Source of the DNA: Siphonodentalium dalli
Taxonomy: Eukaryota; Mollusca; Scaphopoda; Gadilida; Siphonodentaliidae
Direction: 5' to 3'
Assembly: GCA_032622095.1 (NCBI GenBank)
Contig: CP136062.1
Coordinates: 52,965,349-53,029,348, forward strand
Length of the DNA stretch: 64,000 bases
Part shown: one piece after another, positions 1 to 64,000 of the stretch
Position numbering within the stretch: position 1 is the stretch's first letter
How the letters are laid out: every line of letters starts with the position of its first letter
Notes under the pieces: generated by a model
Database searches by the model: none
Told to the model about the DNA's origin: nothing
The model's input: only the letters and a program-made list of their open reading frames with translations
Translations under genes and position numbers: made by a program

Positions 1-604
1 TTTTGGTGGGGTGTTACTTCGTATTTTGTTGGGGTTATTACTTCGTATTTTGTTGGGGGTATTACTTCGTATTTTGTTGGGGGCATTACTTCGTATTTTG
101 TTAGGGGTATTACTTCGTATTTTGTTGGAGGTATTACTTCGTATTTTGTTGGGGGTATTACTTCGTATTTTGTTGGGGGTATTACTTCGTATTTTGTTGG
201 GGGTATTACTTCGTATTTTGTTGGGGGTATTACTTCGTATTTTGTTGGAGGTATTACTTCGTATTTTGTTGGGGGCATTACTTCGTATTTTGTTGGGGGT
301 ATTACTTCGTATTTTGTTGGGGGTATTACTTCGTATTTTGTTGGGGGTATTACTTCGTATTTTGTTGGGGGTATTACTTCGTATTTTGTTGGGGTTATTA
401 CTTCGCATTTTGTTGGGGGCATTACTTCGTATTTTGTTAGGGGCATTACTTCGTATTTTGTTGGGGGTATTACTTCGTATTTTGTTGGGGGTATTACTTC
501 GTATTTTGTTGGGGGCATTACTTCGTATTTTGTTAGGGGCATTACTTCGTATTTTGTTGGGGGCATTACTTCGTATTTTGTTGGGGGCATTACTTCGTAT
601 TTTG

Positions 605-1445
605 TTGGTTGTATTATTTCGTATTTTGTTGGGGGTATTACTTCGTATTTTGTTGGGGGCATTACTTCGTATTTTGTTGGGGGTATTACTTCGTATTTTG
701 TTGGTTGTATTATTTCGTATTTTGTTGGGGGTATTACTTCGTATTTTGTTGGGGGCATTACTTCGTATTTTGTTGGTTGTATTATTTCGTATTTTGTTGG
801 GGGTATTACTTCGTATTTTGTTGGGGGCATTACTTCGTATTTTGTTGGTTGTATTATTTCGTATTTTGTTGGGGGTATTACTTCGTATTTTGTTGGGGGC
901 ATTACTTCGTATTTTGTTGGTTGTATTATTTCGTATTTTGTTGGGGGCATTACTTCGTATTTTGTTGGGGGTATTACTTCGTATTTTGTTGGTTGTATTA
1001 TTTCGTATTTTGTTGGGGGTATTACTTCGTATTTTGTTGGGGGCATTACTTCGTATTTTGTTGGTTGTATTATTTCGTATTTTGTTGGGGGTATTACTTC
1101 GTATTTTGTTGGGGGCATTACTTCGTATTTTGTTGGTTGTATTATTTCGTATTTTGTTGGGGGTATTACTTCGTATTTTGTTGGGGGCATTACTTCGTAT
1201 TTTGTTGGTTGTATTATTTCGTATTTTGTTGGGGGTATTACTTCTTATTTTGTTGGGGGCATTACTTCGTATTTTGTTGGGGGTATTACTTCGTATTTTG
1301 TTGGTTGTATTATTTCGTATTTTGTTGGGGGTATTACTTCGTATTTTGTTGGGGGCATTACTTCGTATTTTGTTGGTTGTATTATTTCGTATTTTGTTGG
1401 GGTTATTACTTCGTATTTTGTTGGGGGTATTACTTCGTATTTTGT
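605..1445 (+). repeat. 72-bp trimeric higher-order repeat
   Basis: A variant unit starting GGTTGTATTATTTCG recurs at about 605, 701, 773, 845, 917, 989, 1061, 1133, 1205, 1301 and 1373. The spacing is mostly 72 bp, with two 96-bp steps, and another copy lies near 1565. Each period is one variant unit plus a T-type and a C-type standard unit. The same variant reappears sporadically near 4072, 4525, 5294, 6182 and 10027, so this trimer is a local expansion of a subtype found across the left third of the array. Confidence 0.9.
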
Positions 1446-4400
1446 TGGGGTTATTACTTCGTATTGTGTTGGGGGTATTACTTCGTATTTTGTTGGGGGC
1501 ATTACTTCGTATTTTGTTATGGGTATTACTTCGTATTTTGTTGGGGGCATTACTTCGTATTTTGTTGGTTGTATTATTTCGTATTTTGTTGGGGGTATTA
1601 CTTCGTATTTTGTTGGGGGCATTACTTCGTATTTTGTTGGGGGTATTACTTCGTATTTTGTTGGGGGTATTACTTCGTATTTTGTTGGGGGTATTACTTC
1701 GTATTTTGTAGGGGGTATTACTTCGTATTTTGTTGGGGGTATTACTTCGTATTTTGTTGGGGGCATTACTTCGTATTTTGTTGGGGGTATTACTTCGTAT
1801 TTTGTTGGGGTTATTACTTCGTATTTTGTAGGGGGTATTACTTCGTATTTTGTTGGGGGTATTACTTCGTATTTTGTTGGGGGCATTACTTCGTATTTTG
1901 TTGGGGGCATTACTTCGTATTTTGTTGCGGGCATTACTTCGAATTTTTTTGGGGGCATTACTTCGTATTTTGTTGGGGGCATTACTTCGTATTTTGTTGG
2001 GGGCATTACTTCGTATTTTGTTGGGGGCATTACTTCGTATTTTGTTGGGGTTATTACTTCGTATTTTGTTGGGGGTATTACTTCGTATTTTGTTGGGGAT
2101 ATTACTTCGTATTTTGTTGCGGGTATTACTTCGTATTTTGTTGGGGGTATTACTTCGTATTTTGTTGGGGGTATTACTTCGTATTTTGTTGGGGGCATTA
2201 CTTCGTATTTTGTTGGGGGCATTACTTCGTATTTTGTTGGGGGTATTACTTCGTATTTTGTTGGGGGTATTACTTCGTATTTTGTTGTGGGTATTACTTC
2301 GTATTTTGTTGGGGGTATTACTTCGTATTTTGTTGGGGGTATTACTTCGTATTTTGTTGGGGGTATTACTTCGTATTTTGTTGGGGGTATTACTTCATAT
2401 TTTGTTCAGGGCATTACTTCGTATTTTGTTGGGGGTATTACTTCGTATTTTGTTGGGGGTATTACTTCGTTCGAGTAGATTTTGTTGGGGGTATTACTTC
2501 GTATTTTGTTGGGGGTATTACTTCGTATTTTGTTGGGGGTATTACTTCGTATTTTGTTGGGGGTATTACTTCGTATTTTGTTGGGGGTATTACTTCGTAT
2601 TTTGTTGGGGGTATTACTTCGTATGTTGGTGGGGTTATTACTTCGTATTTTGTTGGGGGTATTACTTCGTATTTTGTTGGGGGTATTACTTCGTATTTTG
2701 TTTGGGGCATTACTTCGTATTTTGTTGGGGGCATTACTTCGTATTTTGTTGGGGGTATTACTTCGTATTTTGTTGGGGGCATTACTTCGAATTTTGTTGG
2801 GGGCATTACTTCGTATTTTGTTGGGGGCATTACTTCGTATTTTGTTGGGGGTATTACTTCGTATTTTGTTGGGGATATTACTTCGTATTTTGTTGGGGGT
2901 ATTACTTCGTATTTTGTTGGGGGTATTACTTCGTATTTTGTTGGGGGTATTACTTCGTATTTTGTTGGGGGCATTATTTCGTATTTTGTTGGGGGCATTA
3001 CTTCGTATTTTGTTGGGGGCATTACTTCGTATTTTGTTGGGGGTATTACTTCGTATTTTGTTGGGGGTATTACTTCGTATTTTGTTGGGAGCATTACTTC
3101 GTATTTTGTTGGGGGCATTACTTCGCATTATGTTGGGGGCATTACTTCGTATTTTATTGGGGGCATTACTTCGTATTTTGTTGGGGGCATTACTTCGTAT
3201 TTTGTTGGGGGCATTACTTCGTATTTTGTTGGGGGCATTACTTCGTATTTTGTTGGGGGCATTACTTCGTATTTTGTTGGGGGCATTAATTCGTATTTTG
3301 TTGGGGGCATTACTTCGTATTTTGTTGGGGGCATTACTTCGTATTTTGTTGGGGGCATTACTACGTATTTTGTTGGGGGCATTACTTCGTATTTTGTTGG
3401 GGGTATTACTTCGTATTTTGTTAGGGGTATTTCTTCGTATTTTGTTGGGGGTATTACTTCGTATTTTGTTGGGGGTATTACTTCGTATTTTGTTGGGGTT
3501 ATTACTTCGTATTTTGTTGGGGGTATTACTTCGTATTTTGTTGGGGGTATTACTTCGTATTTTGTTGGGGGTATTACTTCGTATTTTGTTGGGGGCATTA
3601 CTTCGTATTTTGTTGGGGGTATTACTTCGTATTTTGTTGGGGGCATTACTTCGTATTTTGTTGGGGGCATTACTTCGTATTTTGTTGGGGTATTACTTCG
3701 TATTTTGTTGGGGGCATTACTTCGTATTTTGTTGGGGGCATTACTTCGTATTTTGTTGGGGGAATTACTTCGTATTTTGTTGGGGGCATTACTTCGTATT
3801 TTGTTCAGGGCATTACTTCGTATTTTGTTGGGGGCATTACTTCGTATTTTGTTGGGGCATTACTTCGTATTTTGTTGGGGGCATTATTTCGTATTTTGTT
3901 GGGGGCATTACTTCGTATTTTTTTGGGGGTATTACTTCGTATTTTGTTCGGGGTATTACTTCGTATTTTGTTGGGGGCATTACTTCGTATTTTGTTGGGG
4001 GCATTACTTCGTATTTTGTTGGGGGTATTATTTCGTATTTTGTTGGGGGTATTACTTCGTATTTTGTTGGTTGTATTATTTCGTATTTTGTTGGGGGTAT
4101 TACTTCGTATTTTGTTGGGGGCATTACTTCGTATTTTGTTGGGGGCATTACTTCGTATTTTGTTGGGGGCATTACTTCGTATTTTGTTGGGGGTATTACT
4201 TCGTATTTTGTTGGGGGTATTACTTCGTATTTTGTTGGGGGTATTATTTCGTATTTTGTTGGGGGCATTACTTCGTATTTTTTTGGGGGTATTACTTCGT
4301 ATTTTGTTGGGGGTATTACTTCGTATTTTGTTGGGGGCATTACTTCGTATTTTGTTGGGGGCATTACTTCGTATTTTGTTGGGGGTATTATTTCGTATTT

Positions 4401-5345
4401 TGTTGGGGGTATTACTTCGTATTTTGTTGGGGGCATTACTTCGTATTTTGTTGGGGGCATTACTTCGTATTTTGTTGGGGGTATTATTTCGTATTTTGTT
4501 GGGGGTATTACTTCGTATTTTGTTGGTTGTATTATTTCGTATTTTGTTGGGGGTATTACTTCGTATTTTGTTGGGGGCATTACTTCGTATTTTGTTGGGG
4601 GCATTGCTTCGTATTTTGTTGGGGGTATTACTTCGTATTTTGTTGGGGGTATTACTTCGTATTTTGTTGGGGGTATTACTTCGTATTTTGTTGGGGGTAT
4701 TACTTCGTATTTTGTTGGGGGTATTACTTCGCATTTTGTTGGGGGTATTATTTCGTATTTTGTTGGGGGCATTACTTCGTATTTTGTTGGGGGCATTACT
4801 TCGTATTTTGTTGGGGGCATTACTTCGTATTTTGTTGGGGGTATTATTTCGTATTTTGTTGGGGGTATTACTTCGTATTTTGTTGGGGGTATTATTTCGT
4901 ATTTTGTTGGGGGTATTACTTCGTATTTTGTTGGGGGCATTACTTCGTATTTTGTTGGGGGCATTACTTCGTATTTTGTTGGGGGTATTACTTCGTATTT
5001 TGTTGGGGGTATTACTTCGTATTTTGTTGGTTGAATTATTTCGTATTTTGTTGGGGGTATTACTTCGTATTATGTTGGGGGCATTACTTCGTATTTTGTT
5101 GGGGGCATTACTTCGTATTTTGTTGGGGGTATTACTTCGTATTTTGTTGGGGGTATTACTTCGTATTTTGTTGGGGGCATTACTTCGTATTTTGTTGGGG
5201 GCATTATTTCGTATTTTGTTGGGGGCATTATTTCGTATTTTGTTGGGGGTATTATTTCGTATTTAGTTGGGGGTATTACTTCGTATTTTGTTGGTTGTAT
5301 TATTTCGTATTTTTTTGGGGGTATTACTTCGTATTTTGTTGGGGG

Positions 5346-6935
5346 CATTACTTCGTATTTTGTTGGGGGCATTACTTCGTATTTTGTTGGGGGTATTACT
5401 TCGTATTTTGTTGGGGGTATTACTTCGTATTTTGTTGGGGGTATTACTTCGTATTTTGTTGGGGGCATTACTTCGTATTTTGTTGGGGGCATTACTTCGT
5501 ATTTTGTTGGGGGCATTACTTCGTATTTTGTTGGGGGCATTACTTCGTATTTTGTTGGGGGCATTACTTCGTATTTTGTTGGGGTTATTACTTCGTATTT
5601 TGTTGGGGGTATTACTTCGTATTTTGTTGGGGGTATTACTTCGTATTTTGTTGGGGGCATTACTTCGTATTTTGATGGGGGTATTACTTCGTATTTTGTT
5701 GGGGGTATTACTTCGTATTTTGTTGGGGGTATTACTTCGTATTTTGTTGGGGGTATTACTTCGTATTTTGTTGGGGGTATTACTTCGTATTTTGTTGGGG
5801 GTATTACTTCGTATTTTGTTGGGGGTATTACTTCGTATTTTGTTCAGGACATTACTTCGTATTTTGTTGGGGGTATTACTTCGTATTTTGTTGGGGGTAT
5901 TACTTCGTATTTTGATGGGGGTATTACTTCGTATTTTGTTGGGGGTATTACTTCGTATTTTGTTGGGGGTATTACTTCGTATTTTGTTGGGGGTATTACT
6001 TCGTATATTGTTGGGGGTATTACTTCGTATTTTGTTGGGGGTATTACTTCGTATTTTGTTGGGGGTATTACTTCGTATTTTGTTCAGGGCATTACTTCGT
6101 ATTTTGTTGGGGGTATTACTTCGTATTTTGTTGGGGGCATTATTTCGTATTTTGTTGGGGGCATTACTTCGTATTTTGTTGGTTGTATTACTTCGTATTT
6201 TGTTGGGGGCATTACTTCGTATTTTGTTGGGGGCATTACTTCGTATTTTGTTGGGGGCGTTACTTCGTATTTTGTTGGGGGTATTACTTCGTATTTTGTT
6301 GGGGGCATTACTTCGTATTTTGTTGGGGGTTTTACTTCGTATTTTGTTGGGGGCATTACTTCGTATTTTGTTGGTTGTATTACTTCGTATTTTGTTGGGG
6401 GTATTACTTCGTATTTTGTTGGGGGCATTACTTCGTATTTTGTTGGGGGTATTACTTCGTATTTTGTTGGGGGTTTTGCTTCGTATTTTGTTGGGGGCAT
6501 TACTTCGTATTTTGTTGGTTGTATTACTTCGTATTTTGTTGGGGGCATTACTTCGTATTTTGTTGGGGGCATTACTTCGTATTTTGTTGGGGGCATTACT
6601 TCGTATTTTGTTGGGGGCATTACTTCGTATTTTGTTGGGGGTATTACTTCGTATTTTGTTGGGGATATTACTTCGTATTTTGTTGGGGGCATTACTTCGT
6701 ATTTTGTTGGGGGCATTACTTCGTATTTTGTTGGGGGCATTACTTCGTATTTTGTTGGGGGTATTACTTCGTATTTTGTTGGGGGCATTACTTCGTATTT
6801 TGTTGGGAGAATTACTTCGTATTTTGTTGGGGGTATTACTTCGTTCGAGTTGATTTTGTTGGGGGTATTACTTCGTATTTTGTTGGGGGTATTACTTCGT
6901 ATTTTGTTGGGGGCATTACTTCGTATTTTGTTGGG
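5346..6935 (+). repeat. Satellite segmental duplication, copy 1 (offset 1840 bp)
   Basis: This stretch recurs 1840 bp downstream at about 7186-8775. Rare variants are shared at exactly that offset: TTTGATGGGG (5671 and 7511), TGTTCAGGAC (5841 and 7681), TCGTATATTG (6001 and 7841) and the 32-bp variant unit (6841 and 8681). The offset equals 74 standard units plus two 32-bp units. Private differences, such as GGGGATATTA near 6661, show that the copies have begun to diverge. Endpoints are by eye. Confidence 0.88.
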
Positions 6936-7185
6936 GGCATTACTTCGTATTTTGTTGGGGGTATTACTTCGTATTTTGTTGGGGGCATTACTTCGTATTT
7001 TGTTGGGAGTATTACTTCGTATTTTGTTGGGGGTATTACTTCGTTCGAGTTGATTTTGTTGGGGGTATTACTTCGTATTTTGTTGGGGGTATTACTTCGT
7101 ATTTTGTTGGGGGCATTACTTCGTATTTTGTTGGGGGCATTACTTCGTATTTTGTTGGGGGTATTACTTCGTATTTTGTTGGGGG

Positions 7186-8775
7186 TATTACTTCGTATTT
7201 TGTTGGGGGCATTACTTCGTATTTTGTTGGGGGTATTACTTCGTATTTTGTTGGGGGTATTACTTCGTATTTTGTTGGGGGTATTACTTCGTATTTTGTT
7301 GGGGGCATTACTTCGTATTTTGTTGGGGGCATTACTTCGTATTTTGTTGGGGGCATTACTTCGTATTTTGTTGGGGGCATTACTTCGTATTTTGTTGGGG
7401 GCATTACTTCGTATTTTGTTGGGGTTATTACTTCGTATTTTGTTGGGGGTATTACTTCGTATTTTGTTGGGGGTATTACTTCGTATTTTGTTGGGGGCAT
7501 TACTTCGTATTTTGATGGGGGTATTACTTCGTATTTTGTTGGGGGTATTACTTCGTATTTTGTTGGGGGTATTACTTCGTATTTTGTTGGGGGTATTACT
7601 TCGTATTTTGTTGGGGGTATTACTTCGTATTTTGTTGGGGGTATTACTTCGTATTTTGTTGGGGGTATTACTTCGTATTTTGTTCAGGACATTACTTCGT
7701 ATTTTGTTGGGGGTATTACTTCGTATTTTGTTGGGGGTATTACTTCGTATTTTGATGGGGGTATTACTTCGTATTTTGTTGGGGGTATTACTTCGTATTT
7801 TGTTGGGGGTATTACTTCGTATTTTGTTGGGGGTATTACTTCGTATATTGTTGGGGGTATTACTTCGTATTTTGTTGGGGGTATTACTTCGTATTTTGTT
7901 GGGGGTATTACTTCGTATTTTGTTCAGGGCATTACTTCGTATTTTGTTGGGGGTATTACTTCGTATTTTGTTGGGGGCATTATTTCGTATTTTGTTGGGG
8001 GCATTACTTCGTATTTTGTTGGTTGTACTACTTCGTATTTTGTTGGGGGCATTACTTCGTATTTTGTTGGGGGCATTACTTCGTATTTTGTTGGGGGCGT
8101 TACTTCGTATTTTGTTGGGGGTATTACTTCGTATTTTGTTGGGGGCATTACTTCGTATTTTGTTGGGGGTTTTACTTCGTATTTTGTTGGGGGCATTACT
8201 TCGTATTTTGTTGGTTGTATTACTTCGTATTTTGTTGGGGGTATTACTTCGTATTTTGTTGGGGGCATTACTTCGTATTTTGTTGGGGGTATTACTTCGT
8301 ATTTTGTTGGGGGTTTTGCTTCGTATTTTGTTGGGGGCATTACTTCGTATTTTGTTGGTTGTATTACTTCGTATTTTGTTGGGGGCATTACTTCGTATTT
8401 TGTTGGGGGCATTACTTCGTATTTTGTTGGGGGCATTACTTCGTATTTTGTTGGGGGCATTACTTCGTATTTTGTTGGGGGTATTACTTCGTATTTTGTT
8501 GGGGGTATTACTTCGTATTTTGTTGGGGGCATTACTTCGTATTTTGTTGGGGGCATTACTTCGTATTTTGTTGGGGGCATTACTTCGTATTTTGTTGGGG
8601 GTATTACTTCGTATTTTGTTGGGGGCATTACTTCGTATTTTGTTGGGAGTATTACTTCGTATTTTGTTGGGGGTATTACTTCGTTCGAGTTGATTTTGTT
8701 GGGGGTATTACTTCGTATTTTGTTGGGGGTATTACTTCGTATTTTGTTGGGGGCATTACTTCGTATTTTGTTGGG
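7186..8775 (+). repeat. Satellite segmental duplication, copy 2 (offset 1840 bp)
   Basis: Downstream partner of the block at about 5346-6935. It keeps the same order of rare variant units. The match breaks near 8775, where this copy has a 23-bp unit (one G fewer) that the first copy lacks. Unequal exchange or another amplification of a block of about 1.6 kb explains the pair. Confidence 0.88.
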
Positions 8776-11700
8776 GCATTACTTCGTATTTTGTTGGGGG
8801 CATTACTTCGTATTTTGTTGGAGGCATTACTTCGTATTTTGTTGGGGGTATTACTTCGTATTTTGTTGGGGGTATTACTTCGTATTTTGTTGGGGTTATT
8901 ACTTCGTATTTTGTTGGGGGTATTACTTCGTATTTTGTTGGGGTTATAACTTCGTATTTTGTTGGGGGTATTACTTCGTATTTTGTTGGGGGTATTACTT
9001 CGTATTTTGTTGGGAGCATTACTTCGTATTTTGTTGGGGGCATTACTTCGTATTATGTTGGGGGCATTACTTCGTATTTTATTGGGGGCATTACTTCGTA
9101 TTTTGTTGGGGGCATTACTTCGTATTTTGTTGGGGGCATTACTTCGTATTTTGTTGGGGGCATTACTTCGTATTTTGTTGGGGGCATTACTTCGTATTTT
9201 GTTGGGGGCATTACTTCGTATTTTGTTGGGGGCATTACTTCGTATTTTGTTGGGGGTATTACTTCGTATTTTGTTGGGGGTATTACTTCGTTCGAGTTGA
9301 TTTTGTTGGGGGTATTACTTCGTATTTTGTTGGGGGTATTACTTCGTATTTTGTTGGGGGTATTACTTCGTATTTTGTTAGGGGTATTACTTCGTATTTT
9401 GTCGGGGGTATTACTTCGTATTTTGTTGGGGGTATTACTTCGTATTTTGTTGGGGTTATTACTTCGTATTTTGTTGGGGGTATTACTTCGTATTTTGTTG
9501 GGGGTATTACTTCGTATTTTGTTGGGGGTATTACTTCGTATTTTGTTGGGGGCATTACTTCGTATTTTGTTGGGGGTATTACTTCGTATTTTGTTGGGGG
9601 CATTACTTCGTATTTTGTTGGGGGCATTACTTCGTATTTTGTTGGGGTATTACTTCGTATTTTGTTGGGGGCATTACTTCGTATTTTGTTGGGGGCATTA
9701 CTTCGTATTTTGTTGGGGGCATTACTTCGTATTTTGTTGGGGGCATTACTTCGTATTTTGTTGGGGGCATTACTTCGTATTTTGTTGGGGGCATTACTTC
9801 GTATTTTGTTTGGGGCATTACTTCGTATTTTGTTGGGGGCATTATTTCGTATTTTGTTGGGGGCATTACTTCGTATTTTGTTGGGGGTATTACTTCGTAT
9901 TTTGTTGGGGGTATTACTTCGTATTTTGTGGCGGGCATTACTTCGTATTTTGTTGGGAGCATTACTTCGTATTTTGTTGGGGGTATTATTTCGTATTTTG
10001 TTGGGGGTATTACTTCGTATTTTGTTGGTTGTATTATTTCGTATTTTGTTGGGGGTATTACTTCGTATTTTGTTGGTGGCATTACTTCGTATTTTGTTGG
10101 GGGCATTACTTCGTATTTTGTTGGGGGTATTACTTCGTATTTTGTTGGGGGTATTACTTCGTATTTTGTTGGGGGTATTACTTCTTATTTTGTTGGGGGT
10201 TTTACTTCGTATTTTGTTGGGGGCATTACTTCGTATTTTGTTGGTTGTATTACTTCGTATTTTGTTGGGGGCATTACTTCGTATTTTGTTGGGGGCATTA
10301 CTTCGTATTTTGTTGGGGGCATTACTTCGTAATTTGTTGGGGGCATTACTTCGTATTTTGTTGGGGGTATTACTTCGTATTTTGTTGGGGGTATTACTTC
10401 TTATTTTGTTGGGGGTTTTACTTCGTATTTTGTTGGGGGCATTACTTCGTATTTTGTTGGTTGTATTACTTCGTATTTTGTTGGGGGCATTACTTCGTAT
10501 TTTGTTGGGGGCATTACTTCGTATTTTGTTGGGGGCGTTACTTCGTATTTTGTTGGTTGTATTACTTCGTATTTTGTTGATGGCATTACTTCGTATTTTG
10601 TTGGGGGCATTACTTCGTATTTTGTTGGGGGCATTACTTCGTATTTTGTTGGGGGCATTACTTCGTATTTTGTTGGTTGTATTACTTCGTATTTTGTTGG
10701 GGGCATTACTTCGTATTTTGTTGGGGGCATTACTTCGTATTTTGTTGGGGGCGTTACTTCGTATTTTGTTGGGGGTATTACTTCGTATTTTGTTGGGGTA
10801 TTACTTCTTATTTTGTTGGGGGTTTTACTTCGTATTTTGTTGGGGGCATTACTTCGTATTTTGTTGGTTGTATTACTTCGTATTTTGTTGGGGGCATTAC
10901 TTCGTATTTTGTTGGGGGCATTACTTCGTATTTTGTTGGGGGTATTACTTCGTATTTTGTTGGGGGTTTTACTTCGTATTTTGTTGGGGGCATTACTTCT
11001 TATTTTGTTGGTTGCATTACTTCGTATTTTGTTGGGGGCATTACTTCGTATTTTGTTGGGGGCATTACTTCGTATTTTGTTGGGGGCATTACTTCGTATT
11101 TTGTTGGGGGCATTACTTCGTATTTTGTTGGGGGTATTCCTTCGTATTTTGTTGGGGGTATTACTTCGTATTTTGTTGGGGGCATTACTTCGTATTTTGT
11201 TGGGGGCATTACTTCGTATTTTGTTGGGGGCATTACTTCGTATTTTGTTGGGGGTATTACTTCGTATTTTGTTGGGGGCATTACTTCGTATTTTGTTGGG
11301 AGTATTACTTCGTATTTTGTTGGGGGCATTACTTCGCATTTTGTTGGGGGCATTACCGCGTATTTTGTTGGGGTATTACTCCGTATTTTGTTGGGGGTAT
11401 TACTTCGTATTTTGTTGGGGGTATTACTTCGTATTTTGTTGGGGGCATTATTTCGTATTTTGTTGGGGGTATTACTTCGTATTTTGTTGGGTGTATTACT
11501 TCGTATTTTGTTGGGGGTATTACTTCGTATTTTGTTGGGGGTATTACTTCGTATTTTGTTGGGGGCATTACTTCGTATTTTGTTGGGGGTATTACTTCGT
11601 ATTTTGTTGGAGGTATTAGTTCGTTCGAGTTGATTTTGTTGGGGGTATTACTTCGTATTTTGTTGGGGGTATTACTTCGTATTTTGTTGGGGGCATTACT

Positions 11701-13229
11701 TCGTATTTTGTTGGGGGCATTACTTCGTATTTTGTTGGGGGTATTACTTCGTATTTTGTTTGGGGTATTACTTCGTATTTTGTTGGGGGTATTACTTCGT
11801 ATTTTGAAGGGGGCATTACTTCGTATTTTGTTGGGGGCATTACTTCGTATTTTGTTGGGGGTATTACATCGTATTTTGTTGGGGGCATAACTTCCTATTT
11901 TGTTGGGGGTATTACTTCGTATTTTGTTGGGGGTATTACTTCGTTCGAGTTGATTTTGTTGGGGGTATTACTCCGTATTTTGTTGGGGGTATTACTTCGT
12001 ATTTTGTTGGGGGCATTACTTCGTATTTTGTTGGGGGCATTACTTCGTATTTTGTTGGGGGTATTACTTCGTATTTTGTTGGGGGTATTACTTCTTATTT
12101 TGTTGGGGGCATTACTTCGTATTTTGTTGGGGGTATTACTTCGTATTTTGTTGGGGGCATTACTTCGTATTTTGTTGGGGGTATTACTTCGTATTTTGTT
12201 GGGGGCATTACTTCGTATTTTGTTGGGGGCATTACTTCGTATTTTGTTGGGGGCATTACTTCGTATTTTGTTGGGGGCATTACTTCGTATTTTGTTGGGG
12301 GTATTACTTCGTATTTTGTTGGGGGTATTACTTCGTATTTTGTTGGGGGCATTACTTCGTATTTTGTTGGGGGCATTACTTCGTATTTTGTTGGGGGCAT
12401 TACTTCGTATTTTGTTGGGGGTATTACTTCGTATTTTGTTTGGGGGCATTACTTCGTATTTTGTTGGGAGTATTACTTCGTATTTTGTTGTGGGTATTAT
12501 TTCGTTTGAGTTGATTTTGTTGCGGGTATTACTTCGTATTTTGTTGGGGGTATTACTTCGTATTTTGTTGGGGGCATTACTTCGTGTTTTGTTGGGGCAT
12601 TACTTCGTATTTTGTTGGGGGCATTACTTCGTATTTTGTTGGAGGCATTACTTCGTATTTTGTTGGGGGTATTACTTCGTATTTTGTTGTGGGTATTACT
12701 TCATATTTTGTTGGGGGTATTACTTCGTATTTTGTTGGGGGTATTACTTCGTTCGAGTTGATTTTGTTGGGGGTATTACTTGGTATTTTGTTGGGGGTAT
12801 TACTTGGTATTTTGTTGGGGGCATTACTTCGTATTTTGTTGGGGGCATTACTTCGTATTTTGTGGGGGGCATTACTTCGTATTTTGTTGGGGGTATTACT
12901 TCGTTCGAGTTGATTTTGTTGGGGGCATTACTTCTTATTTTGTTTGGGGTATTACTTCGTATTTTGTTGGGGGTATTACTTCGTTCGAGTTGATTTTGTT
13001 GGGGGTATTACTTCGTATTTTGTTGGGGGTATTACTTCGTATTTTGTTGGGGGCATTACTTCGTATTTTGTTGGGGCATTACTTCGTATTTTGTTGGGGG
13101 TATTACTTCGTATTTTGTTGGGGGCATTACTTCGTATTTTGTTGGGGGTATTACTTCGTATTTTGTTGGGGGGTATTACTTCGTATTTTGTTGGGGGTAT
13201 TACTTCGTATTTTGTTGGGGGTATTACTT

Positions 13230-16200
13230 CGTTCGAGTTGATTTTGTTGGGGGTATTACTTGGTATTTTGTTGGGGGTATTACTTGGTATTTTGTTGGGG
13301 GTATTACTTGGTATTTTGTTGGGGGCATTACTTCGTATTTTGTTGGGGGCATTACTTCGTATTTTGTGGGGGCCATTACTTCGTATTTTGTTGGGGGCAT
13401 TACTTCGTATTTTGTTGGGGGCATTACTTCGTATTTTGTTGGGGGAATTACTTCGTATTTTGTTGGGGGCATTACTGCGTATTTTGTTGTGGTATTACTT
13501 CGTATTTTGTTGGGGGTATTACTTCGTATTTTGTTTGGGGCATTACTTCGTATTTTGTTGGGGCATTACTTCGTATTTTGTTGGGGGAATTACTTCGTAT
13601 TTTGTTGGGGGTATTACTTCGTATTTTGTTGGGGGCATTACTTCGTATTTTGTTGGGGGTATTACTTCGTATTTTGTTGGGGGTATTACTTCGTATTTTG
13701 TTGGGGGTATTACTTCGTATTTTGTTGTGGGTATTACTTCGTATTTTGTTGGGGGTATTACTTCGTATTTTGTTGGGGGTATTACTTCGTATTTTGTTGG
13801 GGGTAATACTTCGTATTTTGTTGGGGGTATTACTTCGTATTTTGTTGGGGGTATTACTTCGTATTTTGTTGGGGTTATTACTTCGTATTTTGTTGGGGGT
13901 ATTACTTCGTATTTTGTTGGGGGTATTACTTCGTATTTTGTTGGGGGTATTACTTCGTATTTTGTTGGGGGTATTACTTCGTATTTTGTTTGGGGTATTA
14001 CTTCGTATTTTGTTGGGGGTATTACTTCGTATTTTGTTGGGGGTATTACTTCGTATTTTGTTGGGGGCATTACTTCGTATTTTGTTGGGGGTATTACTTC
14101 GTATTTTGTTGGGGGTATTACTTCGTTCGAGTTGATTTTGTTGGGGGTATTACTTCGTATTTTGTTGGGGGTATTACTTCGTATTTTGTTGGGGGCATTA
14201 CTTCGTATTTTGTTGGGGGCATTACTTCGTATTTTGTTGGGGGTATTACTTCGTATTTTGTTGGGGGTATTACTTCGTATTTTGTTGGGGGTATTACTTC
14301 GTATTTTGATGGGGGCATTACCTCGTATTTTGTTGGGGGCATTACTTCGTATTTTGTTGGGGGCCTTACTTAGTATTTTGTTGGGGGCATTACTTCGTAT
14401 TTTTATTGGGGGCATTACTTCGTATTTTGTTGGGGGTATTACTTCGTATTTTGTTGGGGGTATTACTTCGTATTTTGTTGGGGGCATTACTTCGTATTTT
14501 GTTGGGGGTATTACTTCGTATTTTGTTGGGGGTATTACTTCGTATTTTGTTGGGGGTATTACTTCGTTCGAGTTTATTTTGTTGGGGGTATTACTTCGTA
14601 TTTTGTTGGGGGCATTACTTCGTATTTTTATTGGGGGCATTACTTCGTATTTTGTTGGGGACATTACTTCGTGTTTTGTTGGAGGTATTACTTCGTATTT
14701 TGTTGGGGGTATTACTTCGTATTTTGTTGGGGGGTATTGCTTCGTATTTTGTTGGGGGCATTACTTCGTATTTTGTTGGGGGTATTACTTCGTAATTTGT
14801 TGGGGGTATTACTTCGTTCGAGTTGATTTTGTTGGGGGTATTACTCCGTATTTTGTTGGGGGTATTACTTCGTATTTTGTTGGGGGCATTACTTCGTATT
14901 TTGTTGGGGGTATTACTTCGTATTTTGTTGGGGGTATTACTTCGTATTTTGTTGGGGGTATTACTTCGTATTTTGTTGGGGGTATTACTTCGTATTTTGT
15001 TTGGGGTATTACTTCGTATTTTGTTGGGGGTATTACTTCGTATTTTGTTGGGGGTATTACTTCGTATTTTGTTGGGGGCATTACTTCGTATTTTGTTGGG
15101 GGTATTACTTCGTATTTTGTTGGGGGTATTACTTCGTTCGAGTTGATTTTGTTGGGGGTATTACTTCGTATTTTGTTGGGGGTATTACTTCGTATTTTGT
15201 TGGGGGCATTACTTCGTATTTTGTTGGGGGCATTACTTCGTATTTTGTTGGGGGTATTACTTCGTATTTTGTTGGGGGTATTACTTCGTATTTTGTTGGG
15301 GGTATTACTTCGTATTTTGATGGGGGCATTACCTCGTATTTTGTTGGGGGCATTACTTCGTATTTTGTTGGGGGGCCTTACTTAGTATTTTGTTGGGGGC
15401 ATTACTTCGTATTTTTATTGGGGGCATTACTTCGTATTTTGTTGGGGGTATTACTTCGTATTTTGTTGGGGGTATTACTTCGTATTTTGTTGGGGGCATT
15501 ACTTCGTATTTTGTTGGGGGTATTACTTCGTATTTTGTTGGGGGTATTACTTCGTTCGAGTTTATTTTGTTGGGGGTATTACTTCGTATTTTGTTGGGGG
15601 GCATTACTTCGTATTTTTATTGGGGGCATTACTTCGTATTTTGTTGGGGACATTACTTCGTGTTTTGTTGGAGGTATTACTTCGTATTTTGTTGGGGGTA
15701 TTACTTCGTATTTTGTTGGGGGGTATTACTTCGTATTTTGTTGGGGGCATTACTTCGTATTTTGTTGGGGGTATTACTTCGTAATTTGTTGGGGGTATTA
15801 CTTCGTTCGAGTTGATTTTGTTGGGGGTATTACTCCGTATTTTGTTGGGGGTATTACTTCGTATTTTGTTGGGGGCATTACTTCGTATTTTGTTGGGGGC
15901 ATTACTTCATATTTTGTTGGGGGTATTACTTCGTATTTTGTTGGGGGTATTACTTCTTATTTTGTTGGGGGCATTACTTCGTATTTTGTTGGGGGGTATT
16001 ACTTCGTATTTTGTTGGGGGCATTACTTCGTATTTTGTTGGGGGTATTACTTCGTTCGAGTTGATTTTGTTGGGGGTATTACTTCGTATTTTGTTGGGGG
16101 TATTACTTCGTATTTTGTTGGGGGCATTACTTCGTATTTTGTTGGGGGTATTACTTCGTATTTTGTTGGGGGTATTACTTCGTATTTTGTTGGGGGCATT

Positions 16201-17030
16201 ACTTCGTATTTTGTTGGGGGCATTACTTCTTATTTTGTTGGGGGTATTACTTCGTATTTTGTTGGGGGGTATTACTTCGTTCGAGTTGATTTTGTTGGGG
16301 GTATTACTTCGTATTTTGTTGGGGGGTATTACTTCGTATTTTGTTGGGGGCATTACTTCGTATTTTGTTGGGGCATTACTTCGTATTTTGTTGGGGGGTA
16401 TTACTTCGTATTTTGTTGGGGGCATTACTTCGTATTTTGTTGGGGGTATTACTTCGTATTTTGTTGGGGGGGTATTACTTCGTATTTTGTTGGGGGGTAT
16501 TACTTCGTATTTTGTTGGGGGTATTACTTCGTTCGAGTTGATTTTGTTGGGGGTATTACTTGGTATTTTGTTGGGGGTATTACTTGGTATTTTGTTGGGG
16601 GTATTACTTGGTATTTTGTTGGGGGCATTACTTCGTATTTTGTTGGGGGCATTACTTCGTATTTTGTGGGGGCCATTACTTCGTATTTTGTTGGGGGCAT
16701 TACTTCGTATTTTGTTGGGGGCATTACTTCGTATTTTGTTGGGGGAATTACTTCGTATTTTGTTGGGGGCATTACTGCGTATTTTGTTGTGGTATTACTT
16801 CGTATTTTGTTGGGGGTATTACTTCGTATTTTGTTTGGGGCATTACTTCGTATTTTGTTGGGGCATTACTTCGTATTTTGTTGGGGGAATTACTTCGTAT
16901 TTTGTTGGGGGTATTACTTCGTATTTTGTTGGGGGCATTACTTCGTATTTTGTTGGGGGTATTACTTCGTATTTTGTTGGGGGTATTACTTCGTATTTTG
17001 TTGGGGGTATTACTTCGTATTTTGTTGGGG
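13230..17030 (+). repeat. Satellite HOR block with copies offset 3300 bp
   Basis: A run of CTTGGTATT units followed by GTGGGGGCCATTAC, GGGGGAATTACTTC, ATTACTGCGT and TTGTGGTATTAC occurs from about 13230 and again, in the same order, from about 16530. The second copy and its surroundings contain many units with one additional G, so the rare-variant order is kept while unit lengths drift. Related copies of the same module appear near 34542 and 36751. Confidence 0.82.
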
Positions 17031-20000
17031 TATTACTTCGTATTTTGTTGGGGGGTATTACTTCGTATTTTGTTGGGGGTATTACTTCGTATTTTGTTGG
17101 GGGGTAATACTTCGTATTTTGTTGGGGGTATTACTTCGTATTTTGTTGGGGGTATTACTTCGTATTTTGTTGGGGTTATTACTTCGTATTTTGTTGGGGG
17201 TATTACTTCGTATTTTGTTGGGGGTATTACTTCGTATTTTGTTGGGGGTATTACTTCGTATTTTGTTGGGGGTATTACTTCGTATTTTGTTTGGGGTATT
17301 ACTTCGTATTTTGTTGGGGGTATTACTTCGTATTTTGTTGGGGGTATTACTTCGTATTTTGTTGGGGGGCATTACTTCGTATTTTGTTGGGGGTATTACT
17401 TCGTATTTTGTTGGGGGTATTACTTCGTTCGAGTTGATTTTGTTGGGGGTATTACTTCGTATTTTGTTGGGGGTATTACTTCGTATTTTGTTGGGGGCAT
17501 TACTTCGTATTTTGTTGGGGGCATTACTTCGTATTTTGTTGGGGGTATTACTTCGTATTTTGTTGGGGGGTATTACTTCGTATTTTGTTGGGGGTATTAC
17601 TTCGTATTTTGATGGCCTCGTATTTTGTTGGGGGCATTACTTCGTATTTGTTGGGGGCCTTACTTAGTATTTTGTTGGGGGCATTACTTCGTATTTTTAT
17701 TGGGGGGCATTACTTCGTATTTTGTTGGGGGTATTACTTCGTATTTTGTTGGGGGTATTACTTCGTATTTTGTTGGGGCATTACTTCGTATTTTGTTGGG
17801 GGTATTACTTCGTATTTTGTTGGGGGTATTACTTCGTATTTTGTTGGGGGTATTACTTCGTTCGAGTTTATTTTGTTGGGGGTATTACTTCGTATTTTGT
17901 TGGGGGCATTACTTCGTATTTTTATTGGGGGCATTACTTCGTATTTTGTTGGGGACATTACTTCGTGTTTTGTTGGAGGTATTACTTCGTATTTTGTTGG
18001 GGGTATTACTTCGTATTTTGTTGGGGGGTATTACTTCGTATTTTGTTGTGGGCATTACTTCGTATTTTGTTGGGGGTATTACTTCGTAATTTGTTGGGGG
18101 GTATTACTTCGTTCGAGTTGATTTTGTTGGGGGTATTACTCCGTATTTTGTTGGGGGTATTACTTCGTATTTTGTTGGGGGCATTACTTCGTATTTTGTT
18201 GGGGGTATTACTTCGTATTTTGTTGGGGGTATTACTTCGTATTTTGTTGGGGGGTATTACTTCGTATTTTGTTGGGGGTATTACTTCGTATTTTGTTTGG
18301 GGTATTACTTCGTATTTTGTTGGGGTATTACTTCGTATTTTGTTGGGGGTATTACTTCGTATTTTGTGGGGGCATTACTTCGTATTTTGTTGGGGGTATT
18401 ACTTCGTATTTTGTTGGGGGTATTACTTCGTTCGAGTTGATTTTGTTGGGGGTATTACTTCGTATTTTGTTGGGGGTATTACTTCGTATTTTGTTGGGGG
18501 CATTACTTCGTATTTTGTTGGGGGCATTACTTCGTATTTTGTTGGGGGTATTACTTCGTATTTTGTTGGGGGTATTACTTCGTATTTTGTTGGGGGTATT
18601 ACTTCGTATTTTGATGGGGGCATTACCTCGTATTTTTGTTGGGGGCATTACTTCGTATTTTGTTGGGGGCCTTACTTAGTATTTTGTTGGGGGCATTACT
18701 TCGTATTTTTTATTGGGGGCATTACTTCGTATTTTGTTGGGGGTATTACTTCGTATTTTGTTGGGGGTATTACTTCGTATTTTGTTGGGGGCATTACTTC
18801 GTATTTTGTTGGGGGGTATTACTTCGTATTTTGTTGGGGGTATTACTCGTATTTTGTTGGGGGTATTACTTCGTTCGAGTTTATTTTGTTGGGGGTATTA
18901 CTTCGTATTTTGTTGGGGGCATTACTTCGTATTTTTATTGGGGGCATTACTTCGTATTTTGTTGGGGACATTACTTCGTGTTTTGTTGGAGGTATTACTT
19001 CGTATTTTGTTGGGGGTATTACTTCGTATTTTGTTGGGGGGTATTACTTCGTATTTTGTTGGGGGCATTACTTCGTATTTTGTTGGGGGTATTATTTCGT
19101 AATTTGTTGGGGGTATTACTTCGTTCGAGTTGATTTTGTTGGGGGTATTACTCCGTATTTTGTTGGGGGTATTACTTCGTATTTTGTTGGGGGCATTACT
19201 TCGTATTTTGTTGGGGGCATTACTTCGTATTTTGTTGGGGGTATTACTTCGTATTTTGTTGGGGGTATTACTTCTTATTTTGTTGGGGGCATTACTTCGT
19301 ATTTTGTTGGGGGTATTACTTCGTATTTTGTTGGGGGCATTACTTCGTATTTTGTTGGGGGTATTACTTCGTATTTTGTTGGGGGCATTACTTCGTATTT
19401 TGTTGGGGGCATTACTTCGTATTTTGTTGGGGGTATTACTTCGTATTTTGTTGGGGGTATTACTTCGTTCGAGTTGATTTTGTTGGGGGTATTACTTCGT
19501 ATTTTGTTGGGGGCATTACTTCGTATTTTTATTGGGGGCATTACTTCGTATTTTGTTGGGGACATTACTTCGTGTTTTGTTGGGGGTATTACTTCGTATT
19601 TTGTTGGGGGTATTACATCGTATTTTGTTGGGGGCATAACTTCCTATTTTGTTGGAGGTATTACTTCGTATTTTGTTGGGGGTATTACTTCGTTCGAGTT
19701 GATTTTGTTGGGGGTATTACTCCGTATTTTGTTGGGGGTATTACTTCGTATTTTGTTGGGGGCATTACTTCGTATTTTGTTGGGGGCATTACTTCGTATT
19801 TTGTTGGGGGTATTACTTCGTATTTTGTTGGGGGTATTACTTCTTATTTTGTTGGGGGCATTACTTCGTATGTTGTTGGGGGTATTACTTCGTATTTTGT
19901 TGGGGGCATTACTTCGTATTTTGTTGGGGGTATTACTTCGTATTTTGTTGGGGGCATTACTTCGTATTTTGTTGGGGGCATTACTTCGTATTTTGTTGGG

Positions 20001-23000
20001 GGCATTACTTCGTATTTTGTTGGGGGCATTACTTCGTATTTTGTTGGGGGTATTACTTCGTATTTTGTTGGGGGTATTACTTCGTATTTTGTTGGGGGCA
20101 TTACTTCGTATTTTGTTGGGGGCATTACTTCGTATTTTGTTGGGGGTATTACTTCGTATTTTGTTGGGGGTATTACTTCGTTCGAGTTGATTTTGTTGGG
20201 GGTATTACTTCGTATTTTGTTGGGGGTATTACTTCGTATTTTGTTGGGGGCATTACTTCGTATTTTGTTGGGGGCATTACTTCGTATTTTGTTGGGGGTA
20301 TTACTTCGTATTTTGTTGGGGGTATTACTTCGTATTTTGTTGGGGGTATTACTTCGTATTTTGATGGGGGCATTACCTCGTATTTTGTTGGGGGCATTAC
20401 TTCGTATTTTGTTGGGGGCCTTACTTAGTATTTTGTTGGGGGCATTACTTCGTATTTTTATTGGGGGCATTACTTCGTATTTTGTTGGGGGTATTACTTC
20501 GTATTTTGTTGGGGGTATTACTTCGTATTTTGTTGGGGGCATTACTTCGTATTTTGTTGGGGGTATTACTTCGTATTTTGTTGGGGGTATTACTTCGTAT
20601 TTTGTTGGGGGTATTACTTCGTTCGAGTTTATTTTGTTGGGGGTATTACTTCGTATTTTGTTGGGGGCATTACTTCGTATTTTTATTGGGGGCATTACTT
20701 CGTATTTTGTTGGGGACATTACTTCGTGTTTTGTTGGAGGTATTACTTCGTATTTTGTTGGGGGTATTACTTCGTATTTTGTTGGGGGGTATTACTTCGT
20801 ATTTTGTTGGGGGCATTACTTCGTATTTTGTTGGGGGTATTACTTCGTAATTTGTTGGGGGTATTACTTCGTTCGAGTTGATTTTGTTGGGGGTATTACT
20901 CCGTATTTTGTTGGGGGTATTACTTCGTATTTTGTTGGGGGCATTACTTCGTATTTTGTTGGGGGCATTACTTCGTATTTTGTTGGGGGTATTACTTCGT
21001 ATTTTGTTGGGGGTATTACTTCTTATTTTGTTGGGGGCATTACTTCGTATTTTGTTGGGGGCATTACTTCGTATTTTGTTGGGGGCATTACTTCGTATTT
21101 TGTTGGGGGTATTACTTCGTATTTTGTTGGGGGTATTACTTCGTTCGAGTTGATTTTGTTGGGGGTATTACTTCGTATTTTGTTGGGGGCATTACTTCGT
21201 ATTTTTATTGGGGGCATTACTTCGTATTTTGTTGGGGACATTACTTCGTGTTTTGTTGGGGGTATTACTTCGTATTTTGTTGGGGGTATTACATCGTATT
21301 TTGTTGGGGGCATAACTTCCTATTTTGTTGGAGGTATTACTTCGTATTTTGTTGGGGGTATTACTTCGTTCGAGTTGATTTTGTTGGGGGTATTACTCCG
21401 TATTTTGTTGGGGGTATTACTTCGTATTTTGTTGGGGGCATTACTTCGTATTTTGTTGGGGGCATTACTTCGTATTTTGTTGGGGGTATTACTTCGTATT
21501 TTGTTGGGGGTATTACTTCTTATTTTGTTGGGGGCATTACTTCGTATGTTGTTGGGGGTATTACTTCGTATTTTGTTGGGGGCATTACTTCGTATTTTGT
21601 TGGGGGTATTACTTCGTATTTTGTTGGGGGCATTACTTCGTATTTTGTTTGGGGCATTACTTCGTATTTTGTTGGGGGCATTACTTCGTATTTTGTTGGG
21701 GGCATTACTTCGTATTTTGTTGGGGGTATTACTTCGTATTTTGTTGGGGGTATTACTTCGTATTTTGTTGGGGGCATTACTTCGTATTTTGTTGGGGGCA
21801 TTACTTCGTATTTTGTTGGGGGCATTACTTCGTATTTTGTTGGGGGTATTACTTCGTATTTTGTTTGGGGGCATTACTTCGTATTTTGTTGGGAGTATTA
21901 CTTCGTATTTTGTTGGGGGTATTACTTCGTTTGAGTTGATTTTGTTGCGGGTATTACTTCGTATTTTGTTGGGGGTATTACTTCGTATTTTGTTGGGGGC
22001 ATTACTTCGTATTTTGTTGGGGCATTACTTCGTATTTTGTTGGGGGCATTACTTCGTATTTTGTTGGAGGCATTACTTCGTATTTTGTTGGGGGTATTAC
22101 TTCGTATTTTGTTGGGGGTATTACTTCATATTTTGTTGGGGGTATTACTTGGTATTTTGTTGGGGGTATTACTTCGTTCGAGTTGATTTTGTTGGGGGTA
22201 TTACTTGGTATTTTGTTGGGGGTATTACTTGGTATTTTGTTGGGGGCACTACTTCGTATTTTGTTGGGGGCATTACTTCGTATTTTGTGGGGGGCATTAC
22301 TTCGTATTTTGTTGGGGGTATTACTTCGTTCGAGTTGATTTTGTTGGGGGCATTACTTCATATTTTGTTGGGGGTGTTACTTCGTATTTTGTTGGGGGTA
22401 TTACTTCGTTCGAGTTGATTTTGTTGGGGGTATTACTTCGTATTTTGTTGGGGGTATTACTTCGTATTTTGTTGGGGGCATTACTTCGTATTTTGTTGGG
22501 GCATTACTTCGTATTTTGTTGGGGGTATTACTTCGTATTTTGATGGGGGCATTACCTCGTATTTTGTTGGGGGCATTACTTCGTATTTTGTTGGGGCATT
22601 ACTTCGTATTTTGTTGGGGGCATTACTTCGTATTTTTATTGGGGGCATTACTTCGTATTTTGTTGGGGGTATTACTTCGTATTTTGTTGGGGGTATTACT
22701 TCGTATTTTGTTGGGGGCATTACTTCGTATTTTGTTGGGGGTATTACTTCGTATTTTGTTGGGGGTATTACTTCGTATTTTGTTGGGGGTATTACTTCGT
22801 ATTTTGTTGGGGGTATTACTTCGTATTTTGTTGGGGGTATTACTTCGTTCGAGTTTATTTTGTTGGGGGTATTACTTCGTATTTTGTTGGGGGCATTACT
22901 TCGTATTTTTATTGGGGGCATTACTTCGTATTTTGTTGGGGACATTACATCGTGTTTTGTTGGAGGTATTACTTCGTATTTTGTTGGGGGTATTACTTCG

Positions 23001-26000
23001 TATTTTGTTGGGGGGTATTACTTCGTATTTTGTTGGGGGCATTACTTCGTATTTTGTTGGGGGTATTACTTCGTAATTTGTTGGGGGTATTACTTCGTTC
23101 GAGTTGATTTTGTTGGGGGTATTACTCCGTATTTTGTTGGGGGTATTACTTCGTATTTTGTTGGGGGCATTACTTCGTATTTTGTTGGGGGCATTACTTC
23201 GTATTTTGTTGGGGGTATTACTTCGTATTTTGTTGGGGGTATTACTTCTTATTTTGTTGGGGGCATTACTTCGTATTTTGTTGGGGGTATTACTTCGTAT
23301 TTTGTTGGGGGCATTACTTCGTATTTTGTTGGGGGTATTACTTCGTATTTTGTTGGGGGCATTACTTCGTATTTTGTTGGGGGCATTACTTCGTATTTTG
23401 TTGGGGGTATTACTTCGTATTTTGTTGGGGGTATTACTTCGTTCGAGTTGATTTTGTTGGGGGTATTACTTCGTATTTTGTTGGGGGCATTACTTCGTAT
23501 TTTTATTGGGGGCATTACTTCGTATTTTGTTGGGGACATTACTTCGTGTTTTGTTGGGGGTATTACTTCGTATTTTGTTGGGGGTATTACATCGTATTAT
23601 GTTGGGGGCATAACTTCGTATTTTGTTGGGGGCATTACTTCGTATTTTTATTGGGGGCATTACTTCGTATTTTGTTGGGGACATTACTTCGTGTTTTGTT
23701 GGGGGTATTACTTCGTATTTTGTTGGGGGTATTACATCGTATTTTGTTGGGGGCATAACTTCCTATTTTGTTGGAGGTATTACTTCGTATTTTGTTGGGG
23801 GTATTACTTCGTATTTTGTTGGGGGTATTACATCGTATTTTGTTGGGGGCATAACTTCCTATTTTGTTGGAGGTATTACTTCGTATTTTGTTGGGGGTAT
23901 TACTTCGTTCGAGTTGATTTTATTGGGGGTATTACTCCGTATTTTGTTGGGGGTATTACTTCGTATTTTGTTGGGGGCATTACTTCGTATTTTGTTGGGG
24001 GCATTACTTCGTATTTTGTTGGGGGTATTACTTCGTATTTTGTTGGGGGTATTACTTCTTATTTTGTTGGGGGCATTACTTCGTATGTTGTTGGGGGTAT
24101 TACTTCGTATTTTGTTGGGGGCATTACTTCGTATTTTGTTGGGGGTAGTACTTCGTATTTTGTTGGGGGCATTACTTCGTATTTTGTTGTTGGCATTACT
24201 TCGTATTTTGTTGGGGGCATTACTTCGTATTTTGTTGGGGGCATTACTTCGTATTTTGTTGGGGGTATTACTTCGTATTTTGTTGGGGGTATTACTTCGT
24301 ATTTTGTTGGGGGCATTACTTCGTATTTTGTTGGGGGCATTACTTCGTATTTTGTTGGGGGCATTACTTCGTATTTTGTTGGGGGTATTACTTCGTATTT
24401 TGTTTGAGGGCATTACTTCGTATTTTGTTGGGAGTATTACTTCGTATTTTGTTGGGGGTATTACTTCGTTTGAGTTGATTTTGTTGCGGGTATTACTTCG
24501 TATTTTGTTGGGGGTATTACTTCGTATTTTGTTGGGGGCATTACTTCGTATTTTGTTGGGGCATTACTTCGTATTTTGTTGGGGGCATTACTTCGTATTT
24601 TGTTGGAGGCATTACTTCGTATTTTGTTGGGGGTATTACTTCGTATTTTGTTGGGGGTATTACTTCATCATATTTGTTGGGGGTATTACTTCGTATTTTG
24701 TTGGGGGTATTACTTCGTTCGAGTTGATTTTGTTGGGGGTATTACTTGGTATTTTGTTGGGGGTATTACTTCGTTCGAGTTGATTTTGTTGGGGGTATTA
24801 CTTGGTATTTTGTTGGGGGTATTACTTGGTATTTTGTTGGGGGCACTACTTCGTATTTTGTTGGGGGCATTACTTCGTATTTTGTGGGGGGCATTACTTC
24901 GTATTTTGTTGGGGGTATTACTTCGTTCGAGTTGATTTTGTTGGGGGCATTACTTCGTATTTTGTTGGGGGTATTACTTCGTATTTTGTTGGGGGTATTA
25001 CTTCGTTCGAGTTGATTTTGTTGGGGGTATTACTTCGTATTTTGTTGGGGGTATTACTTCGTATTTTGTTGGGGGCATTACTTCGTATTTTGTTGGGGCA
25101 TTACTTCGTATTTTGTTGGGGGTATTACTTCGTATTTTGATGGGGGCATTACCTCGTATTTTGTTGGGGGCATTACTTCGTATTTTGTTGGGGGCATTAC
25201 TTCGTATTTTGTTGGGGGCATTACTTCGTATTTTTATTGGGGGCATTACTTCGTATTTTGTTGGGGGTATTACTTCGTATTTTGTTGGGGGTATTACTTC
25301 GTATTTTGTTTGGGGGCATTACTTCGTATTTTGTTGGGGGTATTACTTCGTATTTTGTTGGGGGTATTACTTCGTATTTTGTTGGGGGTATTACTTCGTA
25401 TTTTGTTGGGGGTATTACTTCGTATTTTGTTGGGGGTATTACTTCGTTCGAGTTTATTTTGTTGGGGGTATTACTTCGTATTTTGTTGGGGGCATTACTT
25501 CGTATTTTTATAGGGGGCATTACTTCGTATTTTGTTGGGGACATTACTTCGTGTTTTGTTGGAGGTATTACTTCGTATTTTGTTGGGGGTATTACTTCGT
25601 ATTTTGTTGGGGGGTATTACTTCGTATTTTGTTGGGGGCATTACTTCGTATTTTGTTGGGGGTATTACTTCGTAATTTGTTGGGGGTATTACTTCGTTCG
25701 AGTTGATTTTGTTGGGGGTATTACTCCGTATTTTGTTGGGGGTATTACTTCGTATTTTGTTGGGGGCATTACTTCGTATTTTGTTGGGGGCATTACTTCG
25801 TATTTTGTTGGGGGTATTACTTCGTATTTTGTTGGGGGTATTACTTCTTATTTTGTTGGGGGCATTACTTCGTATTTTGTTGGGGGTATTACTTCGTATT
25901 TTGTTGGGGGCATTACTTCGTATTTTGTTGGGGGCATTACTTCGTATTTTGTTGGGGGCATTACTTCGTATTTTGTGGGGGGCATTACTTCGTATTTTGT

Positions 26001-27108
26001 TGGGGGTATTACTTCGTTCGAGTTGATTTTGTTGGGGGCATTACTTCGTATTTTGTTGGGGGTGTTACTTCGTATTTTGTTGGGGGCATTACTTCGTATT
26101 TTGTTGGGGGCATTACTTCGTATTTTTATTGGGGGCATTACTTCGTATTTTGTTGGGGGTATTACTTCGTATTTTGTTGGGGGTATTACTTCGTATTTTT
26201 ATTGGGGGCATTACTTCGTATTTTGTTGGGGGTATTACTTCGTATTTTGTTGGGGGTATTACTTCGTATTTTGTTGGGGGCATTACTTCGTATTTTGTTG
26301 GGGGTATTACTTCGTATTTTGTTGGGGGTATTACTTCGTATTTTGTTGGGGGTATTACTTCGTATTTTGTTGGGGGTATTACTTCGTATTTTGTTGGGGG
26401 TATTACTTCGTTCGAGTTTATTTTGTTGGGGGTATTACTTCGTATTTTGTTGGGGGCATTACTTCGTATTTTTATTGGGGGCATTACTTCGTATTTTGTT
26501 GGGGACATTACTTCGTGTTTTGTTGGAGGTATTACTTCGTATTTTGTTGGGGGTATTACTTCGTATTTTGTTGGGGGGTATTACTTCGTATTTTGTTGGG
26601 GGCATTACTTCGTATTTTGTTGGGGGTATTACTTCGTAATTTGTTGGGGGTATTACTTCGTTCGAGTTGATTTTGTTGGGGGTATTACTCCGTATTTTGT
26701 TGGGGGTATTACTTCGTATTTTGTTGGGGGCATTACTTCGTATTTTGTTGGGGGCATTACTTCGTATTTTGTTGGGGGTATTACTTCGTATTTTGTTGGG
26801 GGTATTACTTCTTATTTTGTTGGGGGCATTACTTCGTATTTTGTTGGGGGTATTACTTCGTATTTTGTTGGGGGCATTACTTCGTATTTTGTTGGGGGTA
26901 TTACTTCGTATTTTGTTGGGGGCATTACTTCGTATTTTGTTGGGGGCATTACTTCGTATTTTGTTGGGGGTATTACTTCGTATTTTGTTGGGGGTATTAC
27001 TTCGTTCGAGTTGATTTTGTTGGGGGTATTACTTCGTATTTTGTTGGGGGCATTACTTCGTATTTTTATTGGGGGCATTACTTCGTATTTTGTTGGGGAC
27101 ATTACTTC

Positions 27109-29895
27109 GTGTTTTGTTGGGGGTATTACTTCGTATTTTGTTGGGGGTATTACATCGTATTATGTTGGGGGCATAACTTCGTATTTTGTTGGGGGCATTA
27201 CTTCGTATTTTGTTGGGGGTATTACTTCGTAATTTGTTGGGGGTATTTCTTCGTTCGAGTTGATTTTGTTGGGGGTATTACTTCGTATTTTGTTGGGGGC
27301 ATTACTTCGTATTTTTATTGGGGGCATTACTTCGTATTTTGTTGGGGACATTACTTCGTGTTTTGTTGGGGGTATTACTTCGTATTTTGTTGGGGGTATT
27401 ACATCGTATTTTGTTGGGGGCATAACTTCCTATTTTGTTGGAGGTATTACTTCGTATTTTGTTGGGGGTATTACTTCGTATTTTGTTGGGGGTATTACAT
27501 CGTATTTTGTTGGGGGCATAACTTCCTATTTTGTTGGAGGTATTACTTCGTATTTTGTTGGGGGTATTACTTCGTTCGAGTTGATTTTGTTGGGGGTATT
27601 ACTCCGTATTTTGTTGGGGGTATTACTTCGTATTTTGTTGGGGGCATTACTTCGTATTTTGTTGGGGGCATTACTTCGTATTTTGTTGGGGGTATTACTT
27701 CGTATTTTGTTGGGGGTATTACTTCTTATTTTGTTGGGGGCATTACTTCGTATGTTGTTGGGGGTATTACTTCGTATTTTGTTGGGGGCATTACTTCGTA
27801 TTTTGTTGGGGGTATTACTTCGTATTTTGTTGGGGGCATTACTTCGTATTTTGTTGGGGGCATTACTTCGTATTTTGTTGGGGGCATTACTTCGTATTTT
27901 GTTGGGGGCATTACTTCGTATTTTGTTGGGGGTATTACTTCGTATTTTGTTGGGGGCATTACTTCGTATTTTGTTGGGGGCATTACTTCGTATTTTGTTG
28001 GGGGCATTACTTCGTATTTTGTTGGGGGTATTACTTCGTATTTTGTTGGGGGTATTACTTCGTATTTTGTTGGGGGCATTACTTCGTATTTTGTTGGGGG
28101 CATTACTTCGTATTTTGTTGGGGGCATTACTTCGTATTTTGTTGGGGGTATTACTTCGTATTTTGTTTGGGGGCATTACTTCGTATTTTGTTGGGAGTAT
28201 TACTTCGTATTTTGTTGGGGGTATTACTTCGTTTGAGTTGATTTTGTTGCGGGTATTACTTCGTATTTTGTTGGGGGTATTACTTCGTATTTTGTTGGGG
28301 GCATTACTTCGTATTTTGTTGGGGCATTACTTCGTATTTTGTTGGGGGCATTACTTCGTATTTTGTTGGAGGCATTACTTCGTATTTTGTTGGGGGTATT
28401 ACTTCGTATTTTGTTGGGGGTATTACTTCATATTTTGTTGGGGGTATTACTTCGTATTTTGTTGGGGGTATTACTTCGTTCGAGTTGATTTTGTTGGGGG
28501 TATTATTGGTATTTTGTTGGGGGTATTACTTCGTTCGAGTTGATTTTGTTGGGGGTATTACTTGGTATTTTGTTGGGGGTATTACTTGGTATTTTGTTGG
28601 GGGCACTACTTCGTATTTTGTTGGGGGCATTACTTCGTATTTTGTGGGGGGCATTACTTCGTATTTTGTTGGGGGTATTACTTCGTTCGAGTTGATTTTG
28701 TTGGGGGCATTACTTCGTATTTTGTTGGGGGTATTACTTCGTATTTTGTTGGGGGTATTACTTCGTTCGAGTTGATTTTGTTGGGGGTATTATTTCGTAT
28801 TTTGTTGGGGGTATTACTTCGTATTTTGTTGGGGGCATTACTTCGTATTTTGTTGGGGCATTACTTCGTATTTTGTTGGGGGTATTACTTCGTATTTTGA
28901 TGGGGGCATTACCTCGTATTTTGTTGGGGGCATTAATTCGTATTTTGTTGGGGGCATTACTTCGTATTTTGTTGGGGGCATTACTTCGTATTTTTATTGG
29001 GGGCATTACTTCGTATTTTGTTGGGGGTATTACTTCGTATTTTGTTGGGGGTATTACTTCGTATTTTGTTGGGGGCATTACTTCGTATTTTGTTGGGGGT
29101 ATTACTTCGTATTTTGTTGGGGGTATTACTTCGTATTTTGTTGGGGGTATTACTTCGTATTTTGTTGGGGGTATTACTTCGTATTTTGTTGGGGGTATTA
29201 CTTCGTTCGAGTTTATTTTGTTGGGGGTATTACTTCGTATTTTGTTGGGGGCATTACTTCGTATTTTTATTGGGGGCATTACTTCGTATTTTGTTGGGGA
29301 CATTACTTCGTGTTTTGTTGGAGGTATTACTTCGTATTTTGTTGGGGGTATTACTTCGTATTTTGTTGGGGGGGTATTACTTCGTATTTTGTTGGGGGCA
29401 TTACTTCGTATTTTGTTGGGGGTATTACTTCGTAATTTGTTGGGGGTATTACTTCGTTCGAGTTGATTTTGTTGGGGGTATTACTCCGTATTTTGTTGGT
29501 GGTATTACTTCGTATTTTGTTGGGGGCATTACTTCGTATTTTGTTGGGGGCATTACTACGTATTTTGTTGGGGGTATTACTTCGTATTTTGTTGGGGGTA
29601 TTACTTCTTATTTTGTTGGGGGCATTACTTCGTATTTTGTTGGGGGTATTACTTCGTCTTTTGTTGGGGGCATTACTTCGTATTTTGTTGGGGGTATTAC
29701 TTCGTATTTTGTTGGGGGCATTACTTCGTATTTTGTTGGGGGCATTACTTCGTATTTTGTTGGGGGTATTACTTCGTATTTTGTTGGGGGTATTACTTCG
29801 TTCGAGTTGATTTTGTTGGGGGTATTACTTCGTATTTTGTTGGGGGCATTACTTCGTATTTTTATTGGGGGCATTACTTCGTATTTTGTTGGGGG
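27109..29895 (+). repeat. Large satellite HOR, copy 1 (offset about 3222-3245 bp)
   Basis: Rare-unit order from about 27109 to 29895 is repeated at about 30354-33117. The offset is 3245 bp in the left part and 3222 bp in the right part, so one copy differs by a small block in between. Shared rare features include ATTACATCG, GGCATAACTTCC, TATGTTGTTGG, the TTTGAG form of the 32-bp unit and a unit with seven consecutive G (near 29369 and 32591). Confidence 0.85.
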
Positions 29896-30353
29896 TATTA
29901 CTTCGTATTTTGTTGGGGGTATTACTTCGTTCGAGTTGATTTTGTTGGGGGTATTACTTCGTATTTTGTTGGGGGCATTACTTCGTATTTTGTTGGGGGC
30001 ATTACTTCGTATTTTGTTGGGGGTATTACTTCGTATTTTGTTGGGGGTATTACTTCTTATTTTGTTGGGGGCATTACTTCGTATTTTGTTGGGGGTATTA
30101 CTTCGTATTTTGTTGGGGGCATTACTTCGTATTTTGTTGGGGGTATTACTTCGTATTTTGTTGGGGGCATTACTTCGTATTTTGTTGGGGGCATTACTTC
30201 GTATTTTGTTGGGGGTATTACTTCGTATTTTGGTGGGGGTATTACTTCGTTCGAGTTGATTTTGTTGGGGGTATTACTTCGTATTTTGTTGGGGGCATTA
30301 CTTCGTATTTTTATTGGGGGCATTACTTCGTATTTTGTTGGGGACATTACTTC

Positions 30354-33117
30354 GTGTTTTGTTGGGGGTATTACTTCGTATTTTGTTGGGGGTATTACAT
30401 CGTATTATGTTGGGGGCATAACTTCGTATTTTGTTGGGGGCATTACTTCGTATTTTGTTGGGGGTATTACTTCGTAATTTGTTGGGGGTATTACTTCGTT
30501 CGAGTTGATTTTGTTGGGGGTATTACTTCGTATTTTGTTGGGGGCATTACTTCGTATTTTTATTGGGGGCATTACTTCGTATTTTGTTGGGGACATTACT
30601 TCGTGTTTTGTTGGGGGTATTACTTCGTATTTTGATGGGGGTATTACATCGTATTTTGTTGGGGGCATAACTTCCTATTTTGTTGGAGGTATTACTTCGT
30701 ATTTTGTTGGGGGTATTACTTCGTATTTTGTTGGGGGTATTACATCGTATTTTGTTGGGGGCATAACTTCCTATTTTGTTGGAGGTATTACTTCGTATTT
30801 TGTTGGGGGTATTACTTCGTTCGAGTTGATTTTGTTGGGGGTATTACTCCGTATTTTGTTGGGGGTATTACTTCGTATTTTGTTGGGGGCATTACTTCGT
30901 ATTTTGTTGGGGGCATTACTTCGTATTTTGTTGGGGGTATTACTTCGTATTTTGTTGGGGGTATTACTTCTTATTTTGTTGGGGGCATTACTTCGTATGT
31001 TGTTGGGGGTATTACTTCGTATTTTGTTGGGGGCATTACTTCGTATTTTGTTGGGGGTATTACTTCGTATTTTGTTGGGGGCATTACTTCGTATTTTGTT
31101 GGGGGCATTACTTCGTATTTTGTTGGGGGCATTACTTCGTATTTTGTTGGGGGTATTACTTCGTATTTTGTTGGGGGTATTACTTCGTATTTTGTTGGGG
31201 GCATTACTTCGTATTTTGTTGGGGGCATTACTTCGTATTTTGTTGGGGGTATTACTTCGTATTTTGTTGGGGGTATTACTTCGTATTTTGTTGGGGGCAT
31301 TACTTCGTATTTTGTTGGGGGCATTACTTCGTATTTTGTTGGGGGCATTACTTCGTATTTTGTTGGGGGTATTACTTCGTATTTTGTTTGGGGGCATTAC
31401 TTCGTATTTTGTTGGGAGTATTACTTCGTATTTTGTTGGGGGTATTACTTCGTTTGAGTTGATTTTGTTGCGGGTATTACTTCGTATTTTGTTGGGGGTA
31501 TTACTTCGTATTTTGTTGGGGGCATTACTTCGTATTTTGTTGGGGCATTACTTCGTATTTTGTTGGGGGCATTACTTCGTATTTTGTTGGAGGCATTACT
31601 TCGTATTTTGTTGGGGGTATTACTTCGTATTTTGTTGGGGGTATTACTTCATATTTTGTTGGGGGTATTACTTCGTATTTTGTTGGGGGTATTACTTCGT
31701 TCGAGTTGATTTTGTTGGGGGTATTACTTGGTATTTTGTTGGGGGTATTACTTCGTTCGAGTTGATTTTGTTGGGGGTATTACTTGGTATTTTGTTGGGG
31801 GTATTACTTGGTATTTTGTTTGGGGCACTACTTCGTATTTTGTTGGGGGCATTACTTCGTATTTTGTGGGGGGCATTACTTCGTATTTTGTTGGGGGTAT
31901 TACTTCGTTCGAGTTGATTTTGTTGGGGGCATTACTTCGTATTTTGTTGGGGGTATTACTTCGTATTTTGTTGGGGGTATTACTTCGTTCGAGTTGATTT
32001 TGTTGGGGGTATTATTTCGTATTTTGTTGGGGGTATTACTTCGTATTTTGTTGCGGGCATTACTTCGTATTTTGTTGGGGCATTACTTCGTATTTTGTTG
32101 GGGGTATTACTTCGTATTTTGATGGGGGCATTACCTCGTATTTTGTTGGGGGCATTAATTCGTATTTTGTTGGGGGCATTACTTCGTATTTTGTTGGGGG
32201 CATTACTTCGTATTTTTATTGGGGGCATTACTTCGTATTTTGTTGGGGGTATTACTTCGTATTTTGTTGGGGGTATTACTTCGTATTTTGTTGGGGGCAT
32301 TACTTCGTATTTTGTTGGGGGTATTACTTCGTATTTTGTTGGGGGTATTACTTCGTATTTTGTTGGGGGTATTACTTCGTATTTTGTTGGGGGTATTACT
32401 TCGTATTTTGTTGGGGGTATTACTTCGTTCGAGTTTATTTTGTTGGGGGTATTACTTCGTATTTTGTTGGGGGCATTACTTCGTATTTTTATTGGGGGCA
32501 TTACTTCGTATTTTGTTGGGGACATTACTTCGTGTTTTGTTGGAGGTATTACTTCGTATTTTGTTGGGGGTATTACTTCGTATTTTGTTGGGGGGGTATT
32601 ACTTCGTATTTTGTTGGGGGCATTACTTCGTATTTTGTTGGGGGTATTACTTCGTAATTTGTTGGGGGTATTACTTCGTTCGAGTTGATTTTGTTGGGGG
32701 TATTACTCCGTATTTTGTTGGGGGTATTACTTCGTATTTTGTTGGGGGCATTACTTCGTATTTTGTTGGGGGCATTACTACGTATTTTGTTGGGGGTATT
32801 ACTTCGTATTTTGTTGGGGGTATTACTTCTTATTTTGTTGGGGGCATTACTTCGTATTTTGTTGGGGGTATTACTTCGTCTTTTGTTGGGGGCATTACTT
32901 CGTATTTTGTTGGGGGTATTACTTCGTATTTTGTTGGGGGCATTACTTCGTATTTTGTTGGGGGCATTACTTCGTATTTTGTTGGGGGTATTACTTCGTA
33001 TTTTGTTGGGGGTATTACTTCGTTCGAGTTGATTTTGTTGGGGGTATTACTTCGTATTTTGTTGGGGGCATTACTTCGTATTTTTATTGGGGGCATTACT
33101 TCGTATTTTGTTGGGGA
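30354..33117 (+). repeat. Large satellite HOR, copy 2
   Basis: Partner of the block at about 27109-29895, with the same rare units in the same order. Related versions with larger offsets (for example 3760 bp from the 24.8-25.1 kb region to the 28.6-28.9 kb region) lie to the left, so the 24-34 kb part of the array is a series of kilobase-scale modules. Confidence 0.85.
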
Positions 33118-34544
33118 CATTACTTCGTGTTTTGTTGGGGGTATTACTTCGTATTTTGTTGGGGGTATTACATCGTATTATGTTGGGGGCATAACTTCCT
33201 ATTTTGTTGGGGGTATTACTTCCTATTTTGTTGGGGGTATTACTTCGTTCGAGTTGATTTTGTTGGGGGTATTACTCCGTATTTTGTTGGGGGTATTACT
33301 TCGTATTTTGTTGGGGGCATTACTTCGTATTTTGTTGGGGGCATTACTTCGTATTTTGTTGGGGGTATTACTTCGTATTTTGTTGGGGGTATTACTTCGT
33401 ATTTTGTTGGGGGCATTACTTCGTATTTTGTTGGGGGTATTAGTTCGTATTTTGTTGGGGGCATTACTTCGTATTTTGTTGGGGGTATTACTTCGTATTT
33501 TGTTGGGGGCATTACTTCGTATTTTGTTGGGGGCATTACTTCGTATTTTGTTGGGGGCATTACTTCGTATTTTGTTGGGGGCATTACTTCGTATTTTGTT
33601 GGGGGTATTACTTCGTATTTTGTTGGGGGTATTACTTCGTATTTTGTTGGGGGCATTACTTCGTATTTTGTTGGGGGCATTACTTCGTATTTTGTTGGGG
33701 GTATTACTTCGTATTTTGTTTGGGGGCATTACTTCGTATTTTGTTGGGAGTATTACTTCGTATTTTGTTGGGGGTATTACTTCGTTTGAGTTGATTTTGT
33801 TGCGGGTATTACTTCGTATTTTGTTGGGGGTATTACTTCGTATTTTGTTGGGGGCATTACTTCGTATTTTGTTGGGGCATTACTTCGTATTTTGTTGGGG
33901 GCATTACTTCGTATTTTGTTGGAGGCATTACTTCGTATTTTGTTGGGGGTATTACTTCGTATTTTGTTGGGGGTATTACTTCATATTTTGTTGGGGGTAT
34001 TACTTCGTATTTTGTTGGGGGTATTACTTCGTTCGAGTTGATTTTGTTGGGGGTATTACTTGGTATTTTGTTGGGGGTATTACTTGGTATTTTGTTGGGG
34101 GCACTACTTCGTATTTTGTTGGGGGCATTACTTCGTATTTTGTGGGGGGGGCATTACTTCGTATTTTGTTGGGGGTATTACTTCGTTCGAGTTGATTTTG
34201 TTGGGGGCATTACTTCGTATTTTGTTGGGGGTATTACTTCGTATTTTGTTGGGGGTATTACTTCGTTCGAGTTGATTTTGTTGGGGGTATTACTTCGTAT
34301 TTTGTTGGGGGTATTACTTCGTATTTTGTTGGGGGCATTACTTCGTATTTTGTTGGGGCATTACTTCGTATTTTGTTGGGGGTATTACTTCGTATTTTGT
34401 TGGGGGCATTACTTCGTATTTTGTTGGGGGTATTACTTCGTATTTTGTTGGGGGGTATTACTTCGTATTTTGTTGGGGGTATTACTTCGTATTTTGTTGG
34501 GGGTATTACTTCGTTCGAGTTGATTTTGTTGGGGGTATTACTTG

Positions 34545-36620
34545 GTATTTTGTTGGGGGTATTACTTGGTATTTTGTTGGGGGTATTACTTGGTATTTTG
34601 TTGGGGGCATTACTTCGTATTTTGTTGGGGGCATTACTTCGTATTTTGTGGGGGGCATTACTTCGTATTTTGTTGGGGGCATTACTTCGTATTTTGTTGG
34701 GGGCATTACTTCGTATTTTGTTGGGGGCATTACTTCGCATTTTGTTGGGGGCATTACTTCGTATTTTGTTGATGGCATTACTGCGTATTTTGTTGTGGTA
34801 TTACTTCGTATTTTGTTGGGGGTATTACTTCGTATTTTGTTTGGGGCATTACTTCGTATTTTGTTGGGGTATTACTTCGTATTTTGTTGGGGGAATTACT
34901 TCGTATTTTGTTGGGGGTATTACTTCGTATTTTGTTGGGGGCATTACTTCGTATTTTGTTGGGGGTATTACTTCGTATTTTGTTGGGGGTATTACTTCGT
35001 ATTTTGTTGGGGGTATTACTTCGTATTTTGTTGGGGGTATTACTTCGTATTTTGTTGGGGGTATTACTTCGTATTTTGTTGGGGGTATTACTTCGTATTT
35101 TGTTGGGGGTAATACTTCGTATTTTGTTGGGGGTATTACTTCGTATTTTGTTGGGGGCATTACTTCGTATTTTGTTGGGGTTATTACTTCGTATTTTGTT
35201 GGGGGTATTACTTCATATTTTGTTGGGGGTATTACTTCGTATTTTGTTGGGGGTATTACTTCGTATTTTGTTGGGGGTATTACTTCGTATTTTGTTTGGG
35301 GTATTACTTCGTATTTTGTTGGGGGTATTACTTCGTATTTTATTGGGGGTATTACTTCGTATTTTGTTGGGGGCATTACTTCGTATTTTGCTGGGGGTAT
35401 TACTTCGTATTTTGTTGGGGGTATTACTTCGTTCGAGTTGATTTTGTTGGGGGTATTACTTCGTATTTTGTTGGGGGTATTACTTCGTATTTTGTTGGGG
35501 GCATTACTTCGTATTTTGTTGGGGGCATTACTTCGTATTTTGTTGGGGGTATTACTTCGTATTTTGTTGGGGGTATTACTTCGTATTTTGTTGGGGGTAT
35601 TACTTCGTATTTTGATGGGGGCATTACCTCGTATTTTGTTGGGGGCATTACTTCGTATTTTATTGGGGGCATTACTTCGTATTTTGTTGGGGGCATTACT
35701 TCGTATTTTTATTGGGGGCATTACTTCGTATTTTGTTGGGGGTATTACTTCGTATTTTGTTGGGGGCATTACTTCGTATTTTGTTGGGGGTATTACTTCG
35801 TATTTTGTTGGGGGTATTACTTCGTATTTTGTTGGGGGTATTACTTCGTTCGAGTTTATTTTGTTGGGGGTATTACTTCGTATTTTGTTGGGGGCATTAC
35901 TTCGTATTTTTATTGGGGGCATTACTTCGTATTTTGTTGGGGACATTACTTCGTGTTTTGTTGGAGGTATTACTTCGTATTTTGTTGGGGGTATTACTTC
36001 GTATTTTGTTGGGGGGTATTACTTCGTATTTTGTTGGGGGCATTACTTCGTATTTTGTTGGGGGTATTACTTCGTATTTTGTTGGGGGTATTACTTCGTT
36101 CGAGTTGATTTTGTTGGGGGTATTACTCCGTATTTTGTTGGGGGTATTACTTCGTATTTTGTTGGGGGCATTACTTCGTATTTTGTTGGGGGCATTACTT
36201 TGTATTTTGTTGGGGGTATTACTTCGTATTTTGTTGGGGGTATTACTTCTTATTTTGTTGGGGGCATTACTTCGTATTTTGTTGGGGGTATTACTTCGTA
36301 TTTTGTTGGGGGCATTACTTCGTATTTTGTTGGGGGTATTACTTCGTATTTTGTTGGGGGCATTACTTCGTATTTTGTTGGGGGCATTACTTCGCATTTT
36401 GTTGGGGGCATTACTTCTTATTTTGTTGGGGGCATTACTTCGTATTTTGTTGGGGGTATTACTTCGTATTTTGTTGGGGGTATTACTTCGTATTTTGTTG
36501 GGGGCATTACTTCGTATTTTGTTGGGGGCATTACTTCGTATTTTGTTGGGGGCATTACTTCGTATTTTGTTGGGGGTATTACTTCGTATTTTGTTGGGGG
36601 CATTACTTCGTATTTTGTTG
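34545..36620 (+). repeat. Satellite segmental duplication, copy 1 (offset 2185 bp)
   Basis: This region is repeated at about 36730-38805. Rare units match at a constant 2185-bp offset: TTGATGGCATTACTGCG, a GGGGTAATACTTCG unit, TTGCTGGGGGTATT, an ACTTTGTATT unit near 36199 and 38384, and TTCGCATTTTG near 36391 and 38576. I saw almost no differences within the aligned part, so this looks like the most recent large duplication in the array. Confidence 0.88.
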
Positions 36621-36720
36621 GGGGCATTACTTCGCATTTTGTTGGGGGCATTACTTCTTATTTTGTTGGGGGCATTACTTCGTATTTTGTTGGGGGTATT
36701 ACTTCGTATTTTGTTGGGGG
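36361..36720 (+). repeat. 240-bp (ten-unit) duplication inside the satellite
   Basis: The pair TTCGCATTTTG then ATTACTTCTTATTTTG at about 36391-36420 is repeated exactly 240 bp later at about 36631-36660, with identical intervening unit order. The downstream 2185-bp copy has this pair only once (about 38576), so the ten-unit duplication is specific to the first copy or was lost from the second. Confidence 0.85.
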
Positions 36721-36729
36721 TATTACTTC

Positions 36730-38805
36730 GTATTTTGTTGGGGGTATTACTTGGTATTTTGTTGGGGGTATTACTTGGTATTTTGTTGGGGGCATTACTT
36801 CGTATTTTGTTGGGGGCATTACTTCGTATTTTGTGGGGGGCATTACTTCGTATTTTGTTGGGGGCATTACTTCGTATTTTGTTGGGGGCATTACTTCGTA
36901 TTTTGTTGGGGGCATTACTTCGCATTTTGTTGGGGGCATTACTTCGTATTTTGTTGATGGCATTACTGCGTATTTTGTTGTGGTATTACTTCGTATTTTG
37001 TTGGGGGTATTACTTCGTATTTTGTTTGGGGCATTACTTCGTATTTTGTTGGGGTATTACTTCGTATTTTGTTGGGGGAATTACTTCGTATTTTGTTGGG
37101 GGTATTACTTCGTATTTTGTTGGGGGCATTACTTCGTATTTTGTTGGGGGTATTACTTCGTATTTTGTTGGGGGTATTACTTCGTATTTTGTTGGGGGTA
37201 TTACTTCGTATTTTGTTGGGGGTATTACTTCGTATTTTGTTGGGGGTATTACTTCGTATTTTGTTGGGGGTATTACTTCGTATTTTGTTGGGGGTAATAC
37301 TTCGTATTTTGTTGGGGGTATTACTTCGTATTTTGTTGGGGGCATTACTTCGTATTTTGTTGGGGTTATTACTTCGTATTTTGTTGGGGGTATTACTTCA
37401 TATTTTGTTGGGGGTATTACTTCGTATTTTGTTGGGGGTATTACTTCGTATTTTGTTGGGGGTATTACTTCGTATTTTGTTTGGGGTATTACTTCGTATT
37501 TTGTTGGGGGTATTACTTCGTATTTTATTGGGGGTATTACTTCGTATTTTGTTGGGGGCATTACTTCGTATTTTGCTGGGGGTATTACTTCGTATTTTGT
37601 TGGGGGTATTACTTCGTTCGAGTTGATTTTGTTGGGGGTATTACTTCGTATTTTGTTGGGGGTATTACTTCGTATTTTGTTGGGGGCATTACTTCGTATT
37701 TTGTTGGGGGCATTACTTCGTATTTTGTTGGGGGTATTACTTCGTATTTTGTTGGGGGTATTACTTCGTATTTTGTTGGGGGTATTACTTCGTATTTTGA
37801 TGGGGGCATTACCTCGTATTTTGTTGGGGGCATTACTTCGTATTTTATTGGGGGCATTACTTCGTATTTTGTTGGGGGCATTACTTCGTATTTTTATTGG
37901 GGGCATTACTTCGTATTTTGTTGGGGGTATTACTTCGTATTTTGTTGGGGGCATTACTTCGTATTTTGTTGGGGGTATTACTTCGTATTTTGTTGGGGGT
38001 ATTACTTCGTATTTTGTTGGGGGTATTACTTCGTTCGAGTTTATTTTGTTGGGGGTATTACTTCGTATTTTGTTGGGGGCATTACTTCGTATTTTTATTG
38101 GGGGCATTACTTCGTATTTTGTTGGGGACATTACTTCGTGTTTTGTTGGAGGTATTACTTCGTATTTTGTTGGGGGTATTACTTCGTATTTTGTTGGGGG
38201 GTATTACTTCGTATTTTGTTGGGGGCATTACTTCGTATTTTGTTGGGGGTATTACTTCGTATTTTGTTGGGGGTATTACTTCGTTCGAGTTGATTTTGTT
38301 GGGGGTATTACTCCGTATTTTGTTGGGGGTATTACTTCGTATTTTGTTGGGGGCATTACTTCGTATTTTGTTGGGGGCATTACTTTGTATTTTGTTGGGG
38401 GTATTACTTCGTATTTTGTTGGGGGTATTACTTCTTATTTTGTTGGGGGCATTACTTCGTATTTTGTTGGGGGTATTACTTCGTATTTTGTTGGGGGCAT
38501 TACTTCGTATTTTGTTGGGGGTATTACTTCGTATTTTGTTGGGGGCATTACTTCGTATTTTGTTGGGGGCATTACTTCGCATTTTGTTGGGGGCATTACT
38601 TCTTATTTTGTTGGGGGCATTACTTCGTATTTTGTTGGGGGTATTACTTCGTATTTTGTTGGGGGTATTACTTCGTATTTTGTTGGGGGCATTACTTCGT
38701 ATTTTGTTGGGGGCATTACTTCGTATTTTGTTGGGGGCATTACTTCGTATTTTGTTGGGGGTATTACTTCGTATTTTGTTGGGGGCATTACTTCGTATTT
38801 TGTTG
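36730..38805 (+). repeat. Satellite segmental duplication, copy 2 (offset 2185 bp)
   Basis: Right partner of the block at about 34545-36620. It starts within a run of CTTGGTATT units and stays in register until about 38805, after which unique unit order resumes for the last 490 bp of the array. Confidence 0.88.
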
Positions 38806-39307
38806 GGGGTATTACTTCGTATTTTGTTGTGGGTATTACTTCGTTCGAGTTGATTTTGTTGGGGGTATTACTTCGTATTTTGTTGGGGGCATTACTTCGT
38901 ATTTTGTTGGGGCATTACTTCGTATTTTGTTGGGGGCATTACTTCGTATTTTGTTGGGGGCATTACTTCGTATTTTGTTGGGGGTATTACTTCGTATTTT
39001 GTTGGGGGTATTACTTCATATTTTGTTGGGGGCATTACTTCGTATTTTGTTGGGGGTATTACTTGGTATTTTGTTGGGGGCATTACTTCGTATTTTGTTG
39101 GGGGTATTACTTCGTATTTTGTTGGGGGTATTACTTCGTATTTTGTTGGGGGCATTACTTCGTATTTTGTTGGGGGTATCACTTCGTATTTTGTTGGGGG
39201 TATTACTTCGTATTTTGTTGGGGGTATTACTTCGTATTTTGTTGGGGGTATTACTTCGTATTTTGTTGGGGGTATTACTTCGTTCGAGTTGATTTTCAGT
39301 GATGTCC

Positions 39308-39907
39308 TTAAAGGGGTACTGTACGCCATTTTCAATAAATTCCCGGTGATAACAACGATCTATTATCGATACTATATAGAAATATAAGTAATTTGAGTCG
39401 AAGATGTATTCTGTAAACGCTCAGGTTAATAGGCTATCTTAAAATTTAATAATTTAAAAGTTAATAATTTAATATAAATTGATTTTATGGCTCCAGCCAT
39501 AAAATGGCGTCTCTTAAAATTCGAATTTCCGTGTACAAAACGTAATCAAATTATAATTGAGGGATACCGGATTAGGAAAACAATTGCACACACGATCGTT
39601 TGAAACATTATGCTTATACGGGGAGAAAACCCAAGCCATTCATTGACTAGTGACGGTACACTAACTTAAATGAGTATATGGGACTACTAACCATATAATA
39701 TAATGTTTATTTGATTCATTTGGTTGAAAACTTTACAAAAATTACTCGACAACGACAATTTGTATTTTTGCATTCCGGTAAATTTGCCATCCGTAAAAAT
39801 ACTTCGTACTCAACAAACTTTCAAAAAATTGAAAAGTTGTTACATTATTCTCCGACTCGGGGATTATAGAAACCAACAACAACACCTTGGGTACAGTACC
39901 CCTTTAA
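39308..39907. mobile_element. TTAA-flanked inverted-repeat element (MITE-like, 600 bp)
   Basis: A 17-bp sequence TTAAAGGGGTACTGTAC at 39308-39324 is matched by its perfect inverse GTACAGTACCCCTTTAA at 39891-39907. Reading the outer TTAA as a target duplication leaves 13-bp terminal repeats starting AGGGG, the arrangement expected of piggyBac-type or other TTAA-targeting non-autonomous elements. The inside is AT-rich and has no convincing coding frame. It starts 12 bp after the last satellite unit. The family assignment is inference from TSD and TIR only. Confidence 0.75.
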
Positions 39908-42078
39908 CTATCCAACTATCGCAATGAATATTTGGACAATATAAATACACAAGTAAATGGTGATGTATTTATATTCTACTCGATGTAAATTTTCGTCGTA
40001 ATTGTCTTTACTAAACACATGCATCTTCAGGAAAGATTAAGAAATGAAACTGTCATCATATATAAGACTTCTATGAGTCGAATTCAAAACTGAGCGAAAA
40101 CAATTACAGCGTGATATACGAGTAAGGTACACGCGATCGCAGGTAAAACATGGCAAATTCCGAGATTTAAACTCCGAATCTCCTTGAAAATATATTTTTT
40201 CCATATGCGATTTGTGAAGTATCCGATAGAACATTTGGGATAGTACATTATTATGAGATTTTGGAAAATATAGAACAAATTCGAAGGTTGAAATTGCCAG
40301 GCTTGATGTCGTGCCGCACACTCGAGCAAATAATGAGTCGATGTATGTGTCCAATCATGCGCCACCCGATGGGAACCGGTCCTGTTAGATATAATTATAC
40401 ATGTTTGGATCTAGCCTTATATTCGATAACATCTGACCGCCGCTACGCGGCAGAATTAATTTTTCTTGGATGCAGTCGCACTTTTCAAGACAGAAGACTT
40501 AAGAGTTACCAGAAGTACGTCCATGCGCCCTTATCTGACACCTTGAATATCCAAGATAAATATATTTCAGTTATTTCAAAATTGGAGTAAAATATCTCCA
40601 GAAATTCACCATATAGTACAGAAAATACGCCTCGTACACAAATTCCTTCAAACATCGTTATTTTGCATATATGGTTGACTGCACAGACATAAGTTATCGT
40701 CGACAAACTGTTCAATGGATCGAACAACAAAACGGCGAATCAACACTCCTGCTACACATATTTTATGTTTTGCGTGTGCGGAGAATTGTGTAGGGTACAA
40801 CTTACACCTGAATGTCTCGACACGATGGTCCAGTCTTCATTCGTTTCGGGTACAGTTTAAAAAGTGAATGTCGGTAGACTATAGATAAAATAATGCATCA
40901 TTCTTGTGAATGATGGCCTCTCTAGCGAGATGCACGGGTTCTGTAAATAATTGACGCGCGTTAAAGGGACGGGCGGTCTTCGTTGTAGGTTACAATATAG
41001 AAATAACAGTTATCAAATTATGATAACTTCTTCTAAAATATACTAATGTTATAGCATAATGATGATATGAATGCGATATTATTCACAAAACATGCTTTGT
41101 TTCATAGAAAATGAAGGTCGTGTTTTGTTTTTGTTTGTCACAAAAAAGTGCAGTTAATTGTGTATAAGCAGTATCACGATAGTGCGTAATGTCCTTATTT
41201 AGATTCGCGTGCATTGTACGCGAGGTTCTAAGACCCCTAATTTGGTGCGTCTACAACTTGCAACTCACAATACTAACATATAATAAATTCGTTATTTTTT
41301 ATGTATTACCACATATGAGTTGGAGAAAATACTAAATAAAATATTAATCTCTTTGCAAAGAACAATCATAACATGTACGCGATTTCTGTAACGTGGTATG
41401 ATTTGAATGCGATTTATATTCGCCGTCAACAGCGCAACGGAACATTGTCATTTTTCATTTTCATAGTTCCGAGTGTTTGTCTAAACAAATGGTTTTGTAA
41501 CGTTTTTATGTTTTTCGACATAACAAAGCGTACACATGTGACAATAACATGCAATGTACGCGAATTCCATGATTGGTATAAGAACAATATCTGTATATTA
41601 TATAATATTCTTTCTGTTTATGGCAGTTTTAGTGGACGTGACTACATGTATTTTAACAGCTATACCAACCGGGAAGTCCGCCCGTATCATAATGAACTTT
41701 TAGAATTATTTTCATGAGCATTTAAATATCAGCACATTTTCAAAGCACCGCCGCAAAACCTTTATTAACAAAACATAGTACAGTGAAACAATTTAATAGG
41801 ATCAATTATAAATCAGGTTAAAACAAACCTAAATCAATCTTACTTAATAAATTAATAATGAACAGTCATCATGATTTATCGTTTATCATCCGGATTTCAG
41901 TTTGGGTTACTTTATGGGAATAATGTAAGAAATATATGCTTTTCCTTTGTAAATAATATATAACAGAACAACATTACGACACATCACTATCAAACGTATG
42001 TATGTAAATGTGTTTGCATTAAATAAATTTTTGTCTGAAATAAACTATAATAATAATAATACTAACTAGAATGAAATT
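39908..42078. other. AT-rich intergenic DNA without recognisable genes
   Basis: Only short open frames occur, the longest about 114 codons at 41373-41717. None shows a domain I recognise. One dispersed repeat lies near 40361-40410 (listed separately). A short hairpin CATCATTC/GAATGATG is present near 40894-40913. Confidence 0.6.
40361..40410 (+). repeat. Dispersed repeat fragment shared in inverse orientation
   Basis: The core GATGGGAACCGGTCCTG followed by TTAGATATAATTATAC and TGTTTGGAT is found in reverse complement at about 49661-49713 and again in its duplicate at about 52170-52222, at roughly 80% identity by eye. It marks an unidentified dispersed repeat family. Confidence 0.6.
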
Positions 42079-44110
42079 GAAATTGCACTGCAATTTCGAT
42101 ACTTCAATGTTTACCAAGGGGAAAAGCTATCGCAACCATTTTTTGTACGCGTGTAGCACACGAGAAGACGAACATAATAGAGCAAGTACGAACTCGATAT
42201 CGCAAGCCGTTCCGGAGGAGATGCGCACACAATAGCACTATGAAGGATACCCAAACGTCAAAATTTGAATCGAGTGCTGTGACGTCAGTTATTGGCCTAT
42301 TGAGGTAATTTTGTGCCAAGGTCAATGTCGGACGAACCCCGCACCCAGTCCAGTCAATAGCCAAGGACGGGAGCTATGTACGTACAAAAATTCAAGGCAA
42401 TCGGTAGATTCGTTTTGGATCTATTCGCCTTTTTCAAATAAATCAGGGCAAGGCCCACTCCTTGCAGGATACCCAAAAGTCAAAATTGAATCGGGTGCTG
42501 TGACGTCAGTTTTTGGTCGATTGCGCTAATTTTTACGGCGTTGTCTTCAGTTCGAAATAGCGATACCGCCCTATGAATGTGGTCAAATTGAAAAGAAAAA
42601 AGGTTTTTCAAAGAGCGTTAACCGATCCTTCGTCCAATACCGATCTTTCGAACTGGAAGTGCTATCCATACCATTTTTCGCGTGTTTGTAGCACATGATG
42701 AGAGGAAACTAATAATGCAAGTCCGAACTCGATATCTCAAGCCGTTCCGGAGGAGATACGTGGACAACAGCAATAAACATGAAGAGCGTTTAGTGCAGAG
42801 GTCAAGGTCGTACGAAATTCACACCCAGTCGGGTTAATAGCTAAGGACGAACGCTATATATGTACCAAAAATCATTCTAATCGGTCAATCAATTTTTGAC
42901 CCATAAGAGATCCAAGCTCAATAAAAGTTCAATCTAGTTTAAATGTGGCTATAATCAAACCGCCATTACTCCGCCATTTTTTGACCGATTGAGTAAATTT
43001 TCAGGATTTATCTAGCGCTCACATGTCTGGACATTTTGGTGTTCATCCGAACTCTCTATCCCCATCCGTCTCGGAGGAGATGCGCGGACAAGGGTAAAAA
43101 TGCTTATTTTTATATTTTTATCTTCAAGCGGCAATTGAATGGCAATTACTCCGCTATTTTCAGACCGATTGAGGAAATTTTCAGGATTTATCTAGCGCTC
43201 ACATGTCTGGACATTTTGGTGTTCATCCTAACTCTCTATCGCCATCCGTCTCGGAGGAGATGCGCGGACAACGGTAAACATGCTTATTTTTATTCTTTAA
43301 AATTTTAATCGGGTGCTGTGACGTCATTTTTTGGTCGATTGCGCTAATTTTTACGGCGTTGTCTTCAGTTCGGACTAGCGATGCCGCCCTATGAATTTGG
43401 TCAAATTCAGAAGAGCGTTAACCGATTCTTCGACCAATACCGATCTTTCGAACAGGAAGTGCTATGCATACCATTTTTCGAAAACTTTGTAGCACATGAT
43501 GAGAGAAAACTAATAATGCAAGTCCGAACTCGATATCTCAAGCCGTTCCGGAGGAGATACGTACACAACAGTAATAAACATGAAGAGCGTTTAGTGCAAA
43601 GGTCAAGGTCGTACGAAATTCACACCCAGTCGGGTTAATAGCTATGGACGAACGCTATATATGTACCCAAAATAATTCTAATCGGTCAATCAATTTTTGA
43701 CCCATAAGAGATCCAAGCTTCAATCAAGTTTAAATGTGGCTATAATCAAACCGCCATTACTCCGCCATTTTTTGACCGATTGACCTAGTTTATATTGCAT
43801 CTTAATTGCCTTTGCCATGCGATACCACCCTGTGAGTTTGGTCAAATTAGGACGAACTATTTTTTGCAAAAAATTACTGGCGACGGTCAAGGTCAAGGTC
43901 AAGGTCGGACAAAAATAGCGGCAAGTGCATAAAACTAACTTTTAGTGGATGTATATGAGTAGGAAATATCAAATCAATCGACCTGGCGGTTTCTGAGATA
44001 TAAGGTGTTTTATAATAATAATAAATAAAAAAAAAAAAATTACAATATACTTCAATGTTAACACATTGAAGTATAATTAGGTTTCAAATTCCCAGTGGGA
44101 AATTTGGATA
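42079..44110. repeat. Composite non-coding repeat block with terminal hairpins
   Basis: The left edge has a perfect hairpin GAAATTGC-ACT-GCAATTTC (42079-42097) followed by GATACTTCAATGT. The right edge has ATACTTCAATGT-TAAC-ACATTGAAGTAT (44047-44074), then a near-hairpin around CCCAGTGGG (about 44086-44105), again followed by GGATACTTC. The inside is made of repeated modules: about 42491-42960 recurs at 43309-43760 (offset 818, then 800 bp after an indel), and 42961-43140 recurs at 43141-43320 (offset 180). Phrases such as CAAGCCGTTCCGGAGGAGA and GGTCAAGGTCG recur. A short A-rich AAT-type repeat lies at about 44010-44040. No coding capacity is seen. It resembles a non-autonomous DNA element or intergenic repeat family with nested tandem duplications; class unknown. 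Confidence 0.65.
42961..43320 (+). repeat. 180-bp tandem duplication inside the composite block
   Basis: Two consecutive copies begin CGCCATTACTCCGCCATTTT (42961) and GGCAATTACTCCGCTATTTT (43141). They share TCTAGCGCTCACATGTCTGG, the following HindIII-less stretch and TCTCGGAGGAGATGCGCGGA at an exact 180-bp offset. Confidence 0.85.
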
Positions 44111-44140
44111 CTTCCATATATACTGCTTCCCGTTTCTCAT

Positions 44141-44225
44141 GTTATACATATCTTTCTCGCTATCTCGCTTCATCCCATTCTCCCTAGCCCCCATCTCTCT
44201 CTGTCTTTCTCTCACCCTCTCTCAT
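44141..44225 (+). repeat. Polypyrimidine (CT-rich) tract
   Basis: About 85 bp made almost only of C and T, with CTCTCTCTGTCTTTCTCTC-type runs. Simple-sequence DNA; no function is implied. Confidence 0.7.
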
Positions 44226-44491
44226 TTGCTGACTACTTATCCATATACGAACCTTCGCTTTCGTTTATCATAGTACACAGCAAGCAGTTGAGAAAACAGA
44301 TATTCTCACTTTTAGTTTTCTGTTTATGTCACCTTCAGCTTATAATAGTCTTTCTACTGATGTATTCATTAAGAATGCAGAATTATCACCAGGAGGTTCA
44401 GCTGTATAGCGAATGTATAGTTTGATGTGGGCATTGTACGATAGGCCGTGTTCAGTGTATGATAGACTGTATTAACATATTCGCTGCTATG

Positions 44492-44564
44492 ACGTCCGTA
44501 ACTATTACGGACGTAAAAGTGCACGTAGTGTGCTATATGGTCCGGACCTATACTTCAGCACACT
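44492..44564 (+). other. Cluster of perfect short hairpins
   Basis: ACGTCCGTAA-CTA-TTACGGACGT (44492-44514) is a perfect 10-bp stem with a 3-nt loop. Directly after it, AGTGTGCT (44527-44534) pairs with AGCACACT (44557-44564) around the self-complementary GGTCCGGACC. No RNA family is recognised. Confidence 0.6.
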
Positions 44565-44918
44565 AGCAGTAGGCCATTATTCATAACTGGAACCCAGATA
44601 TTGGTTCATCGGAATAACTGTATCTCGAAGTTTCAAACAGTGTATGATGTTCCACGATTCTGAGCGATAATAAGCTTTCAACTAAGTCAGTTTCATGGTT
44701 CTTGTGATATTTCCATTGTAGTTTTCCACTGGAAAATGACAATAACGTCAAGAGCCCAGCACATGACGTCGTGGTGTCATTTAGCAGCAAAGAGTTGAAG
44801 TGTATGGTGGGCCGTGTTCATTTATATGCATGACGTATTATGCTATATAGTGTCACCACAAGTAAACTGTTAGCTCTAAGACTGAGGAAATCGCACATTA
44901 GTTGCGAGTAGATTCCCG

Positions 44919-45385
44919 CTATCACATCCACTCGTCAAAAAAATTGTATCTTTTTTTTTTTGGAGTATTTGGTTTTCGGTGGAATTTGCCAATTTAAACC
45001 CACCTGCAAGCGAGCTGGACAGGTTGTTTATTTAGTAGAGCAGTCAAACTTTGGGAGGGTACCTACAGTATATTGACGTACCTACTCCTGCATTACCTCA
45101 CTCATCCATTAGCCTGTTTGGATTTGGCGGAGAAAATAGTTAAGTGATATTATCTATCACATGCACTCGTCAAATAAATTTTATCTCGATGTTTAATTTT
45201 TTGACAATTTTTCCCACTTTGATTTTCATTAGAATTTGCCAAAAGTCTGAACCAACCAGAAGCGAGTTCGCTTTTGGGCAGGTTTATTTTATAGCAGAGC
45301 GGTCAAACTTTGTGGCCGTACGTACCCGCTACTGCGTTATCCTAGCTCATTAATTGACCCGTTTGGATTTGGCGCTAAAATAGGT
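44919..45385 (+). repeat. Diverged tandem duplication, period about 235-245 bp
   Basis: Copy 1 (about 44919-45140) and copy 2 (about 45154-45385) share, in order, CTATCACAT.CACTCGTCAAA, AGAATTTGCCAA-like sequence, AAGCGAG, GCAGGTTTATTT-like sequence, AGCGGTCAAACTTTG-like sequence, CTCA..CATTA and CGTTTGGATTTGGCG. Identity is clearly lower than in the 49-54 kb duplication, so this is an older event. Non-coding. Confidence 0.75.
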
Positions 45386-45389
45386 CATT

Positions 45390-46802
45390 TTTTATCCAGA
45401 CAATAAATCGGTAAAGGTTAGGACAAAACTCCGGGTCCGCATCACTCATCCCATTTGTAGCATCATAGTGTAATACAGACATTATATCACTGGACTTGTT
45501 TTTTTTGTAGTAGATATATGATCATCCGTCACTGCGATGCGTCAGTTCGTTGTTTACGGTGTTGTTATTGTTGACATGGAAACTGTTGTGGAGTACTCTT
45601 CTGCGTACAGTATATCCTTTCGTGTAAATGTACATGCATGCATGTGCTTTGAAACAAACAATCAGAACACTGCCAACTAGACTGAACAGTTCAAGTTTCA
45701 ACAATAGACAACATTCTAATAGCTGCTATGTAAAGTGTATATGTTGTTGTTGTTGCTATTGTTGTCACCAGTGGTCAAAGCTCTTGTTAATTGTACCTGT
45801 ATCATCTGGTGTCAATAAATGTGTCAGTGTTTTGATAGTCACAGCACCGTCAATTTCGACATTAACACTTAGACGAATGAGGACAAGTCAGCCGACAGCT
45901 CGAAGAGGCAGCTCGAAGACACCCAGTTGTCACAATTTAGCGAAAATATCAATGATTAAACCGGTTTTCATACATTTAGAACTTGCCTGGTTCACAAAGG
46001 AACCGAATTAAGACCATCAGCACATCAGTGCACACATGTACAAGTCGCATTTCCCCAAAAAACAAAACAATAGTTTGTAGAGTGCCTGCGATCAAATTCC
46101 CAATATTGCGAAAGATAATTTACCGTACAACTGATGAAATGGTACGTAATGGATCGGATTATAACGGTCCGATACTGTCAAACAGAAATATTTTCTAACA
46201 GTGCATGAGAGCAGCGGCATGTGGCAGCCTCGTAACATAAACGTTGTCTTGATTCTGAATATAGACACAACCAAAGCCTGATATACCACAATAAAGCCAA
46301 ACATAAACGTGGTCTTGATTTTGTCTCCGCATGTGGCAAATGGTATACTTACAGGTCGGGTCTTTCAAAACAGGAGAGAGAGTGTCGAATGCACGTTAAC
46401 ATAAACTATGAAAAACATGTCCTAGATTGCTATTTATTTGTGCTTGTATGATTAAACATTTTATTTTGTTACTCATTTAAGACACAATAGTATATATCAA
46501 TTGAAGATATACATGTTTTTACATCATGATCTGGCAATATAGAGAGAGTGAGGTAATTTAAGGGCGATATCATATGTGACATTCCATAAGACCAAAAGAA
46601 AGGTCCGCTGTAAACGTTACCGCTTGTATCTTTCAAACCGGTGTAGCCTGTGTCTTCGAACAAGATAAACGTTACCATCTAAAAATATATTTTCGACGAT
46701 AACTTCGTTAATACTTCGATATATAATAAAACAACAACACGATAGCAGTATGATGGTCTCCAATACACGGTTATGTAGATGTAAATATATCAGACAAATC
46801 GG
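45390..46802. other. Intergenic DNA without recognisable genes
   Basis: Short frames only (longest about 127 codons at 45628-46011, with a low-complexity CCCCC stretch from TGT repeats). A small direct repeat AACATAAACGT.GTCTTGATT occurs near 46237 and 46301. Nothing else is supported. Confidence 0.5.
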
Positions 46803-47037
46803 TATAGCTTAACCTGTCATTAATGTGTAAAATACATATATGTTATCACCACCATGTGTGTTTCCGAGATCAGTATTCAAGTCGAGCTGCCTTCTCTGGG
46901 CAGTCTATCGACTCGTCCTACGGACTCGTCGATAGACAGCCCAGAGAAGGCAGCGAAACTTGAATACTGATCTCTGAAACACACATGGTGGTGATAACCT
47001 ATATGTATTTTACACATTAATGACAGGTTTAGCTATA
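46803..47037. repeat. Long near-perfect palindrome, 116-bp arms with 3-nt loop
   Basis: The arms at 46803-46918 and 46922-47037 are reverse complements with about 9 mismatches in 116 positions (counted by eye), separated by TAC. Ends read TATAGCTTAACCTG and its near-inverse CAGGTTTAGCTATA, so a TA target duplication with TAGC termini is possible. It fits a foldback-type MITE. A transcript would form a very long hairpin. No coding frame is present. Confidence 0.85.
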
Positions 47038-47185
47038 TCAATTTAACTTACAATTCGTCCCATAAAAATGCAATAACACTGAATTTAAAACAGGAACTAT
47101 ATTATTACGTGCAACACAAAACGTACACAATTCTCAGCACGCGACCTCGTGAGAAGTCAAATTCTGAGAAATTCACGTCACGTGA

Positions 47186-48804
47186 CTATTCAACTTCGCA
47201 TTGGCTGGAATTAGATTCAATGATGAGGCGACGATATTTCCGTTTCGAATGTTCGACATAATTGTCACTTTTGACAAGAAAATTGTAATATTTTATGGTG
47301 CAATCTCCTTGGATGGTGTTGGCGAGAGGCATTGCAGGAGATGGCTGTCCATTCACAGTTTTAATGAATTTCGAAGTTTCCGACACTTTAACAATCGATT
47401 TCTGACTCGCACTCTCAGTGTCACGTGTGTCAACAATTCTAGTTGGAGCGGAATTCGAATTGTCAATGGGATCAGAGGTTGATGTTCGTTTCGGTGCTAT
47501 GCAAAGAATATCCGACATTTTCCGTTGCATTTCCACTGACGCAACAGAATAATTATTAACACTGGCAATATATCTGTGTCCCGAAAGCTGTGTCACTATG
47601 AAGGCGTCGAGTACAGGTTGTTCTCCGGACGCAGTTATTGGTCTTTCTATCAGGAAGTTCACCTTTCTCTGCCATGTTCTTCATGATTTTGGCTAAGGCG
47701 TGTTCACCCATAGGCTGAGCCTTATACCAGATATGTGAATCTGGTTTCCGATTATGATCCACTTGTATGTAGAATGGTGAATCATACTCCAAAGTGTCCA
47801 ATGGACGCTTTGATGCAAAAACCGTGTATGCTGAAACTGGACATTCTGTAGCTGCAAGTCCAGGGATTGCAAATGCTTTCGGAATGAATGCTCGGTCGTG
47901 ATTATTGGAACTTTCTCCTGTTCGGGTTTTTGTCCACCTTTCATTATGTTTTAAATATTCAATTCCATTGCGTCCTTTTCAAGCACAATGCCATTCAATC
48001 TTAAACTATGCTGTTCCTTTCCGGTGCGCATGCCGAACAATCTCACATTGATATACCACATTAGATTCAGCAATCCGTATGGGCAGTCAACGCTTAACAC
48101 ACCTCTTTCCCTAAGAAGAACTTCCTCACTTTCTGTTATTGGTTCAGCTGCATTTGGCCGATTACCTTTTCCAGCTTCTTTTGACTACTTCCTCTTACTT
48201 GCCAATATTGCTCTGGAACTTTCGAATTCTCGGTCCATGCATATTATATATGGATACTTCTTCTCCCTCAAATATCTATCGATACCGCGGTGATAGGATG
48301 TCAGTGAGTCCGGCTCATAATCAGATCCATCTGCTTGGATCTGACAGTATGAATGACCCTATATCATTGTCCATGTGAATTGAATCAATCGTCTCAATAG
48401 CCCGAAATTCATTCCTTATAGGGACAGAAATCTTGTAAATGCCCTTATTACAACTTGGGTTTTATTCACCGTGTTTTCATTCTGCATACTAGATACAAAG
48501 TCACCTTTGTCAGAGTCATGAACATTAACAAATGTTGGTGCTTTGGATATTGCCATTGTTGGTCTCTGTCAGTGGTGATGTGACAACAGTAGTGTTAGCA
48601 GTTGAAACAATCATAAACAATGGCTGCGATAATGGCATCTGCAGGCAACATTTGAGAATTAGTACACTGACTTCCAACTAAAACATTTCTTTCACTAGTT
48701 TTAAAACTGTTTTCTTTGTCGATTCTGCTCACAACATCATGCAAATCGTCATCTTCTCGAGATAGCTGCATTAGATAATCGTATGACACCTCGTTAGATT
48801 CCAT
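47186..48804 (-). pseudogene. Decayed Crypton-type DUF3504 tyrosine recombinase
   Basis: Read on the minus strand, successive frames rebuild most of a DUF3504 protein of the group that includes Crypton-derived KIAA1958, QRICH1 and ZMYM proteins. A start-like segment MESNEVSYDYL begins at 48804. An N-terminal core-binding-type segment (NENTVNKTQ, FTRFLSL) lies near 48550-48420 and is followed by EPDSLTSYHRGIDRYLREK near 48320-48255. RLFGMRTGKEQHSLR (about 48030) is the expected first-arginine region. WYKAQPMGEHALAK (about 47720) leads to VRRTT, then LSGHRYIASVNNYS (about 47560), which keeps the GH and the candidate tyrosine. A tail with NTIQGDCTIKYYNF matches the usual C-terminus. Frame changes near 48418, 48340, 47950 and 47610 and a stop at 48185-48187 disable it. 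Such enzymes perform site-specific DNA strand exchange, or are domesticated nuclear factors. Introns could explain one break but not all. Confidence 0.82.
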
Positions 48805-49400
48805 ATTATGTTAGATTTACGTACATTCGCAAGAATCGATCGATTTACGTTGTGTTCTCTGCAGAAATTGCAAATGCAGACGACGCTTTAAAAGCATCTA
48901 AATCACCCCATTAAAATTAATTCATGGGAAATGAAATTACGGATTTTTCGTAAGTATCTCTCTTGTATCCTTAACAAAATATAATTTTATTTCAATTTCC
49001 CTTCTGCATTTTATCGAATAAAAATTGCCGTCAGCAGCTTTTGATCAAGACCGTACTGAATTACGGGGAATTCTCTACTTAGCTTATAATAGAAATTGTC
49101 GAAATAGTCCGTATTCGTGCGAGTTGTAAACAATGTGTTGCTTTTTTAATTTCCAAACATTTTGCGATGCGTTTTTTCGTATTTTTTTCGGTCCTGTCCT
49201 CTCTTCACATTCTTTCCATTTTGTTAACACAAGTATGTATTATATTACGTTCGTAGCGCACGCTGGTGTTATTTAACGGCTTTAAATTGGTTATTTAGAC
49301 GCTTTGTTTTGAAAACAAGCCAGTTGTCAAAACGCACGTGCACTCGTTGTTGCCATCCACGATATCTTTGTTGCCATCCACGATACAAGATCGGAAACCG
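48805..49400. other. Intergenic DNA upstream of the recombinase relic
   Basis: AT-rich and without a convincing coding frame. A short direct repeat, TTGTTGCCATCCACGATA, occurs near 49348 and 49370, just before the 2.45-kb duplication begins. Confidence 0.5.
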
Positions 49401-51894
49401 CATGGGCGTTTTCGCGTGTATTTGAGGAAATATAGCTGAATTGTAAGATAAGGGCCAATATTCACTAACACATTAATTTATAGAGTGGTTAATAAACGAA
49501 TATCAATGGGAAAATATATGGGATGTATTAAATCTCCTGCTACCACCTCAGACGGAAAAAAATCACGCATATGTTGTCGCGCGAGATATGCACGGCATTT
49601 ACTTCTGAGGTTTGGTTGTTTTTGTTTATATTTTTAGAGAAAATCATCAGTTGTAAACATGCATCCAAACAGATGTAATTGTTTCTAGCAGGACCGGTTC
49701 CCATGGGGTGTGCACATTGTCATGGGAATATCATACACAAAACCCGTTGCATGTCGCTCGATCAACTTGAGACGAACATCATGCAGTTATAGTATGGGAT
49801 CTCATTAGTCATTACACGAGGTGTCACAAGAAAGGGGAATTTCAGCGACCACCATATTTATGTAGCCCAGCTATTCTAATTTCAGGATTCGGTTGTAGTG
49901 GGGTCAATATAGGGGGCAACAAAAAAAAATTCTTCACATTTTATGCATTTTTCGGGTTTTTCCTGTGATGTTCACCACTCTAAGCTTCTTATGCTATTTC
50001 CAATTTAACTGTTTTCTTTCTTCGATTTGGGAGACAGTTATGTGAGTTGTATTGAAAATAGTAAAAAGTTGCCAGATCATCGTTTGAGATGTGACCTATT
50101 TTGTTAATCGTGAACGTATATTCCCCCGCCGATTCAGCTAAATGTGTCGGTTTCAACTCCGTTTATCGCAAACTTATCGCATGCTGTCAACATGTGTATG
50201 CACTTTTGTGATCCGTGGTATATCTTATATTGGATGGCAATACCGTTGTGGCCCTACGTCATACGTAGTGAGAATACCGAGCACGAGCAAAAACTTACCC
50301 CTCCCCAAAATGATATTTAGTGACGCCCTTAGTAGGATTTCTTATATCACATCGCATGTGTTGCTTGCTGAAAGCGATCTGAAGACAAATGTTGTATGCC
50401 TAGTGTATTATTATTTTTTCCGGATTGACTTGTTTCCAATACTTACATTTGGAGGGTCGGCTTAAAACAGGGTGAAAATAATTTAAAGAGCGTTTTATTT
50501 ATATCAAAAATGATAGATGGTGCCATTTGGCGTATGATGATCGGTGCGATTTGAAATATAATGACAACTGCTAAGTGTGAAAATCAAACGTTTATTTGAA
50601 AATTTGGATGTGATCAGTGGGTTCTTGTTGGCTACAGTTGCGATACAAATTTAACATTGAACCCAATGGATATTCTCGTATTTCGGATAAATGGCGCCTT
50701 TTGTGAATGCTAATATGTGAATTGAAATTTCTCAAAAATACTATGTATACTCAGGCGCAGTTTGCAAAACATCGGATGTGAACATATTATTCTCACTGAT
50801 TACAGTTGCGATAAAAATTGAACATTGCACCTACGTAAAATATTTCGATATATTACTCGAACTTTTGTTACCTGTTTATGTTCTTATAATTTATATTAAT
50901 TGTATGCATTCTCTAAATATCTCCATGAATGGAGGAAATAAAGAATATATATATATATAATCGATATAGTTATGCTTCTAGATACAATACATGGCAAAAG
51001 TGTGTGTAGAATATTTGTAATGACCCCGATATCATGCAATCTGATGCCCGTTGACTCAAATGAAAAAATATCACAAGCCTATAGTTATTTTGTGACTTTA
51101 TAGTTAATTATTGCAAATCATAAAATCGGTGTAATGATAAATGATACTCCATCATCATCGCCATCACGCATGCATCCAGTTTTTCTGTGTCACCCCTTCT
51201 ATGATGTCGTTCTGCCTTTATATGTTATGCATTCACCTTCATATGGTGATCATTCATCTGTGCGTGGTGCAAATCATTATGACTTTATAAGGTGTCCACC
51301 AGTTGAGCACTGTTCTTTATCTGGTGTGTATTCATCTTTATATATTGTCCATTTACCTTCATATGGTGTGTTTTACCTGTATGCGGTGTCCCTTGACCAC
51401 TAAGATGATGACGACATCTGTTCTCGATATGATATGCATAAGTCACCGTGTGATGAGGAACTACATTTATATGGTTTCCATTCATCTTTATGTATGATTT
51501 TCAAATGTCACATTGTGTGATAATGTATAATATATGGTGTGAAAATATATGGTGTTCATTAACCATTATGATGATATAACACACCGTACGTGTAGGGATA
51601 TATTCAGCAAATAATGTCGTATACATCACATAAAGTCATATGTACATCATGTAAAGAATAGCGGCCACCATAAATGGTTACCATATGCAGATAAAGGTAA
51701 ATGTATACAATACAATATACATTCACGACACATAGAATGTACGTGAACCAATGGACAACGACATCGTTATAGCGAAATCAATCGACGAGTCGCGGGCCAA
51801 TTCAGCGTAACAGTATACACATATGCATATAAATGCTCTGTCCTCTACATGTGCCCGACTAATGTGTTGAATGTCTGCCACAAGCGTTCTGATG
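49401..51894 (+). repeat. 2.45-kb tandem duplication, copy A
   Basis: Copy A begins CATGGGCGTTTTCGCG at 49401 and ends GCGTTCTGATG at 51894. Copy B starts with the same sequence at 51910. The offset is 2509 bp in the left part and 2447 bp in the right part, because copy A has 90 bp at 50866-50955 where copy B has 28 bp. By eye I count about 4 differences over the left 1,465 bp but about 20 over the right 939 bp. The longest shared frame (107 codons at 50142 and 52651) resembles nothing I know and probably is not a gene. The 51.1-51.6 kb part contains a degenerate repeat built on ATATGGTGT and CATTCATCTTTA. Confidence 0.93.
50866..50955 (+). mobile_element. 90-bp retroelement-like tail specific to copy A
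   Basis: Where copy B has 28 bp (53375-53402), copy A has 90 bp ending CATGAATGGAGGAAATAAAG then an (AT)n run. A near-terminal AATAAA followed by a short microsatellite is typical of 3' ends of non-LTR retrotransposons, and the short length fits a severely 5'-truncated insertion that removed 28 bp of target. The reverse (deletion and filler in copy B) is possible but would not explain the AATAAA plus (AT)n end as well. Confidence 0.55.
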
Positions 51895-51909
51895 CGTTCT
51901 GATGGAACG

Positions 51910-54341
51910 CATGGGCGTTTTCGCGTGTATTTGAGGAAATATAGCTGAATTGTAAGATAAGGGCCAATATTCACTAACACATTAATTTATAGAGTGGTTA
52001 ATAAACGAATATCAATGGGAAAATATATGGGATGTATTAAATCTCCTGCTACCACCTCAGACGGAAAAAAATCACGCATATGTTGTCGCGCGAGATATGC
52101 ACGGCATTTACTTCTGAGGTTTGGTTGTTTTTGTTTATATTTTTAGAGAAAATCATCAGTTGTAAACATGCATCCAAACAGATGTAATTGTTTCTAGCAG
52201 GACCGGTTCCCATGGGGTGTGCACATTGTCATGGGAATATCATACACAAAACCCGTTGCATGTCGCTCGATCAACTTGAGACGAACATCATGCAGTTATA
52301 GTATGGGATCTCATTAGTCATTACACGAGGTGTCACAAGAAAGGGGAATTTCAGCGACCACCATATTTATGTAGCCCAGCTATTCTAATTTCAGGATTCG
52401 GTTGTAGTGGGGTCAATATAGGGGGCAACAAAAAAAAAATCTTCACATTTTATGCATTTTTCGGGTTTTTCCTGTGATGTTCACCACTCTAAGCTTCTTA
52501 TGCTATTTCCAATTTAACTGTTTTCTTTCTTCGATTTGGGAGACAGTTATGTGAGTTGTATTGAAAATAGTAAAAAGTTGCCAGATCATCGTTTGAGGTG
52601 TGACCTATTTTGTTAATCGTGAACGTATATTCCCCCGCCGATTCAGCTAAATGTGTCGGTTTCAACTCCGTTTATCGCAAACTTATCGCATGCTGTCAAC
52701 ATGTGTATGCACTTTTGTGATCCGTGGTATATCTTATATTGGATGGCAATACCGTTGTGGCCCTACGTCATACGTAGTGAGAATACCGAGCACGAGCAAA
52801 AACTTACCCCTCCCCAAAATGATATTTAGTGACGCCCTTAGTAGGATTTCTTATATCACATCGCATGTGTTGCTTGCTGAAAGCGATCTGAAGACAAATG
52901 TTGTATGCCTAGTGTATTATTATTTTTTCCGGATTGACTTGTTTCCAATACTTACATTTGGAGGGTCGGCTTAAAACAGGGTGAAAATAATTTAAAGAGC
53001 GTTTTATTTATATCAAAAATGATAGATGGTGCCATTTGGCGTATGATGATCGGTGCGATTTGAAATATAATGACAACTGCTAAGTGTGAAAATCAAACGT
53101 TTATTTGAAAATTTGGATGTGATCAGTGGGTTCTTGTTGGCTACAGTTGCGATAAAAATTTAACATTGAACCCAATGGATATTCTCGTATTTCGGATAAA
53201 TGGCGCCTTTTGTGAATGCTAATATGTGAATTGAAATTTCTCAAAAATACTATGTATACTCAGGCGCAGTTTGCAAAACATCGGATGTGGACATATTATT
53301 CTCACTGATTACAGTTGCGATAAAAATTGAACATTGCACCTACGTAAAATATTTCGATATATTACTCGAACTTTGATAGTAATAGCACTAAATGGTAATC
53401 ACTATAATCGATATAGTTATGCTTCTAGATACAATACATGGCAAAAGTATGTGTAGAATATTTGTAATGACCCCGATATCATGCAATCTGATGCCCGTTG
53501 ACTCAAATGAAAAAATATCACAAGCCTATAGTTATTTTGTGACTTTATAGTTAATTATTGCAAATAATAAAATCGTTGTAATGATAAATGATACCCCATC
53601 ATCATCGCCATCACGCATGCATCCAGTTTTTCCGCGTCATCCCTTCTATGATGTCGTTCTGCCTTTATATGTTGTGTATTCACCTTCATATGGTGACCAT
53701 TCATCTGTGCGTGGTGCAAATCATTATGACTTTATAAGGTGTCCACCAGTTGAGCACTGTACTTTACCTGGTTTGTATTCATCTTTATATATTGTCCATT
53801 TACCTTCATATGGTGTGTTTTACCTGTATGCGGTGTCCGTTGACAACTAAGATGATGACGAAATCTGTTCTCGATATGATATGCATAAGTCAACGTGTGA
53901 TGAGGAACTACATTTATATGGTTTCCATTCATCTTTATGTATGATTTTCAAATGTCACATTGTGTGATAATGTATAATATATGGTGTGAAAATATATGGT
54001 GTTCATTAACCATTATGATGATATAACACACCGTACGTGTAGGGATATATTCAGCAAATAATGTCGTATACATCACATAAAGTCATATGTACATCATGTA
54101 AAGAATAGCGGCCACCATAAATGGTTACCATATGCAGATAAAGGTAAATGTATACAATACAATATACATTCACGACACATAGAATGTACGTGAACCAATG
54201 GCCAACGACATCGTTATAGCGAAATCAATCGACGAGTCGCGGGCCAATTCAGCGTAACAGTATACACATATGCATATAAATGTTCTGTCCTCTACATGTG
54301 TCCGACTAATGTGTTGAATGTCTGCCACAAGCGTTCTGATG
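51910..54341 (+). repeat. 2.45-kb tandem duplication, copy B
   Basis: Second copy of 49401-51894. A 15-bp junction, which repeats part of GCGTTCTGATG, separates the copies. Copy B ends at GCGTTCTGATGA, and from the next base an open reverse-transcriptase frame begins, so the right duplication edge and the left edge of the following element coincide within a few bases. Confidence 0.93.
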
Positions 54342-54342
54342 A

Positions 54343-56337
54343 TTTAGCAAAGAAACGAATGAACTGGCTGTGGTTTTTAACAATTATTTCGCTTCGATAT
54401 CATCTCTTCCCAATGAAAACATAATTGACTTACCACCCTTTGCTTATAAAACAGAATCCAGACTCGATTCATTTCTTGTTACACGTGAAGAAATATACAA
54501 ATCACTGAAAAGCGTAGAATCAGCGAAAGCTAGTGGGCCCGATGAAATGAGCACACGCATATTGAAACACTGTGCATCCTCGCTGGCTGCCCCACTGGAA
54601 TTTGTTTTCAATAAACTAATTGAAAAATCACTCTTCCCATCTGAATGGAAAATTGCAAATGTCTGTCCCATTTATAAGAAAGATGACCCTAGTGAACCCT
54701 CAAATTATCGCCCAGTTTCTTTACTTTGTTGCTTGTCAAAATTTTTCGAAAAGTGTATCTACTTTCACTTGAATACATACTTCAGGACAAACAACCTCCT
54801 AACAAATCTTCAGTCAGGATTCACCCCTAATGACAGCACAGTCTTTCAGTTAACAGACGTCTATCATTATATAATATCTTCACTTGATAGCGGTAAAGAA
54901 ATTAGATGCCTGTTCTGCGACGTTAGCAAGGCTTTTGATAAGGTATGGCACCGCGGTCTTATGTTTAAACTCAAAAGTATGGGAATTATCGGCGCGACAT
55001 ACAATCTTCTGGAAAATTACTTAGATAATAGACAGCAGCGAGTATTTGTTTCAAATTCCAATTCAAGCTTGAAGTGTGTCTCAGCTGGTGTGCCCCATGG
55101 GTCAATACTTGGCCCTCTTCTATTTTTAGTCTGCATTAACGACATTGTAGAAAATGTGACGAGTAATATAAGGCTTTTTGCTGACGATACGTCTCTATAT
55201 CTTTCGATCGAAGACCTCATATTGGCCGCAGAAGTTATTAACAACGACATCAGGTTGATATTCGAGTGGTCGCAAAAATGGCAAGTTAAATTCAATCCCA
55301 TCAAAACAGAGTCACTTCTGATATCATGGAAGACCAACGCTATCGACCACCCACCACTTCAGATGTCTGGGCAGAATATTGAAGAAATTGAAACACATAC
55401 GCACCTAGGTCTAACTTTTAATTGGGATGGTACCTGTCATGATCATATAACTGATATTGAAAATCGAGCTGCAAGTCGACCTTATATACTGAGGAAGTAT
55501 AAATTAAATTCATCATGGACAGGAGAACCCTCGAACGTATATATACTTATCTTACATCCGCCCAGTAATGGAATATGCTTCCTCAGTATGGGGTAATTGT
55601 ACAGATGAGGATTCAGGCCATCTCGAAGACATCCAACACGAAGCCGCGCGATTGGTCACAGGGGCAACTAGAAGCTGTAGTAAGGAATCTTTATTACGGG
55701 AAACCGGCTGGGACTCACTTTCGAGCAGAAGAGAAAAAGCAAAACTTATTCAATTTTTCAAAATGATTGAGCGAGACACGCCTCCTTACTTATATACGCT
55801 TGTCCCTCCGGTATCTGGAAGCCAAACCAATTACGATTTCAGACAAAAAGGCATCAGGTGCCCCCGTTTATTGCGACAAGATATGAAAATTCATTCCTGC
55901 CAGCCACCGTAAAACTATGGAATAGCCTTCCACCAGAAGCGAAAAGTTGTGACACAGTATCAGAATTCAAGAGATATATCTCCAACAATCACAATAGCAT
56001 ACTATCATATTGTTATACAACGTTTACAAGACCAAGTCAAATCTACCACAGTGACTGTCATCTGAGAACCTATACTGCAGTAACGTGAAATATGATCTGT
56101 TTGGTAACCACCTAAATAATAATCCATTCTGCGATTGTGGGGAAATAGAGACCGCCGAATATTTTTTACTTCACTGTCCAATTTACAAAAGAGAGAGATA
56201 ACTGTTTTGTGGGTCCTATTATGACATTAAATGTGAACACTTTACTTAATGGGTCGGTTAATTCAACGTACAGTGAAAATACAGTCATTTTCATGTCACT
56301 CCAAAAGTTCATAGATAGAACCAAACGATTTAACTGA
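54343..56337 (+). mobile_element. 5'-truncated jockey/CR1-like non-LTR retrotransposon, broken
   Basis: The element encodes a reverse transcriptase that copies its own RNA into chromosomal DNA. The first frame is open from 54343 (FSKETNEL, VVFNNYF) to 55596, with no true start. Counting from the GTG at 54370, it shows YRPVSLL (113-119), LQSGFTPNDST, CDVSKAFDKVW (183-193), GVPHGSILGPLLF (240-252, H where Q is usual) and the catalytic FADDTSLY (270-277). After frame changes near 55515 and 55567 comes MEYASSVWGN; after another near 55857, LWNSLPPEAK; after one near 56083, the Cys-His knuckle FCDCGEIETAEYFLLHCPIY; and finally LLNGSVNSTYSENT, ending at TGA 56335-56337. The endonuclease domain and 5' half are missing. 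It keeps the ADD box but is disabled by at least five frame changes. Confidence 0.9.
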
Positions 56338-56426
56338 GTTCCATCACTAACATATATACATATCTCATCCAAAGAGTAGTGAAAATAAATACGAGCGCTC
56401 GCACAGTTAAATTATGTAATCCGGGC

Positions 56427-56436
56427 GGGGGGGGGG
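56427..56436 (+). repeat. Homopolymer G run (10 G)
   Basis: Ten G in a row, preceded by CCGGGC, lie between the 3' end of the plus-strand element and the 3' end of the minus-strand element. Simple-sequence DNA that may mark one element's terminus. Confidence 0.7.
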
Positions 56437-56451
56437 TCGGATCTGCGGCGA

Positions 56452-58575
56452 TCAGCCGCGGTATGCTCGCGGGTGTCTGTGGAACGGACAATTCATCACT
56501 CGAGACCAAAATATATCATGAAGCAAATTTATATCGCGGAAATGGCCACGAATAAGCCTAGGCTTACTGCCAGATCCCTTTATCTCAAATGTATGTTTGT
56601 GTATGTTATATATGTATTTATTTGCCTTTTTGAGAAATAAAATATTGTTTACACTAACATAGGCCAGAGAATCTGGAGACGGACAACCAAAGAACATGGC
56701 AAGTAATTGTGATTCGGTTAGACTATCAATATGAATGAAACAGTTCACACCAAAGTGATTTATGGTGTGGTACCAGATATCGTTACGAATATTGACAACG
56801 AAGTGTCATTGCAGTATAAAAAAAACATGGTTAATCAACAACGGAAATCTGGTACCACATAATTTGCAGATATCTGGTTCATCGTATGATGTCCTAGCAA
56901 GTAATTTTGCACATAGCATTAATGTTTCCTTGTCTTTTGGGAAGGTTCGACAAGCGGACCATATATGTGACATAGTCAGGGTACAATGTGCTTTAGAGAA
57001 ACATGCAAGCCTAACATCAGTCAACACTCTGAGTCTCCACTGCGACATCTCACTTGCGTCAACGGAAGACTTAGATATGTGTTTCCATGTGCATTTTGAT
57101 GGAACAATACCATTTTTCAAATATTCTGTTAAATTAGACTCCAAGCCATATTTAATGAGAATTTTCGATATATCTGAGATAAAAGTGTTCCCTGCAGTGG
57201 GCCTTCGCAGTGTTGACTCGTGCAGACGAAATATAAAAACATGCTTGCTTGTTTTCTGAATATTAAGTCGGCACATAGAACCAACAAAGCTTAATTTGCG
57301 TTTTTCTATTTGTGATTCCAGTGACTTGCTGCAGATTAAACCTAAAGCAATATTAGTCCTTGTTCGTTGTGGCAGACCTTGCATATTTTTGACACAAAAT
57401 CTATTAATTCGCTCAAGTTTTAAGCGATGGGGCGGAGCAATCAATATGACCGATGCGTAATCCAAAGTTAGACATTTCAAGTGAACAAATGAGATCATCA
57501 ATATACAACATATGGTACAGAGGTGACAATATTCCCCCTTGAACGGTTTCTTTGTGAATTTGGATCCATTTTGATAAGATTCCATCGTACCGTGCAGTGC
57601 ATCGAATGCCAGAGAGAAGCCTATTGAATAATCGCCACATTTTGCCGTGAAACCCCCTCAATGCTAGTTTGTACAGAAGGCCATCGATCCAGACCGAATC
57701 GAAGGCCTTATGTACATCAAGGAAGCATGCAAAAAGCTTGCTATGTTTTTCGGCAGTGTAGCAGATACACTCTTGTAAGAGATATGATACCATATTGCAA
57801 CTGACCCCTCTCTGGAATCCATGCTGCAACGAATGAACTCTAATCATGTTTGGAGAATGTATGTACCACTTTCTCAAACAGTTTGTATATAACTGGAAGA
57901 ATCGTAAGTGCAGCTATTGAACTGGTCTCTAGGCTTAAGGCCTTCTTTGTAAAGGGGTGCAATGATCCCACGTTTGGCCGCTATAGGAATATGTTCTAGC
58001 TCAAATATTGCAGAGAATAATGTGGATAAGCACTGGATTAAATGCTGACCACCGTATATTTTATGTTCATAATTAATGTAATCATAACCATGGGCCTTGT
58101 TCATACTCAAATGGGACAATGCACCCGATATTTCTACAGTGAATATACTCACCCCTTCTATCGAATGGAATGCAGCGGTATCCGGCATCACTGATGAAGC
58201 TCGGGAAACATATCGAGTTGACACCACAAGGAGAGCTGGCACATGGGTGTGAGGGTTCCTGGAAGAAGGTATGAGACGAGCAATGGACAATGGATTGTTC
58301 CTCTCATAAAAAGATGGACTGGCTCGAGGGGTAGCGTGTCTCATCCCAGATTTGTTCACCATTTCAGTGTAGTTGGAAACTCAATGCCTGACAATGTTTT
58401 TGTTGGAAATTTTCCACCACATATAGGTTGAAAATGTTATCATTGTTTGATTTTCCGATAAGTAATTAGATGGGAGATATGTTTTGTAGGATAACAGTAA
58501 CATATGGTGTTCGTCTGCAATTGCCATCAGTTGAACATAATGCAAACTTATAAGTGTCATGTTAAAAATTGCCAA
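56452..58575 (-). mobile_element. Minus-strand non-LTR retrotransposon relic, internally deleted
   Basis: Minus-strand frames give, in order: an upstream linker (YMWWKISNKN, near 58430); a fingers segment with LSMNKAHGYDYIN and GIIAPLYKEGLKPRDQFNS (58100-57920); ILPVIYKLFEK in a second frame; then SLQHGFQRGVS, FLDVHKAFDSVW and VQGGILSPL with IDDL in a third frame (57877-57413). A fourth frame (57585-56806) starts near the expected catalytic box but reads LDYASVILIAPP instead of YADD, and runs directly into LERINRFCVKNMQGLP, so about a hundred or more residues of palm and thumb appear deleted. The tail includes CKLCGTRFPLLINHVFF, a Cys/His knuckle. A last frame segment (LLAMFFGCPSPDSL) ends at 56452. 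It belongs to a different family from the plus-strand element it faces, and is certainly inactive. Confidence 0.85.
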
Positions 58576-58739
58576 CAGTTGTAAAGCTTGTATTACCAGT
58601 CGGAGACTCCCGACCCAACGGTGTGCAAATGGAATTTCGCAAACCTGTTAGTTTGATCTTGTTTATTCTTTAATAAGTCGCCGCCCCCTCTCATGAAGCT
58701 ATGAGTGGAATATTTCTTTGGGTTTCTCCCCGTCTTCTC

Positions 58740-58855
58740 AATCCCATTCATTTGTTTGATAGTCCGAGGGTTCACTAGTCCGGGGGTTAATTGGTGCAAT
58801 GATTCGATTATCCGAGCCCTGTTCATTGGTCCGACTCCGAGGGTAACCAACTACC
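58740..58855 (+). repeat. Degenerate tandem repeat built on AGTCCGAGGGTTCACT
   Basis: About five imperfect units resembling ATAGTCCGAGGGTTCACT follow each other: AGTCCGAGGGTTCACTAG, TCCGGGGGTTAATTGG, TATCCGAGCCCTGTTCATTG, GTCCGACTCCGAGGGT. Simple diverged minisatellite, non-coding. Confidence 0.6.
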
Positions 58856-58859
58856 CTTT

Positions 58860-59244
58860 ACAGTAATATCCCATCATGGACATTTGCGTCAACAGAAAAT
58901 ATATGAAGATTATGGATGAAAGCAATGTGCAAAGAGAGCCATGGGTTGGATCTTCATTCAACACCATGATCTGGCACGTATGTATGCCCTTTATGAAAAC
59001 TAGGCCGATACCAGACTAACTAGACAAAAACTCGGTTTATGTTTCTGAAAAATGAATATTTTTGATAAACGATATTTCGATTCAGTAAAATAATATGTTT
59101 GTGGTTGGTTATTACAGACCGACGACGCCGACAACGCGTTGCGTCAACTTTAGATAAAACATCCTTCACTAGTTCATAATCAAATGAGTGAAGTCAATCT
59201 CGATATAAATCTCAATACACTACAAGCTGGTAATGCATACATAC
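58860..59244. other. Non-coding DNA downstream of the candidate exon
   Basis: AT-rich, with no recognised feature. If the exon at 59245-59550 is real, this is its intron start. Confidence 0.4.
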
Positions 59245-59550
59245 CAGTGCGGCCTGAGCGGCGTATGCCCATCCACTGTCGGTAGGGATTTCTCGGCTTC
59301 CATTTCCCAGGAAATGGCAGATCTTTGTGGTCGTATTGTATGCAACCTTTTGACATCCAAGGGTGTAAGCACACGCCCTCTGACACCGCATCATGTTCAG
59401 ACTCTTCATTGTATGTATGATGGTCAGTGAAGGATCTGGCACTGCGTTCACGTCGGTTAGCTGGCATCGGTCGGCGATCGCATATATGCAGAATGAAGTG
59501 ACTGCAGCACATATCACACCGACAAGCCACGTGACTTCGCTCCGAGTCAT
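59245..59550 (-). CDS. Candidate first coding exon of a secreted PAN/apple-like protein (partial)
   Basis: From the ATG at 59550 the minus strand encodes a short N-terminus (MTRSEVT), a hydrophobic stretch WLVGVICAAVTSFCIYAIA that reads as a signal peptide with possible cleavage after AIA, then a Cys-containing segment: DRCQLTDV, MMRCQRACAYTLGCQKVAYN and KICHFLGN. The C-x3-C-x5-C-x10-C spacing resembles the start of a PAN/apple module, used in extracellular adhesion and recognition proteins. The coding stretch reaches a consensus donor, CTG/GTATGT, with GT at 59244-59243; the frame stops 30 bp further on. The open frame also extends upstream to 59790, but that part has no signal. I chose 59550 because it places the hydrophobic segment at the N-terminus. 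No downstream exon is identified in the window with confidence, so it may also be a gene relic. Confidence 0.5.
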
Positions 59551-60900
59551 GCCCCAACTTCGTACTGTATATTTATCCCGCAGTGATACTGTGATATATG
59601 GCACGTAACCACGGCCCTGTTCCACAACTGTGAGGGAAATAGACGAGAATTGATAGATGAATCTAAATTGTCCAATGGACCAGAGATGTGTCATATATAC
59701 ATTATTAGAAGACACGATTACATTTTGGGCACTACGTCGCCATGTTATGTGAGCTTCGATGTGACCGTAGACACGAGACCCTACCGCCATAACTGGTAGG
59801 GTTCCATTTCATCGGTTTGTACCAACACGCTATTTCTGATGTACAGACACTCAGTCACTGTCATTGGTTGGCCGAATAGAGTGGGGTATCATTGCGGAAG
59901 GTGCATGAGCCTACCGCGGTAGATCGTCCGATGTTAACACCTCTGCCACGTGGACTAGATTTTCACCGTACCTCCGACAAATATCATTCGATGATGTTAA
60001 ATACTTACGATGGAATCAGTTGAGATGTCAGTTTCGCATGGACGAAAACGGTCTTTAATATCGTAAAGTTACTTAATTGTGTGCGAACTATATAAAATTC
60101 GCCACACGTTACGAATAAACCACGTTCGATGATGTTTTACGACTAGATAGCTCACATTCACTCTTTGGCAGTGCGAACCTGGACAACAAGCCATCATCCG
60201 AATAGTTCGTGCTACATTGAGTCACCACCACGTGGTCATACATGTTGCTCTTACCCGTACACGTTTCATTTAAAAGATACAAATCGGCAAGCAATATATT
60301 GGGAATCGTATTGTTTTGGGAGGGACTAAAATTTACTTGTATTATTGTGTATATGCAACATATGTGCCCTTTCTTACTGTCAGAACACACACTAAAACGT
60401 GTCGTTATTCCACCTATACCAATATACCCCTATACTACAGGGACCTACGTACCATACCAGTATTCATATAAGTAAAACACAAACTCGGATACCACACTGT
60501 TACCTCCAACAGTGACTACAACACAATGAAGTTAGTTCCCCATGCAGATACACTGTATGGTCATGGAGTATATAAGTAGCTACAATTCCCCCGCGAATTT
60601 AAAACTGAGCGAAAAATAGTACGACTCCTGAGTTGATAGCACACTATAGGAAAACAAGTTGGCTGTATGTCGTTGAGTTGGAAAGTCGGGCCAAATATAA
60701 ACTTTGGCCTGGTGTAGGCCTGTCTTTGTACACATATCAAATACTTACTATTCATATGTACATATCGACAAATCTTCGAAACATTGTCAATGTTGAAATT
60801 TACTTGTTGCAGACCGAAGGTTCTCGAAAGCACGCCCCTTATTCACAACCCTGTGGTGACACCACTGTGACCAAAGAGCCCGGGAAATAGTTATTGTTTG
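59551..60900. other. Intergenic or 5'-flanking DNA, one possible short exon
   Basis: Mostly without features. A 93-codon minus frame (60390-60109) contains a 71-bp segment (60325-60255) bounded by a TTTTAG acceptor and a GGTAAGAG donor; this is noted as a finding only. A TATATAAAA sequence on the plus strand near 60089 has no gene after it. Confidence 0.4.
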
Positions 60901-60914
60901 AACATATTTATGGT

Positions 60915-61030
60915 GACCGACATATACATGGAATATTTTACAACACAGAATATAAGGATGATGTTGTGTGTGCACAGGGGATCGGAGCACAAGTTACCAA
61001 ATTTAGTGAAGCTCCTCTCCCCTGGCGTTC
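60915..61030 (-). mobile_element. Solo 3' tail of a non-LTR retrotransposon
   Basis: On the minus strand the sequence GGGGAGAGGAGCTTCACT, then AACTTGTGCTCCGATCCCC, then an AT-rich end matches in layout the tail near 63170-63070 (GGGAGAGGGGCTTCATAA, AACTTGTGACCCAATCCC, AATAAAATATG). This GAGAGG.GC...AACTTGTG...ATCCC block is, as far as I recall, typical of 3' untranslated ends of CR1/jockey-like elements in molluscs. No coding part is attached. Confidence 0.6.
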
Positions 61031-61440
61031 AGCTGCTGATGAATATAAGTCGATGGTTTTGCAGGAATGACATTTGATGAAAGTTTTGTTGTTATTTGTG
61101 TGGGGGACGGTGTCCCATGTGATCGGCTATGTATACATATGGGAACGGTCTCCCAATCAAAAACATGCAGGTTGTAGTTGTGGCTATGGCAGTGGGCGGA
61201 GTCCCACATCAATGGGAATAATGATTACTAAAATCGGTCTGTGGATATGATGAATGATTGTATTGTCTCGAATAATCGCCTATTCAAGGTATCGCTATTT
61301 TCGGGTATGCCAAAGAGAATATCTTTAATACTGGTGATGACCACTTTATGCTCATCTAGTCGTGTCCACATATACTAGTTATTTCCGCAGCCAAGTTGAT
61401 GTATACCCATGTATCTTCGGGACAGGCAATTCTTCAAGGA
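61031..61440. other. Intergenic DNA without recognisable genes
   Basis: Contains a few imperfect GG.GTCCCACATG-like repeats (near 61106 and 61196) and nothing else I can support. Confidence 0.4.
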
Positions 61441-61442
61441 TA

Positions 61443-61929
61443 AATGGACAATCCGTACCTAAATTGTTCATTAATTAATGGTAAATCCGACCACGCGTGG
61501 CACGCGAGCTTGGGATTGTCCACTAAATCACAACATGTATAGCTAATCCTGCATGTTAGCTTCATATTTAATATGAAGGGCAATAACTCTATAAAAAATG
61601 TACCTTTACTAAATAACGGCGATTTGTATGAGAAGTGTTTTTGACGAAATAACGGATATATTTGAAGAAGTGTTTTTTAAAGAAGGGAAGAATTTGACTT
61701 ATATTTCACCAGAGTTGATCTATTGTGGTGTTGCAATTTCTCATACAAATCTCCGTTATTTAGTAAAGGTACATTCTTTATAGAGTTATTACCCTTTATA
61801 ATTAATATGAAGCTAACATGCAGGATTATCTATATATGTCGTGATTTAGTGGACAATCCCAAGCTCGCGTGGCACGCGTGGTCGGATTGATCATTAATTT
61901 AATGAAAATTTAGGTAAGGATTGTCCATT
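61443..61929. mobile_element. TA-flanked MITE with 192-bp terminal inverted repeats
   Basis: The arms at 61443-61634 and 61738-61929 are near-perfect inverse copies. The outer ends are AATGGACAATCC and GGATTGTCCATT, each flanked by TA (61441-61442 and 61930-61931), as expected for Tc1/mariner-type target duplication. Shared inner landmarks are CCACGCGTGGCACGCGAGC, GGGATTGTCCACTAAATCAC, ATCCTGCATGTTAGCTTCA and CTTTACTAAATAACGG. The 103-bp spacer (61635-61737) has no coding frame. The length of 487 bp and lack of a transposase make it non-autonomous. Confidence 0.88.
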
Positions 61930-61931
61930 TA

Positions 61932-61948
61932 TAAATGGACAATCTTAT
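61932..61948 (+). mobile_element. Partial terminus of the same MITE family
   Basis: TAAATGGACAATCTTA directly follows the right TA of the complete element and repeats the terminal AATGGACAATC. It could be a remnant of an earlier copy into whose end the present element inserted, or a one-ended duplication. Confidence 0.5.
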
Positions 61949-62430
61949 GCGCATTAGGTGTCAATATACAACACTTCTTCAAAATACACTTCAGAATCGA
62001 GTTATAGCAAGGAAATAATGCTAACGCTGTCAACTATGCTATCAACTTTCCCAAAAACTTTTTATTAATTTTGACAACATTTTGTTCAACAAAATATGGC
62101 CGTATTACCATTTAAGTATCACGAAATTTGGCCGTACATGTATTACCACTTGATTTTAGAGTAATCCATCTTCATCCTCAATTTTGTCCGACGCCTTCCG
62201 TTTGTGTGCCACATATTATTACATATCTCGAGAAATAACAGTATTTAAAAATCGATATCTCATCACTCTGAAATTTGATTGATGGGTTCTTCGACTCGAA
62301 TAAAATATGTTTTATCCCCGAAGCCAAAGAAATAGTAATTTAGGAGCGTCTGATCGGATTGAGTACCTTTAACATCTGAAACTGTCATCAGATCTAAGAT
62401 TTTTACAAAAACAAATTTGTCAGTTTAGAA
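61949..62430. other. AT-rich intergenic DNA
   Basis: No gene or element recognised. TGGCCGTA..TATTACCA occurs twice near 62096 and 62131. Confidence 0.4.
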
Positions 62431-62434
62431 TTCG

Positions 62435-63065
62435 CTCCGGTATACATATGCACCTCACCAATGGCCATATAGCATACACATACCCTCACCCATGTCACCT
62501 GATATACTCCTTCACCTGACCTATGGCCATATAGGCATCCCGTGTGTTCCTATTCAATACACTCATAGATGATCATGGTCAATCATTGTATACATATTAA
62601 CCTCAACATTGGCCATGTCACTCCCTGTATTCCCATTTGTCACACCATAGCCGAATAGCCACCCAAGATATACTAATACATCCCAGCGATGTCAATATAG
62701 TCACTCCATGTATGCATATGCACCTCATCCATGGCCATATAGCCACTCGCTATATACACATATCCCTCGCCCATGACAATAAAGCAATACGTGTGTATAC
62801 TGGTATAACCTACACATGACCATACCGCCACGAGTCACCAAACATGATAACCAGGTATAGTCATACGCCTGACACATGACCATTTAGTCACCCATGTATA
62901 GATGTTCATTACATGTATGACCATACAGTCACTACATAATCGACACACATAGTCATATAACCACACACATGACAATTCAGCAATTCACTGCATAAGCATA
63001 CACGCCATCCATGATACAGCTTAGCCAAATATACCCACCAATGATAATACATCCACGAGATATAT
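62435..63065 (+). repeat. Highly degenerate minisatellite, unit about 41 bp
   Basis: About 14 imperfect units share the phrases CACCTCACCCATGG, CCATATAGCCACTC and TGTATACATATG, for example near 62445, 62525, 62605, 62709, 62789, 62870 and 62925. Units differ strongly from one another, so the array is old and no longer homogenised, the opposite of the satellite at the left of the window. Confidence 0.7.
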
Positions 63066-63069
63066 AAAT

Positions 63070-64000
63070 ATACATGACTTGAAACATATTTTATTTGCAT
63101 AATATACAAAAGGGATTGGGTCACAAGTTTTTACAACTTATGAAGCCCCTCTCCCAATACAATATGGCAACATACATGAACTCAAGATGACGATACAAAC
63201 GTATTTACATGGTGATAAGTTTTGAGGTACGTAATATGTATTGCCTTCCAGAGATTATCTGGCTAGAACGAGGTTGGCTACTGGTCGAGGAAAATTTGTA
63301 TTTCAGAATGTCACTACATAATGGATGTCTGGTACGATTGGTGCGAGTGCTAATATAATTAGCTATTAGTAGTATTTGTATTATGGAGGTAAACTTAATG
63401 AAACACTTGTATTCGATTTGTGGTTACTGTTGTGATCTGGAAGGCCATACAGATAATTATTCAGAACGAAATGTTCGAATGTGATGTTTGTCCATATGTG
63501 AGGTGACTGAAATTTTTATTCCGGAAGTAATTTTAAGTGGATTCGAAAGTAAAACAAATACGATCTTTTATGGATCGAAACGCTTAGTCGCTGCAATATA
63601 TTGTTGCATGATGAAAAATAATTTCTTATTTTTTTGGGACGAGACATGGAGTATTCCACACATGAGTTATGCAGTATCGCTTATTGTGATATTTTCACGG
63701 TTCAGTTTCTCAAAAAATTCGAAGCGCTCTCTTTTGTACAGTGGGCACATGAAGAAATAGTGATAGGCGTCCTCATATCGATTTCCAAAGGGGCATGCGG
63801 GGCTATCAGCGATGTAATTGTTGAACATATCAGATCGGAGTTCACTTCAGAAGTAACGTATGCGACAATGAACAATGTTGTATTTTCTGCGTCCAGCGTA
63901 AAAATGCTGAGGGGGGGGGGGGGGGCAAGTTCAAGTTGATTTTAAAGGTAGAAAATTGGTCCGCGTCGGTGATTAATTTGGGAAGTTTATTCCGTTCTAA
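63070..64000 (-). mobile_element. 3' part of a third non-LTR retrotransposon, running off the window
   Basis: Entering from the right edge, the minus strand encodes NKLPKLITDADQFSTFKINL (the usual LP...F..FK segment), then in another frame YAGRRKYNIVHCRIRYF, LRSDMFNNYIADSP and the Cys-His knuckle ACPFGNRYEDAYHYFFMCPLY. A last segment, LFFIMQQYIAATKRFDP, ends at TAA 63570-63568. These match in order the C-terminus of jockey/CR1-like reverse transcriptases. A run of 15 G (63911-63925) interrupts the frame. The following 3' untranslated part has GGGAGAGGGGCTTCATAA near 63165 and ends near AATAAAATATG at about 63090. The reverse-transcriptase core lies outside the window. At least two frame breaks make it a relic. 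Confidence 0.8.
63911..63925 (+). repeat. Homopolymer G run (15 G)
   Basis: Fifteen consecutive G inside the C-terminal coding part of the minus-strand retroelement (15 C on its sense strand). It causes or accompanies a frame change there. Confidence 0.75.

Follow-up and report, generated by a model that had tools for sequence, protein, structure and literature searches.

A 24-bp tandem array in the genome of Siphonodentalium dalli ends on its right side in a 32-bp unit that recurs 91 times in the array interior, and a five-unit paralogous array ends in an identical edge. The internal long units are all connected to the following repeat at one joining point, for the most part share blocks of identical neighbouring units, and are linked to a single allele. 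We assign a probability of about 0.7 to an origin of these units by edge capture, where a 24-bp array that had grown beside a single-copy flank would have incorporated the start of this flank in its expanded copy, followed by the duplication of blocks.

A giant minisatellite and its right edge

The analysed stretch of DNA, termed the window, comprises 64,000 nucleotides (C2:52965349-53029348) of a genome of 2.23 Gb in 9 contigs. In a wraparound parse, the entire array extends from C2:52962421, left of the window, to C2:53004639 and contains 1,727 units over 42,219 bp, arranged head-to-tail in a single orientation (Table 1). The unit has a length of 24 bp (ATTTTGTTGGGGGTATTACTTCGT). By the same parse, 1,635 of the 1,727 units are short, with a length of exactly 24 bp in 1,523, and 92 units, the edge and 91 in the interior, are long (90 with exactly 32 bp and 2 with 33 bp). 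With its short unit and long head-to-tail run, the array shows the features of a tandem array under unequal exchange, its copy number differs between the paralogous loci (5 vs 1,727 units), and variants are organized in multi-unit blocks as found in concerted evolution, which is manifested in the blocks shared between long units and in their linkage at a distance of +10 units. A dispersed satellite would populate many chromosomal sites, whereas all 1,561 matches of a unit pattern (up to three mismatches in 31 bases, searched outside masked stretches) reside at one locus pair, and single-locus giant minisatellite is thus a better name than dispersed satellite DNA. We have also considered a protein-coding repeat and rejected it: several frames are open, yet the lengths of 202 of the 1,727 units are not multiples of three and break the frame. 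The placement of long units is uneven, with 8 located in the first 600 of the 1,727 units and 84 in the remainder, and the final 27 units of the array comprise 8 distinct forms.

At window positions 39279-39307, the edge reads TTCGT-TCGAGTTG-ATTTT-CAGTGATGTCC. The eight bases TCGAGTTG that distinguish long from short units are exact in 70 of the 92 long units including the edge and carry one change in the other 22. The 15-mer GTTCGAGTTGATTTT is found 70 times on the forward strand of the window, at the edge and at 69 internal places, and 0 times on the reverse strand. The original prediction that the edge has the same sequence as a recurrent internal 32-bp unit is thus borne out, and its estimate of about 80 internal copies comes near the true number of 69 exact copies, or 88 with variants, inside the window. 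In a search of the whole genome with a long-unit pattern of 28 bases and up to three mismatches, we identified 93 copies, one at the end of the paralogous array and 92 in the large array, of which 89 are in the window if the edge is included; a recount in the fetched region agrees. ATTTT directly follows the long unit in all 91 internal cases, and ATTTTGTT follows in 88 of them. None of the 7-mers from the next 11 flank bases (39297-39307) is present in the array body.

Table 1. Positions of the array, its right edge and the adjoining features in the window.
Feature	Position	Strand	Basis or remark
24-bp satellite/minisatellite array, part in the window	1..39291	+	wraparound parse, left edge read, TRF
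Terminal (edge) unit, 32 bp in the ATTTT... rotation	39260..39291	+	sequence read, wraparound parse
TCGAGTTG, '8-bp insert' of long units, best read as right-flank start	39284..39291	+	same bases end the 5-unit sister array
ATTTT, 5-bp microhomology between flank and unit start, joining point of internal long units	39292..39296	+	91/91 internal long units
CAGTGATGTCC, continuation of the flank, absent inside the array	39297..39307	+	7-mer check of array body; sister array: CAATGATGTCC
TTAA target site, left copy	39308..39311		sister locus: empty site with one TTAA
592-bp dispersed TTAA element (MITE), starting 20 bp past the end of the edge unit	39312..39903		terminal inverted repeat AGGGGTACTGTAC; sister locus without the element
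TTAA target site, right copy	39904..39907		target duplication
Right flank common to the sister locus	39908..41375		97% identity over first 1.34 kb, 94% over last 139-bp block

The DNA beyond the edge had been described as unique, but it actually consists of 11 bp of flank and a TTAA followed by a dispersed 592-bp element. This element is delimited by 13-bp inverted ends and a TTAA duplication, and the paralogous locus contains the corresponding empty site with one TTAA. A TTAA precedes the element both here and at each of the three further loci that were read (4/4), with differing left flanks beyond it. Of 1,521 candidates of a genome search, 40 were scored, and all 40 are 99-100% identical; the element is young and abundant. 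Judging by its TTAA target and its inverted ends, it may be a MITE of the piggyBac type. There is no visible connection of the MITE to the long unit, but it explains the abrupt-looking edge. When comparing 128 bases of the right side, which reach into the MITE, with the array body, we found one MITE 8-mer, GTAATTTG, 13 times, and these matches are taken as chance because of the AATTTG form of the unit. A capture from the left flank was tried as well and rejected, as 8-mers of 122 left-flank bases are absent from the array body, where three 7-mers are present. On C1, copies of the MITE at positions 249233297, 249242987 and 249252677 show a spacing of exactly 9,690 bp, pointing to a 9.69-kb tandem segment.

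A paralogous array with the same edge

The paralogous array, in the following referred to as sister array, lies to the left of the large array, at C2:52930648-52930775, with about 32 kb between the two. It comprises five units, of which the first four are short and the terminal one has 32 bp (TTCGTTCGAGTTGATTTTCAATGATGTCC), and the sequence then continues with ATTTTCAATGATGTCC. Its right end, TTCGT-TCGAGTTG-ATTTTCA, is the same as at the large array, and there is no long unit inside. Both arrays also start equally on the left, where GGAC is directly followed by ATTTTG. Since TTCGT passes into TCGAGTTGATTTTCARTGATG in both arrays, the most plausible reading of the eight bases TCGAGTTG is that they begin the ancestral right flank, and the sister array points to common descent rather than chance as the source of the identity between edge and internal units.

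The sister array also bears on the view that a unit acquired a chance 8-bp insertion and that an accidental break inside a unit of this kind later created the present right edge of the array. The edge sequence by itself cannot tell flank from unit and is in this respect compatible with an insertion. However, with 92 of 1,727 units being long, an accidental ending on one of them would occur with a chance of about 5%, the break point aside, and the same end is found in the five-unit sister array, which together render this course of events highly improbable.

Further arrays were looked for in searches of the genome. A 20-mer of the edge matched 7 places with up to two mismatches (2 for the reversed control pattern), which are the edge described here, the paralogous edge at C2:52930769 and five others; latter show two mismatches each, contain neither TTGTTGGGG nor such a repeat and were dropped. 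The unit pattern (31 bases, up to three mismatches, a threshold that more diverged arrays or masked stretches could escape) yielded 1,561 forward matches, 0 reverse matches and 0 for the reversed control, and a recount by the same rule assigned 4 of the 1,561 to the sister array and 1,557 to the large array. Neither the unit pattern nor the long-unit pattern revealed a third array in the genome. The available right array ends are thus two, which agree through the paralogy of their loci.

The paralogy extends into the flanks. For these, 40 of 3,294 candidates (right) and 40 of 3,548 candidates (left) were scored in genome searches, and the matches listed outside the two loci cover the query in part and resemble dispersed repeats. 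Between sister and large locus, the left flanks differ at 13 of 789 aligned sites (K2P divergence 1.7%) and the right flanks at 38 of 1,343 (2.9%). Within C2:52920001-53029348, the region to which the comparison was limited, shared blocks are found at about 52924519-52932417 and 52956317-53006723 with 24 kb of other DNA in between; the outer blocks could be dispersed repeats. Both arrays are carried by a duplicated local segment, whose two copies differ in their insertions. This block layout speaks for a real local duplication, and a false duplication of haplotypes in the assembly is a less likely alternative. We have considered the two loci as haplotypes, in which case the five-unit form would be an allele and the edge argument would be unaffected. 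The 24-bp units differ by 1.6% from the nearer of two consensus sequences, a value too close to the flank divergences to order the expansion of the array relative to the duplication of the locus.

Origin and spread of the internal long units

At a site that is either T or C in the short units (871 T, 657 C and 107 not scored), T is found in 92 of 92 long units, although array units are related by descent and a p value on units is not to be taken literally; an earlier scoring rule left one long unit unscored and counted 903 T, 669 C, 10 A and 53 unscored short units. Relatedness is equally apparent in the neighbourhood of long units. The longest two-sided block of identical units that an internal long unit shares with another one has a median of 14 units, compared to 4 in a control, which is based on consensus units and not matched in every respect. 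Such blocks encompass at least 10 units in 51 of the 91 internal long units and at least 5 units in 80, and a mean of 13 of 91 reach at least 10 units in the control, for which 91 consensus short units were drawn at random 50 times. The best shared runs are equal on both sides, with means of 9.1 (left) and 9.2 (right), which fits block duplication, whereas repeated capture at an end would result in sharing mainly on the left side. Further order is found in the spacing of long units, 24 of 92 being 10 units apart from another, compared to a maximum of 16 for any lag of 1-60 in 1,000 random placements. Within this range, 10 is the only lag above the random maximum. All units of the subtypes TCGAGTTT (GTTT type, 12/12) and TTGAGTTG (TTGAG type, 6/6) have another long unit at a distance of exactly 10 units further along, and this partner is of the AATTT type in 10 of the 12 TCGAGTTT cases.

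Three observations are at variance with a single origin. The four leftmost long units form a separate subtype, TCGAGTAG, which could be a separate capture, and the long unit at index 792 shares no block exceeding 2 units. The edge has at most three units to its left in common with any internal long unit, and the captured context therefore either differs from the present edge or was rearranged since. Altogether, the 91 internal long units fit one capture through ATTTT that was followed by block duplication.

These relationships stand against the view of GTTCGAGTTG as a preferred breakpoint, or as a junction left by the excision and reinsertion of a circle, in which long units would have arisen many times independently at array ends. 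The common sequence of edge and internal units would be expected in this case, and a circle that pops out could create such a junction. However, the single joining point of all 91 internal units, the full linkage to the T allele and the blocks common to both sides are at odds with independent origins, just two array ends were found, which are related to each other, and a folded stretch of 108 bases at the edge is without single-strand structure. Recurrent breakage of this kind thus appears very unlikely, and an excision circle is not needed to explain the long units. The folding itself had been tried as a cause of breakage and was rejected, the 108-base stretch having a minimum energy of 0 on both strands with 200 of 200 shuffles folding at least as well. 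Of the original interpretation, the part that stands is that the 32-bp unit reflects a former array end and not a random 8-bp insertion, as TCGAGTTG ends both arrays and was re-amplified, while its suggestion of a preferred or recurrent breakpoint finds no support in view of the one joining point, the T allele and the blocks shared on both sides.

In the proposed edge capture, TCGAGTTGATTTT would have been single-copy DNA directly to the right of the founding repeat, and the 24-bp array would have grown to the left of it, ending against this flank throughout. A single exchange or template switch in the copy destined for expansion may then have linked the flank via ATTTT to the beginning of a unit further upstream; the presence of ATTTT at the junction of each of the 91 internal long units is consistent with the use of microhomology. 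The product would be an internal 32-bp unit composed of the 24-bp unit and the first 8 bases of the flank, and the duplication of multi-unit blocks, by unequal exchange or an equivalent process, would have generated the 91 internal copies. We infer from the described patterns that this was a single event, which pathway it took and that it succeeded the formation of the 24-bp array.

The order of events is reversed if the array was founded by a 32-bp unit. In this scenario, a 32-bp segment bordered by two ATTTT copies in the ancestral single-copy sequence would have been duplicated by slippage, the loss of 8 bp would have created the 24-bp unit that became dominant, and the internal 32-bp units would be survivors. 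The segment from ATTTT to ATTTT is exactly 32 bp long in the inferred single copy, thus offering 5 bp of microhomology for the first duplication, and the edge would then simply be the oldest unit. The presence of microhomology at the 32-bp junction and its absence at the 24-bp junction would suit such a founder and weigh against the capture, and so does the small number of five units in the sister array, whose missing internal long units could reflect loss. Conversely, the interior of the sister array contains only 24-bp junctions (4/4), and this junction, being found in both arrays, is at least as old as the duplication of the locus unless it was later converted. In the left third of the large array, few long units are found (8 in the first 600 units), and the C allele of 657 short units is found in no long unit. 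A 32-bp founder is thus unlikely, if less so than the explanations by insertion or recurrent breakage, and the sister array without internal long units favours the 24-bp array as first and the capture as second step.

Comparison with known repeat systems and further features of the window

The described relationships provide a well-preserved and clear example of a known process in repeat arrays. According to a review, new satellite repeats can originate from divergent repeat variants that are located at the ends of arrays and undergo amplification (PMC5615363). Similarly, an end variant was amplified in our case, here inside the same array, with the difference that some of its bases are read as flank and that a short paralogous array has the same edge. 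In higher-order arrays of alpha-satellites, crossovers are described to homogenise repeats and to expand them into domains and subdomains (PMC2853522), which resembles the movement of long units in shared blocks, although the unit studied here has 24 bp, resides at one locus and is organized in blocks that lack the regularity of a higher-order repeat. Tandem arrays of the yeast gene CUP1, compared in 101 natural isolates, are described as products of unequal nonhomologous recombination, with microhomology invasion followed by break-induced replication as one of the models in Figure 1 of that study (PMC4232551). There, the origin of arrays was inferred by comparing single-copy and array forms, a strategy resembling ours; in contrast to a gene in many isolates, our comparison concerns two paralogues in one genome that are both already arrays (PMC4232551). 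In Lathyrus, short tandem arrays in retrotransposons are reported to occasionally expand to satellite length (PMC7004042). A short pre-existing array and its expansion to satellite length are common to both cases, but the short array described here is defined by its position at a paralogous locus. Further neighbouring cases are contained in PMC4857426. Among the papers listed in literature searches, no title or abstract opening mentions the 24-bp repeat, which carries little weight.

The value of the locus lies in the clean pair formed by its paralogous 5-unit and 1,727-unit forms, whose paired edges allow one to attribute the additional 8 bp to the flank and to locate the joining point within five bases. 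This supports the view that array edges feed the interior with new variants and leaves the accepted model of tandem-repeat evolution unchanged. It is a speculative and very unlikely extension that array ends are a recurrent source of new satellite monomers, with the polymerase or exchange machinery leaving the array at its edge over and over, returning at the nearest microhomology and thereby seeding flank-bearing units; if true, array interiors would hold a readable record of past edges.

Outside the array, an Rfam scan of window positions 39000-64000 gave no match. A two-copy tandem duplication of about 2.5 kb is located at 49399-54341, with parts at 99.7% and 97.9% identity. Open frames at 54343-55596 (forward strand) and 57413-57913 (reverse strand) match reverse transcriptases (Pfam RVT_1), and by their look we presume both to belong to non-LTR elements. 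Finally, an open frame on the reverse strand at 59212-59808 shows a weak match to a PAN domain.
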